Assembly: GCF_000800805.1 (NCBI RefSeq)
Contig: NZ_CP010070.1
Span: 868,001-932,000 of the forward strand
Reading direction: 5' to 3'
Origin: Candidatus Methanoplasma termitum
Lineage (GTDB): Archaea > Thermoplasmatota > Thermoplasmata > Methanomassiliicoccales > Methanomethylophilaceae
DNA length: 64,000 bases
Of the stretch, positions 1-64,000 are shown piece after piece. The position numbers and the translations under genes were made by a program. How positions within the stretch are numbered: the stretch's first letter is position 1; each line of letters starts with the position of its first letter. The notes below the pieces were generated by a model, which ran no database searches, was not told the DNA's origin, and saw only the letters and a program-made list of their open reading frames with translations.

Positions 1-865
1 CCTCTGCGACCGTGAATTTCATCAGACCGCCGGTGTAATCGAATGTCATTCCGGCAGGCAGGCTGTCAGCCTGTGCAACAGTGAAAATATCATTCAAATT
101 GACACCTTTTGAAACGAGGAAATCCGCCATTGTTTGACCACCGATAAGGGCTTCGTTGAGGTCGACGGTCACGGTTATATTCTTTAATGAGCCGGGGTAG
201 CCTGAGGTACCGACCGCAAGAACTACATTCGCTTGCACGCCATCACATCTGAATGTGTTTTTCGTGCCTCCCATCGTCAAATTGATGAAATTTGCACCTA
301 TGCCCTGATCAAGAGTGAGTTCGGCATTGATCGTCTTTGAGACTGTTGTACCTTCGGCAGTGAAATCGGCGGTGATAGCAGTGTAGTCTCCGCTCATCCC
401 ATTGAAGACCATGTTATTCTTCAATTTGAAAGAAATATCAACAGCTGCCGCTATGTAATCATTGTTGATCGTTGAGAAAGTATATGTGAGCGTATTCTTG
501 CCTCCGGCCGTGCCGGGTACGGGTGCTCCTACCTGCGCCGGCGGCATTGAGATGCCGGCATTGACGTCATAACAATCCGGATATGTGACAACAAGTTCGT
601 ATGTGATATCTGTCGTCGACAAACTCATGACATATTCGGTCAGGTACCATGTGTCCATTTGAAGAGCAATATCGTCTTTCATCTGCCCATCTACGACCCA
701 ACCGGCGTTGAGATCCTGTGGTAAAGGAGCCGCCTGGCTGCGTTCGTTGCTGTCTGTCAGAATCAATAACGACGATACGCTAATGACCAGCAACAGTCCG
801 ATGATCAAAACTGTATTTAGCAACTTTCTTTTTGAATTATAAAACCTATTTGAATACTTTCTCAA
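1..865 (-). CDS. Secreted or membrane-anchored surface protein, partial (N-terminal part only)
   Basis: An open minus-strand frame runs from a likely TTG start at 865 to the window edge, so the C-terminus is missing. The first ~15 residues are basic, followed by a hydrophobic segment (LLNTVLIIGLLLVISVSSLL), which reads as a signal anchor or uncleaved signal peptide. The rest is Thr/Asn/Gly-rich with beta-type alternation and almost no cysteine, as in archaeal cell-surface proteins. I recognise no named domain. No ATG lies upstream, which is why I use TTG; the region before it is A+T-rich with TATA-like stretches near 920 and 980. The surface location is inferred from composition and the anchor. 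Confidence 0.7.
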   Translation of the reverse strand, partial: MRKYSNRFYNSKRKLLNTVLIIGLLLVISVSSLLILTDSNERSQAAPLPQDLNAGWVVDGQMKDDIALQMDTWYLTEYVMSLSTTDITYELVVTYPDCYDVNAGISMPPAQVGAPVPGTAGGKNTLTYTFSTINNDYIAAAVDISFKLKNNMVFNGMSGDYTAITADFTAEGTTVSKTINAELTLDQGIGANFINLTMGGTKNTFRCDGVQANVVLAVGTSGYPGSLKNITVTVDLNEALIGGQTMADFLVSKGVNLNDIFTVAQADSLPAGMTFDYTGGLMKFTVAE

Positions 866-1033
866 CAGAATAAGGCCCCCACTGATATAATATTGAAGAT
901 AGGAAATAGCCAATACTATAAAAACTATGCTAAATAACTATTTTTGCTTACATTCGCAGGCATACCTCTCAAAAATATATTAAAAGAGAATGTTTTGAGA
1001 CTGATGTCAAAAAAGTGCTGGATGTCCTTTCTT

Positions 1034-2443
1034 TCAAAAGTCAGAGTTCAACGTTGACTGGAATCTCTGCATCTCGCCGGGTATGCGTGTCGGATACTTC
1101 CCGTTGACGCATGCCAGACAGAGTTCGCTTTCCGGTTTCTCGATAGCCTCAATGAGGCCTTCTATGCTGATATAGCCTAAGCTGTCCGCACCGATGATCT
1201 TGCAGACCTCCTCGGTGCTGCGTCCGTTGGCAACGAACTGATCCCTTGTTTTCATGTCGACGCCGTAATAGCACGGGGCAATTACAGGGGGACTACCGAT
1301 GCGGACGTGGACCTCTTTTGCCCCAGCTTTCCTAAGCATCTGGATCAATTTTTTGAGAGTTGTGCCTCTGACTATGCTGTCATCGACGATCACCATCTTT
1401 TTCCCCTCCACGGTACTCTTGATGGGATTCATTTTCATCGATACGGCTGCCTCTCTCTCCCTTTGATCCGGAAGGATGAACGTTCTTTCGGCAAAACGGT
1501 TCTTCATGAAGCCTTCTTCATAAGGTATGCCGGATGCGATCGAGAAACCTATCGCATGCGCACGCCCCGAATCCGGTATGGGCATGATCATATCCACATC
1601 CGCAGGGCATTCTCTCGCTAAGATCTCTCCTATCTTCTTCCTTACATCATAAACTTCTCTTTCATCTATCACCGAGTCGGGCCTGGCAAAGTAGACCCAT
1701 TCGAACATACAATAGGCCCTGTGCCTGTTCGATATGCTGGGATGCGAAATGAATTGATCCTGCATAACTTCGACGATCTCGCCGGGCGCCACATTCCTTA
1801 CGAAAGTTCCACCCATAGCATCTATTGCCGCACTTTCCGAGACCACCATGTGCCCTCCGCATATCTTACCGATACATAGAGGCCTGAGTCCGTATGGATC
1901 TCTGATACCAAAAAGTCTGTCATTTATCATAATAGCAAGCGCATAAGCGCCTTCCAGTTCCATCATCATGTTCTTCATGGACCTTATCGGATCACTACTT
2001 TGGAGCATGTACTTACTTAGGATCTTCGTAACAAGTTCGCTGTCGGAATCGGTCAGAAAAGATATCCCGGTCGCCAGATATTTCTCTTTGAGTTCTTTAT
2101 AATTGGTTATATCGCCGTTGTGAGCGATGGCGACGACACCGAAACTCGTGGTTACGGTGAGCGGCTGGGCATTGATCACGTTCTTTGAACCGGTGGTCGA
2201 GTACCTTACATGCCCGATGCCTACGTTACCGTCCATACGGCCTATCTTCTCGTTGCTGAGTGCGACCTGAACAAGTCCGTTGTCCTTGACGGTCTGCATA
2301 TCGCCGCCGTGTTTGAAAACTGTTATGCCCGCACTCTCTTGACCGCGGTGTTGGATTATCATTAGGGTCTTATGCAAAGCCGGTACGACATTGTACGTGG
2401 CGGCTATGCCGACCACTCCGCAGCTATGTTTCGGGCCCGTCAT
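1034..2443 (-). CDS. purF: Amidophosphoribosyltransferase (purine biosynthesis, first step)
   Basis: PurF transfers the glutamine amide nitrogen to PRPP to make phosphoribosylamine. The N-terminal Ntn-type glutaminase begins at Cys8 (HSCGVVGIAA), which would become the nucleophile after removal of a short propeptide. The PRPP-binding loop VIVDDSIVRGTT lies near residues 350-365. Cysteines in YCMFEW, APCYYG and LCLAC match the [4Fe-4S] ligands of the Bacillus-type enzyme, so an iron-sulfur protein is expected. The length (469 aa) is normal. It is the last gene of an LSm-L37e-PurF run, starting 6 nt after the L37e stop. Confidence 0.97.
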   Translation of the reverse strand: MTGPKHSCGVVGIAATYNVVPALHKTLMIIQHRGQESAGITVFKHGGDMQTVKDNGLVQVALSNEKIGRMDGNVGIGHVRYSTTGSKNVINAQPLTVTTSFGVVAIAHNGDITNYKELKEKYLATGISFLTDSDSELVTKILSKYMLQSSDPIRSMKNMMMELEGAYALAIMINDRLFGIRDPYGLRPLCIGKICGGHMVVSESAAIDAMGGTFVRNVAPGEIVEVMQDQFISHPSISNRHRAYCMFEWVYFARPDSVIDEREVYDVRKKIGEILARECPADVDMIMPIPDSGRAHAIGFSIASGIPYEEGFMKNRFAERTFILPDQREREAAVSMKMNPIKSTVEGKKMVIVDDSIVRGTTLKKLIQMLRKAGAKEVHVRIGSPPVIAPCYYGVDMKTRDQFVANGRSTEEVCKIIGADSLGYISIEGLIEAIEKPESELCLACVNGKYPTRIPGEMQRFQSTLNSDF

Positions 2444-2449
2444 TGTATC

Positions 2450-2620
2450 TTAGTCGTGCGATTTAGCCCAGGTGTAGGATCTCATTTTTGCGGTCTTACC
2501 GTATCCGCATGAAGCACAAACTCCCTTTCTCACGTGATAAGCGCGGTTTCCGCATCTGCGGCAAGGTATGTGGGTCTTGAATTTGTTGTGCCTTCCCTGT
2601 GCTGCTGTTCCTGTTCCCAT
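2450..2620 (-). CDS. rpl37e: 50S ribosomal protein L37e
   Basis: A 56-residue basic protein beginning MGTGTAAQGRHNKFKTH. It carries two CxxC pairs (Cys20/23 in PCRRCG and Cys35/38 in VCASCGYG) that bind one zinc, as in archaeal and eukaryotic eL37 of the large ribosomal subunit. The end, KMRSYTWAKSHD, is typical of the family. It lies between LSm and PurF with very short gaps, so the three are probably co-transcribed; the LSm-L37e pairing is common in archaea. Confidence 0.95.
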   Translation of the reverse strand: MGTGTAAQGRHNKFKTHIPCRRCGNRAYHVRKGVCASCGYGKTAKMRSYTWAKSHD

Positions 2621-2633
2621 GATGTTTCTCTCC

Positions 2634-2870
2634 TTATGGTGAAATGTAAATCACATTGTCCCCGCGGACAATGACCAAACTGATCTTCCTGACAGACTCT
2701 CCGTTATAGAACTCCTCTGCGTTTTTCAGCACGATGTTCATGTGGGGGTCATATCCGTCAAGTACGCCTCTGTATTCCCTTTTTCCTTTCAGCTCAACGA
2801 TGACATTCTTGTTCGCCGATTGTGTGAGAACAGATAATGGCTTGATCATTTTATACCACTGAACCTCCAT
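2634..2870 (-). CDS. Sm-like (LSm) RNA-binding protein
   Basis: A 78-residue archaeal Sm protein expected to form a seven-membered ring that binds U-rich RNA. The Sm1 motif spans about residues 22-52 (VIVELKGKREYRGVLDGYD then MNIVL), and Sm2 is the terminal IVRGDNVIYI. The ATG at 2870 or the internal ATG at codon 8 (MIKPLSVL) could be the start; the latter aligns better with the usual family N-terminus. It is first in the run with L37e and PurF and has its own upstream TATA box. Confidence 0.95.
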   Translation of the reverse strand: MEVQWYKMIKPLSVLTQSANKNVIVELKGKREYRGVLDGYDPHMNIVLKNAEEFYNGESVRKISLVIVRGDNVIYISP

Positions 2871-2914
2871 AAATAGAAAGAGTATTTGAAAGTATCGTGT
2901 TTAGTTATTTTTTT

Positions 2915-2926
2915 CTTTTTATAGTG
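2915..2926 (-). promoter_or_regulatory. TATA box for the LSm-L37e-purF run
   Basis: On the minus strand the sequence reads CACTATAAAAAG, a good archaeal TATA box, about 50 nt before the LSm start. Transcription would begin around 2890-2895, leaving a short leader. Confidence 0.5.
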
Positions 2927-3033
2927 TGAAGGGCGCGGTTTTCATCAATATATTCTGTATATGAAATGAGGACATCGTCGAAATCAGAAGCACATTATCG
3001 TTATTAACGGAAATAGGCTGCCTGAAGAATCGA

Positions 3034-4158
3034 TCAGACGAACGCCCCTATCGTTGGTGCATCCAACCGGTCCATGTCAAAAAAGATTATCGCTTCCATG
3101 ATCCCTCTCTCGCCCATACCCGTACCAAAGAAATGATCGAGCATTGACGCCCTCCACATAAGATCGAGTATGGTTGTGCATAAACACCCGTAATATGCAT
3201 TCGCCATATCATCCTCGTAGTCGTTCTCGTCCATAAGGCTGAACACGTTCCCGAGGAAGCTCTCCCTTTGGTTGAGCAAAGAGATATACTTCTTCAATAA
3301 TTCTTTTCCGTCTGGCTCAATGGGCCTTATCTTGATATCGGACGCTTTTACGCTGCCTTTCTTTGTAAGGTCCCCATCATCGTCGAGCAGCATCCAATCT
3401 ATCCTCCCGGACGAGCTGTCGGCAAGGAAGATGTTCCAATTCCATTTCTCGTCGCAATAAACGGGGGCGTTGACGGGGTCGTCGGTCGCCAGGGATTCCA
3501 TGGCCGTTTCCGCCGCCGCTTCGTTCAACTCCTCTATGTCCTCAGGACTCCCTTTCAATCCTTCCAGGGTCATGACGGGCTCCGTCATGATCATCTCCAT
3601 TACCTTTCCCAAATACGTGATATCCGTGAAGTTGTCGATATTCCTGCATACAGAAGCCCTTATTTCTTCCGGATCCCCCATGACCCCGGCCTCTTTGCAG
3701 TAATGGTAGAATTCCCGATAGATCTCTCCGGCCTCCCTGACTGCCTTCCTTATCCTGCCTTCCGCTTTCGCAACTATCTCTTTAGCTTCGGTCTCGGCGT
3801 CCGCACCTTTCCCGGTCCAAACGCCTCTGCACGACAGATCGAGTTCTACCTTCACCTTATCGCCGATGTATATGTGGTACGGGAACTGCCTGCAGTAAGT
3901 GGGCCTGTTATTGTAAACAGAACATCTGCGGCCGTTTAGGAATACGCATGACCCTTTTCCTTTCTTCAGCGCAAGTGCCAGATACGGTTCCGGACCTTTG
4001 CTTTTCACCAGAGATCGGGAATGGTTCTTCTCGAAGAAGTGCCTCTCTTCGGCCAGGACCTCTGGTTGGCACAGGCAGCATAATCCGCATCCGTCCGGGC
4101 ATTCGGCCTTCTTTCCTCTAACTTCGGAATAATCGATCTCAGTGTTTGCCATACGCAT
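3034..4158 (-). CDS. YkgJ-family cysteine-cluster protein with long C-terminal extension
   Basis: The N-terminal ~130 residues carry the YkgJ/UPF0153 cysteine cluster: CPDGCGLCCLCQ near residue 20, then CVF, CSVYNNRPTYCRQFPYH near residue 85. These probably bind zinc or an iron-sulfur cluster. The remaining ~240 residues are acidic and helical without a motif I recognise, so the protein is much longer than the simple family members. The start overlaps the 3' end of pyrC by about 20 nt, suggesting translational coupling at the end of the AMMECR1-pyrC run. Its biochemical role is unknown. Confidence 0.8.
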   Translation of the reverse strand: MRMANTEIDYSEVRGKKAECPDGCGLCCLCQPEVLAEERHFFEKNHSRSLVKSKGPEPYLALALKKGKGSCVFLNGRRCSVYNNRPTYCRQFPYHIYIGDKVKVELDLSCRGVWTGKGADAETEAKEIVAKAEGRIRKAVREAGEIYREFYHYCKEAGVMGDPEEIRASVCRNIDNFTDITYLGKVMEMIMTEPVMTLEGLKGSPEDIEELNEAAAETAMESLATDDPVNAPVYCDEKWNWNIFLADSSSGRIDWMLLDDDGDLTKKGSVKASDIKIRPIEPDGKELLKKYISLLNQRESFLGNVFSLMDENDYEDDMANAYYGCLCTTILDLMWRASMLDHFFGTGMGERGIMEAIIFFDMDRLDAPTIGAFV

Positions 4159-5404
4159 CCTTTCCGACCTTCTCGCCGCAGAATTCCCCGCCTTCTATTT
4201 GGACCTCTCCCCTTACCATCACGATATCCGGGAAAACAGCCTCCCATCCCTCGTAAGGCGAGTGACCGGCCTTGCTGTGAAGCTTTCTTACGTTTATTTT
4301 TGCGAAATTTCTTGTGTCGAACACCGAAAGATCCGCATCACAGCCTTCTTCTATCCTTCCCTTTCTCATTCCGAATGCCGCGGCGGGCGTCTCCGACCCC
4401 ATCGACACGGCCTGTTTCAGTGTGATCGTGTTGTTCCTCACCATGTTCATTACCATCGGGATCGTCGTCTCGACCCCCGGTATCCCGCTTGGAGCTTCAT
4501 CGAAATCCTTTGATTTGTCCGAAAGTGTGTGGGGGGCGTGGTCGCTTCCGAACATCGATATTTTGCCGTTGATGAATGATCTGTACAATTTGTCCCTGAC
4601 CGCCGAGTTCCTTATCGGCGGGTTCACCTTGTATTCGGAGGACGAGAACTTATCGGCCTCGAAGAAAAGGTGGTGCATGGTCACTTCGGTGGTGAAACCG
4701 AGTTCGCCGGCAAGCGCCACGCTCTCTGCGTTCGTGTTGTGGCAGATGTTGATCTTCATGCCTTTGAATCTTGACAATCTTCTCAGAGCGTTGATCTCGG
4801 CTTCGACCGGGCGGTTCCTTAGGTGGTCCCTGCAATTGTTCTCTTTTTCTTTGGAGATCATCCTGTCGTCCTCGGCATGGACGCTTATCCTCTTCCCGGT
4901 CAGGGCTATGTCCCTGAATGTGGATATGATCTCGGCATCATCGTTCAAAAGGATCTTTCCCGTTGTGGAGCCCATGAAAAGCTTGAATCCCGGTACTAAG
5001 GGGGCAAGCATGCCTGCGCTGCATCCCGGCGTGACCGCCGCGAACAATCCGTAATCGGCATACGCTTTCCCTTTGACGTGATCCTTCTTGTCCAAAAGCA
5101 TGCTGACATCGGTCACGGGAGGGAGTGTGTTGGGCATGTCCAATACGCATGTGACCCCACCGTGCACGGCGGACAGCGTTCCGGATGAGAAATCCTCCTT
5201 CTCGGTCATCCCGGGATCCCTGAAATGAACGTGTGGGTCTATGAACCCGGGGAGTATAACGCCGCCCGGTACATCTATTCTTTTCTCTCCGCCTTTGACA
5301 GAACTTTTCACGGAAGCTATCTTTCCGTCGGTTATCCCGATCTCGGAATATTTTATCTCTCCTTTGACGAACGCCCTTCCGGAAACGACAAGATCGAAAC
5401 TCAC
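4139..5404 (-). CDS. pyrC: Dihydroorotase (pyrimidine biosynthesis)
   Basis: An amidohydrolase-fold zinc enzyme that interconverts carbamoyl-aspartate and dihydroorotate. Visible metal and substrate motifs are DPHVHFRDPG, HAEDD, CHNTNAES and GSDHAPHT. I place the start at the GTG at 5404 (VSFDLVVSGRAFVKG), whose TG overlaps the TGA stop of the AMMECR1 gene. The open frame extends about 50 codons further upstream, but that extension lies inside AMMECR1 and has no family similarity. The resulting 421 aa is a normal length. Confidence 0.95.
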   Translation of the reverse strand: MSFDLVVSGRAFVKGEIKYSEIGITDGKIASVKSSVKGGEKRIDVPGGVILPGFIDPHVHFRDPGMTEKEDFSSGTLSAVHGGVTCVLDMPNTLPPVTDVSMLLDKKDHVKGKAYADYGLFAAVTPGCSAGMLAPLVPGFKLFMGSTTGKILLNDDAEIISTFRDIALTGKRISVHAEDDRMISKEKENNCRDHLRNRPVEAEINALRRLSRFKGMKINICHNTNAESVALAGELGFTTEVTMHHLFFEADKFSSSEYKVNPPIRNSAVRDKLYRSFINGKISMFGSDHAPHTLSDKSKDFDEAPSGIPGVETTIPMVMNMVRNNTITLKQAVSMGSETPAAAFGMRKGRIEEGCDADLSVFDTRNFAKINVRKLHSKAGHSPYEGWEAVFPDIVMVRGEVQIEGGEFCGEKVGKDAYGKH

Positions 5405-6033
5405 TTCCTCACAACCTCTCCTTTCGGTGATGCCTCGGTGAATATCTCCCCATTGAAAGACTCTACGGTCACTCCCGGCTCTTTCCATGTCTCGGGGCGG
5501 AGACCGGCCTTCATCGAAAGATGTTCCAGGAACTCTTCGGGGCCCCATTCCCATTCGACGGGGACCTGGGGGAGCAGCAGCCCCCTCCTTCCTTTGAACG
5601 ATAATATCAGTCCGTCTCTTCCTATGACGATCTTTGAAAGAAGCTCTTCCGGAGACCGGTATTCGATCCTCTGAGGAACAGACAGGACGGTCACTTCAAA
5701 GGTGCATTTCTGCGTTTCTTCATACGTCAGATCGTCGAACCTCGGATCGTGGCATGCGGCCTCCGCAGACATCCTTAACGCTTTGCCCAGCGGGAATATG
5801 GGTTCCGGATACCCGATGCACCCTCTGAGATCCCCCGAGGGATATTCGGATATCGTAACGAACACACCTTTCGGCTCGACGGTCCATTTCGGCGGCGGCC
5901 GATCTCCGAATGCTGGATCCTTCGACTTACCGGAGAGCTTGGTCTCGGCCTCCGCATACAGCCTAGCCGCCCTCACCGCGTCAGTGCCGTCCCTGAGGTC
6001 CATCTCAATCGCTTTCTTCGCTGTCTGTGTCAT
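5401..6033 (-). CDS. AMMECR1-domain protein
   Basis: The conserved LRGCIGYPEP motif near residue 70, AEAACHDPRF, and LLLPQVPVEWEWGPEEFL near residue 150 identify the AMMECR1 family, widespread in archaea and eukaryotes but of uncertain biochemical role. Two starts are possible: ATG at 6033, overlapping the upstream gene by 29 nt, or ATG at 6003, one base after that gene's stop. I list the longer one. It overlaps pyrC by 4 nt, so the two should be co-translated. Confidence 0.88.
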   Translation of the reverse strand: MTQTAKKAIEMDLRDGTDAVRAARLYAEAETKLSGKSKDPAFGDRPPPKWTVEPKGVFVTISEYPSGDLRGCIGYPEPIFPLGKALRMSAEAACHDPRFDDLTYEETQKCTFEVTVLSVPQRIEYRSPEELLSKIVIGRDGLILSFKGRRGLLLPQVPVEWEWGPEEFLEHLSMKAGLRPETWKEPGVTVESFNGEIFTEASPKGEVVRK

Positions 6034-6493
6034 CCTTCTTTGCGGTCATTTTGATGTGGATCTTCTCCACGCCGGAATTCGGTTTGCTTTTTTCAGCTTT
6101 GGAGAATTCTTCGGAGGCGCCCTTTCTGGTCTCTTCCGCTTTGCCGGCCGCTTCCTTTACAAAGTCGGGGAAAGGCATGGCCCTGATGAGAGCATTCATT
6201 CCCATCATGAACTCCATTCCCATGACCAAGAAGTGCTTCTGAACCTCTGGATCGGTGAATGCATTGAATACTTGTTCGGCTTTTTCTTTGGCCTTCTCCT
6301 TCTTCTCTTTGGCGAAGTCCTCTGCTTTCTCACATTCTTTGTCGAAGGTCTCTTTGAAGGAACTCTTCCCCTCTTTGAAGAGTTTCTCCATCATTTCCTT
6401 CTCTTCGCTGAAGAGCCTCTCCAGCATCTCTTTGTTCTCTTTGAGGAACTTTTCCAGCTCCGGGTCAATGTATTTTTTGTCTTCCTCGCTCAT
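6005..6493 (-). CDS. Charged, coiled-coil-forming hypothetical protein
   Basis: A 162-residue protein dominated by Lys and Glu. Residues ~10-75 form an unbroken amphipathic helical stretch (repeats like EKEMMEKLFKEGK), then a Met/Phe-rich helix with NAFTDPEVQKHFLVMG and MGMNALIRAMPFPDFVK, and a charged acidic tail. I see no catalytic motif and do not recognise a family. The segment around FPDFVKEA could be a short membrane-associating helix. It is first in the run with AMMECR1 and pyrC. Confidence 0.75.
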   Translation of the reverse strand: MSEEDKKYIDPELEKFLKENKEMLERLFSEEKEMMEKLFKEGKSSFKETFDKECEKAEDFAKEKKEKAKEKAEQVFNAFTDPEVQKHFLVMGMEFMMGMNALIRAMPFPDFVKEAAGKAEETRKGASEEFSKAEKSKPNSGVEKIHIKMTAKKDDTDSEESD

Positions 6494-6563
6494 GCGGATA
6501 CCTCCTTTTCTTTATTCTCTCTAATACCGAAGGGCGGTCATATCTCTTAAACAGTTTGCTTGC

Positions 6564-7646
6564 TCAGCCGTGTCCCTCCTTGGGTTCTGACAATTGAAGG
6601 AAGAACACCTTCTTCTGAGCCTCTATCTCCGCACGCAGTTCTTCTTCGGAAGGGAGATATGTCATGTATTTAGTTGCGAAGAGCTGTTCGTTCCCGTTCA
6701 GCATGGAATAGTGCGCGACGTCTGAATCGGTTTCGCTGCACATTATTATTCCCAACGTCGGATTCTGTTCGCTCGTTTTTCTGAATTCGTCGTACAAGCG
6801 CACGTACATATCCATTTGACCGATATCGCGAGGTGTGACCTTTGACGTTTTCAGATCGACAAGAACATAACACCTCATGAATACATTATAGAAGACCAGA
6901 TCGATGAAATATACTTGGTTTCCCGTCTGAATACGCTGCTGACGTGCGATGAAAGCGTAGCCTTTTCCTAACTCCAACAAGAATTTCTGCATATTCCCGA
7001 TGATGCGGCTCTCAAGACGAGATTCGTTGATCTTGACGTTCCGATCCGAACCGAAGAATTCCATCAAAACCGGATTTTTTACGAAATCCAGCGCGTCTCT
7101 TTTGTACGGTTCGGTTATTTCTTTATTTTCCTGATCTGTTGGCGCCGGGTTCTGTGTACTCAGCAACCGGTAGTAATACTGTGATGATATGTTCCTCTTT
7201 AGTGATTCGACACTCCACGATTGTTCTGAAGCTTCCTTCAGATACCAATCTCTGGCCTTTTTGTCTTCTACTTGCACCAGAGTACGATAATGGGACCATG
7301 GCAAGAGTGGTAAAGATTGTCCACACGCTGAGTGGAAAATGTCTGGGTATATTTTATAGAACTGTGTGAAGTAATACAAATTGCTCTCTGAGTATCCTTT
7401 GCCGTATAGGTATGTCAGCTCTTTAGATAGCTTGTTGATTATGTCCTTTCCATAATCGGTCTTGCGATCGCCGTGCAATTCTTCCTCGGCGATGCGCTTA
7501 CCTAATAACCAATTCCGTTGGACCAATGCTGTGTTCACGGCACGATATGCCGTACGCCGCGAGTCCTCGATTATCTGCTTTGCATCGTCCAAGATGTTGC
7601 TTGTTGAAACGGCCGAATTTTCTTTTTCTTTGCTTGTTTTTGTCAT
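6564..7646 (-). CDS. DUF1016 (YhcG-type) PD-(D/E)XK nuclease-domain protein
   Basis: The N-terminal half matches DUF1016: residues ~30-50 AYRAVNTALVQRNWLLGKRI, KDIINKLSKEL, and SESNLYYFTQFYKIYP. The C-terminal half has the PD-(D/E)XK core IDLVFYNVFMRCYVLVDLK, with D in FIDLVFY and D-x-K in VDLKTSK, then DIGQMDMYVRLYD. Family members are predicted DNases often found in accessory or restriction regions. A divergent paralogue lies at 9794-10927 on the same strand. The length (360 aa) looks complete. Confidence 0.88.
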   Translation of the reverse strand: MTKTSKEKENSAVSTSNILDDAKQIIEDSRRTAYRAVNTALVQRNWLLGKRIAEEELHGDRKTDYGKDIINKLSKELTYLYGKGYSESNLYYFTQFYKIYPDIFHSACGQSLPLLPWSHYRTLVQVEDKKARDWYLKEASEQSWSVESLKRNISSQYYYRLLSTQNPAPTDQENKEITEPYKRDALDFVKNPVLMEFFGSDRNVKINESRLESRIIGNMQKFLLELGKGYAFIARQQRIQTGNQVYFIDLVFYNVFMRCYVLVDLKTSKVTPRDIGQMDMYVRLYDEFRKTSEQNPTLGIIMCSETDSDVAHYSMLNGNEQLFATKYMTYLPSEEELRAEIEAQKKVFFLQLSEPKEGHG

Positions 7647-7729
7647 AGCTGAGTCTCCTTTTGCAAGCTTTTACAAAAATGGCGATGCCGCGTCGCCGCA
7701 GCATCCCTGTTCTTGACCGTTCTCTAAAC

Positions 7730-7742
7730 GCCCCTTCGGGGC
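7730..7742. other. Short GC-rich hairpin
   Basis: GCCCC-TTC-GGGGC forms a tight stem downstream of the arsA-like stop on the minus strand. No U tract follows in either direction, so a termination role is only possible. The rest of the 7647-7873 gap shows nothing else convincing. Confidence 0.3.
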
Positions 7743-7873
7743 ATTGTAACGGCTGGTTCGGAGACCCGTTTCACTTGTTGTTTTTCTTACGGCGCTGATA
7801 GTATATAAGTCCTCCAGGGGGGTGTCCGAAAGTACCGAAAGTACAAAAACATCAATGAGCCAGCGGTATTTTT

Positions 7874-9046
7874 TTACTTTTTCCTTCTGAATTTGACCAC
7901 AAGCTCCGCGCCGTCGAACTCTGCGCCGAGCATCTCCGCATCTACCAGGGTCATTGGGAGAGCGATCGCTCTTTTTTGGGAGCCGGCCCGTATGATGATC
8001 GAGCTGTTGTTCCCTCTGAACAGCTCTATCTCCTTCTTTTCGACGAACGGCATCATTACATGCAGTTTGTCGATGTCGCCTTCGGCGGTGAAATGCATGG
8101 GGCTCGTGCTCGCATAGACCTCCGTGGGATCCGAATCCCCGAATATCATGTCGGCCATCGCATCAAGGCCCTCCGACCCTCTGAGTTCAGTCCGAAGTTG
8201 ATAAGCGTACATTATCTTCAGAGGCTCGAAGGCCTCGTGTATCATCTTCATGTAGCCTTCCTGTTCCTCGAGCTTCTTTCTCATGAAACTGCCGTCGACG
8301 TCATCGGGCAGGACCTTGTTGACTATCAGACACTCAACGGTCTTGTTGTAAAGGCATAGGTAGGTGTAAGAACGCATTGTTTCATTGATCGGCATCCTCT
8401 CTGGGTTCAGAACAAGCCTTATCGTCGTGTTCTCGTGATCTTCCAGTATCTCCTTTACCCTTTCCATGTTGTTCTTGATGTCCTCGATGCTCTCCATGAC
8501 CTCCTTCGAAGGGAGCGGTATATCGATCATTCTGCCGACGGTCATTCTCGCAATGGACACCATCCTCTTCAGCAGCCCGAAGATCTTGTCGATGTACCAG
8601 TTCGATACGTCCGGGAAGCTTAAGAGTCTGAGCGTCTCGCCGGTCGGCGCCGTGTCGATTATCACTACGTCGTACGAACCGCTGTCCTTGAATTGCAGAA
8701 CGTAGAACAAAGCGGCGACCATCTCCATTCCCGGAAGTATCGCCATCTCCTCCGCGGAGATGTCCTCCACGCCCTGGGACAGCATGAACGCCGAGATGTA
8801 ATCCCTTATGCTTGACCATTTGGTCCTCATCTCATGGATTATGTTCAATTCCAATGCGTCGAGGTTCTTCTCCACATTGACGATCTCCGAGGAAAGTTTA
8901 ACATCAAGTGAATCTCCTAAAGAGTGTGCGGTGTCCACACTCATGATCATTGTGCGGTAGCCCATTTTCGCACTTCTGCGTGCGGTTGCGGCTGCGACGG
9001 AGGTCTTTCCCACCCCGCCTTTCCCGTTGTAGATTATTATCCTCAT
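7874..9046 (-). CDS. ArsA/GET3-family ATPase
   Basis: The deviant Walker A GKGGVGKTS lies at residues ~8-16, switch I is DTAHSLGDSLD, switch II is IDTAPTGETLRLLSFPD, and a later NPERMPINETMRSY block is typical of ArsA/GET3. The last ~90 residues (VEKKEIELFRG to LVVKFRRKK) resemble the Hsp20-like domain found at the C-terminus of many archaeal ArsA proteins. I see no CxxC of the zinc-linked GET3 dimer and no arsenite-binding cysteines. A chaperone-type role is more likely than arsenite export. It sits 19 nt downstream of a dicluster ferredoxin gene, so the two are probably co-transcribed. Confidence 0.9.
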   Translation of the reverse strand: MRIIIYNGKGGVGKTSVAAATARRSAKMGYRTMIMSVDTAHSLGDSLDVKLSSEIVNVEKNLDALELNIIHEMRTKWSSIRDYISAFMLSQGVEDISAEEMAILPGMEMVAALFYVLQFKDSGSYDVVIIDTAPTGETLRLLSFPDVSNWYIDKIFGLLKRMVSIARMTVGRMIDIPLPSKEVMESIEDIKNNMERVKEILEDHENTTIRLVLNPERMPINETMRSYTYLCLYNKTVECLIVNKVLPDDVDGSFMRKKLEEQEGYMKMIHEAFEPLKIMYAYQLRTELRGSEGLDAMADMIFGDSDPTEVYASTSPMHFTAEGDIDKLHVMMPFVEKKEIELFRGNNSSIIIRAGSQKRAIALPMTLVDAEMLGAEFDGAELVVKFRRKK

Positions 9047-9065
9047 GTTCGTTCCTTTATCGTAC

Positions 9066-9713
9066 TCACTCTTCGACCCTTACCAGACACCCTCTCTGGT
9101 CAAGAGTGATTATCTTCAGCGGTATGTTCTTGCCGGAATCGGCGATTGCATCGTGTGCGACCTTGTTGAGAGAACAGCAGGGTACCGTCATCTTTACAAC
9201 GGTCAGACTTTTCGGATCGCTGTTCTTTATCACTTCCGTGAGCTTCTCTTTGAGGCCGGTCTCGAACTTGGGACAGCATATCGCCACCGCCCTCCCTTTG
9301 ATCATTTCCTCGTGTATCTTTGAGTAGGCGAATGCGGAACAGTCCGCTGCGAGAAGGATGTCGGCCCCTCTGAATATCGGAGATGCGGCCGAGATCAGCT
9401 TCAGTTTTACCGGCCATTGCCTGAGCTCTCCGGAGCCGGGCCCGAAGACGTTGTTGGCAACGGTGTCGAATACAATTGATCGGTTAGATACACCGGGCGT
9501 CACTATCTTCGGCGTCTCGCAGCCGCACATCTCGATGAATGATATCGCACCTCTGGGACATGCGGGGAGACAGTGGCCGAGGCCGTCGCAGAAGTCTTCC
9601 CTGACCATCTTTGCCTTGCCGTTCACTATGGCAAGCGCCCCTTCGTGGCAGGCTTCTACGCAGAGTCCGCATCCGTCGCATTTGGATTCATCGATAACAA
9701 TGCCCTTTAACAT
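9066..9713 (-). CDS. Dicluster 4Fe-4S ferredoxin-like protein with Cys-rich C-terminal domain
   Basis: Residues ~10-65 hold two cluster motifs: CDGCGLCVEAC with a downstream Cys, and CDGLGHCLPACP, whose spacing is unusually wide. A CGCE motif follows, and the C-terminal domain keeps more cysteines (ADCSAF, CCPKF, VPCCSLN, RGCL). This pattern is seen in small archaeal electron-transfer or cluster-handling proteins of unknown partner. The gene is directly upstream of the ArsA-like ATPase. An electron-carrier role is inferred. Confidence 0.85.
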   Translation of the reverse strand: MLKGIVIDESKCDGCGLCVEACHEGALAIVNGKAKMVREDFCDGLGHCLPACPRGAISFIEMCGCETPKIVTPGVSNRSIVFDTVANNVFGPGSGELRQWPVKLKLISAASPIFRGADILLAADCSAFAYSKIHEEMIKGRAVAICCPKFETGLKEKLTEVIKNSDPKSLTVVKMTVPCCSLNKVAHDAIADSGKNIPLKIITLDQRGCLVRVEE

Positions 9714-9793
9714 GAAGGGGACATGCGGCTGGGGACTAATATAACCTTATATTGAGGAGTTGGTTCTCACATATCAACAAACATCCTGAACGC

Positions 9794-10927
9794 TTATGGA
9801 TTCATATTGCGGACAATGTCCGCTATCCTTTCCGGCGATGGGAGCATAGAGCGCATTTCATCAGGCATGTTATCATAGTACGAATATGTCGCCACCCCTA
9901 TCGGCTTGCTGGTGGAACGCAGTGTGTACTCTACCTTCGTGCGGCTCTTGCTTTTGCATATTATCACGCCGATTGAGGGGTTCTCGTCGGGCAGTTTCAT
10001 CGTCTCATCGAGTGCAGAAAGATAAAACTGCATCTTGCCAGCGTGTTCCGGCCTGAACTCTCCGATCTTTAGATCGATTGCAATGAGGCAGCGTAGCCGC
10101 CTATGATACAGCAGAAGATCTATGTAATAGTCATCACCGTCAACATCTATACGATGTTGGCTGCCTATGAAACTGAAATAACCGCCCATTTCAGATAGGA
10201 ATGCCTGAATGTTGTTGATTACTTCCCTTTCAAGTTCAGCTTCGCTGTGCTCGATACCCATTTCGATAAAATCGAAATTATAGTCGTCCTTGACCGCAAG
10301 CTTTGCCTGAAACCTGTATTTTTCAGGTACGGTCTCGTCGAAGTTGGTTTGGTTTGTTAGATATTTCTCGAATGCTTTGTTCTCTATGTTATTTATCAAT
10401 ACCTCGTTGGTCCAACCATAATGTTTCGTCATTTTCGTATAGAATTCTCGTTCTGTGGGGGTTTTGCACTTTTGCATTATTATGTAGTTCTTTGACCAAC
10501 TTATTTCTGCCATAAATGGTGGCAGGGTTGCCTTTTTAACTTCTGCGATGAATGGTTTCAGAATTGGTGTTTCCATTTCTGCAGTTGATGACTGCAGAAT
10601 TGCTGGCCGTGAATATTCGATGAAGAAATTTCGCATTAACCAGAGATTACGGGTTGAAAATCCGCGGACGCCCGGAAACTCTTTCTGAAGCTCCTTTGAC
10701 AGGACCTCTACCACTGAATCTCCCCAATCGTGTTCAAGCTGCTGACAATATATCTCTCTGCCGATCTCCCAATAAAGCTGCATCAGCTCAAGATTGACTG
10801 CTTTCATCGCATCATACTGATGACGGAGAACAAGATCTTTGATATCCCTGATAAAAGAGTTGTATTTTACCAATTCGCTGCCCATTATTTCTTTTTTCTT
10901 CTTTACACAATGTATAGCCATTTGCAT
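9794..10927 (-). CDS. DUF1016 (YhcG-type) PD-(D/E)XK nuclease-domain protein, second copy
   Basis: Same architecture as the 6564-7646 protein: an N-terminal helical DUF1016 part (NLELMQLYWEIGREIY, GFSTRNLWLMRNFF) and a C-terminal nuclease core (YYIDLLLYHRRLRCLIAIDLK with D and D-x-K, then HAGKMQFYLSALDE). Sequence similarity between the two is recognisable but low, so this is not a recent duplication. The middle has a low-complexity stretch (residues ~110-140). A start a few codons downstream of 10927, such as MGSELVKYN, is also possible. Confidence 0.87.
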   Translation of the reverse strand: MQMAIHCVKKKKEIMGSELVKYNSFIRDIKDLVLRHQYDAMKAVNLELMQLYWEIGREIYCQQLEHDWGDSVVEVLSKELQKEFPGVRGFSTRNLWLMRNFFIEYSRPAILQSSTAEMETPILKPFIAEVKKATLPPFMAEISWSKNYIIMQKCKTPTEREFYTKMTKHYGWTNEVLINNIENKAFEKYLTNQTNFDETVPEKYRFQAKLAVKDDYNFDFIEMGIEHSEAELEREVINNIQAFLSEMGGYFSFIGSQHRIDVDGDDYYIDLLLYHRRLRCLIAIDLKIGEFRPEHAGKMQFYLSALDETMKLPDENPSIGVIICKSKSRTKVEYTLRSTSKPIGVATYSYYDNMPDEMRSMLPSPERIADIVRNMNP

Positions 10928-11021
10928 CGAAATGCATTCAGTTTGTTTCTGCTTATAAAACAGGAAAGCTACAGTTATACTGCATTTCCATTTTTACAAT
11001 AAAGGCATAGAGGAGTGGGAG

Positions 11022-11126
11022 TGCCGAGCAAGGGGTTCGAACCCTTGACCTTCGGATTTCCCTGGAAGAGGTCTGTTGACCAGAACCCTATGAGTCCGAC
11101 GCTCCACCAGGCTGAGCCAGCTCGGC
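11022..11126 (-). tRNA. tRNA-Met (CAT), elongator type, with intron
   Basis: On the minus strand the acceptor stem GCCGAGC pairs with GCTCGGC, followed by discriminator A at 11022. The D stem is GCTC/GAGC, the anticodon stem TCGGA/TCCGA, and the T arm AAGGG-TTCGAAC-CCCTT. The anticodon loop reads CTCATA, then a 31-nt insert, then A. The insert sits between positions 37 and 38, the canonical archaeal intron site. Removing it leaves a standard 74-nt tRNA with anticodon CAU. CCA is not encoded. Confidence 0.93.
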
Positions 11127-11190
11127 ATAATTGAGTTTGGGAATGAGTTTTTGTTTAATAAGTTTTGGAGGACCCCGAACGGTTTTGTGT

Positions 11191-11943
11191 TTATTCCTGT
11201 TCGGGAGCTTCTTCCGATTCCTCTTCGTCCGACTCTTCGGAGTCGGCCTCATCGGAAGCGGGCTCTTCAAGCGATATCTCCGAGGTAGCTTCTTCCGCCT
11301 TGGCGGGAGCCGTCGCCTCGATTATAGACTCCGGCTCTCCGGAACCTTGCTTAAGCACTTCGGATTTGCGGATCTCGATCCTCTTCATCGGGATCACGAC
11401 GCGGCAGGCTTTGGCGAGTTCCTTTCCCATCTCTCCCGAGATGATGGATTTTACCAGCTCTGAAAGGGTCATCTTTTCGCCCATGCGCATGAGGGTCTCT
11501 TCGATCATGTTCCTCATACCCTGTTCCTGTGCGGACTGGATGCGCCTCTCGGCGATGCTCATCGTTTTGACCCTGAATGTGAAGTTGTCGAATGTCAAGA
11601 CATCAACGACGTGGTCGGTCTTGGTCTTCTTCCTGCGGGTGAGCCTGCGGACGTAATCGGAAGTGAGATCGTGGCCGATGAATGTTGTTTTTGCTTCGTG
11701 GCCGTCGGTCCCTGTTATCTTGAATTTCAGCTTTATGTGCATCTTCGAGAAATCGCCGGTGAGATCCTGGACCGTGACCTCGGCGGTCCTTCCGATAAGA
11801 AGTGCGGGGTCTGCCGCGGGAGTCTCTCCTATTACCATTTCATTGAACATTTTAGGAGCATGTACGTTGTACCACTCCTTTGCCTTCCACTTGTCCTTGA
11901 CCTTACGGCCTGCGGCTCCTTTTGCTTTTTTTGCTGCTGCCAT
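11191..11943 (-). CDS. rps3ae: 30S ribosomal protein S3Ae (eS1)
   Basis: A small-subunit protein of archaea and eukaryotes. The N-terminus KDKWKAKEWYNVHAPKMF, the block GRTAEVTVQDLTGDFSKMH, and HDLTSDYVRRLTRR are diagnostic. The last ~35 residues are an extremely acidic tail (EESDEEESEEAPEQE), longer than in many archaeal homologues. It stands alone between tRNA-Met and an insertion sequence, with no ribosomal neighbours. Confidence 0.95.
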   Translation of the reverse strand: MAAAKKAKGAAGRKVKDKWKAKEWYNVHAPKMFNEMVIGETPAADPALLIGRTAEVTVQDLTGDFSKMHIKLKFKITGTDGHEAKTTFIGHDLTSDYVRRLTRRKKTKTDHVVDVLTFDNFTFRVKTMSIAERRIQSAQEQGMRNMIEETLMRMGEKMTLSELVKSIISGEMGKELAKACRVVIPMKRIEIRKSEVLKQGSGEPESIIEATAPAKAEEATSEISLEEPASDEADSEESDEEESEEAPEQE

Positions 11944-12113
11944 CAGAATCCTCCATGATTCGAATACGATGATGATTCACTGGTTGTATTAATAGGTTTG
12001 TTAGAAATAATTGAAAAATCCCAATGTAGCCAGCGTGTTTTTGAATATCATAATAAGGAAATTATTGTACAAAATGGTTGGTACCGCTTATATTTATAGA
12101 TTATTGGTGCAGG

Positions 12114-13133
12114 AACTGTGTTTCATAATTCATTCACATACCTGCCGCCTTCATCATATTAAAGCACTCGATGCTCCTGGAGATCTCCGCCACCATGTTC
12201 TCGAACGTCTTCGAAGAAACGGATTCTCCGAACATCCTCTTGAGGTCGGAGAAGACCGATTCCACTTTCCATCTCATGTTATAGCCGTACCTCTTACGCC
12301 ACTCGTCCTCGCCTATTGCGTTCCTCTCCCGTACATGCGCGCTTCTCACGGTGCATCCTCTGGATGTCGTCGAAGCATTCTTCCTGATGTGGGCTATGAA
12401 CTCTATCTTCCTCTCCCTCATCCCATTCCAGTTCTTCCTCGTGTCATACGCCCCGTCCGCAAGCACCTTCGCTATCCCGTGGCCTGCGGCCAAGGCCGCA
12501 TCCACAAGTGCCAGCAGGTGCTTGGCATCGCTTGATCGTTCGTCCGTCGCCACGAATGCGAGGATCTCGTTCGTCTCCACATCAGAGAGAATGTGAAGTT
12601 TAAGCCATCCTTTGTGCACCTTCCACTTCTCCCTCATCCATCCTCCCCTGACGGTGACCTTTATCCCTGTACTGTCGACCGCAACGATCCTCTTGCGCGC
12701 GGTCGCCTTGATACCGGCTGCCGCTTCCAGAGAGGTACAGCGCCTCCAAAGCGTCGGATAGCTCGGCACCTCTATCCCGATCAGATCGAACACGGGCTTG
12801 AAAAGACCCTCCAGCATCCTGAAGGGGATGCCCGTGACCGTCCTGACCCTGGAAACATAAGATATCAGAGCATCCCCGTACAAACGCGGCCGTCCTCGTT
12901 TCTTTTCATTCGAACCTATCTCATCCAGATGCTTAGGGACCCATGAAAGGTCCCAAAATATCCTTCCCCGTTCGACAAGTCTTTGGTTATACTCATCCCA
13001 ATGTCTATTATACTGTCTGTCCCATCCCATCTCTGCCATCGTCTGGCTCCTGCTTTCTCACAAGCACCGGACGATGGTCCTCTGAAAATTAATCACCATC
13101 GGTCAGCGGGCCAACGAATTATGAAACACAGTT
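12114..13133 (-). mobile_element. IS5-family insertion sequence, copy 1
   Basis: A 1020-bp element bounded by perfect 18-bp inverted repeats, AACTGTGTTTCATAATTC at 12114-12131 and its complement at 13116-13133. It encodes one DDE transposase. A second copy of the same length in opposite orientation lies at 19172-20191. The base pairs left of it (12105-12113, TGGTGCAGG) reappear inverted at 19163-19171, next to copy 2. An 18-bp terminal repeat with a 9-bp duplication matches the IS903 group of the IS5 family. Confidence 0.93.
12134..13039 (-). CDS. IS5-family DDE transposase, copy 1
   Basis: A 301-residue transposase with the RNase H-like DDE core: first Asp in VAVDSTGIKV, second in LADGAYDTRKN, and Glu in WKVESVFSDLKRMFGE. 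Conserved flanks HKGWLKLHILSDVETNEI and RKNWNGMRER fit the IS5 family. Its translation is identical to the copy at 19266-20171. The reading frame is intact, so the element may still be active. Confidence 0.93.
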   Translation of the reverse strand: MAEMGWDRQYNRHWDEYNQRLVERGRIFWDLSWVPKHLDEIGSNEKKRGRPRLYGDALISYVSRVRTVTGIPFRMLEGLFKPVFDLIGIEVPSYPTLWRRCTSLEAAAGIKATARKRIVAVDSTGIKVTVRGGWMREKWKVHKGWLKLHILSDVETNEILAFVATDERSSDAKHLLALVDAALAAGHGIAKVLADGAYDTRKNWNGMRERKIEFIAHIRKNASTTSRGCTVRSAHVRERNAIGEDEWRKRYGYNMRWKVESVFSDLKRMFGESVSSKTFENMVAEISRSIECFNMMKAAGM

Positions 13134-13563
13134 TCCCGGGGCGCAATTTATTATGGGAGTATTCTACAGATGGGCGTGGGGTGTCGAACAAGACTATACA
13201 AAATCGTTCGAATTACATAAATCATCGGCGGAGAAAGGGGATCCCTTTGCTCAGTATAAACTTGGCCTGTTATACATTTACAATTGGTCTGTTGGAATAC
13301 GGACAGAAAAAGGAATCGAAATGATATCTGCCGGAGGTTTAAAGACAGATGGTGCCGAAGGAATCAAATGGCTTAAAAAGTCTGCTGAAAACGGAGTAAC
13401 AAAAGCCCAATTCATGCTTGGACATTTTTATCAGTACGGAGGGTCTGTTGAAAAGAATGAAAAGGAAGCGGAAAAATGGTATCGTCTTGCCGCAGAGGGA
13501 GGAGACAGGGACGCTGAATCTCGGTTAAGGTCCCTAGAAAAAGGGAAGAAAAGGGGCGAATAA
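13134..13563 (+). pseudogene. Sel1-repeat protein, 5' end removed by the insertion sequence
   Basis: The open frame starts at the IS boundary with the middle of a Sel1 repeat (GAQFIMGVFYRWAWGVEQDY). More units follow: AEKGDPFAQYKLGLLYIYN, AENGVTKAQFMLGHFYQYG and AEGGDRDAESRLRSLE. Sel1 units are ~36-residue TPR-like helical hairpins used for protein contacts. The first ATG at 13153 lies inside a repeat, so a complete gene is unlikely. A related Sel1 N-terminus is present in the 25447-27180 protein. The missing 5' part is not at the other IS copy. Confidence 0.75.
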
Positions 13564-13772
13564 GATGGCCGCTATGAACGCTCATGTCGCACTTTGTGAA
13601 CATTGTGCACAAAGAAAATCTGCAGTTGCGATGATATAATTGAGGGAAAAATGGGGATTGGTTCCGATCTGACGTTCAATGAGAAAAAAGAAGATATGGG
13701 CTCACTGATGAGGAATTAGCAGACGTAATCTTCAGATTAGATAAAAAAAGAAAAAAAAGAGGAAGGACCAAG

Positions 13773-14351
13773 ATGAGTATTTTTTGTGAAGGAATAAAAG
13801 ATGAGGACGGAAGACTGCCAAAACAATTTGGCGATTTTGCCGAAGGTTTGGTAATGTATTTGCTCGGGCAGAGGGGAATGTCCGTTGCTTTGATAGACCA
13901 CGTGGGCGCCGACCTGATCGCAGCAGAGAGAAACAACCCCGAAAAAAGATATGCGATCTCTGTAAAAGGACGAAATATTCCTGATACTGAAAGCAAAGGA
14001 TTCAATTTTTCTCAGGACAACATAGATAAACTGAGAAGAACGGCAGAAACATTTGGTTTGATACCTGCGGTAGCGTTTGTTTTCGTAGACAAATTTGAAA
14101 AAGTTGTCAAAATACGCATCCTTCTATCAACGCTAGACAAACTGCAAGAACAAAGTAAGAACGAAAAAATCGAATTCATAAATGATAAAGTAAAAAGCGG
14201 CGGAATATACATCAAATATGAAAAATTGGCTAAAAGCGGAAAAGATTCACATTTGGATCAGATAAGGAACTGCGGTTTCATAGATTATACTGAATTTGAA
14301 TTGAACCGGATGGACACGAACAAATCTCCTTTTGCATGTGATGAAAAATGA
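13773..14351 (+). CDS. Predicted PD-(D/E)XK nuclease-like protein
   Basis: A 192-residue protein with EGLVMYLLGQRGMSVALIDH, GADLIAAERN and YAISVKGRN near residues 20-65. These read as the E, D and (S)xK of a PD-(D/E)XK core like those in resolvase-type nucleases. The usual acidic residue before xK is Ser here, so activity is uncertain. The rest is charged and helical. It precedes the restriction-modification genes by about 400 nt and its stop overlaps a short ORF (14348) by an ATGA. The assignment is by motif only. Confidence 0.6.
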   Translation: MSIFCEGIKDEDGRLPKQFGDFAEGLVMYLLGQRGMSVALIDHVGADLIAAERNNPEKRYAISVKGRNIPDTESKGFNFSQDNIDKLRRTAETFGLIPAVAFVFVDKFEKVVKIRILLSTLDKLQEQSKNEKIEFINDKVKSGGIYIKYEKLAKSGKDSHLDQIRNCGFIDYTEFELNRMDTNKSPFACDEK

Positions 14352-14497
14352 TGAAAATAATATTGTCAGGGAAAGGTTTTGACTCAAGGAGCGAGGTCGC
14401 CCCAATCCAATCATATCAGATGGCAAACGTTATTATCATCGCCCATCCAGACTACATCGTTGATGGCCTCAAAATCAGATTATGTTGCGAAGTATAG
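14348..14497 (+). pseudogene. Short ORF resembling the N-terminus of an Nmad3-type protein
   Basis: The ORF overlaps the preceding stop by ATGA and begins MMKIILSGKGFDSRSEVAPI. That resembles the start of nucleotide-modification-associated (Nmad3) proteins, which typically open with a similar KGFDS block. It stops after only 49 codons and the later half no longer resembles the family. I read it as a truncated remnant; a genuine small protein is the alternative. The stretch from 14498 to the promoter at 14704 contains no other gene. Confidence 0.35.
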
Positions 14498-14703
14498 CGA
14501 TTTACAACCTTTGGTTACTTTCGGTTTCTAATTATTGCTATAAACTAACAAGAACGTCCCTAGGAATACCTGTGTTATGTGGGCAAGTTTATATGTCTGG
14601 GTGTCTCTTTTTCTAATCGATCTTTCTGTTCTCTTGTTAGCACTATAACATAGGATGATTGTTGTTTTTAATGGACCAGTTTCGGTGACCTCTCCTCCTA
14701 AAC

Positions 14704-14741
14704 TTTATAAGGCAAGATATCTTCATAGTAATATGTGGAGG
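14704..14741 (+). promoter_or_regulatory. Promoter and ribosome binding site of the cytosine methyltransferase
   Basis: A TATA box (TTTATAA, 14704-14710) is followed by a GGAGG Shine-Dalgarno at 14737-14741 and an ATG at 14751 with 9 nt spacing. This favours 14751 over the upstream in-frame ATG at 14655, which has no ribosome binding site. A second TATA-like TTTATAT lies at 14588-14594. Confidence 0.5.
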
Positions 14742-14750
14742 GATGTGTTG

Positions 14751-15896
14751 ATGCCAGCAGATGAGGTCTGTAATTCTAGTGTAGAGAAACAGACGGCGTC
14801 AATGGATACTTTTTCGATGGGGGAATCGTCCCCGAGAGTTAAGAAAAATGAAGGTGGGCCGAGACTGATTTCCTTGTTTTCCGGATGTGGGGGACTCGAT
14901 CTTGGCTTTGAGATGGCTGGATTCCAAAGGGTATGGGCAAATGATTTTGATCCAGATGCTCAAGCAGTCTACGAGAAAAACATTGGCGAGATAGATAAAA
15001 GGGACATATTGAGTGTGCCCGAAAGCGAAATCCCGGACGGCGACATACTCACGGCCGGTTTCCCATGTCAGCCGTTTTCAAATGCCGGAAAAAGGGAGGG
15101 CGTTCACGATTCGAGAGGGATGTTATATAAGGAATGTCTTCGGGTAATAAAAAGTAAGATGCCGAAAGTAATTGTTTTCGAGAATGTCAAAGGACTATTA
15201 TCGACAAAATATATCGATGGTCGCAACCTTGTCGATGTAATAATAGAAGACTTATCAACTATAAACGGAGTGGGATATAACGTCAAGCATTTGTTAATCA
15301 ATGCATCGGATTACGGCGTTCCTCAAAATAGACAAAGAGTTGTCTTCGTTGGCATTAGGAAGGATCTGAAAAAGGAATTTACATTTCCGGATAAACAAAA
15401 TAAAAACAGTAACCTAACGCTGAGGTATGTTTTAGATATCCCCGCGGGGGTCCCAAACCAAGTACACTGGAGCCTTTCTCCTCAAGCATCAGAGATGATT
15501 GAGTACATTCCAGAAGGCGGTTCATGGAAGGATGTGCCATATGAGCACCTGGCACCGCGGTTTAAGAAAATAAGAGATGACATGAAAAAGTACCGTTCCC
15601 CAAATTTTTATAGGCGTTTCTCCCGCGATGAAATAAATGGGACTATCACGGCCTCCGCCCAGCCAGAAAACTGTGGCATCATCCACCCCACTGAAAATAG
15701 AAGATATACAATTCGAGAGGTTGCGCGTATTCAGACATTCCCAGATAATTTCGTGTTTTTTGATGGCAGCGCGAAAGATGTTACTGCAATGTACAAGGTC
15801 ATTGGAAACGCCGTTCCTGTGATGCTAGCAAAAACTATTGCAACAGCGATTATGGAGCAGGTTTTCGCAGTGGGGGATACAGATGGACACAGATAA
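14751..15896 (+). CDS. DNA (cytosine-5) methyltransferase of a type II restriction-modification system
   Basis: All main C5-methyltransferase motifs are visible in order: motif I LFSGCGGLDLGF, motif IV GFPCQPFSNAG with the catalytic Cys, motif VI FENVKGLL, motif VIII QNRQRVVFVGI, the target-recognition region, motif IX RFSRDEINGTITASA, and motif X IGNAVPVMLAKTIA. The ATG at 14751 has a good ribosome binding site. The 3' end overlaps the next gene by 14 nt. A Vsr endonuclease at 18611 supports an m5C-type system. The recognition sequence cannot be told from sequence. Confidence 0.95.
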   Translation: MPADEVCNSSVEKQTASMDTFSMGESSPRVKKNEGGPRLISLFSGCGGLDLGFEMAGFQRVWANDFDPDAQAVYEKNIGEIDKRDILSVPESEIPDGDILTAGFPCQPFSNAGKREGVHDSRGMLYKECLRVIKSKMPKVIVFENVKGLLSTKYIDGRNLVDVIIEDLSTINGVGYNVKHLLINASDYGVPQNRQRVVFVGIRKDLKKEFTFPDKQNKNSNLTLRYVLDIPAGVPNQVHWSLSPQASEMIEYIPEGGSWKDVPYEHLAPRFKKIRDDMKKYRSPNFYRRFSRDEINGTITASAQPENCGIIHPTENRRYTIREVARIQTFPDNFVFFDGSAKDVTAMYKVIGNAVPVMLAKTIATAIMEQVFAVGDTDGHR

Positions 15897-17271
15897 GGCA
15901 TATCTCATAGGACTGGTAGTCGGTGGCGGGATATGGGGCAACGCAGAAGATGTGTTTAGAATAAGATTACCATATAGACAATGGGGTTCGTTTGAGGAGG
16001 ACCCGCAGCGAGCCAGTCTCATTTCAAAGGACATTCTGAAACACGTTAGCCCGTTGTTTAGAGCCGTCTACGGTGTTTCTGTATCATATGAAACAAAAAA
16101 GAGCGGCGAGTGGAATATCCTCTGTGAAGGTGACTTGACCGAAATAAGGTCCGATTTGGAGCATTACGGCATTAAATGTGAGGGGGAGCTGCGGAAAAAT
16201 GTCGAAATAGACAAGATAGCTCTAGATTTATTAGATGATAATCTTAAACGCCGCTTTATAGCAGGTTTGGCAGACACTATCGCAAGTACAAACTCAACTC
16301 ATAGGCGGTTCACTAACGATAAACAGATGGTCTCGTTCGAAGTGTCTGGGTTCGGTTTCGGGTTTGTGTGTTCACTATGCAAGCTATTGCACAGTATAAA
16401 CTGCTTTCCAGATCAGATTCTCTGGAATCATCCAAATTTTCATTGTAAAAGCAACCCATTCTATAAAAAATGGAAGAAGGGGTTCAAGATACGGGTGTAT
16501 ATTGATCAGTATGATAAATTCGGATCCTTCACCTTTACATCGAAAGTCAACTCTATGAGTCAAAATATGGATTTGGAAGCAAAAGAAAATACTGCAATGC
16601 CCTGTGAATACCGCACAGTGGATCGTCCCACAGTTTCTTGTGTTCATTGCGATGAGAATAGCAGCCTATTGCCGGAAACTATAAGGAATGGACATTATCT
16701 CCATAACAAGCATGTATGTGCTGTAATGGGTTGCGAACATGCGCCGTACACTCGAATCTCGGGGCTAATCAGCAATGCAGAGGATTACATCAATCCATTT
16801 CCCGTTTTGGTTAAAGGAACAAATATCGAAATATCCAAAATAATAAAGGAGAATCCAATTTTTGGCGATAGGGTCTATTCCAAACGTCTTGTTAGAATAT
16901 CAGAACTTAACGAGATATATCAAAAAAACAAAAATGAGCTAGTTTTTGCAGTAGATGAGGTTGCAGGTTATCCGATAAATCAGGTAATGAAGGCCGTCAC
17001 ATTTCTATCTGCTGCAGAATTGGGTCAATTGGGTGGCAAACGCCCTGGTAAAATGCCTGATGTCCTAGATGAATATCAGGCAAATAATCCCTCTGCATCT
17101 GTTGAAATTATGTTACCTGATTTGTTGACGCCCCTGATATTGTCCATGGGAGGATATTCGGCGCTTGTTGGTGCAAGTAATCCTAAGGTATACAAAAAAC
17201 TTATTCTCATGTCACCGGACAATCCCTATAAGTTTTCTGTAATGCCGATAAAGGAGGAAGATTTGAGATGA
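15883..17271 (+). CDS. Restriction-modification-associated protein with degenerate LAGLIDADG-like repeats
   Basis: The start chosen is the ATG at 15883, after a GGGGG stretch and inside the methyltransferase 3' end. Two segments look like LAGLIDADG helices: AYLIGLVVGGGIWG near residue 7 and RRFIAGLADTIASTN near residue 125. Each is followed by the expected pattern, for example FVCSLCKLLHSINCFPDQI. The catalytic acids are replaced by Gly and Ile, so homing-nuclease cleavage is unlikely. A central CVHCDEN...CAVMGCEHAP segment could bind zinc. The C-terminal ~150 residues are unassigned. It overlaps the next gene by 4 nt. A target-recognition subunit is my inference. Confidence 0.6.
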   Translation: MDTDKAYLIGLVVGGGIWGNAEDVFRIRLPYRQWGSFEEDPQRASLISKDILKHVSPLFRAVYGVSVSYETKKSGEWNILCEGDLTEIRSDLEHYGIKCEGELRKNVEIDKIALDLLDDNLKRRFIAGLADTIASTNSTHRRFTNDKQMVSFEVSGFGFGFVCSLCKLLHSINCFPDQILWNHPNFHCKSNPFYKKWKKGFKIRVYIDQYDKFGSFTFTSKVNSMSQNMDLEAKENTAMPCEYRTVDRPTVSCVHCDENSSLLPETIRNGHYLHNKHVCAVMGCEHAPYTRISGLISNAEDYINPFPVLVKGTNIEISKIIKENPIFGDRVYSKRLVRISELNEIYQKNKNELVFAVDEVAGYPINQVMKAVTFLSAAELGQLGGKRPGKMPDVLDEYQANNPSASVEIMLPDLLTPLILSMGGYSALVGASNPKVYKKLILMSPDNPYKFSVMPIKEEDLR

Positions 17272-17846
17272 TAAAGAAGAACGAAGTCGCGCATTATGAA
17301 GAGATAACGGCTTTCATTGAAGCGCAACTAAAGAGTAACTTTCTTATTAAGAAAAAAAGTGACATCTCACTCTACTGGAAAAGCGGAGAACTGACATCAA
17401 AGATAAAGGAACTAATCTCCGAACATCCTCAAAAATGCGCGTGCCTTCAAGCATTCAGTCGTAACACCCCGCCCCTTAACCTCGATATTTTTGGAGTCGT
17501 AACCGATGGAAAAAAATTTGAGATCGTAATAATAGAAGTAAAATTGCGCGAAAATGTAGGTCTGGCAGAATGGTCGCAGCTATTAGGGTATTGTGTGGTT
17601 TCAGATGCGAAGTTTGGTTTATTGGTCAATATCGATGCTGGTGCAAGCAGTCGACTATCTAATATATTAGTTTCCGAAATCGATGCCTCAAAGGTCATCA
17701 GAATAAAGGCAAATGGGAAAGAAGCGGTGCATTTTTTGGGTCTAATGCAATGGAACACAGTGACAAAAAATTTTGAGTATAGTAATCTAGGTCAGGTTTG
17801 GTCCATTTCTGCTCTGAGCGAGATGTTAATAGGGCAATTTCCGTGA
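17268..17846 (+). CDS. Putative PD-(D/E)XK restriction endonuclease (subunit)
   Basis: A 192-residue protein with LDIFGVVTDGKKFEIVIIEVKLRE: an Asp followed about 15 residues later by E-V-K, the signature of the PD-(D/E)XK nuclease core. AEWSQLLGYCVVSDAKFGLLVN then resembles the helix-strand of the fold. It starts within the stop of the LAGLIDADG-like gene and ends the methyltransferase run, so it is the best candidate for the cleaving enzyme, perhaps acting with its neighbour. Confidence 0.65.
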   Translation: MIKKNEVAHYEEITAFIEAQLKSNFLIKKKSDISLYWKSGELTSKIKELISEHPQKCACLQAFSRNTPPLNLDIFGVVTDGKKFEIVIIEVKLRENVGLAEWSQLLGYCVVSDAKFGLLVNIDAGASSRLSNILVSEIDASKVIRIKANGKEAVHFLGLMQWNTVTKNFEYSNLGQVWSISALSEMLIGQFP

Positions 17847-17903
17847 ATTGACTATATAAAGATAACTTGAAGTCAATGGGTTCTAATCTCGGCGGTGAAC
17901 ATA

Positions 17904-18035
17904 TCAGTCGGATTTCAGGACCTTCTTCACGTTCGGTCTGTCCTTGAAGAAGATCTTAGACCCGCATTTCTCGCACTGGAGTCCCAGGGCGTTCACGTTC
18001 CTGATAGGCTCGTTGCATTTTGCGCATCTGTACAT
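17904..18035 (-). CDS. rpoP: DNA-directed RNA polymerase subunit P (Rpb12-like)
   Basis: A 43-residue zinc-ribbon protein, MYRCAKCNEPI then LQCEKCGSKIFFK and a basic end, as expected for archaeal RpoP/Rpb12, which stabilises the RNA polymerase core. It lies 9 nt downstream of L37Ae in the usual archaeal order. It is convergent with the putative restriction endonuclease gene, 57 nt apart. Confidence 0.93.
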   Translation of the reverse strand: MYRCAKCNEPIRNVNALGLQCEKCGSKIFFKDRPNVKKVLKSD

Positions 18036-18044
18036 GTATATCCC

Positions 18045-18296
18045 TTACTGCTCCGATACCTGGGATAGTTCTTTCTTCGTCTTGGGGCTGTATGCCTCCG
18101 CTGCGAACTTTACGCCGCAGTGCCTGCATTCCCATATCCCGGAACTTACCCTTTTCACGGACATGTGGTGGCAGACGGGGCACTCGTGTTTTGCCTTCTG
18201 ATGTGCTTCGATGTTCTTGACCCTGTTACGGACAACCACACCGTATCTGGCACCAAACCTTCCGGACGTACCTGCTTTCTTTGTTCCTTTTGCCAT
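18045..18296 (-). CDS. rpl37ae: 50S ribosomal protein L37Ae
   Basis: Starts MAKGTKKAGTSGRFGARYG and carries the four-cysteine zinc ribbon CPVCHHMSVKRVSSGIWEC..C, all typical of eL43/L37Ae. An ATG three codons upstream (18305) is possible but the family starts at MAKGTKK. It lies between an Rrp42 3' fragment and rpoP, a conserved archaeal order. Confidence 0.94.
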   Translation of the reverse strand: MAKGTKKAGTSGRFGARYGVVVRNRVKNIEAHQKAKHECPVCHHMSVKRVSSGIWECRHCGVKFAAEAYSPKTKKELSQVSEQ

Positions 18297-18301
18297 TTGT
18301 A

Positions 18302-18562
18302 TCACCCTATGATCTTTCTTATGGCCTTTCCTTTCTCTACGGCCCTGTCAAGACAGAGGCTGAGTTCGCTGCGTGTGATCGAACCCCTTCCTCCCTTCTG
18401 CATGGCCCTGAAGTTGCCATCGTTGTCGGTGGTGACGGTCAGGCGGACAGATGAGATCATCTCTTCGTCGAAATTTGGGTCAAGTATTAAATCATTTCCT
18501 ATTTTAACAGATGTAACGGAGACGGGTGTGCATGTGACCGGTAATGGCTTGTTCTCGCACAT
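18302..18562 (-). pseudogene. rrp42: Exosome subunit Rrp42, C-terminal fragment only
   Basis: The 86 residues match only the end of archaeal Rrp42, the RNase PH-like exosome ring subunit: LPVTCTPVSVTSVKIGN, DEEMISSVRLTVTTDNDG, FRAMQKGGRGSITRSEL and the final AVEKGKAIRKII. Complete Rrp42 has about 260 residues, so roughly the first two thirds are missing. Upstream in the same frame the sequence loses similarity, and the oppositely oriented vsr gene begins within 50 nt. Rrp41 and Rrp4, which normally precede it, are not in this window. Whether the fragment is expressed is unknown. Confidence 0.8.
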
Positions 18563-18610
18563 GGTAAATACACTAAAATATCTTTTCTGCTTTTCATAAT
18601 AAAGGATAAT

Positions 18611-19102
18611 TTGAACAGCCCCATACCCACGGCAACATCCGAATCAGTTTTGAAATCGATGAAATCTAATAAGGGGATTAATACTGGGCCAGAGTTATTG
18701 CTGCGCCAAGCCCTCAGATCTGCAGGTTACCCAGGGTATCGTGTTCACTGGAAGGTGCCTGGAAAACCAGATATTTCATACCCTGGGATGAAAATTGCCA
18801 TATTCGTAAATGGATGTTTCTGGCACCGGTGTCCTTATTGCAATATCCCCATACCTAAAACACATACTGATTATTGGATTGAAAAATTTGAAAGAAATAC
18901 CCAACGCGATTCTATAAATACTAAAGAACTTCAAAAAATGGGTTGGACGGTGCTTGTAGTGTGGGAATGCGAAATCAATGGAAAAATAGACGAAGTAGTC
19001 TCAAGGATTGCATGTAGCATTGAGCAACGGCGACTCTATTTTTGCTATCGACTAGTGTTTTTCATCAATGAAATTTGTAAAATCACTGCAAAAAGGTCTT
19101 AA
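18611..19102 (+). CDS. vsr: Very short patch repair (Vsr) endonuclease
   Basis: Vsr nicks DNA at T:G mismatches that arise when 5-methylcytosine deaminates, so it usually accompanies a C5 methyltransferase. Diagnostic stretches are NKGINTGPELLLRQAL, PGKPDISYPGMKIAIFVNG, CFWHRCPYC, the TDYWIEKFERNTQRD block and GWTVLVVWECEI, which together supply the catalytic Asp, His and zinc-binding Cys residues. I accept the TTG at 18611, which has AAAGGA upstream; ATG at 18659 would lose part of the family N-terminus. It is separated from the methyltransferase genes by three minus-strand core genes. Confidence 0.93.
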   Translation: MNSPIPTATSESVLKSMKSNKGINTGPELLLRQALRSAGYPGYRVHWKVPGKPDISYPGMKIAIFVNGCFWHRCPYCNIPIPKTHTDYWIEKFERNTQRDSINTKELQKMGWTVLVVWECEINGKIDEVVSRIACSIEQRRLYFCYRLVFFINEICKITAKRS

Positions 19103-19171
19103 TTAGGGAATATTGGTCAAGTATCGACTTTAAATGCAACAGCCACCTAATATGTAAGGGCCCCTGCACCA

Positions 19172-20191
19172 AACTGTGTTTCATAATTCGTTGGCCCGCT
19201 GACCGATGGTGATTAATTTTCAGAGGACCATCGTCCGGTGCTTGTGAGAAAGCAGGAGCCAGACGATGGCAGAGATGGGATGGGACAGACAGTATAATAG
19301 ACATTGGGATGAGTATAACCAAAGACTTGTCGAACGGGGAAGGATATTTTGGGACCTTTCATGGGTCCCTAAGCATCTGGATGAGATAGGTTCGAATGAA
19401 AAGAAACGAGGACGGCCGCGTTTGTACGGGGATGCTCTGATATCTTATGTTTCCAGGGTCAGGACGGTCACGGGCATCCCCTTCAGGATGCTGGAGGGTC
19501 TTTTCAAGCCCGTGTTCGATCTGATCGGGATAGAGGTGCCGAGCTATCCGACGCTTTGGAGGCGCTGTACCTCTCTGGAAGCGGCAGCCGGTATCAAGGC
19601 GACCGCGCGCAAGAGGATCGTTGCGGTCGACAGTACAGGGATAAAGGTCACCGTCAGGGGAGGATGGATGAGGGAGAAGTGGAAGGTGCACAAAGGATGG
19701 CTTAAACTTCACATTCTCTCTGATGTGGAGACGAACGAGATCCTCGCATTCGTGGCGACGGACGAACGATCAAGCGATGCCAAGCACCTGCTGGCACTTG
19801 TGGATGCGGCCTTGGCCGCAGGCCACGGGATAGCGAAGGTGCTTGCGGACGGGGCGTATGACACGAGGAAGAACTGGAATGGGATGAGGGAGAGGAAGAT
19901 AGAGTTCATAGCCCACATCAGGAAGAATGCTTCGACGACATCCAGAGGATGCACCGTGAGAAGCGCGCATGTACGGGAGAGGAACGCAATAGGCGAGGAC
20001 GAGTGGCGTAAGAGGTACGGCTATAACATGAGATGGAAAGTGGAATCGGTCTTCTCCGACCTCAAGAGGATGTTCGGAGAATCCGTTTCTTCGAAGACGT
20101 TCGAGAACATGGTGGCGGAGATCTCCAGGAGCATCGAGTGCTTTAATATGATGAAGGCGGCAGGTATGTGAATGAATTATGAAACACAGTT
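19172..20191 (+). mobile_element. IS5-family insertion sequence, copy 2
   Basis: Same length, terminal repeats and transposase as copy 1, in opposite orientation. The repeats are at 19172-19189 and 20174-20191. On its left, 19163-19171 (CCTGCACCA) is the reverse complement of the 9 bp left of copy 1. On its right it cuts into a helicase-like gene. No direct 9-bp duplication flanks this copy itself. Confidence 0.93.
19266..20171 (+). CDS. IS5-family DDE transposase, copy 2
   Basis: The 301-residue translation is identical to that at 12134-13039, with the DDE residues in VAVDSTG, LADGAYD and KVESVFSDL. Identity extends through the ORF and the flanking untranslated ends as far as I compared, which implies recent duplication or gene conversion. 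Confidence 0.93.
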   Translation: MAEMGWDRQYNRHWDEYNQRLVERGRIFWDLSWVPKHLDEIGSNEKKRGRPRLYGDALISYVSRVRTVTGIPFRMLEGLFKPVFDLIGIEVPSYPTLWRRCTSLEAAAGIKATARKRIVAVDSTGIKVTVRGGWMREKWKVHKGWLKLHILSDVETNEILAFVATDERSSDAKHLLALVDAALAAGHGIAKVLADGAYDTRKNWNGMRERKIEFIAHIRKNASTTSRGCTVRSAHVRERNAIGEDEWRKRYGYNMRWKVESVFSDLKRMFGESVSSKTFENMVAEISRSIECFNMMKAAGM

Positions 20192-20322
20192 ACCTGAAGA
20201 TATCTTGCCATCAGCTCTTCGAATTTCGTTCCCTTGTCGCTTTCTGAATAAGAAAAAGTGCGGTATTTTTCCAAGATATCTTTGAAGTCCACTGTAACAC
20301 CAAGCAAGCTATGCTGTGACAT
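20192..20322 (-). pseudogene. N-terminal stub of a helicase/type ISP-like restriction enzyme, cut by IS copy 2
   Basis: The frame starts at ATG 20322 and reads MSQHSLLGVTVDFKDILEKY, then SYSESDKGTKFEELMARYLQ, where it hits the IS end. The block F-S-E-x-D-K-G-x-x-F-E-x-L-M is typical of the N-terminus of large helicase-nuclease proteins such as type ISP restriction enzymes. About 43 codons remain of what is normally well over 1000. The rest is not next to the other IS copy, so it seems to have been deleted. Confidence 0.65.
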
Positions 20323-20484
20323 TGTAATTTTACAATATAATTGTTAGTGTACCAGTGATTTGGTCAATTGCTTTCATGCCTTAACTCAACAAAGCTGGGA
20401 ATAAATGCATTCTATATTTGCGAAGTTAAGGTTTGATATTGTACCCTACATCTGGCTAGTGCCAAAGTCAAATTTTTACTCAGA

Positions 20485-21099
20485 TTACCTTAGCCCTTTT
20501 TCTTTTGCAATGTCAGATAACTTTTCCCCATTGAATATGAAGTAGTCATTTCCATTTAAATATTCATGCTCTTTGCCATCACACTCTTTCAGAAATATTT
20601 TTGCAATCCTTGATAATGAATAATCATTGCCTTCATACCGAACAACATCATCATCGATATTTTCCACAAAGAAATTTTTTGAGTGTTTTTCGTTTAAAGA
20701 AAATGCCAAATGGTCGCCGTATTTTATTCCTAAATCTGAACGTTTAACCTTCGGCGCAATTTGCTGCTTTTCCTCTTTTTCTTTAGCACTTTGTGATTGC
20801 TTTGGATATACTACTTTTTCTGCAAACAAGTTGAAAAAGTCCTTAAGGAGTTCTTTTTCTAAGATGTATAATTCCGTGTCAGCAATACGACTTTTTGAAA
20901 AAAGCTTTTTCATGAGCTCCTCAACAGACTCGTATTTACTCGTACTCACCGCAAAATATGGGTTAAAAATTAGTCCCCTGTAACCATCAACACGATGTTT
21001 CCTGAAACGCTCTTCAAGGAGTTTTTCATTGTCAGCCGTACCTACTTTCAAGATTGTGCCATCCATCGTAGTCGATTCGCAAATGTAGATTATGCCCAT
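20485..21099 (-). CDS. GIY-YIG-like protein with C-terminal RAMA/DUF4357-like domain
   Basis: Residues 1-90 begin MGIIYICESTTMDGTILKVGTADN and continue RFRKHRVDGYRGLIFNPYFAV and YESVEELMKKLF, a pattern like T5orf172/GIY-YIG nuclease domains, although the classic catalytic Arg/Glu pair is not certain. After a Lys/Gln-rich linker, residues ~120-200 (LGIKYGDHLAFSL, VRYEGNDYSLSRIAKIFL) resemble the RAMA or DUF4357 domain found with restriction systems. A DNA-related accessory role is likely but unproven. Confidence 0.55.
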   Translation of the reverse strand: MGIIYICESTTMDGTILKVGTADNEKLLEERFRKHRVDGYRGLIFNPYFAVSTSKYESVEELMKKLFSKSRIADTELYILEKELLKDFFNLFAEKVVYPKQSQSAKEKEEKQQIAPKVKRSDLGIKYGDHLAFSLNEKHSKNFFVENIDDDVVRYEGNDYSLSRIAKIFLKECDGKEHEYLNGNDYFIFNGEKLSDIAKEKGLR

Positions 21100-21122
21100 T
21101 TTCTCACTTTAATCCAATTGAT

Positions 21123-21443
21123 TTAGTTTATTTCCCTTCCGCTACCGCCACAGAATGGACAGTTGTTCGACCAGTTTTCCGCAGGATAAATCCTATTGCA
21201 ACCATAACATTGTAGTGTATATGGGGCCTTTTCAATCTCTCGTCCATTGCCACCACAGAATGGACAGTTGTTCGACCAGTTTTCCGCAGGATAAATCCTA
21301 TTGCAACCATAACATTGTAGTGTATATGGGGCCTTTTCAATCTCTCGTCCATTGCCACCACAGAATGGACAGTTGTTCGACCAGTTTTCCGCTTGGTATA
21401 TCTTGTTACACCCGTAACATTGCAGTATGTACATTTTCATCAT
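21123..21443 (-). CDS. Triple zinc-ribbon repeat protein
   Basis: Three tandem 35-residue units each contain LQCYGCN(K/R)IY, AENWSNNCPFCGG and REI, with two CxxC pairs per unit, so three zinc ribbons. Likely starts are the ATGs at 21443, 21440 or 21434, behind GAAGGAAG; the open frame upstream to 21485 overlaps another ORF and is unlikely. The units are nearly identical at DNA level. The function is unknown; such ribbons usually bind nucleic acid or protein. Confidence 0.7.
   Translation of the reverse strand: MMKMYILQCYGCNKIYQAENWSNNCPFCGGNGREIEKAPYTLQCYGCNRIYPAENWSNNCPFCGGNGREIEKAPYTLQCYGCNRIYPAENWSNNCPFCGGSGREIN
21151..21421. repeat. Tandem 105-bp repeat inside the zinc-ribbon gene
   Basis: The segment starting CAGAATGGACAGTTGTTCG recurs at 21151, 21256 and 21361, an exact 105-bp period. 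Units one and two are essentially identical; unit three diverges at its distal end. The period is a whole number of codons. Confidence 0.9.
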
Positions 21444-21465
21444 CTTCCTTCTTTTTGTTAATCTT

Positions 21466-21636
21466 TTACGATTTTTCCCATCCAAAGATCACTTCTGCCA
21501 ACTCCTCGTCATTGATCCCAAATCCATCTTTGATCTCATCAAATGCCATATCAGATTCAAGTCAGGAAAGTTCATCGATTATTTGATCGATATCATGTGA
21601 CTTTTCCGGGTCGGTTGTGATCTTTTGAAGCGCCAT
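21466..21636 (-). pseudogene. Small ORF interrupted by an in-frame TGA
   Basis: From ATG 21636 the frame reads MALQKITTDPEKSHDIDQ then IIDELS, meets TGA at 21564-21562, and continues LESDMAFDEIKDGFGINDEEL to a TAA at 21468. The ending GINDEELAEVIFGW resembles GLTDEELADVIFRLDK just upstream of the 13773 ORF, so it is a recurrent local motif. Either the gene is broken or only the downstream part (ATG 21549) is translated. Confidence 0.4.
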
Positions 21637-21640
21637 CTCA

Positions 21641-21853
21641 TCACGACTTTGTCTTTTCCTCTTCCTTTTTCATCTTAATGTATTCTCTGGCCTCTTCAGC
21701 GAATACTATGGGGACGTTGCATAACGTGCAGTTTGAATATGACTCGGCATCATCACCGGACCCAAAACATATCTCATTCCTGCATCGTCCGTCTAACAAT
21801 ACACATATTTCAAAACCCGGTCCCGTTTTTTTTCCAAACCTATAGTCTACCAT
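21641..21853 (-). CDS. Small hypothetical protein with a CxxC
   Basis: 70 residues, MVDYRFGKKTGPGFEICVLL with CRNEICFG, then SNCTLCNVPIVF and a Lys/Glu-rich tail. The spaced cysteines could bind zinc. I do not recognise a family. It lies in a minus-strand run of small zinc-finger-like genes. Confidence 0.5.
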   Translation of the reverse strand: MVDYRFGKKTGPGFEICVLLDGRCRNEICFGSGDDAESYSNCTLCNVPIVFAEEAREYIKMKKEEEKTKS

Positions 21854-21969
21854 GTTATCCTCACCTTGTTTCTATTTTTTTTAATCGACGTTTGATAATA
21901 AATATGGTTCTTTGCGAACCACATACCTTAACTTTCATCTCCATCATCTTCTTCCCGCTCTTTTTCATT

Positions 21970-22443
21970 TCACTCTCCATATTCATCATTGTCTCCTCTG
22001 TAACGCCACTTATACGTACGGCTGTCGTATTCATACTTAAGAGGGGTCTCTGAGTTCAACCTCAACTTTTCTTTCAGTACGCCTCGTTCGAAGTATAGTT
22101 CAAGCGCTTCATCGAAATGAAGATATGATTCAAAGAAATCCGAACTCCAGAAGTCTCCACCGCATGCAATGATACAGCTGCCAGTAAACGGGATCATTAT
22201 TCCGGGAGACTTCAGCGATCCGTCCTCTTCAATCTCTTCCGGGTATTCCCGGTGCTTTCCGAATAGGATCCCATCCACAACGGAATAATCTGCGGTGTAG
22301 CCACGCCAGCAATCGGAAGTTAATCCCCATATCTTCGGTTTCAAAGATGGTTCACAATCGATTATTTGCTTACCTTTTTCAACATCGATCAGTGTGTGCT
22401 TCTTACCGTCAAGGTACATGTAGTCATCTGATTGGACAGTCAT
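21970..22443 (-). CDS. Hypothetical protein
   Basis: 157 residues beginning MTVQSDDYMYLDGKKHTLID, mixed alpha/beta and acidic, with a Trp-rich centre (KIWGLTSDCWRGY) and GSCIIACGGDFWSSDFF. There is no signal peptide or membrane segment and I recognise no family. The pattern of short strands with aromatic turns suggests a compact cytosolic domain, perhaps an immunity-type protein; that is a guess. Confidence 0.55.
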   Translation of the reverse strand: MTVQSDDYMYLDGKKHTLIDVEKGKQIIDCEPSLKPKIWGLTSDCWRGYTADYSVVDGILFGKHREYPEEIEEDGSLKSPGIMIPFTGSCIIACGGDFWSSDFFESYLHFDEALELYFERGVLKEKLRLNSETPLKYEYDSRTYKWRYRGDNDEYGE

Positions 22444-22546
22444 TTAATTCACCTTTCAATACATCTGTTCTGTGTCAGGAACGATTCAACCTCGTCGGAC
22501 ACCTTGAATATACTGTGTCCCGTCCTTCCTGCTCTGCTTTTTTCAT

Positions 22547-22711
22547 TTACTGCCTCTTTTTTAGTTTCTTTCCTTTCTCTTTACCTGTCCCAATAAGCCA
22601 AACACACTCCGAGATTGTACTGCCCATGCCATCCTCGTTATCTCCAAGAATCCATTCGTCGTACCTTCCACCCACCTCTACTGTGAATGTACGGTGCTTG
22701 CGATTATTCAT
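22547..22711 (-). CDS. Possible small protein downstream of the recombinase
   Basis: A 54-codon frame from ATG 22711: MNNRKHRTFTVEVGGRYDEW, then GDNEDGMGSTISECVWLIG and a Lys-rich end. The same frame is open back to the recombinase stop at 22757, so it could be a 3' remnant of a longer gene. A further stretch (about 22450-22540) encodes KVSDEVESFLTQNRCIER in another frame without a start codon. The 22444-22756 interval looks like eroded coding DNA. Confidence 0.35.
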   Translation of the reverse strand: MNNRKHRTFTVEVGGRYDEWILGDNEDGMGSTISECVWLIGTGKEKGKKLKKRQ

Positions 22712-22756
22712 GTCCTTATCTTCAAATGGTGCTGATACATTTATTGTGACCTGTTG

Positions 22757-23317
22757 TCAGAGGTAATCTATCACTCTATGGTATTCATCGTTCTCGTCTG
22801 GTTCCATCACGAACGATCCGCCACCATCTCTTGTCAGGTCAATTCTTATGATCCGCGTTTTATGTTCCTCCGTTCCCATTAGTGCGTTCTGGTCTATGTA
22901 CGTCTTAATTTCGTCTTCTATCTCGGCTTCAAATTGAGCGGACCTTGCTATCGTATCCATTACAAACCTTCCCACCGCACTCTCCATGTCGAACTCCTCT
23001 TCGAATGACTTTAACGTCTTTCCCTTTTCTTCAAGCACCTTCATCATTTCTTTGTGATTGTCGTAGTTCCTGTGAATGCGATCCATCCTCATAACAAGGA
23101 GAACATCCCATTCATCAATCAAGGACATCATCGCTTTGTATGCAGGTCTGTCGGTGTCCCTTCCGGAATATCCTTCGTCTGTAAAACGGAGAACCGGTTC
23201 CCAGTTTTCTTTGGTTAAGCAGTATTCCTCCATTTCTCTCATCATTGCTTCGGTGGAGATCCCTTCCTCCGCTTCTTCAACGGAGACTCTGACATATAGC
23301 GCCGCTCTTGTTATCAT
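22757..23317 (-). CDS. Serine recombinase, catalytic domain only
   Basis: The start ATG at 23317 overlaps the upstream stop (ATGA); the longer open frame to 23386 lies inside the neighbour. The catalytic domain is clear: ALYVRVS with the nucleophilic Ser, DEGYSGRDTDRPAYKAM, and LLVMRMDRIHRN. At 186 residues it ends soon after the E helix, with no recognisable recombinase zinc-ribbon or helix-turn-helix domain, so it is probably C-terminally reduced. Confidence 0.85.
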   Translation of the reverse strand: MITRAALYVRVSVEEAEEGISTEAMMREMEEYCLTKENWEPVLRFTDEGYSGRDTDRPAYKAMMSLIDEWDVLLVMRMDRIHRNYDNHKEMMKVLEEKGKTLKSFEEEFDMESAVGRFVMDTIARSAQFEAEIEDEIKTYIDQNALMGTEEHKTRIIRIDLTRDGGGSFVMEPDENDEYHRVIDYL

Positions 23318-23907
23318 AACACAACTCTTTTCGTTACCTTTCCGAGACCTTTGCAGTAGGAACAGTTCCTGCTTCTCCCCTTGCATTTAGGACATGTCAT
23401 CGTTTGACTGTCGGGCTCATTCTCATTCCAGACTTGTTCTTTGCACACATCGAACTTGCTCCAGTCCGGCTTGTCCTTTTCTTTTTCAGACTGGTCATTC
23501 TTTTCTCTAGATGCATTCTCGATCCATTTCTTTGCCTGTTCGAGTGCCTTATCTAACGTATTGTTGAAATCGAACTTCGCTTCCTCGCAAAACCCAGTGA
23601 AATCGCTGAATGACATTTCAGGATTTTCTATGATGTTCAAAGGCGTCGTTTTAAAGGATTTGATGCACACATCACCGGGAAGCAGTTCGATCTTGGTGAT
23701 CATATGTATCTTGCCTTTGCCGAACATTTCATACTCTTTTGCGACAACATAAGCGCGTCCGTACCTCAGATATATTGTTCCCTTTCTTTCCGCGTGGTTA
23801 TCGCAGTTATCCTCCGGACATTTCTTCTCATGCTCAACGGCCTCTTTTTTTATCCTGAATATCCGCCCGCAGCGTTCGCATTTGTATCTCGGCATCTCTC
23901 TGGTCAT
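23314..23907 (-). CDS. Zinc-finger protein with DnaJ-like Cys-rich tail
   Basis: The N-terminus has a C2H2-like finger (YKCERCGRIFRIKKEAVEHEKKC) plus extra Cys. The middle (residues ~45-130) holds a beta-rich block ending SFSDFTGFCEEAKFDFNNTL, related to modules in the adjacent 23904 and 25447 proteins. The end has CPKCKGRSRNCSYCKGLGK, like the zinc motif of DnaJ. Start and stop overlap both neighbours by 4 nt, so three genes are translationally coupled. Confidence 0.65.
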   Translation of the reverse strand: MTREMPRYKCERCGRIFRIKKEAVEHEKKCPEDNCDNHAERKGTIYLRYGRAYVVAKEYEMFGKGKIHMITKIELLPGDVCIKSFKTTPLNIIENPEMSFSDFTGFCEEAKFDFNNTLDKALEQAKKWIENASREKNDQSEKEKDKPDWSKFDVCKEQVWNENEPDSQTMTCPKCKGRSRNCSYCKGLGKVTKRVVL

Positions 23908-24308
23908 TGCTTTTCCTCCATGGGAGAGAGCGATGTGATAACTCGTTCGATTGCGTTTGCGAAGGAAACTTTCGCTTCTTCGTAGAAAACTTTCAGTTCA
24001 TCAATTGAGATCTCTTCCAGCTTGCCAGAACCGCAATAGCGCGGATCGAAAGAATCGCCCCAATCAAGAAATGAAACCGAGACTTTCTCATCGCTATTCT
24101 CTACAATAATGGAACGGTATCCGTCGACGCCATTCCCTGTATACGGTTCCCCGACCACCTCGACCGAGGATGGTCTTTTGATTATCTTGCCCTGCCAATC
24201 TTTCAGTTCACACTTATGGCAGTTTTTCTCGTGCTTGGCAATATCTGCTTCCGAATAGGATACTGCTTTGCATTTCTCGCATTCGAAATAATTAACTAAT
24301 GTAACCAT
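23904..24308 (-). CDS. Zinc-finger protein with a W-x-GKI module
   Basis: I use ATG 24308 (MVTLVNYFECEKC). A C2H2-type finger, CEKCKAVSYSEADIAKHEKNC, precedes CELKDWQGKI and a ~90-residue beta/alpha block ending ISIDELKVFYEEAKVSFANAI. The same finger-then-W-x-GKI-then-DEF/DEL-helix order occurs twice in the 25447 protein. The function is unknown. Confidence 0.6.
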   Translation of the reverse strand: MVTLVNYFECEKCKAVSYSEADIAKHEKNCHKCELKDWQGKIIKRPSSVEVVGEPYTGNGVDGYRSIIVENSDEKVSVSFLDWGDSFDPRYCGSGKLEEISIDELKVFYEEAKVSFANAIERVITSLSPMEEKQ

Positions 24309-24357
24309 GTCTGAACCTCCACTCATCCTTTTTGATCTGGCTATACCAAAAAACTGG

Positions 24358-25446
24358 TCACCACCCCTCCGGCATCGAGACCTTGGTGTTCTTCTTATTC
24401 ACCTTGAGATCTTTGAGTTTCTTCTGCTCCTCGATCTTATTTATTATCTTGACGCCCCTGGCATACAGAATATCCGTGCTCTCATGCATCAGTCTCTCTA
24501 TCTTGTGTGAGATGTCGATGGAACTGTCCAGCCTCTCGCTGCCCGGTCTGTGTGATATGTAAGCGGTGGTCGCATTGTAAAGGTCATACACCTTGATCTT
24601 CTTCCTGTCCTTCACATCGGGGTTCAGAGCCTCAATATTCTCCACTATTGTGTCCGCCTGCGTCGGAGATAATGATATCCCGTAAAGAAGCGCAGTCGCT
24701 TCATCTATGTCAATGGCTTCGAGGTTCATCTTGGCCAAATGGTCTGCCAGGTTCGGTACCTGATCCAGTGCTTTGCCCATCACATTCCCGAACCCATCGA
24801 TGATGTTGTCTTTCTTCACGTTGTGTTTCCACCCGATCTTCCCGAGGCTGAACCCAAAGGCATTATAATTGAAACAGACCATCCTTATGCCGAAGACCTC
24901 GGCTCCGAATCCGGTCTTCCCATTGTGGCTGTTGTACATCCTTACTCCAAGCATGAAGGGGTCATCCCGCATCACTCTGTCAGCGTATTCTTCGATCTTC
25001 ACCTCAGGGGACATGAAGAATCCGTGTGCGTGCATTGTCCCGACCGCTTCCGAAACAGAACCGAATACGTTTATTCCAGTTTGTTCAGAAGCCTGTGCCA
25101 TCGCTTCGAGTATCTTCGAGTGCTGAACGGGATTATACTTGTTAGACATGATCGAATAGACCTTGTTCGACCTTTCTCCGACTATTGCTCTATAGTCCTC
25201 TGAAGGCGAGTAGTTGAGATCTCCCGAAGATGTTTTGAACGGTACCACCGGATTGACCCACTTCACATGCTCAGGGGCCTGTGCCCTGAGCTGCGTCGGA
25301 TCCTTGAATGTCACATCCCTCAGGTTGCCGACGAATGTGTTGCTTGCTGTCCTCATCTTACCAAGCCTTCCCACAGACGGGGGCCGGTATGCGTTTGCCG
25401 GAGGCCTTACTCCGGCGAGTCTGTATATCTGTTCCAGATCTGTCAT
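24358..25446 (-). CDS. DUF932 phage/plasmid-type protein
   Basis: A 362-residue protein with the DUF932 hallmarks: VYSIMSNKYNPVQHSKILEA near residue 95, GFFMSPEVKIEEYADRV, and RMVCFNYNAFG. The family is common on phages, plasmids and integrated elements, with an unestablished role. The C-terminus (EEQKKLKDLKVNKKNTKV) is basic. Its presence supports a mobile origin for this segment. It ends the 25447 transcription unit. Confidence 0.82.
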   Translation of the reverse strand: MTDLEQIYRLAGVRPPANAYRPPSVGRLGKMRTASNTFVGNLRDVTFKDPTQLRAQAPEHVKWVNPVVPFKTSSGDLNYSPSEDYRAIVGERSNKVYSIMSNKYNPVQHSKILEAMAQASEQTGINVFGSVSEAVGTMHAHGFFMSPEVKIEEYADRVMRDDPFMLGVRMYNSHNGKTGFGAEVFGIRMVCFNYNAFGFSLGKIGWKHNVKKDNIIDGFGNVMGKALDQVPNLADHLAKMNLEAIDIDEATALLYGISLSPTQADTIVENIEALNPDVKDRKKIKVYDLYNATTAYISHRPGSERLDSSIDISHKIERLMHESTDILYARGVKIINKIEEQKKLKDLKVNKKNTKVSMPEGW

Positions 25447-27180
25447 TTAGTTTTCCTCCTCTTTCGTTTCTTCTTTTCTTTCAGCGATCAATGCTTTCCA
25501 ATCAAAGTCTCCCCTTGAATTCTTTAGATTATCAATCATCTCGCTGCCTTTCCCGTAAACTTGTTCGATTTGTTCCATAAATTCGTCTTCGGTCAGTTCC
25601 TTGAAGCCGTCGCTGCCGCATGGATCGAAACTGCGCTTTCTGTATACTGAGACATCGTATTGAGATAGTCTTATCCACATAGCATCCAAACGCAACGAAT
25701 TTGATTGTTCACCGGCAATGACCCAGATGTCCTTAAATTTGGCATTTTCATCCATAAATTTAGATTTCCAATCCAGCATGAGTATCTTACCGGCCCAATC
25801 CTTGGAAAGCGCTTCTTTACACCTTGCCGCACATTCTCTTGCATCCCTTTCTGTGTTGTATGGGCGGCGGCAGTATGCGCATGTCCAAGGCTTGTCTATT
25901 ATCACACCTTCCGGAGGTGCCTTTCTTTTCATGTCCTTGTTTTCTTTCAATTCAGCATCTAACTTTACTTTGCAGGAGGATGCACACTTCTTTGCATTCT
26001 CTTCGGTCGAATACCAGCTGTGACAGTATGCACAATGGTACAATGGAAAAGGTCTTGTCTCGACTTCCTCCTTGGGCATTCCTTTGTTTACGTTGGTCTT
26101 TACCGCTCCTTCCTTTTTACAGATCAGTAACCTCCAGTCATATTTCCCACTCGATGTTTTCAGATCGTTGAAAATTTTGTCATATTCTTCTCTGAAACGT
26201 TCAGTCTGCTCTTCGAATTCGTCTTGGGTCAGCTCGGTGCCTTTGGAAGACCCCCCGATTCCAGTGGAATTAGAAATAGAAACGTCGTCTGATCTCACTG
26301 TGAGGCAAATTGCGAATCCTTTGTCCGGTTTCACATATACAGATGTCCCATTTGCGTCTTCGGTAGAAAAAATCTTGCCGTTCCACTTCTTTTCCGATCG
26401 TTCGCGAATCTCGGCAGCTTCTTTGTCTTCTGGGTGGCAGTGCCTACAATAAGAAGATTTAACAGTTTTTACTATACTGACAATACCTCCATTTGGGGTG
26501 TCCTTTCCGTATCGATCTCGATTCCAGAAGGGGCATTCAGACAGCTTATGCAGAACATTGAGAGTGTCCTTTCCGTATCGATCTCGATTCCAGAAGGGGA
26601 TCTCTTCTTTTGGGAATGTGGTCTCTCTGCTGCTGCTAGTGATCCCACTGACACGCCCGCATTCCGCACACTCGTCTATTCTATACTCTTCCAATTTCAC
26701 ATTATTCTCTGTCATTTCATTCCTCCTGCGAACCTCGATGAGCTTCCTATCGGCACCTGGATACCCCTGAGCCGAGGCAAGCTCGAACCATTTCTCCGCC
26801 TCCTCAAAATTATTGGATGTTCCCTTTCCAATGCACAACAGACCCATATTCATCTGAGCTTTTGCAAACCCTTGTTCCGCCGCCATCTTAACCCATTTTA
26901 CGGCTGTTGCAAAATCCTGCTTGACGCCCTTTCCATTGAGGAACGCCCACCCTAAGCCGTTCTGCCCTCCAACATGACCCTCATCTGCGGCCAGTCTCCA
27001 CCACTTTAATGCCAATGCATCATCCTGCGATACACCGACCCCGTCGCTATACATCAACCCGAGTTCACGCTGGGCGTCCGCATCGCCGCTCTCCGCAAGC
27101 TCTTTGACTTTCTCGACCTCTTCCGAAGTGTATTCGTTCTTCCTTTCAGGTTTGCACGACATGTTTGGATCTCCGTTCAT
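25447..27180 (-). CDS. Sel1-repeat protein with two zinc-finger/W-x-GKI modules
   Basis: Residues ~20-155 are four Sel1 repeats (ADAQRELGLMYSDGVGV, GGQNGLGWAFLNGKGV, AKAQMNMGLLCIGKG). A Cys-rich region with a duplicated PFWNRDRYGKDT follows. Then come two copies of a module: a C-x2-C...C-x3-C finger (YHCAYCHSWYSTEENAKKC; WTCAYCRRPYNTERDAREC), a W-x-GKI strand, and a helix starting TQDEFEEQ or TEDEFMEQ ending in (Y/F)DW. The order suggests duplication within the gene. It directly precedes DUF932 with no gap. I see no enzymatic motif. Confidence 0.7.
   Translation of the reverse strand: MNGDPNMSCKPERKNEYTSEEVEKVKELAESGDADAQRELGLMYSDGVGVSQDDALALKWWRLAADEGHVGGQNGLGWAFLNGKGVKQDFATAVKWVKMAAEQGFAKAQMNMGLLCIGKGTSNNFEEAEKWFELASAQGYPGADRKLIEVRRRNEMTENNVKLEEYRIDECAECGRVSGITSSSRETTFPKEEIPFWNRDRYGKDTLNVLHKLSECPFWNRDRYGKDTPNGGIVSIVKTVKSSYCRHCHPEDKEAAEIRERSEKKWNGKIFSTEDANGTSVYVKPDKGFAICLTVRSDDVSISNSTGIGGSSKGTELTQDEFEEQTERFREEYDKIFNDLKTSSGKYDWRLLICKKEGAVKTNVNKGMPKEEVETRPFPLYHCAYCHSWYSTEENAKKCASSCKVKLDAELKENKDMKRKAPPEGVIIDKPWTCAYCRRPYNTERDARECAARCKEALSKDWAGKILMLDWKSKFMDENAKFKDIWVIAGEQSNSLRLDAMWIRLSQYDVSVYRKRSFDPCGSDGFKELTEDEFMEQIEQVYGKGSEMIDNLKNSRGDFDWKALIAERKEETKEEEN
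26498..26599. repeat. Two 36-bp direct repeats inside the Sel1/zinc-finger gene
   Basis: GTGTCCTTTCCGTATCGATC and the next 16 bases occur at 26498-26533 and again at 26564-26599, a 66-bp period (22 codons), producing the duplicated PFWNRDRYGKDT peptide. Confidence 0.85.
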
Positions 27181-27294
27181 TAAGTTCTTGAGATCACATC
27201 GTCGAGAATGTACTTCAAATACAAAGCGTTATTAACGTTATTTTTGTTATAAATGTTATTACAGTTAAATATCTCCTATCTCATAACATATCAC

Positions 27295-28183
27295 ATGGGA
27301 AGTTCATCCGGAAAAAGAGAGAAAGTAGTGGTCGCCTGCACAGTGTTCGAAGTTCCGAAGGTCATCAGACCTATCATCGAGTACGAAGCATCGAAGGTGC
27401 ATCTGATCCATTATACAGACAAGAAAAATCCTGATGCGAAGATCTATCAGGAATTTTTTTGAAGAAGTTGTCTCTCAAATAAAGGAATATTCCGCCATTA
27501 AAGAAAAGCTCGGCAAACGTGTCGAGATCGTTGAACACGCAGATTACAGGACCAGCGATTTTCAAAAGATGCTGATGACCGTTCTGCGCATAATAGAAGA
27601 AGAGAAAGCTCTGAACAAAGAATCTGAGATCTACGTTAACATATCCTCCGGAACAGCAGAATACATCTCGGCCGCAACGATAGCGACAATGATGGCGGCT
27701 TCAAAGACCGAGGGGATCAGACTCTTCACCGTAGGAACTGAACCGCGGGGATATTCTACCTACGGAGAACAACAGGTCAAAGCATTGTACTATGAGAACG
27801 GCAGACCGGTCGGTCTGACAAAAATGGCAAGGGAGCCTCGGGAGGTCCCTATGTTCAAGGTATCTGTCCCGGATAAAGGTCTGGTCAAAGGGCTGAGAGA
27901 ATTCGGTACTTTCGATAAACCGGTCACCGCAAACACGGTCATCAATGTACTGAAAAAAAAGGATCTTCTTTCCGATGATGAAGATAACAAAAAGAAGAAC
28001 AGAGATCAGGCCGATGTGATGAGATTTAGACGTAACTTCCTGGACAAGTGGGTAGAGGAAGGATGGGTCGATAAGCGTGAAGGAAGCAACAAATATATGC
28101 TGACTGACGACGGGAAAATGATCATCGATACCTTCTATTTGGAAGATGAAGATACAGAGGATAATGCAAAGATCCGCAAGTGA
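27295..28183 (+). pseudogene. CARF/HTH-type regulator (DUF6293-like), frameshifted at a T7 run
   Basis: The gene opens MGSSSGKREKVVVACTVFEV at 27295 and stops at codon ~56 (QEFF, TGA). The next frame picks up exactly there (FEEVVSQIKEYSAIKEKLGK). Removing one T from the seven-T run at 27454-27460 would join both into ~296 residues. The N-terminal half looks like a Rossmann-type CARF sensor (YVNISSGTAEYISAATIATM), and the C-terminus is winged-helix-like (FLDKWVEEGWVDKREGSNKY). Such proteins regulate transcription. The break could be real, a slippage switch, or a sequencing error. Confidence 0.7.
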
Positions 28184-28302
28184 GCCATTGATGCAAGCAC
28201 CAAGGAACTTAACTCCGCTGTGAGGAAAATTAGTTCGGAATACGGTACATTAGAAATCGCATCAGAATGGTTGAAAGAACACATAAGAAAAACGGCTAAG
28301 TT

Positions 28303-28452
28303 TCACTGACTTAGCAGTTTGAGTCCATCTTTATGCTTTTCAAGAGAAAATTCCAATTTCTTCCTATCGACTTCCGACAGGATTGGCCCTTCAGCAACAT
28401 TGCCTGTAAACACTTTGTCGGACTGGCGGGTTGCTACATTGGTATTTGTCAT
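28303..28452 (-). CDS. Possible small protein
   Basis: A 49-codon ORF from ATG 28452 (MTNTNVATRQSDKVFTGNVA to KDGLKLLSQ) with balanced composition and no overlap with other genes. Opposite it, from 28184, the frame of the preceding regulator continues past its stop for about 40 codons (AIDASTKELNSAVRKI). Either could be an eroded remnant; I have no family match. Confidence 0.35.
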   Translation of the reverse strand: MTNTNVATRQSDKVFTGNVAEGPILSEVDRKKLEFSLEKHKDGLKLLSQ

Positions 28453-28573
28453 CTCTTAACCTCTTGAGGCATCATCGGTTGACTTTCTTTGATGCTCACA
28501 TTAAATAATTTTTGCGTAGTATTTGGTGTTATCGGTTCAATGGCCCACTTTATTTTTGTTTTTCATTGAAAAA

Positions 28574-28637
28574 AAGTTTTTGAAATATACTTCCAAAAAA
28601 TCTATTTTTCAAAAGTTTTTGAAATATACTTCCAAAA
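28574..28637 (+). promoter_or_regulatory. Two 25-bp direct repeats with palindromic core before the DUF4143 ATPase
   Basis: AAGTTTTTGAAATATACTTC plus CAAAA occurs at 28574-28598 and 28613-28637, 39 bp apart. Each is an imperfect palindrome around ATATAC, about 40-100 nt before the ATPase start. The spacing of nearly four helical turns fits a paired operator, possibly overlapping the promoter. Confidence 0.55.
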
Positions 28638-28673
28638 CTTTTATCTACTCTCCATCTCATATTACCAATAGCC

Positions 28674-29873
28674 ATGACCCCCAAAGCCAGAGACGGGTAC
28701 CTTGACAAGCTCATCGAAGCGATCGACACTCCGGTCATCAAAGTGATCTCCGGCGTAAGAAGATGCGGAAAATCCACATTGCTGGATATTTTCGAGTCCT
28801 ATCTCCTTTCATCGGGAATAGAAAAGGAAAGGATCGTTCGTATCGATATGGACTCCAAAGAAATGAAATCCACGGTGACCGATTGGGAGAAGCTGTATGA
28901 TGCTGTGGAAAAGAGAATGAAGAAGGGGGTCAGGAACTATATTCTTTTGGACGAGGTTCAAAATATAACCGACTGGGAGAGCGCCCTGATAAGTATGTTC
29001 ACGGATCTCGACGGCGACTTCTACGTGACGGGTTCGAACGCGGTAATGTTATCTCCCAATATGAGCACAAAACTCGTCGGACGATTCATCGAGATAAAGA
29101 TGCTGCCTCTGTCATTCAAAGAGTACATGGACTTCACTTCATCAAAGGACGAAAATAGGTCTTTTTCAGAATACATGAAGACCGGAGGTTTTCCGTTGGT
29201 CTCATTGCTCCACGATCGACCATCTTTGCAGAAGGATGTGCTCAGCGGCATATACAGCACCATCATGGATGTCGATATCATCGAGAAGAATGAGATACGT
29301 GATGTTCCTCTGCTGAAGAATCTGGCTGAATTCCTGATCGAGAACGCGGGCAACACCGTGTCGTCAAAGAGCATCTCGGATTATCTGAACAGCAGCGGCA
29401 GGAAGAGCAATCCTCACACGATAGATGATTATCTGCTTATGATGGAACGTGCGTTCCTGCTTTACGGAGTAAGAAGGTACGATATCACAGGAAAACTCAG
29501 ACTGAAGACGCTTGGAAAGTACTATGTTGTGGATCCGGGGTTCAGGAACCTGATCGGCGGCAGGAAGGACGGTCCCGGGAGGATGATCGAGAACATTGTA
29601 TTCTTGGAATTGGTACGCAGAGGATATGATGTCATGATCGGGAAGGCCGGCGAATTCGAAGTGGATTTCATAGCGGATCTGCATGGAGAACGTATGTATA
29701 TCCAGGTAACAAAGACGATGTCGGACGAAGTTGTTGCGGAACGCGAGCTGAGACCGCTGCTGGAGATCAGAGATAACTATCCGAAGATGATCATCTCCAT
29801 GGATCCGGAGATGCCGGGCGATCATTCGGGAGTAAAGAACAGGAACATCATAAGATGGCTGCTTGAGGAATGA
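28674..29873 (+). CDS. DUF4143-type AAA ATPase
   Basis: Walker A GVRRCGKSTLLD lies near residue 27, Walker B YILLDEVQNI near residue 88, then FYVTGSNAVMLSP (sensor) and GRFIEIKMLPLSFKEYMDF, which are typical of the ATP-binding/DUF4143 family. The C-terminal half has GRMIENIVFLELVRRGYDV and FEVDFIADLHGERMYIQV, the nuclease-like DUF4143 domain. These proteins are abundant in archaeal accessory regions; their biological role is unsettled. A second, divergent member is at 31936-33210. Confidence 0.9.
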   Translation: MTPKARDGYLDKLIEAIDTPVIKVISGVRRCGKSTLLDIFESYLLSSGIEKERIVRIDMDSKEMKSTVTDWEKLYDAVEKRMKKGVRNYILLDEVQNITDWESALISMFTDLDGDFYVTGSNAVMLSPNMSTKLVGRFIEIKMLPLSFKEYMDFTSSKDENRSFSEYMKTGGFPLVSLLHDRPSLQKDVLSGIYSTIMDVDIIEKNEIRDVPLLKNLAEFLIENAGNTVSSKSISDYLNSSGRKSNPHTIDDYLLMMERAFLLYGVRRYDITGKLRLKTLGKYYVVDPGFRNLIGGRKDGPGRMIENIVFLELVRRGYDVMIGKAGEFEVDFIADLHGERMYIQVTKTMSDEVVAERELRPLLEIRDNYPKMIISMDPEMPGDHSGVKNRNIIRWLLEE

Positions 29874-29906
29874 AAAAGGCAACTTTTTACAGCATGAAGG
29901 TGAAAC

Positions 29907-30476
29907 ATGAAAAACAACATTGTCCCTCATCGTTTTGAAACAAGAGCGGAATGGCGGAAGTGGCTGCAGGAGAACTTTGACAAGAGAACCGAGGTCTGGT
30001 TTGTTTTCCCGTTAAAGGCGTCCGGTGAAATACCGATCTCATACAACGACGCCGTTGAGGAGGCTTTATGCTTCGGCTGGATCGACAGCACCGTAAGGTC
30101 GTTTGATGAGACACACAAGATACAAAGGTTCACTCCACGTAATCCGAAGAGCACATACTCACAGCCCAACAAAGAGCGGCTCCGTTGGCTTGCAGAAAAC
30201 GGACTGATCCACCCCGCCGTCATGGATAATGTATCCTATATTCTGGATGAACAGTTCGTTTACCCGGACGATATTATCGATGTCATCAAAAAGGACGGGA
30301 CCGCGTGGACAAACTTCCAAAAGTTCTCCGATCCGTACAAAAGGATACGGATCGCTTTTATCGACGCCGCCCGTGATAGACCCGACGAGTTCACAAAGCG
30401 TCTGAACAACTTTCTTAGAAAAACGCATGACGGTAAAATGATTATCGGTTACGGCGGTATAGACAAGTACTATTGA
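29907..30476 (+). CDS. YdeI/OmpD-associated family protein
   Basis: A 189-residue protein with EWRKWLQENFDKRTEVWFVF, SYNDAVEEALCFGWIDSTV, RFTPRNPKSTYSQPNKER and FRK-type ends, matching the YdeI family. Bacterial members have been linked to peptide resistance, but the mechanism is unclear. It is 33 nt downstream of the ATPase, with a GAAGG-like ribosome site. Confidence 0.82.
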   Translation: MKNNIVPHRFETRAEWRKWLQENFDKRTEVWFVFPLKASGEIPISYNDAVEEALCFGWIDSTVRSFDETHKIQRFTPRNPKSTYSQPNKERLRWLAENGLIHPAVMDNVSYILDEQFVYPDDIIDVIKKDGTAWTNFQKFSDPYKRIRIAFIDAARDRPDEFTKRLNNFLRKTHDGKMIIGYGGIDKYY

Positions 30477-30528
30477 TCCGAAAAATTACTATATCTGTTT
30501 CGGCCACCCACAACGATGTGTTTTTTTC

Positions 30529-30885
30529 TTACCATCCTTTTTCCTTGCTGAGCTCGACCATGTCCTTTTTATCGAATATAGAAAAAGGGTTGCCCTTCAC
30601 CGGATTGAGTGTCGGGCCGGTGAACAGCTCAACGGTCTCGTTGCCCGCCGTGATCTCGTAGTATGCATGATACTTTACAGGGTCGAACTTGCTGAATACT
30701 ATGAACGCATAGACGCGTTCGCTGGGTATGTTGTACTCCCGGGTCTCGCCGTTCTTCAGTGTACCGATCTCTTTGCATTTGATCCCTCCGAGTTCGAGTT
30801 CTCCCTGGCTGTCTTGGATGAACACTCTTACTTTTGCTGCCGAGGCTGTGAATGTCTTCTTTCTTTTGAATATCAGTTTCCTCAT
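30529..30885 (-). CDS. Hypothetical beta-rich protein
   Basis: From ATG 30885 (MRKLIFKRKKTFTASAAKVR), 118 residues with alternating strands (KVRVFIQDSQG, REYNIPSERVYAFIVFSKF, YHAYYEITAG) and an acidic end. It resembles small jelly-roll or DUF2846-like folds only by pattern. There is no signal peptide, and the family is not recognised. Confidence 0.55.
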   Translation of the reverse strand: MRKLIFKRKKTFTASAAKVRVFIQDSQGELELGGIKCKEIGTLKNGETREYNIPSERVYAFIVFSKFDPVKYHAYYEITAGNETVELFTGPTLNPVKGNPFSIFDKKDMVELSKEKGW

Positions 30886-31012
30886 GGTATTCCGTACCCC
30901 GATATTGAACAATGTTGGGCGGATATAAACTTTGCATCGAACCTATCAATACCGGCAATCTGAGACAGATATTCTGACCTGAACGCACACATTGGCGTAT
31001 GGTTTTCATTTC

Positions 31013-31690
31013 CTACCGCAACAGTAAAAGCAATGCGGCGCCGCCGGCCGCTATGTTGCCGCCGCCGACCCTGCCGATCGGTATCCCGGAAACCCCTTCG
31101 TAGATGTTGCCCTCTTTGTCCACTCTGCCGATCGGTATCCCTGATGTTCCCCTGTAGATGTTACCCTCTCTGTCTACCCCGCCTATAGGATTCTCGGAAG
31201 ATCCTTCGTAAACAATACCTGCCACCAGGTTGACCATGCCGACCGAGCACTGAGAGGACCAGTCGTAGATGACACCGCCCACATCGACCCTGCCTACCGG
31301 ATCCAAAGACGGCCCTTCATATATGATCCCCGACTGCATACCCTCGAACTTCTGGAACAACAGAAGCAATGCTGCGCCGCCCGCGAAGATCTCGTTGCCG
31401 CTGACGCTGCCGGCACGGCCGCAGCCGTGGGATCCGCCGTAAACGGTGCCGTTCGCATAGACACGGCCGACACATAACTCATTCCATGACGAGTCCCTCT
31501 CGTAAACAATTCCTTCATTATCGACCCTGCCGACGCAGTTCTCGTCCCATAATGATCCTCCCTCATAAACTGTGCCGTCTGTGTCGACCCGGCCAATGCG
31601 GTTCTCGTCCCATGATGTTCTCTTCTCATAAACTGTGCCGTCTGTGTCGATCCTGCCGATGCAAGAGGACCTCACATAAATATCTCCCAT
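31013..31690 (-). CDS. Repeat protein resembling 5-fold beta-flower proteins
   Basis: About ten ~20-residue units of the form (I/V)GR(V/I)D-x2-G-x-(V/I)YEG-x-S, for example IGRIDTDGTVYEKRTSWDEN and IGRVDKEGNIYEGVSGIP. These look like the units of bacterial 5-fold beta-flower proteins. Two hydrophobic blocks with AGGAALLLL, one central and one at the C-terminus, split the repeats into two sets and could pack together or insert in a membrane. There is no signal peptide. The role is unknown. A TATA-like CTTTATAG lies about 80 nt upstream. Confidence 0.65.
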   Translation of the reverse strand: MGDIYVRSSCIGRIDTDGTVYEKRTSWDENRIGRVDTDGTVYEGGSLWDENCVGRVDNEGIVYERDSSWNELCVGRVYANGTVYGGSHGCGRAGSVSGNEIFAGGAALLLLFQKFEGMQSGIIYEGPSLDPVGRVDVGGVIYDWSSQCSVGMVNLVAGIVYEGSSENPIGGVDREGNIYRGTSGIPIGRVDKEGNIYEGVSGIPIGRVGGGNIAAGGAALLLLLR

Positions 31691-31935
31691 GGTTGCTCCG
31701 CTTCTGTTTTCTGATACGGTCCGGACACGGATGTTGTCCGTCCTTTCGGTTCCATATCACATCAGAGCTATAAAGCTGTGTGCGGGTGCTGGTTAAATGA
31801 GATCGAAGTTTGACCTCCGCATATAGCCAGACAATGATATTTCTTAATTGTTTATCGTACTTTCTGCCACCCATTTGAAGAATTGTGATACAGAGTTACG
31901 GTTGTTTTGATAAGCATTATTAAGATCTGAAAAAA

Positions 31936-33210
31936 TCAATTTTTCAGACAACCTATCGGCACTACAAACACTCCATCTGGTCTTTTGTAGGCGTTCTGCG
32001 TCCCTGTCACGATCATCAGAAATGCTGGTTCTTTCATCTTGTCCGTGTTTACTTTCTCTTTCAGTTTGAGCAGATTCTTTGCCGCTTCTTCTATGTTATC
32101 GTCTCCGCCGAGTTTTATTTCCGCTGCGCCCCACTTACCGTTATTCAGATGGATTATGGCATCCGCCTCCAATCCATTCGCATCATGATATTGGTATACT
32201 TTCCCACCCAAACATTCCGCGTATGTTCTTAGGTCTCTGATCGCCATCGTCTCGAAGATCAGTCCGAAAGTCCTGATATCGCTGATGAGATCGCTCGGCG
32301 ATATCTCTAGAACCGCAGTAACGATGGATGGGTCCGCTAACTGCCTTATGTTTGTGGTCCTGATAACTGTACGAGAACGCAGACTCGGACTCCATGCCTC
32401 GATCTCATCTATAACGAATAGTTTCTCAAACGCCGTAATATACGAGTCCAATGTCTTAGGATCAAGCACCGCATCGTTCGGTTCCACATCTCCGTGGATG
32501 GTGGTCATTCTCGCCGGAGTGGATATATTGCGTGCGTATGCTTTCAATATCGTTTTTGCTCTTTTCGGATCGCGTACAATATTGTCCACTTTCGTGATAT
32601 CTTCGTTAAGCAACACATCTAAGTAATCAAAGGATGCTTGCAACGCAGCCTTTTCTTTGTCATACATTATATCGGGCCATCCGCCGCGGCAGACCAGGAA
32701 CGCTAACCTGTTCAGAGTGTGTTCGTTCCTGCCGCTAATCTTATTTACTCCCTCGAAAAGTTCGGCAAGCGAAACGCTGCCCGTGGAATCCCGCGATTCC
32801 CAAAGACTCATTGTCCGCATTTTTATCTTTGCTATCCTGCCGACCCCGCTGTGGCGTTCTTTATCTTCTATCGGCTTAGCAGACCCCGTAAGAATGAACT
32901 GCCCGCGCGCCCCAGTATCGTCGACCTCTGCCCGTATATAATCCCATAGTTCGGGGATCTTTTGCCATTCGTCGAACATTATGGGTCTTTCACCGGCAAA
33001 GAGGTTTTCATCATCCATGTCAACGAACATTTGGTAATCTTTGAGCACTTTCTTTTTTTGAAGTTCCACTACTGTCTTTGCGAAGCGTTTTGCTGTTGTC
33101 GATTTGCCACTCCATTTAGGTCCTTCAATAACAATGCATCCTTTTGCATCAAGTTTTTCCTCTATGGTTGCCTCCAACAGCCTGGGTATGTATTGTTTCA
33201 CATTTTTCAA
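31936..33210 (-). CDS. DUF4143-type AAA ATPase, second copy
   Basis: Walker A EGPKWSGKSTTAKRF lies near residue 30, Walker B-like PIMFDEWQKIPELWDYI near residue 75, and FILTGSAKP as sensor. The C-terminal domain has FGLIFETMAIRDLRTYAECL and ADAIIHLNNGKWGAAEIKLGG, with a D...E-x-K nuclease-like pattern. It is only distantly related to the 28674 protein. Immediately upstream lie 23-bp tandem repeats. Interval 31691-31935 contains no other gene. Confidence 0.88.
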   Translation of the reverse strand: MKNVKQYIPRLLEATIEEKLDAKGCIVIEGPKWSGKSTTAKRFAKTVVELQKKKVLKDYQMFVDMDDENLFAGERPIMFDEWQKIPELWDYIRAEVDDTGARGQFILTGSAKPIEDKERHSGVGRIAKIKMRTMSLWESRDSTGSVSLAELFEGVNKISGRNEHTLNRLAFLVCRGGWPDIMYDKEKAALQASFDYLDVLLNEDITKVDNIVRDPKRAKTILKAYARNISTPARMTTIHGDVEPNDAVLDPKTLDSYITAFEKLFVIDEIEAWSPSLRSRTVIRTTNIRQLADPSIVTAVLEISPSDLISDIRTFGLIFETMAIRDLRTYAECLGGKVYQYHDANGLEADAIIHLNNGKWGAAEIKLGGDDNIEEAAKNLLKLKEKVNTDKMKEPAFLMIVTGTQNAYKRPDGVFVVPIGCLKN

Positions 33211-33244
33211 AATGCAGACTGTGTATTTAAGTTATAGGCCAAAT

Positions 33245-33325
33245 GGAGACTTTGTGGCTGTTTCATTGGAGACTTTGTGGCTGTTTCATTGGAGACTTTG
33301 TGGCTGTTTCATTGGAGACTTTGTA
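33245..33325. repeat. 23-bp tandem repeat, 3.5 units
   Basis: GGAGACTTTGTGGCTGTTTC plus ATT is repeated perfectly at 33245, 33268 and 33291, with a partial fourth unit from 33314. It lies between the ATPase start (33210) and the CofE-like gene stop (33358), so it forms the ATPase upstream region. There are no spacers, so it is not CRISPR. Confidence 0.92.
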
Positions 33326-33357
33326 GCATCTTGAAGACACATTGTGCCGCACGCCGT

Positions 33358-34506
33358 TTATTCCGTCAGCAGGTTATCGAAGTATCCCTGTATCAGGATG
33401 ACCGGCGTTCCTTTGTCGCCGCTTCCGCTTACCAGATCGGACAGGCTTCCCAACAGGTCGGTGTACTGCCTCGGCGTGGTCCCTAAAGCAATGGTGCCTC
33501 TGTCCTTATGCTCCTCGGCCCTCACAAGCGCAGCCCTTTTATCTTTTTTGTCTTTTTCGTCCGCAACGATGTTCTTTAGCTTGACCTCGTTCGGCGAGCC
33601 TTCCAATCCTTTTGTATATCCTGGAGATACGACAGGGTCTGCCAACTCCCATATCCCGCACTGCGGATCTTTGAAAGCACCGTCCGCATAGACCATGACA
33701 TGCGGCCTTACTTTTGTTCTCTTAAAGAATTCATCCTGAACTTTGCGCACGAAAATGTCGCAATCCCTCGGGAACAGCTTGATCCTGTCGTGGCCGTACA
33801 TGTTCGACCCCAAGATGCCGTATTTCTCGTTGTAACCGTGCTGACTGCTTGGATCGTTAAGAATTTCTGCCTGGGTCAAGACCTTCTTCGCGCCGCTCTT
33901 CAGCAGATATTCCTTTGTCCTTTCCCTGTTGTGTATATCGGCGACCACGACCTTGTCGGTGTGCTTCAATATCATCGCGGGATCCCTGCTCAAAATGACC
34001 TCGATGTTATCGTTGATGCTCTCATACAGCTGAATGTAATCTATTCCCGTGAATTCATGAACGTACTCGCCGTATCTCTTTCTGAACTCTTTGCCGGTAT
34101 ATTCGGACTGACCGCTGTCGATAGAATAGGGGTTCCATCTCTTCAGGTCCATTATCGGATTTCCGACCTCATCCTGAGGATAGTTCAAAAGAACGGTTAT
34201 CTTCTTCGCTCCCTTCGCGATCCCTCTGAGCAGTTGGGAGAACCTGTTCCTTGACAATATTGGGAATACAACGCCTATGTGCTGGCCTTTGCCGAATTTC
34301 GATTCGATGTCTTTTGCGATCTGATCGATCGGGGCAAAGTTCCCCTGCGATACCGCCACAATGCTTTCCGTGACAGCGACAACGTCGCTCTCTTTTATTT
34401 CGCTGACACCGAGAACGTTGGACACTACAAGATCTACAAGGTCATCTCCCTGTGAAATGAAAGGCAGTCTTATTCCTGTGACGACAGTACCGGTTTTTCT
34501 TGTCAT
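33358..34506 (-). CDS. Coenzyme F420 gamma-glutamyl ligase (CofE)-like protein
   Basis: The N-terminus (GIRLPFISQGDDLVDLVVSN, SDVVAVTESIVAVSQG) matches the CofE fold that adds glutamate to F420. The protein is 382 residues, longer than typical CofE (~250), with a distinct middle (VVVADIHNRERTKEYLLKSG) and the block YADGAFKDPQCGIWELADP. A basic linker and SGDKGTPVILIQGYFDN end follow. It may be a paralogue with a modified substrate. It is transcribed away from the uspA gene. Confidence 0.75.
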   Translation of the reverse strand: MTRKTGTVVTGIRLPFISQGDDLVDLVVSNVLGVSEIKESDVVAVTESIVAVSQGNFAPIDQIAKDIESKFGKGQHIGVVFPILSRNRFSQLLRGIAKGAKKITVLLNYPQDEVGNPIMDLKRWNPYSIDSGQSEYTGKEFRKRYGEYVHEFTGIDYIQLYESINDNIEVILSRDPAMILKHTDKVVVADIHNRERTKEYLLKSGAKKVLTQAEILNDPSSQHGYNEKYGILGSNMYGHDRIKLFPRDCDIFVRKVQDEFFKRTKVRPHVMVYADGAFKDPQCGIWELADPVVSPGYTKGLEGSPNEVKLKNIVADEKDKKDKRAALVRAEEHKDRGTIALGTTPRQYTDLLGSLSDLVSGSGDKGTPVILIQGYFDNLLTE

Positions 34507-34637
34507 GGTAGAGATTTACTTGTATGGTAAGGATTAGTAATAAAACCTTTGTGGGATGCACACAGAAGCACACTTTTTCACGGGCGATCGGGACTGCGCC
34601 CGACTATGTGCTTTATAATTCAATTGCCGATTATAAT

Positions 34638-35024
34638 ATGATGAGAACATTGTTGGCATATGACGGCAGGCAACAAAGAGTTTTAGACTATGCTATAGAC
34701 CACGCTCTTGCCTATAAAAGCACCCTTTTCATAATATCGGCTCTGGCCACGAAGAATGCCACAGAAATAGATGCGGGGCTCCCTAAGCTTAAAGGATCCC
34801 TCGAAGCGGCAAAACAGCGTGCGTTAGATAAAGGAGTCGATGTTCACATCATGACGGGAGCGGGGGATCCGGCGACAGAGATAGTCGCTGCCGCAGAACG
34901 GATCGGAGCGGATACCATAATTGTCGGCCACCGAGATAAGACCGTGCTTGACCGCGTGGTTTTGGGAAGTATCTCCGAGAACGTGCTGCGCAACGCCCGC
35001 TGCACTGTCATTTTTGTTCTGTAA
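34638..35024 (+). CDS. Universal stress protein (UspA family)
   Basis: The start is ATG 34638 or 34641 (MRTLLAYDG); the longer frame from 34524 has no family similarity. Family marks are LLAYDGRQQRVLDYAIDHA, GDPATEIVAAAERIGADTIIVG and the nucleotide-binding GHRDKTVLDRVVLGSISENVL ending in CTVIFVL. It is 128 residues and complete. Its 3' end overlaps the convergent hydrogenase-like small subunit gene by 17 nt. Confidence 0.9.
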   Translation: MMRTLLAYDGRQQRVLDYAIDHALAYKSTLFIISALATKNATEIDAGLPKLKGSLEAAKQRALDKGVDVHIMTGAGDPATEIVAAAERIGADTIIVGHRDKTVLDRVVLGSISENVLRNARCTVIFVL

Positions 35025-35772
35025 GACCAAAGGCAGTAAGCATCGCACGAATGAGCCTGTCCGGGGCCGGTGGACATCCGGGGACATACATGTCAACATC
35101 GACCGTACCGCCGATACCCTCGCCTACTACCTCTCCTTTTGAGAATAACCCGCCTGAGATCGCGCAAGTGCCCATCGCTATGATCACTTTCGGCTCCGGC
35201 GTAGCTGCCGCCGCCTTCATCAATGCATCATACATGTTCTTTGTCAGCGGCCCCGTTATCAGCAGCACGTCGGCGTGCCTCGGCGATGCTACGATCTTTA
35301 TGCCGAACCTTTCTGAGTCATAGAACTGATTGGACAGAGCGTTCACCTCCACTTCGCATCCGTTGCAGGACCCCGTGTCAACTTCTCTGATAAATACAGA
35401 CCTCCCGACGGCCTTCAGTTTCTTTGCGTCTAAGGTATCCTTGTTCTTCACCGGAGGTGTGTTCTTTGTGAATATCAGGCCTTCTCTCGAAACGGCATAA
35501 TCCGGTGCATCGACGGGAGATATAGCTTCCTTTGTGCATGCCCTCCTACAATCCCAACAGAACAGGCATTTGCCGAGATCTATTGTCCATTCGCCGCTCG
35601 TATCTATCGCATTCGACGGGCAGACCTTCGAACAGACCCCGCATTCATCGCATTCCACTCCCGCAAGCGGCATCTTTTGCGCTCTGCCGAATATCACATC
35701 GATGCTTTCCGTCGGAGCCCTGTTCTGTGTGACGATATTTTTAAGCGCTTCTTGTAACAATCTTCTTTTCAT
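35008..35772 (-). CDS. Hydrogenase-like small subunit fused to dicluster ferredoxin (HyfH+HyfI/NuoI+NuoB-like)
   Basis: Residues ~35-90 hold two 4Fe-4S motifs, CDECGVCSKVCPSNAI and CLFCWDCRRACTKEAI. Residues ~130-254 are a NuoB-like domain with SCNGCEVEV, GTCAISGG and VPGCPPAP, giving the four ligands of the proximal cluster. In Hyf/Hyc complexes these two parts are usually separate genes, so this is a fusion. It is the last gene of the six-gene complex and lies 9 nt after the large subunit. Confidence 0.88.
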   Translation of the reverse strand: MKRRLLQEALKNIVTQNRAPTESIDVIFGRAQKMPLAGVECDECGVCSKVCPSNAIDTSGEWTIDLGKCLFCWDCRRACTKEAISPVDAPDYAVSREGLIFTKNTPPVKNKDTLDAKKLKAVGRSVFIREVDTGSCNGCEVEVNALSNQFYDSERFGIKIVASPRHADVLLITGPLTKNMYDALMKAAAATPEPKVIIAMGTCAISGGLFSKGEVVGEGIGGTVDVDMYVPGCPPAPDRLIRAMLTAFGLTEQK

Positions 35773-35781
35773 TTCATCACC

Positions 35782-37251
35782 TCACAGGTCATTTCCGCTG
35801 TATGACAGGTCGAAGCTCTTGTTGATCAGCGGAAAATCCGGCACTATGTTGCCTAAGACCGCAAGCTCCAACGCCGGCCAGTTGGGGAACGAAGCGTCCT
35901 TTATCTTATATCTCCATATCTTCCCGTCGACGATATGCACGCAGTGGATCGATTCTCCGCGGGGAGACTCCACCGCTCCGATCGAGAATCCGTCCTTGAT
36001 CTTTATTTTGCTTGAGATCGGCCCGTCCTCGATATTGTCCAGACACTGCATGATTATGCTTATCGCCTCCGATATCTCGCTGGTCTTGACCCTGAATCTC
36101 GCATACACATCCCCTCTGGTATGTGTGGCCACTTTCATACCGATCCTGTCATAAACCTCATATGGGTGGCTCTTTCTGACGTCGTACTCTATCCCGCTCC
36201 CTCTTGCGATCGGCCCGACGGCTCTCAGTTCGACGGCGTCATGCGAGTTCAGTACGCCTGTCGTTTCGGCACGGTCCATGAACGAAGCGGATGATGTGGC
36301 CATGTCGAAGAAATCATCGACATCGAGTTTCATACGCATCAGTTCCTTCTCGATCAGGCTTGCCTTCTCTTCATCGATATCTACGCATACTCCGCCTAGA
36401 CACAGGGTCCCCCAGAGCAGCCTGTGTCCGGTTATTCTTTCATTAAGGCGATGCATGCGTTCTTTCAGCATATACCCCTTTGCCGCGGGCACCGAGAGTG
36501 CGGTATCCAACACTATACCGCTGATGCCTCCGAACAGATTGTGTATCCTCTCCAGCTCCGCATAGATCGTGCGGATGTATCTCGCCCTCAACGGTATCTC
36601 GGCATCCCCTTCCATCGCCTGCAGGTACGCCAGGGAGTGTGCTATCGCATTGTCCCCGGATATCCTCTCTATGAGTCTGGTCATATCTTTGTTAGCGGGC
36701 ACTTCCAGCATCTTCTCGATACCTCTGTGCGAATATCCGAGATAGGTACGCATCGTCAGTATCGGTTCGCCTGCGACGCTGAATCTGAAGTGCCCGGGCC
36801 CTATGACCCCTGCATGTATCGGCCCTACCGGTATCTCGAATAGCCCTTCGCCCTTTATCACATTGCGCGGGATGGGAGTCGAACGTATACCGGTCGGCTC
36901 TTTCGCGCCCTTTTGCAAAGGATATGCTCCTTCCTGAATGCTCCTGAGTTTCAGAGGGCGCATGTCTTGATTACCCAGCGGGACCACGTTGCTCATCTCG
37001 AACATCTCCCTCTCATATATTCCGGCTGCGGGGAATTCATCCGATAATGATGTGTAACTGTTCTCTTTCAGCACAGAGGTCAGCCTCGTGACCTCGTCCT
37101 GCGACACCAATATCGTCTCCAACGTCCTTTCGAACTCTTCGGAACCCTCTTTGACATACATGCACGCTATGCCGAACCCAAGCTCCGTGTGGAACCTCAC
37201 ATAATCTTTCAGATCCTCTATCGACGCTTCGATCTCGCGTGTGATCCTCAC
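35782..37251 (-). CDS. Hydrogenase-like large subunit lacking all Ni-Fe ligands (HyfG/NuoCD-like, Ehr type)
   Basis: A NuoC-like N-terminus (~100 residues) is fused to a NuoD/HyfG-like domain (IPVGPIHAGVIGPGHFRF, YLGYSHRGIEKML). In [NiFe] hydrogenases the next motif is RxCGxC; here it is RISGDNAIAH (residues 196-205), with Ser and Asn for both Cys. The C-terminal DPCxxC is DLSYSG (residues 481-486). Hydrogen chemistry is therefore not possible by the known mechanism. This matches energy-converting hydrogenase-related (Ehr) proteins. It overlaps the ND4-like gene by 4 nt. Confidence 0.9.
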   Translation of the reverse strand: MRITREIEASIEDLKDYVRFHTELGFGIACMYVKEGSEEFERTLETILVSQDEVTRLTSVLKENSYTSLSDEFPAAGIYEREMFEMSNVVPLGNQDMRPLKLRSIQEGAYPLQKGAKEPTGIRSTPIPRNVIKGEGLFEIPVGPIHAGVIGPGHFRFSVAGEPILTMRTYLGYSHRGIEKMLEVPANKDMTRLIERISGDNAIAHSLAYLQAMEGDAEIPLRARYIRTIYAELERIHNLFGGISGIVLDTALSVPAAKGYMLKERMHRLNERITGHRLLWGTLCLGGVCVDIDEEKASLIEKELMRMKLDVDDFFDMATSSASFMDRAETTGVLNSHDAVELRAVGPIARGSGIEYDVRKSHPYEVYDRIGMKVATHTRGDVYARFRVKTSEISEAISIIMQCLDNIEDGPISSKIKIKDGFSIGAVESPRGESIHCVHIVDGKIWRYKIKDASFPNWPALELAVLGNIVPDFPLINKSFDLSYSGNDL

Positions 37252-38714
37252 AATATACCTCCCGTGACCGCATCGGCTATCGATTCCAATGCATCTCTCA
37301 TTTGTTCCGGCATGAATAGTCCCAGAAGGATTATCGCAAGCAGCAACAGCACCATGGGAAGTGCGCGTGAAATGCCTTTCAGTTCCTTTACTTCTTTTTT
37401 CGTATCGCCGCTGAGCATCGGAAGCACGTTCCTCAGGAATCCTGCGAATACCACTATGATCAGCACCACCATTACCGCTGCCACAATGTACATACCGTCG
37501 CTGAACGCTCCGGCCAATATGGATATCTCTCCTATGAACACAGCGAATGGCGGGACGCCCAAAATGGCAAGAGTGCCTGCGGTCATCATGAAGGCCGTGA
37601 ACGGCATCTTTTCCCTGAGGCCTTTTATGTCAGCCATATTCGACGTGCCGTATCCCTGTATCACGTTGCCTGCCGCAAAGAAAACGAATGTTTTTGTCAA
37701 AGAATGAGCGATGACATGGAACAATGCTCCGAAAACAGCCAGCGGAGTGCCTATCCCGAATCCGATCATCATTATCCCCATGTGCTCTATGGTGGAATAA
37801 GCCAGCATACGCTTGATGTCCTTCGATATCAGTATGAACGCCGCGGCCACCGCCATTGATATCAGACCGAAGCCTATCATCAGGCTTGACGAGAATCCGG
37901 GAACCGCGACATTCAATATCATCTGGAACCTCAGTATCGTATACATTGCACAGTTAAGCAGTACAGCAGATAGCATAGCGCTGATAGGCGTCGGGGACTG
38001 GCTGTGTGCATCGGGGAGCCATGTGTGCATCGGCACCAGCCCCATCTTGGTCCCGAAGCCGACCAGTACAAAAACGAACGCTATCTTGAGCAGGGACGGG
38101 TCGAGGTCCGATGCCACGCTGTAGAGGATCGGCCAGTTCAGCGCGCCGGGATCATTCCCCAATACAGCCATCGACGAAGCGTAGATGAGGATTATCCCCA
38201 TTAGTGCCAGAGTGATGCCCACGGAGCATATCATAAGGTATTTCCATGCCGCTTCCGTGGAGGATTCCTTCCTGTAGAAACCGACAAGGAACGCCGAGAC
38301 CAGAGTGGTCGCTTCTATTGCGATCCACATAATGCCGAACGAGCTGACCACACACACGGTCAGCATAACCGCCACGAAAGTGTGGAAAAGGACCGAATAT
38401 ATTCGTTCATCCTTGGATGTTATCCTGCCTTCGTCCTTGTCCAACTTGATGTATCCGGCGGAATAGATGGATGCCATGAAGCCCACCAATGCGATCAATA
38501 TCAGGAACAATGCAGAGAGCCCGTCCACATACCACATGCTGTACTCTGTCGTCTTGCCGGTGAACGCATCGATGCACATCGGGACCGAGGCAACAAGCAA
38601 CGCCAGCGATCCGATTATGGATACCATGGATCTTGTCCTTGCCCACGGGATCGCTGCGCACACCAATGCTGTGGCCACCGGGATCGCAAGAATGATCTCT
38701 ACCGTCAGGCTCAA
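37248..38714 (-). CDS. Membrane proton/ion-pump subunit (HyfF/NuoN-like)
   Basis: A 488-residue polytopic protein with about 14 hydrophobic helices. The central antiporter-type region has FGTKMGLVPMHTWLPDAHSQ and ISAMLSAVLLNCAMY, then RMLAYSTIEHMGIMMIG and IAHSLTKTFVFFAAG, all typical of ND2/4/5-family subunits that translocate H+ or Na+. WIAIEATTLVSAFLVGFY contains the conserved transmembrane Glu. It overlaps both neighbours by 4 nt. Confidence 0.92.
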   Translation of the reverse strand: MSLTVEIILAIPVATALVCAAIPWARTRSMVSIIGSLALLVASVPMCIDAFTGKTTEYSMWYVDGLSALFLILIALVGFMASIYSAGYIKLDKDEGRITSKDERIYSVLFHTFVAVMLTVCVVSSFGIMWIAIEATTLVSAFLVGFYRKESSTEAAWKYLMICSVGITLALMGIILIYASSMAVLGNDPGALNWPILYSVASDLDPSLLKIAFVFVLVGFGTKMGLVPMHTWLPDAHSQSPTPISAMLSAVLLNCAMYTILRFQMILNVAVPGFSSSLMIGFGLISMAVAAAFILISKDIKRMLAYSTIEHMGIMMIGFGIGTPLAVFGALFHVIAHSLTKTFVFFAAGNVIQGYGTSNMADIKGLREKMPFTAFMMTAGTLAILGVPPFAVFIGEISILAGAFSDGMYIVAAVMVVLIIVVFAGFLRNVLPMLSGDTKKEVKELKGISRALPMVLLLLAIILLGLFMPEQMRDALESIADAVTGGIL

Positions 38715-39376
38715 TCTTTCAACCTCCTCATGAATCCCGTGTCAATGGAGTTGAATGTCTGGCTAATGCGGAACATGAAAATGCCCACTATCACCGCGAC
38801 CATGAGCACGTCGAAGAATATCCCTATCTCCACGAGCAGCGGCATGCCGTATGAGATCGATAGGGCACCGAGGAACAGCCCGTTCTCCATCATCAGCAGG
38901 CCTATCGCTTCCGTTATCGCCTTGCGTCTGGTCACCATCATGAACAATCCTATCAGTATCACTGACAAAGATATCGCAAAACAGTTCTTGGTTATCGTAT
39001 CGAATGGTTCCGAAATGGGTGCGGAAATGAAATAAGATATCAGTATAAGACATGCGGATATCAGCAGGGATGTGGGTATGCCTATCGAGGAATCCACTTC
39101 TCTTCCCGACTTTATCCTTTGCGAGGCGTATTTGAGGAACCAAGGTATGAGTATGACCTTTACGACGAGGGTTATCCCTCCGACGATGAAGATATTCGTG
39201 TGGCCCGTGCTTATTCCGATTACGACCGCCAGCGCCACAAGGAAAAGCGATTGCGCGGCAAATGCATTCATCAGCTGATTCATCCTTGTGGTGGACATTG
39301 CCAGCAAAGAAAGCAGCAGCATCCCTACCGCGCAGATGTCTATCAGGTTTTGAGTCAGTGTCGTTTCCATTTTCAT
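38711..39376 (-). CDS. Membrane subunit (HyfE-like)
   Basis: 221 residues with about six to seven transmembrane helices. IMMVTRRKAITEAIGLLMMENGLFLGAL resembles the HyfE/NuoK-related family (conserved ...NGL motif), and LVEIGIFFDVLMVAVIVGIFMFRI follows. In Hyf-type complexes this subunit sits between the pump modules. It overlaps the HyfF-like gene by 4 nt and follows the HyfC-like gene by 3 nt. Confidence 0.85.
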   Translation of the reverse strand: MKMETTLTQNLIDICAVGMLLLSLLAMSTTRMNQLMNAFAAQSLFLVALAVVIGISTGHTNIFIVGGITLVVKVILIPWFLKYASQRIKSGREVDSSIGIPTSLLISACLILISYFISAPISEPFDTITKNCFAISLSVILIGLFMMVTRRKAITEAIGLLMMENGLFLGALSISYGMPLLVEIGIFFDVLMVAVIVGIFMFRISQTFNSIDTGFMRRLKD

Positions 39377-39379
39377 ACC

Positions 39380-40321
39380 TCACAGAATGTACAGCGATAT
39401 CAACGCCAGAAGGGACAATACGAATGATGCGGTCAACAGGTTAGGCAGGCGGAACAGTCTGAATTTAGCTATGTACGATTCGATGACCGCAATAATAACA
39501 ACGATTATCAGCAGTTTGGCCATTATTGCGGCGAACCCTATTATCAGCGACATTACATCGGCGTCGGTCGCTATTCCCCATGGAAAGAACATCGATCCCA
39601 GTATGCTCATGAATATCGTGAGCCTCAGCATGGAAGAGAATTCCATGAGGCCGAGACCGCGGCCGGAATACTCTAAGAGCATCCCTTCATGCACCATCGT
39701 CAGTTCCAGATGTGTTGCGGGGTTATCGAATGGGATGCGGGCGTTCTCCGCCATGAGCGTTATGAAGAAAGAGGATGTTGCAAGTATCAGCGTGGGGGTC
39801 AGCGCTGCGATCCCCATATCGATTATGGCGGGGGGTATGTCGCCTATCGCCGTGCCCGCTTTGGTAAGACCGGCCAATGCCATCACCGACAACAATAAGG
39901 CCGGTTCTATCAGGACGGACATCATCATCTCTCTGCTCGATCCCATCCCTCCGAATACCGACCCTCCCTCCAATCCGCCGAGTACCATCATGAAACGATA
40001 CATAGTGAATATGTAGACCATGGCGATGAGATCGCCGTAAGGCGCCAGCGTATCCACGAACATGAAGGGGATCATCAACGCAAGCAAGAGCATGCTGCTT
40101 AGACACACATATGGGACCGCACGGAACAGCCAAGTCGAATGCCTTGAGACGACCTCGTCCTTTTTGAACAATTTGATAAGGTCGCGATACGGCTGGAAAA
40201 CGCTGTTCCCTTTCCTGTGCTGCATGTATGCCTTGAGCTTTCTTATTATCCCGGTAAGCAGCGGCGAGATCAATATCATTATAACTGCCTGAAGGGCCGA
40301 GAAAATGATATCCTGGATCAC
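39380..40321 (-). CDS. Membrane anchor subunit (HyfC/HycD/NuoH-like)
   Basis: A 313-residue polytopic protein of the ND1 family: LTGIIRKLKAYMQHRKGNSVFQPYRDLIKLF in the first loop, then ARIPFDNPATHLELTMVHEGMLLEYSGRGL, the region that contacts the hydrophilic arm in complex I and group 4 hydrogenases. It is expected to dock the large and small subunits. It overlaps the ND5-like gene by 4 nt. Confidence 0.93.
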   Translation of the reverse strand: MIQDIIFSALQAVIMILISPLLTGIIRKLKAYMQHRKGNSVFQPYRDLIKLFKKDEVVSRHSTWLFRAVPYVCLSSMLLLALMIPFMFVDTLAPYGDLIAMVYIFTMYRFMMVLGGLEGGSVFGGMGSSREMMMSVLIEPALLLSVMALAGLTKAGTAIGDIPPAIIDMGIAALTPTLILATSSFFITLMAENARIPFDNPATHLELTMVHEGMLLEYSGRGLGLMEFSSMLRLTIFMSILGSMFFPWGIATDADVMSLIIGFAAIMAKLLIIVVIIAVIESYIAKFRLFRLPNLLTASFVLSLLALISLYIL

Positions 40322-42297
40322 AGCAGCCCCACCACCAGAAGGAGGACCACCAGAGTGATCAATATGTATCCGAGATACGTCTGTACGTTGCCGTTCTGCA
40401 TTCTGCCTATAGTTTTTGCGATCCTTGTCGCATATCTTCCTATTGGCTCATACAGATATGTTACGAACGGTTCCACATAACGTATCGAGAAATTCTTCGA
40501 ATTCGTTTCGTCCTCATCGTCCTGGATATCGATGATGTCCCCGTACAACGGGTGGAACACTTTCACCAGCGGCCCCGTGAACCCTACAGATGAATACTGC
40601 ATATGCTCTTCGAGCCGGGTGCCGCAGTCCCAGGTCTCCTCTTCCCTGACGTCCTTTTTGCGTATTCTCAGGACAAGGTAAACTGCGACTGTTATGCATA
40701 CCAATATGGCGGCCAAGACCGGCAGGTTCAGAGTACCGAGCAACGGTCCGCTGTATTCTTCGGAGAAGGGGGATGATAAGAGATCCCCTACCGCATTTCC
40801 GAGACGCTTCATGATATCGATGGCGAATATCCCCATTACTATGCACAGGCCGGCAAGTGCGGCCATAGGGACGAATGACGTCTTGCCTATCTTCTTGGGA
40901 TTCGCGACAGATTTCGATCTGGGCCTTCCCAAGAATATGAATCCGTAAAGGCGGGCATACGAGACCGCCGCCATCATTCCGCTGATGCCGATGACGGCCA
41001 CTCCGAGAGGGAGTATCAGCTCTATACCGTTCACCCCGGCGACCTCTCCCGCCATGATCGATTGTATCATCATCCACTCGCTTGCGAACCCGTTCAAAGG
41101 AGGTATGGCCGCCATTGACAGGACCGCAATGAGCGCAATGAAAGAGAACACAGGCAGAACATTGGCCAGCCCTCCCATCTTTTCAATAGCTGTCTCACCC
41201 GTGGAATCCTCTACGGTACCGACCGTCATGAAGGCCAGGGCTTTGAAGACCGAATGGTTTATGGTATGGAGCAGCCCCGCGATAAGGACGATCGTCACGA
41301 GATCTATTGATCCTCCCGTCCCGCAAAGCATCGCAAAGGACAGACAAAGCATCACCAATGCCATATTCTCAACGCTTGAGTAAGCCAATATACGTTTGGG
41401 TTCGGTTTGGATAAGGGATTCCAAAGCCCCCCATATCGCAGTCATCGAGGATAACACCATGAGCAGGATCGCAAGAACATACATGTCCTCGCCCACTCCG
41501 AGATATCTGAATATCCCTTTCAGCAATATGAGAACAGCAACGTTGGAGGACACCGTGGAAAGCATGGCAGACGTGTATGTCGGCGCTTTTGCATAAAGAT
41601 CGGACATCCAGACGTGGAATGGGACCAATCCGAGCTTTGTTCCGAACCCCAGGAACAACAGTGCCGCCACAACGCACGACATGAGAGCGCCCATATCTGA
41701 ACCGATACCGTTCCAATCGGACAGAATATCTGTTCCGGCGAACGTGAACATTATCAAAAATGCCGACACGATCATCAGGCCGCCGAAGTGCGTTATGACC
41801 AAGAACTTCCATCTGGCTCCGTCCCCTCTCTTGCTGTATGCCATCAGGAAAGTTGTGAGTGTGATCATCTCCCACGATATCAATAACAAAAGGACATTGT
41901 TCGCACACATTGCAAGTACGCAGGACAAGAACAGTGCGCACATGAGCGCATAATACCCCGATCTGTCGGGTGCAGACCCGGAACGGACCATGTGGAGGAT
42001 GATCATGAAGAATACAACAGAGGAAACGGTGATCATCATCGAGGTGATCCCGTCTATCAGAACAGAGTATGACCCCCATGCGGAGTGTATCGGTAAAGTG
42101 TATTCTATCGTTCCATACCACAAAAACATCGGATATGCCGATATGCCGGCGGCGCAGGATATTAAACAAAATGCGGTCGATGTGTATTTTGCGATCCTAT
42201 GCCGGACAATGCCTATCAGGAGTCCGGCAAAAACAGGCACGAATAAAATTGACAGATAGACCTCAATAAACTGCGAAAACACAACCGGTCTCCTCAT
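40318..42297 (-). CDS. Membrane proton/ion-pump subunit (HyfB/NuoL-like)
   Basis: About 659 residues with roughly 16 hydrophobic helices and the antiporter core: GFGTKLGLVPFHVWMSDLYAKAP, TSAMLSTVSSNVAVLILLKG, RILAYSSVENMALVMLC and HTINHSVFKALAFMTVG. The C-terminal ~100 residues include a soluble loop (EEHMQYSSVGFTGPLVKVF) and a last helix, as in HyfB. I start at ATG 42297; a TTG two codons upstream is open. It heads the six-gene operon, divergent from the EamA gene. Confidence 0.92.
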   Translation of the reverse strand: MRRPVVFSQFIEVYLSILFVPVFAGLLIGIVRHRIAKYTSTAFCLISCAAGISAYPMFLWYGTIEYTLPIHSAWGSYSVLIDGITSMMITVSSVVFFMIILHMVRSGSAPDRSGYYALMCALFLSCVLAMCANNVLLLLISWEMITLTTFLMAYSKRGDGARWKFLVITHFGGLMIVSAFLIMFTFAGTDILSDWNGIGSDMGALMSCVVAALLFLGFGTKLGLVPFHVWMSDLYAKAPTYTSAMLSTVSSNVAVLILLKGIFRYLGVGEDMYVLAILLMVLSSMTAIWGALESLIQTEPKRILAYSSVENMALVMLCLSFAMLCGTGGSIDLVTIVLIAGLLHTINHSVFKALAFMTVGTVEDSTGETAIEKMGGLANVLPVFSFIALIAVLSMAAIPPLNGFASEWMMIQSIMAGEVAGVNGIELILPLGVAVIGISGMMAAVSYARLYGFIFLGRPRSKSVANPKKIGKTSFVPMAALAGLCIVMGIFAIDIMKRLGNAVGDLLSSPFSEEYSGPLLGTLNLPVLAAILVCITVAVYLVLRIRKKDVREEETWDCGTRLEEHMQYSSVGFTGPLVKVFHPLYGDIIDIQDDEDETNSKNFSIRYVEPFVTYLYEPIGRYATRIAKTIGRMQNGNVQTYLGYILITLVVLLLVVGLL

Positions 42298-42481
42298 TTG
42301 CAATATTATAGGTACTTTTCAATTTTACCAATTGACAATCTCTACTGTTTATTAAAGCCTTTTTACAACGAAGTTGCTCTTCAGAAACCTTCAATATTTT
42401 ATTACGATTCAACGGCCCTGCACACAGAGCATAGCAAATACCTTTTAATCCGCTTATCAATAGATAATAAGGAACTCAGCC

Positions 42482-43351
42482 ATGGAATACTGGATAATCT
42501 TTGCATTCGCTTCCGCCTTATTTGCCGGTCTGACATCAGTACTGGCAAAGATCGGCCTTAAAGGCGTGGATTCCAATCTCGCTACGGCATTAAGGACCAT
42601 CGTTGTCCTCGGGTTCGCATGGATGGTGGTCTTTGCCGTAGGTTCTCAGAGCACTATCTCCGATATCAGCACACATACCCTGACCTTCCTAATATTGTCG
42701 GGGCTGGCAACGGGTGCGTCGTGGCTGTGTTATTTTCGAGCCATCCAGATCGGGCAGGTGAACAAGGTCACCCCGATAGACAAGAGCAGCACCGTGCTGA
42801 CGATGGTGCTTGCGTTCATCTTCTTGGGAGAGGGCATCACGTTATGGACGGTCGCCGGAATGATCCTGATGATATTCGGAACATTCCTTATGATCCAAAG
42901 AACAAAAGCTGACATCGAAACTCCGGCTGACAGGAGATCTTGGATAATATTCGCATGCCTGTCGGCATTCTTTGCCGCCTTGACATCGATACTCGGCAAG
43001 GTTGGCATCGAGGGTGTAGAAGCAAATCTTGGGACCGCCATAAGAACGATAGTTGTGCTTTTGATGGCCTGGCTTATCGTCATTATTCAGAAGAGACAAA
43101 GAGATATCAAGAAGATAGAGAGGAAGAATTGGAATTTCTTAATCCTTTCCGGAGTGGCGACCGGGCTTTCGTGGCTGTGTTTTTTCAATGCATTGCAGAA
43201 CGGCCCGGCAAGCATCGTTGTGCCAATAGACAAGTTGAGCATTGTCGTAACGGTGGTCTTTGCCTTCCTGATACTTAAGGAGAGGCTGTCGAGGCCTGCT
43301 TTGATAGGCCTGATCTTGCTGGTAATAGGTACGCTGGTACTTCTGTTATAA
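42482..43351 (+). CDS. EamA/DMT-superfamily transporter
   Basis: 289 residues in two EamA repeats of five helices each. The repeats are obvious: FASALFAGLTSVLAKIGLKGVDSNLATALRT against LSAFFAALTSILGKVGIEGVEANLGTAIRT, and SGLATGASWLCYFRAIQIG against SGVATGLSWLCFFNALQNG. The substrate is unknown; relatives export metabolites or take up small solutes. It starts 4-5 nt after a GGAA stretch and is transcribed divergently from the hydrogenase-like operon. Confidence 0.92.
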   Translation: MEYWIIFAFASALFAGLTSVLAKIGLKGVDSNLATALRTIVVLGFAWMVVFAVGSQSTISDISTHTLTFLILSGLATGASWLCYFRAIQIGQVNKVTPIDKSSTVLTMVLAFIFLGEGITLWTVAGMILMIFGTFLMIQRTKADIETPADRRSWIIFACLSAFFAALTSILGKVGIEGVEANLGTAIRTIVVLLMAWLIVIIQKRQRDIKKIERKNWNFLILSGVATGLSWLCFFNALQNGPASIVVPIDKLSIVVTVVFAFLILKERLSRPALIGLILLVIGTLVLLL

Positions 43352-43389
43352 CAAAATATAAAGATCGGGGCTTCCGCCCCTTTATTGTT

Positions 43390-44235
43390 TTAGAGTTTTA
43401 CGGGCACAAGGTGCGCCGAGAGTCCGAGTTCTTTCTCGCTCATTCCCATTGCGATGCCGAAGAGCTGCGATAGGTGGATGACGGGGATGTTGAACCCGAG
43501 GTCCTTCTCGGACGAGTCGAACTGAAGGTGGCAGAACGGACAGACATCGACAATGAATTTTGCGCCTGATTCTTTCATGTTCTCCAGGTTCGTCTTGGTG
43601 AACTCTTTTGCTACGTCTCCGAAAGCGGCCCTGACTCCTCCTCCCGCTCCGCAACAGAGGTATTTCTGTTTCCTCGGAACGCTGACGCATCCGGTCGCCT
43701 CGACAAGCTGATCCAGCATGTGGGGGTTCTCTGGGTCGTCGATCTTCTTTATGTCGCTGGGTTTCAGGAAGTGGCATCCGTAGAATGTCGCTATCTTGTA
43801 GTCGAGAGGTTTCGTTACCTTTGCCTTTATTTTGTCGATTCCAACCTCTCTGAACATGACCTCGGCCATGTGATAGACCTTTGTGGTCCCTTTGTACTCC
43901 ATTCCGATCTCTTTGAGGAACTTGTTCGCTTTTGCGCGCACATCGGCGTGGTTGTTGAGCTCGTGTGCGGCCTCAAAGAGGGATCCGTAGCAACCATTGC
44001 AGATCGTAATTATCGGAAGTCCCTGTTTCTCGGCAAGAGCAAGGTTCCTTGCGGCGGCGGCGAGCCATGTGTCCTTGCTGAAGGATTTTATCACACCCGG
44101 TGCCGGGCAGCAGCTTGCGTCTTCAAGTTCGACGAGTTCGATGCCAAGTTTTGCGGCAACTACTCTTGTGGACTTCTCCAGTCCGGGGTATCTGAGCGGC
44201 GCTATGCAACCCAGGAAAAATGCGTATTTTGTCAT
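43390..44235 (-). CDS. hdrB: CoB-CoM heterodisulfide reductase subunit B
   Basis: Two CCG domains: near residues 40-85 DASCCPAP and CNGCYGSL, and later YGCHFLKP with KYLCCGAGGG and CPFCHLQF. These bind the noncubane 4Fe-4S clusters where heterodisulfide CoM-S-S-CoB is reduced. The start MTKYAFFLGCIAPLRYPG at 44235 matches the family; an ATG three codons upstream is also open. Its 5' end is next to hdrC. No hdrA or mvh gene is in this window. Confidence 0.95.
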   Translation of the reverse strand: MTKYAFFLGCIAPLRYPGLEKSTRVVAAKLGIELVELEDASCCPAPGVIKSFSKDTWLAAAARNLALAEKQGLPIITICNGCYGSLFEAAHELNNHADVRAKANKFLKEIGMEYKGTTKVYHMAEVMFREVGIDKIKAKVTKPLDYKIATFYGCHFLKPSDIKKIDDPENPHMLDQLVEATGCVSVPRKQKYLCCGAGGGVRAAFGDVAKEFTKTNLENMKESGAKFIVDVCPFCHLQFDSSEKDLGFNIPVIHLSQLFGIAMGMSEKELGLSAHLVPVKL

Positions 44236-44240
44236 TGTGA

Positions 44241-44747
44241 TCACTCCACGATCTTGTTGAATCCGGTCGCATTCATCAGCTTAACGAGGTCTTCCATCGC
44301 TTTCTTGTTTGCGAGCACGGTCGGGGGGGTCTTCGCGAGGCCAAGGTCGACCCTGAGCTTCTCTATTTTGTCCTGGACTGTGACTGTGTGTCCTAGTTTG
44401 TAGAGGTTTGTTGCCGTTTTCTTGTGGTTCTCATAAATATGGCTTTCTGCGACCGCCATGTTCCTGAGTGCGGTAATGATGTCTACTATAGGAACGGCGC
44501 GGGGGCATCTCTCGACGCATGTGTAGCATGTTGTGCAGTCCCAAAGCTCCTCGCTGCTAAGTATTTGCTCTTTGAGGCCGAGCTGTGTCTGTCTCATGAG
44601 TTTTCTTACTCTGTATGATGTGCGCCTTCCCGAGGGGCAGCTTGCTGTGCAGGTTCCACATTGGAAGCACATCTTTACGTCTGCGCCTCCGTTGTCTGCA
44701 ACTTGTTTCTCAAACTCCGGATTTGGTTTTATCTCCGTAATAATCAC
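44241..44747 (-). CDS. hdrC: CoB-CoM heterodisulfide reductase subunit C
   Basis: 168 residues with two [4Fe-4S] motifs, CFQCGTCTASCPSGRR and CTTCYTCVERCPRAVP, relaying electrons to HdrB. The start is GTG 44747 (MIITEIKPNPEFEKQV). A TATA box lies only about 29 nt upstream, so the message may be leaderless. It overlaps the longest possible hdrB frame by 4 nt and is surely co-transcribed with it. Confidence 0.95.
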   Translation of the reverse strand: MIITEIKPNPEFEKQVADNGGADVKMCFQCGTCTASCPSGRRTSYRVRKLMRQTQLGLKEQILSSEELWDCTTCYTCVERCPRAVPIVDIITALRNMAVAESHIYENHKKTATNLYKLGHTVTVQDKIEKLRVDLGLAKTPPTVLANKKAMEDLVKLMNATGFNKIVE

Positions 44748-44771
44748 CTGAGACGAACACGACTATTATAA

Positions 44772-44780
44772 TATATAAAG
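44772..44780 (-). promoter_or_regulatory. TATA box for hdrCB
   Basis: The minus strand reads CTTTATATATTATAATAG; the TTTATATAT core centres 29 nt before the hdrC GTG, placing transcription start at or within a few bases of the start codon. Confidence 0.6.
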
Positions 44781-44824
44781 GGGAGACATACGTCAAAATG
44801 ATGTTACCTTAAACGGTAATATTA

Positions 44825-45634
44825 TTATTTTATGTTCCTGGCCTTTAGCGCCCTGATAAGCCTGGCCACGGTCTTGTCCTCTCTGCGATAGATCGCCGTG
44901 ATGGCATGCTTCAAGACCTTCGGATCTACGGCGCTTTTCATCTTTATTCCCTTTCTTAGCAGAAGGAATTCATCGACGAAGTAGCTCTTCTTCGATCCTA
45001 TCAGCTCGGGAAGGGAGAATGTCTCGGAATCGATGGTATATTTCCTGCCCATCGTGTCGAGGAACATGAAAGCCACCCTTTGGGCGCCGTACCGGTATCT
45101 GATGAACGACGGTCCGTTGTCGACGAAAACCATCCCCATGTATCCTATCTCGGTGCCTTCGAACTCCTCGGCATCGAAAAGGTACAACGGATCGTCGATG
45201 ACCGCAAGATCCGCCAGGTTCTCCCTCATCATCCTGATGTTGTGCAGATCGTCCGATACCACCAACTCCACGTCGGTCATCTTAAGCGCGGAAAGTACGG
45301 ACATCATAAGATCCTCTGTGACCGGACTGCAGCAAACCGTGAAATTATGGTCGTCGGAACATCTTAGCTCCGTTGTAACATAGGTTTCCAGGATCCTCAT
45401 GCCTTCTTCGTTGAGTTTCGTTCCCGCCGGGGTCGATATTGTGATCGGAGAACCTACAGCTTCTTCGATCGCCGCAATGTACCTATGGACAACCGGAACG
45501 GATATACCCAGCTTCTTTGCCGCCGCCGTCTTGCTCCCTGCCTTTGCAACAGCCGCGAGGGTCTCCAGCTGACGGTTCGTTATCAGCTTGCCGTTGATGA
45601 CTTGTTCAGTTCTGACAGATAACTCCACGGTCAC
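44825..45634 (-). CDS. ModE/LysR-type winged-helix transcription regulator
   Basis: From GTG 45634 (or GTG 45628) the protein begins near TEQVINGKLITNRQLETLAA, a ModE-like winged helix with AGSKTAAAKKLGISVPVVHRYI as the recognition region. About 180 residues of a sensor domain with LysR-like strands follow (LVVSDDLHNIRMMRENLADLAVID). The open frame extends 77 codons further upstream, but that part lies in non-coding DNA of the neighbouring IS and has no family pattern. The ligand is unknown. It is 77 nt from hdrC. Confidence 0.75.
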   Translation of the reverse strand: MTVELSVRTEQVINGKLITNRQLETLAAVAKAGSKTAAAKKLGISVPVVHRYIAAIEEAVGSPITISTPAGTKLNEEGMRILETYVTTELRCSDDHNFTVCCSPVTEDLMMSVLSALKMTDVELVVSDDLHNIRMMRENLADLAVIDDPLYLFDAEEFEGTEIGYMGMVFVDNGPSFIRYRYGAQRVAFMFLDTMGRKYTIDSETFSLPELIGSKKSYFVDEFLLLRKGIKMKSAVDPKVLKHAITAIYRREDKTVARLIRALKARNIK

Positions 45635-45737
45635 GTATCGAACGCAACAGGGATAAACTTTCTTTTTTTTGCAAAATGGAAACGTAATATAACTGTAGTA
45701 TTCGGATTTTAAAAACAGGCGGAATGTGAAGGGTATT

Positions 45738-45799
45738 GCCGGAAAGGTGAGCGGGGTTCGCCCGTCTAACCAATCGGCGACCCCGGAGCCGTTTCCGGC
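45738..45799 (+). ncRNA. Structured non-coding region 5' of an IS110 transposase (candidate bridge RNA)
   Basis: An outer stem GCCGGAAA (45738-45745) pairs with TTTCCGGC (45792-45799). Inside, CGGGGTTCGCC pairs with GGCGACCCCG with one bulge, leaving an internal loop and a terminal loop of ~12 nt. This stem-loop-stem layout in the 5' end of an IS110-type element is where bridge RNAs are encoded in the IS621 group. The RNA extent and guide loops cannot be set from one copy. Confidence 0.5.
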
Positions 45800-45949
45800 A
45801 GGAGACTGCCCAAGACATAAATTGTGGCCTGCGCCTCTGTGTTTGCTTACAACGACAAAGAGCACAGGTCATGGATCATATGGGCTGGGCAGGATAAAAA
45901 CCCCTTCTTTAGACAGTGCTCTTTCTCTTGTCAGCGGGAGAAAAAGAAT

Positions 45950-47056
45950 ATGAAAACAGCGATTGGCATGGATGTCCATGCAAAGTTCTGTTCCGCCTAT
46001 GCCGTTTATGCGGGCATGGGGGAAACACGGGAAAGGCACGAGAAGTTCCTGGATTCATTCAATAAAGAGTTCTGGAAATTCCCTGCCGACGGAGATGGAA
46101 TGAAGAAGATGGCGGCGTTCCTTTCGAAGCACGAATGCCATGTCCTGATAGAGAATTCGACGAAATCTCACGAGATATACTGGATGCTGAAGGGCCTAGG
46201 TATGAACGTGACCGTTGCTCAGGCGGTGGACCTGTACCGGATAACGAGATCGGTGAAGAAGACAGACCGCAATGATTCCATCGAACTGGCGGCATATATG
46301 AGGAGAAGGCTGAACGGCGAGAATGAGTTCGCCGCTTGCTTCATCCCTTCTCCGGAATGGATGACCAAGCGGGAGATGTGCAGAGGAGTGTACAACGAAA
46401 GGATATATCTCAAAGAGGCCAGGCAGAGGATCAGAGCGCACCTGCTTCTCCACGGCATCAGTTTGTCAAAGGAATACGATGACATTCTGTCCGTCAAGGC
46501 CGTTCGGGAGATGCAGGAGCACAAGGACCCTTATCTGCTGATGCAGATAAAGTTCGCCTTGGATGCCAAATCCAGAGTAAGGTTCGTTGAGAAGGCGATA
46601 GCCCAGATGTTCTCCGGGAACCGCATGTATGAATTGATCCTTTCCATCCCCGGAGTAGGGATTGTGCCCGCAGCGTATCTGACGTCCCTGATCGTGGACA
46701 TCGGAAGATTCGGCAAGGTCACGCAATTCACCGCGTCATTCGGTGTTGTGCCGGGAAAGAGGGACTCGGCCGACCACAGTCCTGACTGTCCGACCACCCA
46801 CAGAGGGGACGAGGTAGCAAGGGTAATGCTTAAGCGCTGTGCGTTCTCGCATATCCAGAATGTCGAGGATTCGGTGGTCACAGAGATGTATCGCCGACTG
46901 GTGAAGAGAGGTAAAGTGAAGAACGAGGCGCTGACCGCAGCATCGAGGAAGCTGCTGACCGTGATATGGTCGGTGTTGAAGAACAACGCACCTTACACAG
47001 TCGACCCCGAACTGCTGAAGCGTGCAAGAGAAACGGAGGATGCCGAAGAGGACTGA
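45950..47056 (+). CDS. IS110-family DEDD transposase
   Basis: From ATG 45950 (MKTAIGMDVHAKFCSAYAVY), preceded by GGGAG. The RuvC-like N-terminal domain shows IGMDVHAK (first Asp), LIENSTKSHEIYW, and TDRNDSIELAAYMRR. The C-terminal Transposase_20 domain has ILSIPGVGIVPAAYLTSLI, FTASFGVVPGKRDSADHS and GDEVARVMLKRCAF. At 368 residues it appears complete and may be functional. The open frame upstream to 45824 overlaps the predicted structured RNA and is not family-like. Confidence 0.92.
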   Translation: MKTAIGMDVHAKFCSAYAVYAGMGETRERHEKFLDSFNKEFWKFPADGDGMKKMAAFLSKHECHVLIENSTKSHEIYWMLKGLGMNVTVAQAVDLYRITRSVKKTDRNDSIELAAYMRRRLNGENEFAACFIPSPEWMTKREMCRGVYNERIYLKEARQRIRAHLLLHGISLSKEYDDILSVKAVREMQEHKDPYLLMQIKFALDAKSRVRFVEKAIAQMFSGNRMYELILSIPGVGIVPAAYLTSLIVDIGRFGKVTQFTASFGVVPGKRDSADHSPDCPTTHRGDEVARVMLKRCAFSHIQNVEDSVVTEMYRRLVKRGKVKNEALTAASRKLLTVIWSVLKNNAPYTVDPELLKRARETEDAEED

Positions 47057-47319
47057 GCATATGATGCGAAGCGGAGAAAGGAACCGGAAACCGAAAGATT
47101 GCAGGGCTCACCGGGTCTCATGTCCTGTCGGACATCGAACGAGCAGGAGATTGCACAGTAGGGTTCCGTTCGGCCGGAAGCAGATGTGGCCTCGTTTAGC
47201 GATGGTCGGAAATGAGATGCCCTTCCCGTACCTGTCCGAGCATTGAAAAAAACTCCTTGTGATCCGTCTTTTCGCAACATGACATAGCGATAGCTTTCTA
47301 ATTGTAGTAACGTATATCG

Positions 47320-47349
47320 CATAAATGGGGGTGTAGGCCCCAATTTATG
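47320..47349 (+). other. Strong hairpin
   Basis: CATAAATGGGG and CCCCAATTTATG pair over 11 bp with one bulged A and a 7-nt loop. It lies between the IS110 3' end and two small ORFs, 19 nt before the first ATG. It could terminate upstream transcription or control translation of the small ORFs. Confidence 0.6.
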
Positions 47350-47368
47350 TCTAAATGAGGTGAAGCAT

Positions 47369-47443
47369 ATGCGAAACCAACGCCGGCGCGTCCGGGTATG
47401 GATCGTCATCGATCCTTTGCTGATCGTTATCGATTGGCGTTAA
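47369..47443 (+). CDS. Possible tiny protein (24 aa), Arg-rich then hydrophobic
   Basis: ATG 47369 is preceded by GAGGTGA at a good distance. The peptide starts MRNQRRRVRVW and ends in a hydrophobic IDPLLIVIDWR. Basic start plus hydrophobic end is typical of membrane-active small proteins or leader peptides. The ribosome site is the main evidence that it is translated. Confidence 0.4.
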   Translation: MRNQRRRVRVWIVIDPLLIVIDWR

Positions 47444-47447
47444 GTCG

Positions 47448-47525
47448 ATGACCGCATGGTTCACGTTACGAACCCGGCCCCTTTGGGATCCGTTCCCTTG
47501 GGAGCCGTTACTTCGTATTATCTAA
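47448..47525 (+). CDS. Possible tiny protein (25 aa), Trp/Pro-rich
   Basis: The ATG at 47448 begins 4 nt after the stop of the previous small ORF. The peptide, MTAWFTLRTRPLWDPFPWEP then LLRII, has three Trp and four Pro residues. Spacing suggests coupled translation with the 47369 ORF. No family is recognised, and both could be fortuitous. The remainder of 47057-47678 carries only a TATA box. Confidence 0.35.
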   Translation: MTAWFTLRTRPLWDPFPWEPLLRII

Positions 47526-47560
47526 TGCATATCGCTTAGTAAAAAGCTTACGGAGCGTGA

Positions 47561-47568
47561 TTTAAATA
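47561..47568 (+). promoter_or_regulatory. TATA box before the maturation protease
   Basis: TTTAAATA in an A+T-rich context; the expected transcription start is ~47590, giving a leader of about 90 nt to the protease gene at 47679. Confidence 0.4.
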
Positions 47569-47678
47569 CCATTATTTGTCCGATCACTACTTATTGAGGT
47601 TTCTGCTGCTGGCTATGTTTAATTTTCAATCCTTTTGAATAGCAACCAATAATTAGAGAGGAAGTATTCTGGATTAAC

Positions 47679-48173
47679 ATGGGGAAGCTTGCCGACAAAA
47701 CGATCGTGATAGGGCTGGGAAGTCCGATAATGAGCGACGATGCCGTCGGACTCAAAGTATCCGAAGCGATCGAATCGCTGAAGATGCCGGATGTGGACAC
47801 TTTACAAGAAGCGGTCGGCGGATTGGAGATACTCCCCATGATCTCCGGATACAGGTTCGCGATCATCGTGGATGCGATACTGACGGGGGACTATTCGCCA
47901 GGCACAGTGCTTATTTTCGAGCCCGAGAGCTTCGACTGCACAGTAACTGACGTTCAAGGGCACGATGTGAACCTTGCCACCGCATTAAAGATAGGGAGGC
48001 AGATGGACAACAGCATCATGCCTGAAGTGATCAGATTCGTTGCGATAGAGGTTGAGGACCTGCAGACCATGAGCGAGGTCATGACCCCTAAGGTGGCGGC
48101 CGCTGTCGGGTCTGCGAAGAATGCTGTCCTTCACCTGATATCCGAGTTCAGAGGTCAAGCCGGGAAACGTTGA
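47679..48173 (+). CDS. Hydrogenase-type maturation endopeptidase (HycI/FrhD family)
   Basis: IGLGSPIMSDDAVGL near residue 11 supplies the first metal-binding acid, and IIVDAILTG and QGHDVNLATAL supply the others of the nickel-sensing M52 protease that trims the large subunit C-terminus of [NiFe] hydrogenases. Length 164 is usual. The hydrogenase-like complex in this window lacks the cysteine motif the protease recognises, so its substrate is probably a hydrogenase elsewhere. It converges on and overlaps the M16 peptidase gene. Confidence 0.88.
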   Translation: MGKLADKTIVIGLGSPIMSDDAVGLKVSEAIESLKMPDVDTLQEAVGGLEILPMISGYRFAIIVDAILTGDYSPGTVLIFEPESFDCTVTDVQGHDVNLATALKIGRQMDNSIMPEVIRFVAIEVEDLQTMSEVMTPKVAAAVGSAKNAVLHLISEFRGQAGKR

Positions 48174-49464
48174 ACTTTTCGATGTCCTTATTCTTCCTTC
48201 CCAATACCGAAACGTTAAGCGTCGATCCTTTTATGACATCGCCGGCGACCCTCATGACATCCTCCTCTGACACATCGGAAATTCCCTTCAGACGTTCGCT
48301 CATGGTCTGATATTTTCCGCTAAGCAGATATTCGATCCCGAGCCTGTACAGGTGGCGATCCGTGGATTCCATCGATCTTACGATCGCTCCCTTGAGAAGA
48401 TTCTTCGTCCTGCGCAGTTCCTCTTTCTCCAGCCCGTTATCCCTGATATCGGCGTAGACCTTTGCGGTGGTCTCTATCGCCTCGATAAGGTTCTCCTCGG
48501 TCGATGACAGAGTGGTATACATTATACCGGCATCGGAGTGCTGTTCGACCTTGTTGTAAACGGAATAAACAAGCGCTTTCTTCTCTCTGACCTCTTGGAA
48601 CAGCCTTGAGCTTGTTCCGGAGCCGATGATCGCGCTCAGTATCATCAACGGCACTCTGTCGGGGTGATCCGGATCATAAGCGGGGAATCCCATTGCGGCA
48701 TGATAATGCTCGGACTTGTTCTTTGTGAAACTGTATGAGGCCTTCGGAACGCTCGGCCTCTCTCTTTTTATGTTCATTTTCCCGGAGAGAGGGTCGAAAT
48801 TCTCCTCCGCCCACGAGAGGACGTTCTTTTTATCTACGTCACCTGCCGCGAACACACAGAGATTCGGTGCTCCGTATCGCTCTTCATAATACTTTCTGAG
48901 GTCGTTGTGATCCAACCCCTTTACGATATCTATCTTTCCGCCCTCGTCCTGAGAAAGGGGGTGGCCCCTCCACATGTTCGAAAGGAACAGGTCCTGGATG
49001 TACATCTCGGGTTCGTTCTCGATCATGCTGAGCTCCTGGATGACTATCTTCTTCTCCATCTCGGTGCCGTCCTCTTTGATGAGCGGTGCGGCAACGACAT
49101 CAGCGACCGCGTTTTTGGCGATGTCTTTAGTTTCCTTTATCGTAACGGCGAAGAAAGCGGTCATCTCCCTTCCGGTGAAAGCGTTCATCTCGCCGCCCGC
49201 ACCTTCCATGACCTTTGACATCTGGTATGAAGTATAGTTCTCGGTCTCTCTGAAAACAACATGTTCCAGCAGGTGGGATATTCCCATCACGTCCTTGCTT
49301 TCGTCCCTCGAACCTGTGCGCACTCCCACCATATATCCCGCGCTCTCGCTTCCGGGGATCTTCTCCACAAGCACGGGAATACCGCCGGAGGTCCTCGCAA
49401 AAGAAATGTTCTCTCCGCTCATGCCTGCGGGGAACATAATGCGAGTAATTAATACATTCATCAT
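48148..49464 (-). CDS. M16-family zinc peptidase
   Basis: The inverted zinc motif HxxEH appears as SHLLEHVVF near residue 84, with the downstream acidic helix ELSMIENEPEMY giving the third ligand. The C-terminal domain has SGTSSRLFQEVREKKALVYSVY, which forms the other half of the clamshell. At 438 residues it is a single-chain half-clam needing dimerisation. Start choice is uncertain: ATG 49464 or downstream MFPAGMSGENI. It is divergent from the PAC2 gene with only 14 nt between starts. Confidence 0.92.
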   Translation of the reverse strand: MMNVLITRIMFPAGMSGENISFARTSGGIPVLVEKIPGSESAGYMVGVRTGSRDESKDVMGISHLLEHVVFRETENYTSYQMSKVMEGAGGEMNAFTGREMTAFFAVTIKETKDIAKNAVADVVAAPLIKEDGTEMEKKIVIQELSMIENEPEMYIQDLFLSNMWRGHPLSQDEGGKIDIVKGLDHNDLRKYYEERYGAPNLCVFAAGDVDKKNVLSWAEENFDPLSGKMNIKRERPSVPKASYSFTKNKSEHYHAAMGFPAYDPDHPDRVPLMILSAIIGSGTSSRLFQEVREKKALVYSVYNKVEQHSDAGIMYTTLSSTEENLIEAIETTAKVYADIRDNGLEKEELRRTKNLLKGAIVRSMESTDRHLYRLGIEYLLSGKYQTMSERLKGISDVSEEDVMRVAGDVIKGSTLNVSVLGRKNKDIEKFNVSRLDL

Positions 49465-49478
49465 TATACAGAAGGAAC

Positions 49479-50222
49479 ATGGCGGAAATGAAGATCGTAA
49501 AATACTCCAAACAGTCGTATCGAGACCCCATCGCGATCGTTGGGTTCCCGGGTGTCGGACTCGTCGGTTCCATATTGACGGGTTATATCGTAAGGACCTT
49601 GGAAATGGAGGTCATAGCCGCCATAACGTCTCCGGATTTTCCCCCGTATGCGTTGATACAGAACGGGAACCCGTACCCGCCGATAAGGGTCTACGGATGC
49701 AAAAGGGAGAGCACTTCGGATTACTGCGGGGATCTTATCATCATCACCTCGGAGATCACGATGAAACCTGAACAATACTACGAACTGAGCGCCACCCTAA
49801 CGGAATTGTTTAAAAAGATGGGGATAAAATATGTGATCGCCTTGGAAGGCATCCCCAGATTCAACGGCGAGACGGGGATGTTCGCCTGCGGTTCGGTCTG
49901 CGCTTCCAGGGAAAGGATCGACATGCTTGAACTGAAAGGATTCGACGAGGGGATGATCCGGGGATTGACGGGAGTTATGCTGTACGAGGCTTTCATTTCC
50001 GGGGCGGACGTTACGGTAATCATGTGCCCAGCCAACCCGGCGTTGCCTGACCCGAGGGCGGCGGCACAGATGCTTGAGCCTCTGTCCAAACTCGTCCCGG
50101 AACTGAAGATCGATCCGGAGCCGTTGTACAAAGAGGCCGAGGAGATAGAGAATAAGATCAATCTGCATCAGGGGCCCGATATCGAAAGGGCTCCAAGAGA
50201 TATTCAGCAGCTTTACGGGTGA
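49479..50222 (+). CDS. PAC2-family (proteasome assembly chaperone-like) protein
   Basis: 247 residues with DPIAIVGFPGVGLVGSILTGYI, SPDFPPYALIQNGNPYPPIRVY and MLYEAFISGADVTVIMCPANPALPDPRAA, all hallmarks of the archaeal PAC2/DUF75 family. It is related to eukaryotic proteasome assembly chaperone 2; archaeal function is not settled. It is followed 4 nt later by pyruvoyl arginine decarboxylase. Confidence 0.9.
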   Translation: MAEMKIVKYSKQSYRDPIAIVGFPGVGLVGSILTGYIVRTLEMEVIAAITSPDFPPYALIQNGNPYPPIRVYGCKRESTSDYCGDLIIITSEITMKPEQYYELSATLTELFKKMGIKYVIALEGIPRFNGETGMFACGSVCASRERIDMLELKGFDEGMIRGLTGVMLYEAFISGADVTVIMCPANPALPDPRAAAQMLEPLSKLVPELKIDPEPLYKEAEEIENKINLHQGPDIERAPRDIQQLYG

Positions 50223-50226
50223 AATC

Positions 50227-50700
50227 ATGCAGCTTGTTCCGAAGAAATATTTCATCACATCCGGAAGGTCGACCAGTGATATCTCCTCCCTTAACGCATT
50301 CGACCGTGCGCTGATGGATGCGGGGATAAGCGAACAGAACCTGGTCGCGGTCTCTTCCGTGATCCCGGACGGTGCGGTTAGGATCGATCCTGTCGATCTG
50401 CCTATGGGTGCCGTCACACACTGTGTGATATCTCAGATCAGAGGGAACGACGAAGAAATGATCTCCGCGGGGATCGCTTATGCCTACAGAAAGGACGGGA
50501 AGGGAGGATACGTGGCGGAAGGACATCTGCACGGTCCCGCTGAGGGTCTGAGATCTGAGCTTGAGAAGAAGATGAATGAAATGTCAAAGATAAGGAATAC
50601 AGCCTTCGGAGAGACCTTTTTCGCCATTGAAGAAATGAAAATACCGGCCGGTATGTACGGTTGCTGCATCGCCGCACTGGTCTTCACGGAGTACAGATGA
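50227..50700 (+). CDS. pdaD: Pyruvoyl-dependent arginine decarboxylase
   Basis: Converts arginine to agmatine for polyamine synthesis. The self-cleaving Ser-Ser bond is in AVSSVIPDGA (Ser43-Ser44), Ser44 becoming the pyruvoyl group. LPMGAVTHCV and the C-terminal AFGETFFAIEEMKIP fit the family. At 157 residues it is complete. Confidence 0.94.
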   Translation: MQLVPKKYFITSGRSTSDISSLNAFDRALMDAGISEQNLVAVSSVIPDGAVRIDPVDLPMGAVTHCVISQIRGNDEEMISAGIAYAYRKDGKGGYVAEGHLHGPAEGLRSELEKKMNEMSKIRNTAFGETFFAIEEMKIPAGMYGCCIAALVFTEYR

Positions 50701-51125
50701 CGTACGCCATAGTCTCATGCGGCAAGTGCAAGAGACAAAGGATGATCGACAGATCCGCAACGTCATCGAAATGCCCCTACTGCAGCACATCCGCGGAGCA
50801 TAAGGGTCTTGCCGTCATCTTCGAGGACAAGGACCAGAATGTTGTCAGGGATGTATTGACGGGAATGCATCCTTTCGATGTACCGGAGAAGAAAAGGTCG
50901 AAGATCGACCACGACCCTCTTTCAACGCTTATCTACAAATATGAGCACGCTTCAGATCTGGAAGAGAAGATGGAACTGCTTTCCAAAGGCCTTACCAAGA
51001 TCTACGACACATTTACGATCGCTGATGTTGAAAAGATAGACGAGAAGAACGCCGAGAAGATGTTGAAGGCCATGTCGGAAAGAGGTTATGTCCACGAGGT
51101 CAAATACGGAAGATATCGTGCATGA
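50697..51125 (+). CDS. Archaeal zinc-ribbon protein (DUF1922-like)
   Basis: The ATG at 50697 overlaps the decarboxylase stop (ATGA). The N-terminal ribbon is SCGKCKRQRMI...CPYCST, resembling DUF1922. The remaining ~100 residues form a helical domain with DHDPLSTLIYKYEHASDLEE and EKMLKAMSERGYVHEV, which looks winged-helix-like. It could bind nucleic acid, but no function is established. The longer frame from 50661 lies inside pdaD. Confidence 0.7.
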   Translation: MTYAIVSCGKCKRQRMIDRSATSSKCPYCSTSAEHKGLAVIFEDKDQNVVRDVLTGMHPFDVPEKKRSKIDHDPLSTLIYKYEHASDLEEKMELLSKGLTKIYDTFTIADVEKIDEKNAEKMLKAMSERGYVHEVKYGRYRA

Positions 51126-51863
51126 TCATCTCGGCACATCTTTCCTTTTGTTCCCTTCCATTCTGAGGACGTCCCTTATCACGCCGGACAGTTTCACGTG
51201 CATGATATAGTAGAAATAAACAGCAGCTACGATGAGTGCCAAAATAAGACAGATATACAGTGCGATTATATCCGCTGAGAACGCCGCCCATATGATAATG
51301 TTGAAAACAGCATAGATCAATATTGCCTGCATCGCGAACTCCATCGGCCTTTTCCTGGCAATTCCTTCTCCGATAGTCGTCCCTATCGCAGAGACGATCA
51401 ACACATATGCCAACCCTATCAGAACAACCCACGCATACTCCGGGATGCCTACATCTTCTCCCATGCTGATCAGCGATCCTGAAATGAAAATCGTGCCGAA
51501 TGCTAACGTGCAACCCACTCCGAGACCAAGACCATAACCATAGAAGACCGTATCGGACTTCCCATGGAATCTCTTCAGATTTATTATCGCAACCATCGCC
51601 AAACACTGTATGACTGCAAACAACATTCTGTAAATCAACTGTGTCAACTGATCCATGTTTGTTCGACCCGTTAGAAATGCATTGAAAGCAAACAAGAACG
51701 TACCTGCTATCAAACCGATAACAAACAGCCAGAAGAATCTCGGGTCGCTGAAGAACGGCTGCTCGACCTTAGGATAGGTATAGTTCCTAAGCACCGCATA
51801 CATGAGTATCAGGGTGGGGGCGAAAGCCATTATCCCCGCCGCATACATTATGAGATCCATCAA
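51126..51863 (-). CDS. Polytopic membrane protein, archaeal, function unknown
   Basis: 245 residues with about seven hydrophobic helices: an N-terminal one (MYAAGIMAFAPTLILMYAVL), then FFWLFVIGLIAGTFLFAF, GLGLGVGCTLAFGTIFISGS, EYAWVVLIGLAYVLIVSAI and two more, and a basic C-terminal tail. The Gly-rich fourth segment resembles protease-like or YhfC-type membrane proteins only loosely. It converges on the zinc-ribbon gene with no gap. Confidence 0.75.
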   Translation of the reverse strand: MMDLIMYAAGIMAFAPTLILMYAVLRNYTYPKVEQPFFSDPRFFWLFVIGLIAGTFLFAFNAFLTGRTNMDQLTQLIYRMLFAVIQCLAMVAIINLKRFHGKSDTVFYGYGLGLGVGCTLAFGTIFISGSLISMGEDVGIPEYAWVVLIGLAYVLIVSAIGTTIGEGIARKRPMEFAMQAILIYAVFNIIIWAAFSADIIALYICLILALIVAAVYFYYIMHVKLSGVIRDVLRMEGNKRKDVPR

Positions 51864-52029
51864 TTGTACATTACAGGGGCGGATATTAACCTTTGTCAGA
51901 CGTAAAGCTTAACTGGAACCTATAATGGCAAAGCCCTTATTCTGTGAAAATTTGAAAAAATGGGCTTTGAAAAAAGGTTTTGAGTTCCCTGAACATTATC
52001 GTCCTGTGTTCTCTCCTGTTCTCCATTGT

Positions 52030-52475
52030 CACAATGAGCGGGGGGTCTGCGGGGTCTCTCCGTCCTTTGCGACCGTTGAGATCGTAACAACGGAATCCTT
52101 CTTCGCCTTTATCCTGAGCCTGCCCTTGGAATTTTTCTAAAGAATGCCGTTCTCGGACTTGTTGTCCTTGACCACAACGAAGGTCGCCTGTGCGCCCTTC
52201 ACTCCCTCATCGTTCTTTGTTACCAATAGGAAGAGACCGCTTCTGTATCAGAGCATTATCGGTAACAATATGACCAAGACTGTCAGCAGCAGGAGCAACC
52301 GCCATTAGCGCCACTGCGGCTAACAGTGTACTAAAATCAATCTTTTCGCGATGGGGCATGAGCCTGTCTGCTGTCCCCCCCCCCCAAGCACGGCCCGTTT
52401 ATCTTCATGTTGCTCCATGCTATCGGCTCCGGTGAAACCGTCTTCACACGAATAAACCGCCCGGATTCGGTTCAT
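52030..52475 (-). pseudogene. Decayed surface-protein-like gene
   Basis: Coding-like sequence is spread over frames. ATG 52475 (MNRIRAVYSC) runs to an 11-G tract at 52385-52375; one extra G would join it to MPHREKIDFSTLLAAVALMA (signal-like, ATG 52359), which ends in ER-TGA. The next frame gives GLFLLVTKNDEGVKGAQATF, then a TAG at 52139, then KNSKGRLRIKAKKDSVVTIS to a stop at 52030. With two frameshifts and one stop it is a relic. The plus-strand ORF at 51925 is not credible. Confidence 0.5.
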
Positions 52476-52519
52476 CTTTCTTTTCGGGTTTGTGGGCTGT
52501 GACTCCGCGTTGGAGCTCG

Positions 52520-52810
52520 TTATAACTCTTTGATCTTTCCCAACGCTACCTCAGCCTGATCCCATGTATCGCATTCCAAAATACTTGAATCGAGCACCGG
52601 CATAGTTACGACCTTGTATTCGGTATCACTGCTGAATTTTAACAGAAGCACACGATATCCGCTTTCAGAGAATCCTTTTTTCTTGGGGTTGGAAACCACC
52701 GATGCTCCGTATCTGTTTGGGAAACGGAATATCTTATGGTATCTGTCCCCGCTCATGCAGCCGCAGACGCAGTCTGCATTCAGATCGACAACGTATTCTT
52801 CAAAGCCCAT
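52520..52810 (-). CDS. Hypothetical protein with N-terminal cysteines
   Basis: 96 residues, MGFEEYVVDLNADCVCGCMS then a beta-rich core (YHKIFRFPNRYGASVVSN, YRVLLLKFSSDTEYKVVTMP) and a helical end (WDQAEVALGKIKEL). The CVCGC cluster could bind metal. I do not recognise a family. It may be a remnant of the same eroded region. Confidence 0.5.
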   Translation of the reverse strand: MGFEEYVVDLNADCVCGCMSGDRYHKIFRFPNRYGASVVSNPKKKGFSESGYRVLLLKFSSDTEYKVVTMPVLDSSILECDTWDQAEVALGKIKEL

Positions 52811-52984
52811 TGTGCCCTCACCAAAGTCTTGTTAGTCACTAAGTTAATAAACTTATTCCTCTGACGCCTGCTTGCGATGACTGACTCAACCGACAATAGA
52901 GTTTTGAGTTTTTATTGTTTATTTATAACTATAGGTTGCCATATAGAAAAAGTGATGATTTTCGACAAAACTCTGGATGTATAT

Positions 52985-53011
52985 GTAACCAGGTTACGAT
53001 AGTTATAAATA
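52985..53011 (+). promoter_or_regulatory. Promoter with palindromic operator for the methyltransferase operon
   Basis: GTAACC-A-GGTTAC (52985-52997) is a perfect 6-1-6 palindrome ending just before the TATA box TTATAAATA (~53003-53011). A protein bound there would sit on the BRE. The start of transcription is expected near 53035, followed by a GGAGAGG ribosome site at ~53064-53070. Confidence 0.6.
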
Positions 53012-53076
53012 ATGATGTATTAGTTATTGGAAATCAATACAACCAAATCGGGGGTATTGAATAGGAGAGGAAGATT

Positions 53077-53715
53077 TTGTCAAAAGAAAAAATACTCAAT
53101 AAACTGAGTGAGGCTGTCGTTACGGGAAAGCCCAACCTTGCCGAGGAAGGAGCTAAAGAAGCTCTGGCGGCGAAGATGGATCCGCTTGACGCCATCAACA
53201 ATGGACTGGTAAGAGGAATGTCAATCATAGGCGACAAATATGCCGCGCGTCAGGTATACCTGCCGCAGGTTTTGATGTCCGCAAAAACAATGTACGCCGG
53301 ACTTGACCTCCTGCTGCCGGCCATACCGAAAGCATCAATGAAAGACATGAAAAAATGTGCGACGGCGGTCGTTGAAGGAGATGTCCACGACATCGGAAAG
53401 AACATCGTCAAAACCATGCTGACCGCCGGTGGCTTCGTTGTAACAGACTGGGGCAAGGATGTACCGTTGGACAAGATAATTAAAGAAACAAAATCAGAAA
53501 AATTGGACGCGGTCGCCCTCAGCACGCTGATGACACCCACCATGGATGGAATGAAGACAGTTGTCGACGGGCTTGTCGAAAGCGGTTACAGGAAAAAGGT
53601 AAAGATATGCATCGGCGGCGCACCTACGTCTCCTTCGTTCGCAAAGGAGATCGGCGCGGACCACAGAGATGCAAACGCACAGGACTGCGCAAACTGGCTC
53701 AAGGAGGCATTGTAA
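53077..53715 (+). CDS. Corrinoid protein of a methyltransferase system (MtaC/MtbC/MttC type)
   Basis: 212 residues. The N-terminal helical cap (residues 1-90, LYLP-type block ARQVYLPQVLMSAKTM) precedes the B12-binding fold with GDVHDIGKNI: His104 is the cobalt ligand, with Asp102 and Gly107 of DxHxxG. ALSTLM and IGGAPTS complete the nucleotide-binding pattern. It carries the methyl group as methyl-Co(III). The start is TTG 53077 with GGAGAGG upstream. The methyl donor specificity cannot be read from it. The CoM methyltransferase follows after 1 nt. Confidence 0.93.
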   Translation: MSKEKILNKLSEAVVTGKPNLAEEGAKEALAAKMDPLDAINNGLVRGMSIIGDKYAARQVYLPQVLMSAKTMYAGLDLLLPAIPKASMKDMKKCATAVVEGDVHDIGKNIVKTMLTAGGFVVTDWGKDVPLDKIIKETKSEKLDAVALSTLMTPTMDGMKTVVDGLVESGYRKKVKICIGGAPTSPSFAKEIGADHRDANAQDCANWLKEAL

Positions 53716-53716
53716 G

Positions 53717-54808
53717 ATGGCAGACATGACCCACATAGAAAGAGTAATGGCCGCACTCCAGACCAAGCAGGGCGACAGACTCATGACATATCCCATCGCC
53801 TGCGGTGTTAACAGGAAACTCGTTAACGGCGGCATCACATACCGTGAGTGGGCACACAACCCAAAACTGTACGCGCAGGCGTTCATAGAGGGACAGAAAA
53901 AATTCGACTTTGACTTTGCAATAGGTCTGATGGACCTGTCGGTCATGGCAGGCGACCTGGGCGCACACGTCAGGATGGATGAACAGAACACACCGTTCGT
54001 TGACCAGACCATAATCCACAACACCGAAGACTACGAGAAACTCGAGGTCCCGGACATAAAGAAAGGAAGATCTGCAGTCCTCATAGAGGGAACAAAGCTT
54101 TACAGCCAGGCCTTGAAGGACAAGGTCATAACGGCCGGATTCATAGAGGGACCGTTGCTGGCGCTCACGCAGAGTGCGGGTGCCGAGAGGGTGTTCATGG
54201 ATATGTTCACAAACCCGTCTGCGATCCACAAAGCACTGGCGACAATGACCGCATACGATGTGGAAATGACCAAAGCCTTCGGTAAAACAGGCTGCGTCGG
54301 ACTCTGCTGGGACTACCTCTGGGGCAACTACTCTTGCCTTGGTGACGCCGAGTACGAAGAGTTCGAGGGATGCAAGAAGTATGCCTTGAAACTCAACGAA
54401 CTCACCGTAAAAGAGGGAATGGCAGTAGCCGTCCACAACTGCGCCGACCTTCCGCACCTTGAAACGCAGATCACAAAATTCAAGACCTCCATCTATTCGA
54501 TGGCATACTACCCGCTCATCCCGGGATCGCCGTCGGCGGCTGAGACAATTGCGAACGGCTTCGCTGACAAATGTATCATCGGAGGCAACATCGACCCTCA
54601 GCTCTTCATAAGGGGAACCACAGAGAAGATCACCCAGGTGACAAAGGATCTGATCAAGGAAGTCAAGACCGCATTGTGCAAGAGGGGTCTGCCGGACACC
54701 AAATACTGTATTGCATCCGGTTGCGAAGTCCCGCCCGACATACACACCAAGATGGAGAACATCGCGGCGGTTGTCGACACGACAAAGAAATACGGAAAGA
54801 CGGGATAA
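53717..54808 (+). CDS. Methylcobamide:CoM methyltransferase (MtaA/MtbA family)
   Basis: 363 residues from ATG 53717 (MADMTHIERVMAAL), uroporphyrinogen decarboxylase fold. The zinc ligands are visible as VHNCADLP (His and Cys) and SGCEVPPD (Cys), the set that activates coenzyme M thiol. FIEGPLLALTQSAGAERVFMDM and the KYCIASGCEVPPDIHTKM end are typical. It is paired with the corrinoid protein just upstream. The two together make methyl-CoM, but no MtaB/MtmB/MtbB/MttB-type partner is present here. Confidence 0.92.
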   Translation: MADMTHIERVMAALQTKQGDRLMTYPIACGVNRKLVNGGITYREWAHNPKLYAQAFIEGQKKFDFDFAIGLMDLSVMAGDLGAHVRMDEQNTPFVDQTIIHNTEDYEKLEVPDIKKGRSAVLIEGTKLYSQALKDKVITAGFIEGPLLALTQSAGAERVFMDMFTNPSAIHKALATMTAYDVEMTKAFGKTGCVGLCWDYLWGNYSCLGDAEYEEFEGCKKYALKLNELTVKEGMAVAVHNCADLPHLETQITKFKTSIYSMAYYPLIPGSPSAAETIANGFADKCIIGGNIDPQLFIRGTTEKITQVTKDLIKEVKTALCKRGLPDTKYCIASGCEVPPDIHTKMENIAAVVDTTKKYGKTG

Positions 54809-54876
54809 ACTCACGTCACTCTGTTTTCACAAACCTTTTACATTATCTTCTTTATTAGGACGTATAAGTGAATACT

Positions 54877-55554
54877 ATGAAGGTCTCTCAAATTGCCGGA
54901 TTCTTGGGTAGCGGAAAAACGACAGCGGTCATGAAGATCGTTGACGAGTTGATGAAAAGAGGATACAAGATCGCCATCGTTGTGAACGACGTCGGCGAGA
55001 TCAATGTTGACGCTAAATTCATAGAGGCCCACGGATTGAAAGCAAAAGAGATAGCCGGCGGGTGCATATGCTGCCAGATAGCTGGCACGTTCTCGGAGAC
55101 GCTTGCGAGCCTCCATGATTCGTTCAACCCCGACATAGTGATAGTAGAGCCGTCGGGAGTGGCCATACCTTGGGGCCTTAAGAGGGCCGCCGAATATTCG
55201 GAGGCGAAGGCCGACATGATAATTGAGCATGCACCGGTGATCACGCTCGTGGATGCGACAAGAGTGGATCTTCTTGTAAAAGCGGTCAAAAGGCTTGTCG
55301 AGACGCAGATACGCGAAGCTGATGTGTGTTTCGTGAATAAAGTGGATTCCGCCTCGGCGGCGGACATCGCAAAGACTGAAAAGATGATCAAAGAGATGAA
55401 CCCGAAAGCGGAAGTTTACCATATGTCGTCGGAGACAGGTCGGGGCATAGACATCGCATGCGACCTTATCGTCAACCGCATATCGGCACGGTACGATGAG
55501 GCGATAGAAGAGGAACTTCTGAGAAAACAGTACGGAGGGCGGAAGGATGCATGA
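54877..55554 (+). CDS. COG0523/CobW-family GTPase (metallochaperone type)
   Basis: The P-loop GFLGSGKTT lies at residues ~8-16, then AIVVNDVGEINVD, the metal-binding GGCICC (CxCC), IVEPSGVAIP and CFVNKVDSA (G4). Family members deliver zinc, cobalt or other metals using GTP. The C-terminal CobW domain is absent or very short (225 residues), and the next gene supplies a His-rich region. I use ATG 54877; GTG 54868 is also open. Confidence 0.9.
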   Translation: MKVSQIAGFLGSGKTTAVMKIVDELMKRGYKIAIVVNDVGEINVDAKFIEAHGLKAKEIAGGCICCQIAGTFSETLASLHDSFNPDIVIVEPSGVAIPWGLKRAAEYSEAKADMIIEHAPVITLVDATRVDLLVKAVKRLVETQIREADVCFVNKVDSASAADIAKTEKMIKEMNPKAEVYHMSSETGRGIDIACDLIVNRISARYDEAIEEELLRKQYGGRKDA

Positions 55555-56074
55555 TGATGACCATGACGATCACGACGACCACGATCATGAAGATCATGAC
55601 CATGACGACCATGAGAGCGAACATGACCGCCTGCACCTGGAGATACACAGGGCCGTCGACGAACTTGGGAAATATGCCATAGATATCGACGTACACTCAC
55701 CTGACGGAATAAAGAAGAAAATCGTGCTGAAATTCATTGACGACATAATGACCGCTGTCACGAAAAGCTGCATGGACAACGGAGCCGATCTGGTAGGCCA
55801 TGTGAAATCGTTCTTCTCCAACGATGACGGCAGCATAATGAGCAGCATCGTCGACTATAGGAAGCCGGCGAGGATCAAAGACGCTTTGGAAGCGGACGTG
55901 ATATATAATGCACGGTTCATGCTGCACATAATCGTCCACGGCATATGGGACGACCGCGTAAGAGACAGTGTGTTGGAAGTGCTTGACGGTACGTTCGCCA
56001 AGTGGGATATTCCGTATGAGATCACAGCCGACCACTATGATACTGAAAGAAGTATAGCACACCACATGAAGTGA
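55547..56074 (+). CDS. His/Asp-rich metal-binding protein
   Basis: The first ~27 residues are almost only His, Asp and Glu (MHDDDHDDHDDHDHEDHDHD), an obvious divalent-metal reservoir. A ~145-residue alpha/beta domain follows without a recognised family (IDIDVHSPDGIKKKIVLKFI, GHVKSFFSNDDGSIMSSIVD). It overlaps the COG0523 gene by 8 nt, suggesting coupled synthesis, with the His tail acting as its metal source or store. Which metal is not told by sequence. Confidence 0.75.
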   Translation: MHDDDHDDHDDHDHEDHDHDDHESEHDRLHLEIHRAVDELGKYAIDIDVHSPDGIKKKIVLKFIDDIMTAVTKSCMDNGADLVGHVKSFFSNDDGSIMSSIVDYRKPARIKDALEADVIYNARFMLHIIVHGIWDDRVRDSVLEVLDGTFAKWDIPYEITADHYDTERSIAHHMK

Positions 56075-56079
56075 TACAA

Positions 56080-56394
56080 ATGGTTAACGGATTCTATGAG
56101 GCAATGAGACATAAGGGATTCTCATATAACACCACGGCATCCCTTAAGAAATTCAAATGTCCATACTGCGGATTCGAGTTCTCGATGGTCTATGCGCGCA
56201 CCTTTGCATGCCAGGGTTGTTCCGAAGCATGGAAGAACTGCCCCAAGCTGAGATGCGCTAAATGCGACACGGAGTTCTTCATTACGGAGACCCCACAGAT
56301 ACAAAATGATATTCAACAGAGGGTCATGGCGGAACATCTCACGAAGATCGTGACGAAATATAATGAGGACAACGGTTTAAGGCCCAGCAGGTGA
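56080..56394 (+). CDS. Zinc-ribbon protein
   Basis: From ATG 56080 (MVNGFYEAMRHKGFSYN), about 104 residues with CPYCGFEF, CQGC, CPKLRCAKCD: eight Cys forming two zinc or iron sites. A helical C-terminus follows. It overlaps the hydantoinase-like gene by 4 nt. It may be an accessory or reactivation factor for the methyltransferases; that is inferred from context. Confidence 0.7.
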   Translation: MVNGFYEAMRHKGFSYNTTASLKKFKCPYCGFEFSMVYARTFACQGCSEAWKNCPKLRCAKCDTEFFITETPQIQNDIQQRVMAEHLTKIVTKYNEDNGLRPSR

Positions 56395-58406
56395 GTTTTT
56401 TGCATGTAGGTTTAGGATTTGATACAGGGGGAACATACACAGACGCTGTTCTTATGGAGATGGTAGAGAACAAGGTCCTGGAGAAATCGAAAGCGCTTAC
56501 CACGAGAGAGGACCTTTCCGTCGGAATAAGGAATACGCTCGTCCACTTTGACAAGAAGCTTTTGAAGAATGTCGAGATGGTATCTCTGTCATCAACATTG
56601 GCGACGAACTCCATCGTAGAAGGTAAAGGATGCCGCGTTGGCCTGATATGCGTCGGAGAGGAATTCGAGATGTCGATACCGGTCGACCTCCATACCACCA
56701 TTAAGGGGGGCCATAACCTAAGTGGGAATGAGACGACCAAACTGGACGAGGACTCCGCCGTAAAATTCATGCAGTCTGTAAAAGGCCGCGTGGACGGGTT
56801 GGCGATCAACAGTTACCTCAGCGTCAGGAACCCCGAGCACGAGCTCCGCCTGAAGATGATCGCAAAAGAGATCCTTGATGTTCCTGTGGTCTGCGGCCAT
56901 GAATTATCATCCAGCTTAGGATATCACGAGCGTACGGTAACATCCGTGATGAACGCCCGCCTTATACCGATAATAAAGGATCTTATTGATTCTGTTAAAA
57001 AAGTAATGAAAGAATACAAGATCACCGCGCCTCTGATGATCGTAAAGGGCGACGGCTCGATAATGAGCGAGAGCGTGGCTGTCGAGAAACCTATCGAGAC
57101 CATATTATCCGGGCCGGCTGCGAGCCTGATCGGCGCAAAGATGCTTACAGGAGTGAATGATGCCGTTGTAATGGATATGGGCGGGACCACTACGGATATC
57201 GGCATATTAAGGAACGGTTTCCCGAGGCTTGAAAAAGAGGGTGCCGTAATAGGCAACCGCCGGACGAGGGTCATGGCCGCAGAGATAGCAACGTATGGAA
57301 TAGGCGGAGATTCCAGAATAGTGGTCAACGGGAACAAATTCTTGTTGGAACCTACTAGGGTCATACCTTTGTGCATCGCAGCCAATCAGTGGCCGCAGTT
57401 ACTTCCGCGTTTGAAGGATATCGCAGAAAGGAAATCGGGATTCTCACCCGAGAGCATGGATGCAAGAGATATCGTTCAGGATACGGAATTCTTCATCAAA
57501 TCAAAAGAAATGAAGAATGTGTCCCTGAACAAAGACGATATTGCACTGCTTGACCTCGTTTCCAAAGAGCCGTTCTCTCTTAAAGAGGCCGGTCAAAAAC
57601 TGAATGTTCATCCCTTTGCATTCAACGCTTCCAAGATGGAGGAGTTGGGTATCGTACAAAGGATCGGTCTGACGCCGACGGATCTTCTCCATGCGGAAGG
57701 ATCTTACGTAGAATATGAAAAAGCAGCATCAGAATATGCAATAAGACACCAGTCACAGAAGCTGAACATGAGCGATAAAGAATTCATAGAATTCGCAAAG
57801 GTCAAAGTGATCGACAGATTGGCCGAGGTGCTGCTCAGGAAACTGTTCTTTGAGGAAACGAATACCCTCGATGTGGACACGGTAGGGCACCACCTTATGT
57901 GGAAAGCGATATCCAGATGTGACGGGCTCGACTTCGGCTGCGTGATACATCTCAACAAACCCCTGATAGGGATAGGAGCGCCCGTTGCGGCGTGGTTCCC
58001 GCAGGTCGCATCAAAATTCGGGACGGAACTGCTCCTGCCCGAACACTCAGAGGTCGGGAACGCCGTGGGCGCAGTCACCGGCAATGTGATCGAGAGCATG
58101 GAGATCCTTCTTAGGCCGTCTTCGGGAGAGGGCTCGTTAGATGACCCGTCATGTACGCTCTTTGCGCCTTACGGCCGCTTTACATTTGAGAAACTCAGTG
58201 TAGCAACGGTCTCGGCGATCGAAGAAGGAAGCAGACTCGTGAAAGAAAAAGCAACGAAAGCCGGTGCTGACTATGTGGAAGTGCGCGTGAACAAGATCGA
58301 GAAGAAGGTCGGGTTCGGAAAGGGTTATGACGGCAGCCTTCTGATCGAGACATTCATAACGCTGACCGCGGTCGGGAAACCGAGACAGTTCAAAATCACA
58401 GAGTGA
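56391..58406 (+). CDS. Hydantoinase/oxoprolinase-type ASKHA protein
   Basis: 671 residues starting at GTG 56391 (MSFLHVGLGFDTGGTYTDAV). GFDTGGTYTDAV is the phosphate-1 loop of the ASKHA ATPase fold; VVMDMGGTTTDIGIL is the second, and ISRCDGLDFGCVIHLN and GIGAPVAAWFPQ follow. Sequence is that of the HyuA-type family, but methanogens often encode such proteins beside corrinoid methyltransferases, where an ATP-dependent corrinoid reactivation role (as for RamA or RACo) is plausible. No C-terminal iron-sulfur motif is seen. Confidence 0.8.
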   Translation: MSFLHVGLGFDTGGTYTDAVLMEMVENKVLEKSKALTTREDLSVGIRNTLVHFDKKLLKNVEMVSLSSTLATNSIVEGKGCRVGLICVGEEFEMSIPVDLHTTIKGGHNLSGNETTKLDEDSAVKFMQSVKGRVDGLAINSYLSVRNPEHELRLKMIAKEILDVPVVCGHELSSSLGYHERTVTSVMNARLIPIIKDLIDSVKKVMKEYKITAPLMIVKGDGSIMSESVAVEKPIETILSGPAASLIGAKMLTGVNDAVVMDMGGTTTDIGILRNGFPRLEKEGAVIGNRRTRVMAAEIATYGIGGDSRIVVNGNKFLLEPTRVIPLCIAANQWPQLLPRLKDIAERKSGFSPESMDARDIVQDTEFFIKSKEMKNVSLNKDDIALLDLVSKEPFSLKEAGQKLNVHPFAFNASKMEELGIVQRIGLTPTDLLHAEGSYVEYEKAASEYAIRHQSQKLNMSDKEFIEFAKVKVIDRLAEVLLRKLFFEETNTLDVDTVGHHLMWKAISRCDGLDFGCVIHLNKPLIGIGAPVAAWFPQVASKFGTELLLPEHSEVGNAVGAVTGNVIESMEILLRPSSGEGSLDDPSCTLFAPYGRFTFEKLSVATVSAIEEGSRLVKEKATKAGADYVEVRVNKIEKKVGFGKGYDGSLLIETFITLTAVGKPRQFKITE

Positions 58407-58512
58407 TCAGTTGCATATCGGGCTTGGAATGAGCCGCCGACAGGCTGCCGAATGACATATAGAGTTGTATGTTGGCACAATGTATTTGTACGTAGATTCC
58501 CCTTACGTACTA

Positions 58513-59136
58513 ATGAGAATAGGTCTTGTAGCCTGCAACATATTCGAGCCTGAATTCGAACACCTGACCAAAGATGATCCGGACTTTGTTCACAAAGAAT
58601 ATGTTGAGTTTGCGTTGCACGCATACCCTGACGAAATGCGTGAAAAACTGATAGAAAAAGTGAACGCATTGAAGGGTAAGGTGGACGCTGTCCTTTTAGG
58701 GTATGCCGTTTGCCAATCATTGGGTAATTTCCAGGAATCGGTGGACGTACCGCTGGTCATGTTCGAGGGTGACGATTGTATATGCGTATTCCTCGGCGCG
58801 AAAGAGTACACCAATGAAAAGAAGATATGCACTGGCACATGGTTCTCATCTCCGGGATGGGCACGTGAAGGGATCAACGGCATCATCAAAGAGATGCATC
58901 TCGACAGCTTTGAAGGCGTCGATCCGATGGTATTCATGGATATGATGTTCGAATCCTATGAAAGATGCCTCTACATCGATACCGGCGTTGAAGACAAAGA
59001 CGGCAAATACATCGCAGGTTCGAAGGACTTTGCAAACCAGCTCAGACTGAAACATGATGAGAGGACGTGCGATCTTACTGCAATGGAAAACGCAATAAAA
59101 AAAGTAAAAGAACTGGCGCAGAGCGTATCGCAGTAA
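58513..59136 (+). CDS. DUF1638 protein
   Basis: From ATG 58513 (MRIGLVACNIFEPEFEHL), 207 residues. Conserved features are LVACNIFEPE, LLGYAVCQSLGNF, CICVFLGAKEY, and TWFSSPGW, matching DUF1638, a family found mainly in methanogens and near corrinoid methyltransferase genes. Its biochemical role is unknown. It ends the operon, with a ~100-nt gap to the hydantoinase-like gene, a gap that shows no promoter I trust. Confidence 0.82.
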   Translation: MRIGLVACNIFEPEFEHLTKDDPDFVHKEYVEFALHAYPDEMREKLIEKVNALKGKVDAVLLGYAVCQSLGNFQESVDVPLVMFEGDDCICVFLGAKEYTNEKKICTGTWFSSPGWAREGINGIIKEMHLDSFEGVDPMVFMDMMFESYERCLYIDTGVEDKDGKYIAGSKDFANQLRLKHDERTCDLTAMENAIKKVKELAQSVSQ

Positions 59137-59276
59137 TTTCCCCAGTTTCCATTGTGCCAGATATATCAATTTTTATTGGCTCGTGCGTTGTATTTTTTCT
59201 ATTTCCTCCGTTTTTATCATATCAAAGACCAAGTTCTTCTTTCATTAAATGACTAATATTTGAGCCTTATTGTTAT

Positions 59277-59291
59277 TGATAATCATTATCA
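59277..59291 (+). promoter_or_regulatory. Fur-type operator upstream of the regulator and cobalt transporter
   Basis: TGATAAT-C-ATTATCA is a perfect 7-1-7 palindrome, the core of the classical Fur box, 28 nt before the fur-family start codon. It should overlap the transcription start and so repress fur and cbiMNQO together. The rest of 59137-59319 holds only A+T-rich promoter-like DNA. Confidence 0.7.
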
Positions 59292-59319
59292 TTAAGTAGT
59301 TTAACACCAATGCTGCTCT

Positions 59320-59694
59320 ATGCAGCGTTGGACCCCACAACTTTCCTCTACACTCGGTATCGTGTATGAAACGGAACATTTCCTCAGCGCTGAGCAGATA
59401 TATAAGAAACTTTTACAAAAAGAGGAAAATGTCGGGATAGCCACTGTTTATCGGAACCTTAAGAAACTTATAGGCCTGGGGCTGATAAGCGAGGTCACCT
59501 GGAAGGATGAGAAATACTACACCAGGCATCCATTCTCAAATGCATTCTTCATTTGTGAGAAATGCGGTAAAATGCTTAGAATTGACATACCTCTCGCAGA
59601 TCAGAACTACCTTTCCAAAGAGGTCGGCTTACATATCAAAAGATGGAAGATGAGCTTCGAAGGAGTATGCGAGGAGTGTGAACGATGCATATAA
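59320..59694 (+). CDS. fur: Fur-family metal-responsive transcription repressor
   Basis: 124 residues. The winged helix is YETEHFLSAEQIYKKLLQK and GIATVYRNLKKLIGLGLISE, with the TVYRNL recognition helix. Zinc pairs are ICEKCGK and CEECERC. The RHPFSNAFFI stretch has fewer His than typical Fur, so the regulatory metal may differ. It is followed by a cobalt transporter overlapping by 10 nt; the operator palindrome upstream suggests self-control. Cobalt or iron as the co-repressor is an inference. Confidence 0.85.
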   Translation: MQRWTPQLSSTLGIVYETEHFLSAEQIYKKLLQKEENVGIATVYRNLKKLIGLGLISEVTWKDEKYYTRHPFSNAFFICEKCGKMLRIDIPLADQNYLSKEVGLHIKRWKMSFEGVCEECERCI

Positions 59695-61523
59695 TGGAGG
59701 GTTTCTTACCACTCCCGTGGGCAGTGTTCTGGACCGTTGTGTTCTTGCCGTTCCTGGCATATGGCATACACCGGATGAAGAAACTCTTCGACGAGCATCC
59801 GGAGCAGAAGATATCGCTTGCTCTGTCCGGGGCATTCATTGTCATACTCTCTTCACTGAAGATCCCATCTGTCACCGGCTCATCATCGCATCCCACCGGC
59901 ACAGGCATGTCCGTATTGCTTTCCGGACCGGGAGCAACGACCGTGATATGCACCATTGTTCTGATCTTTCAGGCAACATTCATGGCGCACGGGGGATTCA
60001 CCACACTCGGCGCAAATGTGTTCTCGATGGGCATCGCCGGACCGTTCGCCGCATACGGTGTTTTCAAATTACTCAAAAAATACAAAATCAATACCTCTGT
60101 GACCGTCTTCATTGTAGCATTTATTGCTAACATCGTCACATATACTGTGACCTCACTGCAACTGACGCTTGTAGTACCATATGTAGGCTTCACATCATTC
60201 GTACACACATACGCCACGTTCTTCGGCATATTCACTGTGACGCAGATACCCATCGCAATTGCGGAAGGCGCCATGATGGTGCTGTTCTTCAATTATTTGG
60301 CGATCGTGAGGACCGATCTTGTCAGGGGTATCGGATATGACGGCAACGTTCAAAAGAGAAGCCGCATCCTTGACGGCGTAACTAAGGCCAAGAGAAAAAG
60401 CCGCATAAATATTGATAAAAGCAAGCTGATGATGATCGGTTTCATAATAATTGCTGCGGCGGTGATACTGCTTGCATATCTTACGATGTTCTTGGGCAAT
60501 ACCGGCGGCACCGATGATGCGGGTGCGAACACGATCACGAACCTTATTCCCGGTTTCCAAAAATTAACAGAGAATTTCATACAATTCGGCGACTTCGGGA
60601 TCAGCATACTGTTCATCCTGCAAACTGCGATCGGTGTTCTGATACTCGTTTACGTCATGCGCAGGCTTCTGAGGAAAACGCAGCCGCAGAAACAACCGCC
60701 TAAGAAAAGAAAGTGCAGGAGGCACAGAAAAGGACACGGGAACGAATTCAATACCTTCGACACCGCAGCATACAACAGCCCGATGCTCCATTGGTCTCCA
60801 GCGGCAAAACTTCTCCTTGTCTTTTCTTTGCTGGTTTTGAACATCGCTTCGAAAAGCATATGGATGCCTGTGCTCGCTTGCGTGATAGGATTGGCATTAC
60901 TCCTTTACGGTTCTTCGATGAGGCCTCCGAGTCTGATGATCAAACTCTTCCTCTATGCCCAGACATTCATTGTCATAGGTGCCCTGGTCTTCACTGTCGT
61001 AATGCCGGGAGAGAGCGTTATGTCGGTGACCATACTGGGCTTTACCATCAATTTCACCGATGCCGGCACTTCTTTCGCATTAATGGTATATCTGCGGGCG
61101 ACCGCGGCGCTGTTCCTCCTGTTCTCATTTGCGATCTCCACTCCCGTTCCGCGTCTGGCGGAAGCCCTCAGAAAACTGAGGTTCCCGACCGTTTTCGTTG
61201 AAATGATGGTTCTGATCTATCGGTACACTTTCCTTCTTATGGAATCTGCGGAGAAGATGCACCTTGCCGCCGAATGCAAATTCGGCTACTGCGGCTATGG
61301 AAGAAGCATGAAGACCACATCTAAGCTGGCGGTCGGCATGTTCATGCGCTCGCTCGATGTGGCGGAGAGGGGGCAGGTCGCTTTACAGTGCAGGAACTAC
61401 CAGGGGGATTTCAAAAGTCTTTCTTCACAGGGGGAGAGGAATATTGTGCCGACATTGTTCTGCGCATCGGTGATGTTTGTCTCCGTGATATTCTTTATTT
61501 TGCTGCAGTACGGAGTTGTGTAA
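59685..61523 (+). CDS. Cobalt ECF transporter, CbiM-CbiN-CbiQ fusion
   Basis: 612 residues. The N-terminus MHIMEGFLPLPWAVFW is the CbiM metal-binding start (His2 and Met1/Met4), with the FMAHGGFTTLGANVFSMGI core to residue ~230. Two helices around residues 248-270 and 305-330 with an extracytoplasmic loop correspond to CbiN. After a basic linker (KKRKCRRHRKGHG), residues ~360-612 are CbiQ with FPTVFVEMMVLIYRYTFLL. Fusion of all three membrane parts into one chain is unusual. CbiO follows with an 8-nt overlap at the longest frame. Confidence 0.88.
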   Translation: MHIMEGFLPLPWAVFWTVVFLPFLAYGIHRMKKLFDEHPEQKISLALSGAFIVILSSLKIPSVTGSSSHPTGTGMSVLLSGPGATTVICTIVLIFQATFMAHGGFTTLGANVFSMGIAGPFAAYGVFKLLKKYKINTSVTVFIVAFIANIVTYTVTSLQLTLVVPYVGFTSFVHTYATFFGIFTVTQIPIAIAEGAMMVLFFNYLAIVRTDLVRGIGYDGNVQKRSRILDGVTKAKRKSRINIDKSKLMMIGFIIIAAAVILLAYLTMFLGNTGGTDDAGANTITNLIPGFQKLTENFIQFGDFGISILFILQTAIGVLILVYVMRRLLRKTQPQKQPPKKRKCRRHRKGHGNEFNTFDTAAYNSPMLHWSPAAKLLLVFSLLVLNIASKSIWMPVLACVIGLALLLYGSSMRPPSLMIKLFLYAQTFIVIGALVFTVVMPGESVMSVTILGFTINFTDAGTSFALMVYLRATAALFLLFSFAISTPVPRLAEALRKLRFPTVFVEMMVLIYRYTFLLMESAEKMHLAAECKFGYCGYGRSMKTTSKLAVGMFMRSLDVAERGQVALQCRNYQGDFKSLSSQGERNIVPTLFCASVMFVSVIFFILLQYGVV

Positions 61524-61524
61524 A

Positions 61525-62634
61525 ATGGAACCGATGATGACGACAATACTCGAAACGAAGAACCTGAGTTTTGTATACGAGGGAGGAAAACATGCACTGA
61601 AGAACGTCTCGGTAAGGATCCCGACCGGATGCAAGGTCGCCTTTGTGGGACCGAACGGTGCCGGGAAGAGCACATTGTTCATGCATTTCAACGGGATACT
61701 GAGGCAGACCGAAGGGGAGGTGGAGTACAATTCAAAGGTCATCGATCACTCAAAGAAAGGACTGATCCAACTCAGGAAAGATGTCACGCTTGTCACACAG
61801 AACCCGGATGACCAGATATTCAACGTGATCGTGGAGGACGATGTGGCCTTCGGTCCGTTCAACCTCGATCTCCCGATAGAAGAGGTGCGCAAAAGAGTGG
61901 ATGATGCGCTCAAGATCGTCGGCATGGAGAGCGAACGGCACAGGCCCATACATCACCTGTCCTTCGGACAGAAGAAGAGGGTCGCCGTTGCGAGTGCGCT
62001 CGCCATGCGCCCGAAGGTGCTCATAATGGACGAGCCGACGGCCGGACTGGACCCGGAGATGGTATACCGTCTTTATGAGATAGCCGACGAAGTGAATATG
62101 GATGGGTCCACCGTCATAATATCCACACATGACATAGAGACGGCATATTCATGGGCAAACCTAGTGATCGTTGTTATGGACGGAGAGGTGTTGGCACAAG
62201 GGACGCCTTTCGAAGTATTCTCAATGAAAGATGTGCTCGAGAAAGCTTGTCTGTCAGTCCCTATGGTGCATGCGCTTAACGAGTTCATGAGCGTGAACGG
62301 AAGGAGCGACATCTATGGAAGAACAATGTCGACTGTGTTGCTGAACATGCGTCGCGGGATCATCCCCGGAACACTTTATATCTTGAGGCCTGGGTATACC
62401 GGAGAACTGCACGGACGCGTGGGAGTATATGGGAGTTCGTCACGTTCTTTCGTTGAAAAGAACGGCATAGAGGTACAATTCGGGTTCAATGCCATTGAGA
62501 GATGCATGGATGACATCCTCGGAGGGAATGATGCATCGATTTATCTCGATGATCCCTTGGACCATGTCCTTGACCGTAAACTGATGGATGTCGCCGCACA
62601 CGGCATAACCATACCGGTAGAAGAGTTACGCTGA
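61525..62634 (+). CDS. cbiO: Cobalt ECF transporter ATPase CbiO, with C-terminal extension
   Basis: From ATG 61525 or 61534. Walker A is GPNGAGKSTL, the Q-loop VTQNPDDQIFN, the signature LSFGQKKRVA, Walker B VLIMDEPTAGLDP and H-loop STHDIE. The ATPase domain ends near residue 270, followed by ~95 extra residues (MRRGIIPGTLYILRPGYTGEL, ERCMDDILGGNDASIYLDDP) absent from ordinary CbiO. These could sense metal or regulate. It is the last gene of the cobalt operon and converges on the PAPS-reductase-like gene. Confidence 0.9.
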   Translation: MEPMMTTILETKNLSFVYEGGKHALKNVSVRIPTGCKVAFVGPNGAGKSTLFMHFNGILRQTEGEVEYNSKVIDHSKKGLIQLRKDVTLVTQNPDDQIFNVIVEDDVAFGPFNLDLPIEEVRKRVDDALKIVGMESERHRPIHHLSFGQKKRVAVASALAMRPKVLIMDEPTAGLDPEMVYRLYEIADEVNMDGSTVIISTHDIETAYSWANLVIVVMDGEVLAQGTPFEVFSMKDVLEKACLSVPMVHALNEFMSVNGRSDIYGRTMSTVLLNMRRGIIPGTLYILRPGYTGELHGRVGVYGSSSRSFVEKNGIEVQFGFNAIERCMDDILGGNDASIYLDDPLDHVLDRKLMDVAAHGITIPVEELR

Positions 62635-64000
62635 TCGGATCTTGTCGTAATAATGCATTACCATGCAGGATCTCTCGCATTTCCCGCATCTTATGCATTT
62701 CTTCTGGTCCACTCTGAAACCGCCGTTTATCGTTATCGCCTTCTTCGGGCATCCTTTTGCGCATATCCCGCATTCTGTGCACATCTCCGCCCTTATAAGC
62801 GCCTTTGCTGTACGTTCGAAGAGCCTCTCGGCTTCTTTCATCGTTTCGGCGGTAACTGATATCTGTCCGCCGCCGAATAGCTTCGACCTGCCTCTCTTGA
62901 CCTTAAGGAGAGCTATCTCGAATTCGGGAGAATATTTCACTTCCCCGATGACACTCAAAGAATCCTCGACAAAAGAAAAATCTCTCTTTGCTGGCACATC
63001 GATAACAGCCTCCATTGAAAAGCCTCCTGCCGTGCATGGAGAAGCTCCCTTCATCATTTTCACTGCCGGGCCTGTCTCTCTTTTCGGCCTCAGATCGAGG
63101 CTCATCTCATTTGCGATCTGTATCATTTTCGGTGGAAGTACTTTCCATCTCCAGAATCCGATATCTGCATATTCAGAAGGGAGTCCTTTTGAATCCGCAT
63201 GCTTGTGAAGATATTCCTGCCATCCGCCGTACATCTCCGGATGCAGCCGTTCGGTGTTCTTCCACTCGCTTGCCAGACATGATGCGCAAAGGTAACATCC
63301 GATCCTCTCGAAGTCCCTGTCATAAAGAGGATTGTAACGTAGTCCCTTCATCCAAATATAACCCCATATCTCTGCGGCAGACCATGCTCTGACCGGATTG
63401 AGATTTGTCTGGTTAGGAACGAAAGGGTTCTTCGAAACGAAGCCGATGTCCGATCTTGCAAACGATTCCAGCATACGGTTCCCCTCGACTGTTATCGTGC
63501 CTTTCGGGAACTCTTTTGATATCAGATCGGTGATCGGGCCGAGTTTACATACCTTACAACACCACCTGAAATCTTTTGCGGGGGGCCCGAATATATCCAC
63601 ATTTTCCCAAAAAGCATTCCCTGCGGATGCTTTGAGAAGTTTCAGGTTGTTTTCTGAGGCGAATTCTTCTACGTACTCGGATGTTTCCGGGAACTCCAGT
63701 CCTGTATCGATGAATAACAGCGTGATTTCCTTTACCGCTTTTGAAGCCACTCCGTACGCAGCAAGAGAATCTTTTCCGCCTGAGAAGGATACGGTGACGG
63801 GCGCATCCTTCTTAGAAACGAACGACTTTATGTCGCTTACGGCATTCATCTCTAATGATTTTAGATGCTCTTTGTTCGATCTGACGAACTCTTCCCTTCC
63901 GGATGTCGGTGAGATCGGTCTGCATTCCGTCGGATCGAGATCCTTTACTCTAACGGCTCTTTCTGATGACCTTACGTCCCTGCTGTCTGCAAGCGCGGTC
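62626..64000 (-). CDS. PAPS-reductase-family protein with 4Fe-4S domain, partial (5' end outside window)
   Basis: The frame does not start at the ATG at 63849: it stays open to the window edge, reading RVKDLDPTECRPISPTSGRE before that Met, so the N-terminal domain is missing. The adenylating PP-loop is VTVSFSGGKDSLAAYG, then CCKVCKLGP and CYLCASCLASEW. The C-terminus has two 4Fe-4S motifs, CTECGICAKGCPKKAI and CIRCGKCERSC. Methanogen homologues are much longer than classical reductases. Substrate and reaction are uncertain. Confidence 0.85.
   Translation of the reverse strand, partial: TALADSRDVRSSERAVRVKDLDPTECRPISPTSGREEFVRSNKEHLKSLEMNAVSDIKSFVSKKDAPVTVSFSGGKDSLAAYGVASKAVKEITLLFIDTGLEFPETSEYVEEFASENNLKLLKASAGNAFWENVDIFGPPAKDFRWCCKVCKLGPITDLISKEFPKGTITVEGNRMLESFARSDIGFVSKNPFVPNQTNLNPVRAWSAAEIWGYIWMKGLRYNPLYDRDFERIGCYLCASCLASEWKNTERLHPEMYGGWQEYLHKHADSKGLPSEYADIGFWRWKVLPPKMIQIANEMSLDLRPKRETGPAVKMMKGASPCTAGGFSMEAVIDVPAKRDFSFVEDSLSVIGEVKYSPEFEIALLKVKRGRSKLFGGGQISVTAETMKEAERLFERTAKALIRAEMCTECGICAKGCPKKAITINGGFRVDQKKCIRCGKCERSCMVMHYYDKIRSA

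Follow-up and report, generated by a model that had tools for sequence, protein, structure and literature searches.

Energy-converting hydrogenase-related (Ehr) complexes are known from Geobacter sulfurreducens (GSU0739-0745), comammox Nitrospira, ammonia-oxidising archaea, Margulisbacteria and the Methanomassiliicoccales MAG MALP (PMC7894505, PMC10284858, PMC10432482, PMC6349859, PMC6147122), a distribution that spans aerobes, nitrifiers, metal reducers and methanogens. The complex of MALP was reported in 2018 with its function unknown (PMC6147122), and our literature search returned no biochemistry for any Ehr and no reaction assigned to one. The presence of Ehr in this lineage, proposed by a first-pass annotation of the locus described below, was confirmed and is not new in itself; what is new here is its spread in the order, the HyfC loop, the linkage to a universal stress protein (Usp), the hdrD neighbour and the loss of the proximal cluster in some relatives.

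The window analysed is a stretch of 64,000 nucleotides from Candidatus Methanoplasma termitum, a gut methanogen. It contains an ehr locus of six contiguous genes on the minus strand (35008-42303), which overlap or nearly so. The Pfam and NCBIfam assignments agree on HyfB-, HyfC-, HyfE-, HyfF- and HyfG-like subunits and a fused HyfH/HyfI, in keeping with the six-gene membrane arm and soluble arm that had been claimed from the sequence. The HyfB-like subunit, a first NuoL/M/N-type ion pump, is encoded at 40318-42303 (hydrogenase 4 subunit B, E = 5e-115); the ORF of 661 aa begins with a TTG at 42303, and the ATG at 42297, which matches the end given in the first-pass annotation, is probably the start. 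The other genes encode a HyfC/NuoH (ND1)-like subunit (39380-40321; Pfam NADHdh, E = 4e-41), a HyfE-like subunit (38711-39376; NCBIfam hydrogenase 4 membrane subunit, E = 7e-32), a HyfF-like second ion pump (37248-38714; hydrogenase 4 subunit F, E = 7e-140), a HyfG/HycE-like large subunit in which NuoC and NuoD are fused (35782-37251), and the fused HyfH/HyfI, composed of a 2x[4Fe-4S] ferredoxin domain and a NuoB-type small subunit (35008-35772; Pfam). No HyfA, HyfD or maturation genes were found in the operon. An hdrCB pair in the window (43390-44747) was considered as an ehr partner and dropped, as other loci of family f1 do not conserve the association.

The large subunit, assigned by Pfam and NCBIfam, an alignment to HycE, the tree and its fold, lacks the Ni ligands. 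In an alignment to E. coli HycE (PDB 7z0s_E; E = 1e-54), RISGDNA takes the place of RVCGICG and DLSYSG that of DPCYSC. None of the four Ni ligands thus remains, the cysteines being exchanged for S198, N201, S483 and G486. The L1 motif ERISGDN (residues 195-201; 36649-36669, minus strand) stands in place of ERxCGxC, and the L2 motif NKSFDLSYSGND (residues 477-488; 35788-35823, minus strand) in place of xxSxDPCxxCxD. In its relatives, these motifs are fixed as ERxSGD[N/T/S] and NKSxxLSY[S/A]GND; a single Cys is occasionally found at a Ni position within the Ehr clade, and the full four-Cys set in no member. The protein ends one residue past the L2 motif, without a C-terminal maturation extension. 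The replacement of both Cys pairs, which the first-pass annotation had read from RISGDN and DLSYSG, is conserved over dozens of species and is thus due neither to chance nor to sequencing error. An active [NiFe] hydrogenase misread through sequencing or assembly errors was rejected and has a practically negligible probability: the substitutions are fixed across a large multi-species clade, the maturation extension is missing, and nothing was found in favour of this explanation.

Phylogenetic analysis placed the Ehr-type large subunits in one clade of 51 rows (support 100/100), sister to Hyc/Hyf (97/98) and away from Ech, Mbh, Fpo/Nuo and the Fpo-like subunit of the same genome. In this tree, the Ehr named in the literature (e.g. 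Geobacter GSU0739-0745) are represented by homologues from bacterial plasmids that carry the motifs described above. Cysteines at the Ni sites, or a position inside Ech or Hyf, had been named beforehand as what would overturn the proposal; neither was found, and the clade lies outside both Ech and Hyc/Hyf. The proposed classification of the complex as Ehr-type is thus supported by the missing motifs, by the set and order of the genes, by the fold and by the tree, the named Ehr being compared by their published descriptions. Within the Methanomassiliicoccales, ehr was found in 58 of 147 genomes.

The top PDB match of the large subunit was again HycE (7z0s_E, TM 0.89). The AlphaFold model, made of the large subunit alone, has an overall pLDDT of 87.7 and is poor at residues 144-156 and 484-489, in the cavity region. 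The emptied cavity presents S198, D200, N477, K478, S483, Y484 and D488, and its signature is identical between aerobic bacteria and Methanomassiliicoccales. In the alignment, 46/46 Ehr have I150 where complex I has H38, and the positions of D86/Y87 coincide with the SGD motif. These results bear on a reductase of the quinone or methanophenazine type, like complex I and Fpo, which would be in line with the similar fold and subunit plan and the two ion pumps. However, equivalents of H38/Y87 are missing, as are the tandem Cys of cluster N2, in place of which the small subunit has CxxC instead of CC, and these residues define complex I and Fpo. Moreover, Methanomassiliicoccales members are thought to lack methanophenazine (PMC5011839), yet the cavity signature matches that of aerobic bacteria, and we consider such a reductase very improbable.

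The small subunit keeps C136xxC139, C203 and C233, with the CxxC spacing of hydrogenases (Mbh/HycG). Retention of the proximal-cluster ligands and of the dicluster ferredoxin domain, also noted at first reading, holds for all Methanomassiliicoccales loci examined. These cysteines argue against a sulfane or polysulfide reductase, in which the empty cavity would be the site where the proximal cluster itself reduces an S-S bond. The precedent is Pyrococcus MBS, a solved and assayed Ni-free relative of Mbh which, like Ehr, is devoid of complex I H38/Y87 and whose leftover Ni-type Cys are not needed for catalysis (PMC7684303). MBS nevertheless requires a shortened small-subunit loop and one Fe without Cys, whereas Ehr keeps four Cys at hydrogenase spacing; its cavity is also hydrophobic, unlike that of Ehr with the seven residues listed above. 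An MBS-like reaction is thus improbable.

In the membrane arm, the pump residues are retained in the HyfB-like (E145, K223 and E409) and HyfF-like (E134, K223 and E396) subunits, and E164 and E183 of the HyfE-like subunit are conserved, which fits ion translocation by Ehr and suggests that it may occur. The HyfC-like subunit carries a diagnostic loop at residues 199-212 (DNPATHLELTMVHE; 39686-39727, minus strand) that has two His and an insertion of 3 residues. This loop, DNPxTHLELTMxHE, is common to all Ehr, archaeal and bacterial, and nearly unchanged; it occupies the position of the acidic NuoH loop of complex I, where hydrogenases and complex I read EAExEL---. The loop, the loss of the quinone His and Tyr, the Usp and the HdrD neighbour in sister families are observations that go beyond the first-pass annotation.

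The Usp gene (34524-35024, plus strand; Pfam Usp, E = 3e-21) converges on the last ehr gene, with an overlap of 17 bp. This tail-to-tail arrangement was seen in 34/34 readable loci (30/30 and 4 further). Usp and ehr are gained or lost together, with a co-occurrence (Fisher p = 1e-14 outside genus g9) that is inflated by adjacency, since a single deletion takes out both. Among the bacterial loci examined, linkage is partial, a Usp lying near ehr in Mycobacterium branderi, Paraburkholderia and Variovorax plasmids and none being seen beside others; a general bacterial trait was therefore rejected. We found no paper that treats Ehr or hydrogenase-related complexes together with a universal stress protein; since most subscription papers lay outside the search, this is a weak argument for novelty. 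Usp would be the dedicated partner of Ehr, probably a nucleotide- or stress-sensing regulator.

Taken together, these data moderately favour an ion pump linked to ferredoxin and associated with Usp, with no H2 made or used. While composition, Ni-ligand loss, retained Fe-S and pump residues, the single clade and the Usp linkage can be read from the sequence, the ferredoxin donor, the direction, pumping and regulation by Usp are what we infer from them. Reduced ferredoxin would feed electrons into the 2x[4Fe-4S] domain; the small subunit's proximal [4Fe-4S] cluster would receive them next, and they would exit into the emptied [NiFe] cavity. The cavity and the HyfC loop may then link electron flow to ion translocation via the HyfB- and HyfF-like subunits, and H2 would be neither produced nor consumed. 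Ion transport powered by ferredoxin electrons that end on an acceptor other than protons, as the first-pass annotation proposed, would fit this anatomy. Bacterial Ehr are devoid of the ferredoxin domain, which indicates that ferredoxin is not the universal Ehr donor.

Group 4 complexes are described in the literature as reversible, and Ehr could also run in reverse, an ion gradient driving ferredoxin reduction from some donor for biosynthesis. Since this genome also encodes an Fpo-like complex, it would have no need of another complex that oxidises ferredoxin. Anabolic roles have been proposed for Ech and Ehb. However, no donor was identified, and no site known to bind one is seen in the cavity, making the reverse direction unlikely.

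A further explanation is suggested by the proximal-cluster ligands, which are gone in three relatives; electron flow via the cluster is thus dispensable for the conserved role of Ehr, a point against the favoured pump. In two loci, L076 (G108) and L053 (Allomeiothermus), these Cys are absent and the L2 signature, the HyfC loop and the pump residues are kept. Ehr might then be a hydrogenase-derived gated ion transporter or antiporter, its head gating transport without catalytic redox work. Its core would be the remodelled cavity (SGD, NKSxxLSYxG), the two-His loop and the pumps; Fe-S clusters would be optional, and control would come from redox state or a ligand and from a nucleotide-binding Usp, in line with the Usp linkage. 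In Methanomassiliicoccales, it would also be tied to HdrD; if true, their Ehr could serve as a second site of ferredoxin:heterodisulfide coupling. All Methanomassiliicoccales loci examined retain the cluster Cys and the ferredoxin domain, which would be odd if unused, and we give gated transport only a small chance.

For the favoured ferredoxin-linked pump, the acceptor is the least certain part. In our view protons are ruled out and a quinone is unlikely, and HdrD/heterodisulfide is the strongest candidate: of the 11 readable loci of the sister families f2 and f3, 10 have hdrD next to ehr in divergent orientation. In Ca. Methanoplasma termitum, hdrD is ~0.5 Mb from ehr and not near the Fpo-like genes. 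That HdrD partners the Fpo-like complex in these methanogens is an accepted but unproven assumption, on which the position of hdrD, next to ehr in f2 and f3 and away from the Fpo-like genes here, has a bearing. HdrD is also tabulated in species without a reported Ehr-type complex (PMC4153887), so that, with the distance of ~0.5 Mb, HdrD is independent of Ehr. The genomic links to Usp and hdrD make the acceptor question testable.

Compared with known systems, the locus has in common with published Ehr the group 4 hydrogenase-like, NuoL-like, HyfE-like, large and small subunits and the absence of CxxC Ni motifs; unlike them, by description, it has a ferredoxin domain fused to the small subunit and a Usp locked at its 3' end, with hdrD divergent in the sister families. 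E. coli Hyf/Hyc, the sister clade, share the subunit types, the order B-C-E-F-G-(H)-I, the fold and the proximal-cluster spacing, but keep CGIC...DPCxxC and the C-terminal extension and are without the THLELTMxHE loop; the L1 and L2 CxxC Ni ligands of an active group 4 [NiFe] hydrogenase are absent here. Pyrococcus MBS (Mbx) is likewise Ni-free, Mbh-related and coupled to ion pumps. Its membrane arm, of the Mrp type, differs from that of Ehr; it has two of the four Ni cysteines and a 3-Cys proximal cluster, whereas in Ehr all four are gone and the cluster has 4 Cys. The three-Cys cluster and shortened loop that define MBS (PMC7684303) were not found. The Fpo-like complex of the same genome (L078; G000:C1:1285842-1286900) is likewise related to complex I and lacks an F420 module, but its large subunit is of the complex I type, it has tandem Cys, and it is remote from Ehr in the tree. 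The features found here are those of Ehr: a Ni-Cys-free group 4 homologue, NuoL/M/N-, NuoH- and HyfE-like subunits with a small subunit in one operon, and a separate clade.

Six tightly packed genes were identified by ORF analysis on the minus strand of the window (42303-35008). Their Pfam and NCBIfam assignments corroborated the hydrogenase-like complex proposed in the first-pass annotation, with a HyfB-like protein of the NuoL/M/N type, HyfC/NuoH-like, HyfE-like, and HyfF-like proteins, a large subunit in which the NuoC and NuoD parts are fused, and, encoded by the last gene, a NuoB-type small subunit that carries a fused 2x[4Fe-4S] ferredoxin domain. The genera represented by loci L071, L072, L073, L074, and L100 have separate HyfH and HyfI genes, overlapping or adjacent, whereas genus g15 shares the HyfH/HyfI fusion with the window's family.

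The genome is a single contig of 1,488,669 bases. An IS110-family transposase (45824-47056) lies a few genes upstream of the operon. Elsewhere in the window, a C5-cytosine methyltransferase (14655-15896) and a Vsr endonuclease (18611-19102) lie between two identical, inverted copies of a DDE transposase element with 1021 bp arms (12114-13134 and 19171-20191). The arrangement resembles a composite element with a restriction-modification island as its cargo; the genome holds two more, nearly identical, copies of the transposase gene. An ORF at 31013-31690 consists of imperfect repeats (for example GRVDTDGTVYE) and weakly matches a 5-fold beta-flower protein in Pfam, and the product of 27434-28183 combines an HFX_2341-like N-terminus and a winged-helix C-terminus, with weak similarity to CARF (Csm6).

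Alignment with E. coli HycE confirmed that the large subunit has lost its nickel ligands, CGIC (L1) being replaced by SGDN and CYSC (L2) by SYSG. Roughly 30 more species of the family, as well as members of other families in the order, show SGD[N/T/S] and NKSxxLSY[S/A]GND at these sites, and their protein stops right after the L2 motif, without the C-terminal extension that is removed from hydrogenases upon nickel insertion. Eighteen positions, including S198, D200, I150, N477, K478, S483, and G486, were invariant or almost invariant across 46 Ehr sequences and essentially absent from 14 hydrogenases. I150 replaces the quinone-binding His38 of complex I, and the equivalent of Mbh E21, a glutamate important for proton reduction (PMC7684303), is a glutamate in most Ehr and G151 in the window's genus. 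These substitutions thus support neither hydrogen nor classical quinone chemistry.

In a maximum-likelihood phylogeny built from 68 large subunits, where the long branches of L054 and L084 make their placement unreliable, 51 Ehr-type sequences formed one clade (100/100) on a long stem. Its sister group (97/98) contains HycE, HyfG, and two intact Thermoplasmatota hydrogenases, and Ech, Mbh, Fpo-like, and NuoD sequences fall outside this grouping. The window sequence clusters with its own family (99/100), and plasmid sequences of Rhodococcus, Paraburkholderia, Azospirillum, and Rhizobium are nested in the Ehr clade. HycE was the best PDB match of the predicted large-subunit model (TM 0.89). These results support the Ehr-type classification.

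Residues for electron transfer and pumping are kept. The small subunit has all four cysteines (C136, C139, C203, and C233), spaced as CxxC in the manner of HycG and MbhJ instead of as the tandem CC of complex I. Pumping in complex I needs NuoM-type Glu and Lys residues, and the equivalents of E. coli NuoM E144, K234, and E407 are retained in both antiporter-like subunits. HyfC retains E139 and D199, equivalent to NuoH E157 and D213. In the HyfF-like protein of Rhodococcus (L052, 8370-9890), alignment showed L, A, and M in place of the conserved pump residues E, K, and E, so that one of the two pumps of this complex may not work. A HyfC loop, DNPxTHLELTM[V/I]HE, which contains two histidines and an insertion of three residues, is near-invariant in archaeal and bacterial Ehr; the examined hydrogenases, Ech, and complex I have a different sequence there. 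Since the ND1-type loop faces the catalytic chamber, by analogy with the three-loop cluster described for Pyrococcus sulfane reductase, MBS (PMC7684303), it is likely to have a specific, conserved task there.

The proximal [4Fe-4S] cysteines were lost from the small subunit in three otherwise intact Ehr-like operons, on plasmids of Allomeiothermus silvanus (L053, 11269-12147) and Mycobacterium branderi (L054, 11522-12313) and in an archaeal genome, G108 (L076, 10319-10837), and the ferredoxin domain is also missing from bacterial Ehr such as that of Paraburkholderia. In L053 and L076, the L2 signature and the HyfC loop persist, as do almost all residues for pumping. The strongest selection on Ehr thus acts on the cavity, the loop, and the pumps rather than on the electron chain, and the head might gate transport instead of catalysing.

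The annotation's claim that the lineage possesses Ehr not only held but proved to apply widely, as 58 of 147 Methanomassiliicoccales genomes carry ehr (E below 1e-80): 29 of 45 in the two sister families (f2 and f3) and 29 of 102 in the window's family, or 31 with two further fragmentary matches, all counts being lower bounds since some genomes are incomplete. A MAG, Methanomassiliicoccaceae archaeon isolate Aly426_bin2, was among the relatives found. The simplest reading is that ehr was present near the root of the order and was then repeatedly lost in the window's family.

A universal stress protein (Usp) gene, one of only two in the window's genome, is convergent with the last ehr gene and overlaps it by 17 bp. 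A convergent Usp gene was found in 30/30 other Methanomassiliicoccales loci, the stop codons mostly overlapping or lying within 22 bp, and in all four of four more loci; none of the other flanking genes was kept beyond a fraction of the loci examined. Within the window's family, 30 of the 31 genomes with ehr had a close Usp, as did 23 of the 71 without it. When genus g9, whose genomes have a related Usp elsewhere, was left out, these counts became 24/25 and 3/46 (Fisher p=1e-14), and in the single ehr-positive genome lacking a close Usp the contig ends inside ehr. Because the genes adjoin and one deletion can take both, co-occurrence is the weaker argument, and their long-term linkage while all other neighbours were shuffled is the stronger one. 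The ATP-binding motif G2xG9xG[S/T] is intact in most Usp of f2 and f3; most of those in the window's family deviate from it at the second Gly.

In f2 and f3, an HdrD-like (heterodisulfide reductase D) gene, 54% identical at the protein level to the one at 1.43 Mb in the window's genome, lies divergently upstream of ehr in 10 of the 11 loci whose sequence extends far enough, usually with a ferritin-like gene, also divergent. Beyond the Usp genes, f3 loci carry an Ech operon whose cysteines are intact. Exactly ten consecutive accession numbers separate M. luminyensis HdrD (WP_019178460) from EchA1 (WP_019178471) (PMC4153887, PMC7374477), as many as would be taken up in this cultured species by a putative block like that of L074, in which seven ehr genes are joined by a ferritin-like gene and two Usp genes. 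The current model assigns HdrD to the Fpo-like complex (PMC7374477), and, for f2 and f3 at least, the genes found side by side suggest Ehr as an additional or alternative partner. This pairing cannot be obligatory, since hdrD is located away from ehr in the window's own genome and is listed for species without reported ehr (PMC4153887). An HdrC/HdrB pair with strong NCBIfam matches (43390-44747) lies upstream of ehr on the same strand in the window; it is not a conserved neighbour of ehr in other genomes of the family.

We propose that Ehr is an ion pump that is linked to ferredoxin, works without H2, and has a Usp partner, and for which HdrD/heterodisulfide is the best, if rather unlikely, lead to the acceptor. 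Ehr is a known but uncharacterised kind of complex, and its two genomic links, Usp and hdrD, make the acceptor question testable. Within Methanomassiliicoccales, an ehr complex was known earlier from one MAG, MALP (PMC6147122), and the present data extend that record. In MBS, a shortened small-subunit loop leaves one iron free (PMC7684303), whereas Ehr has no such loop.
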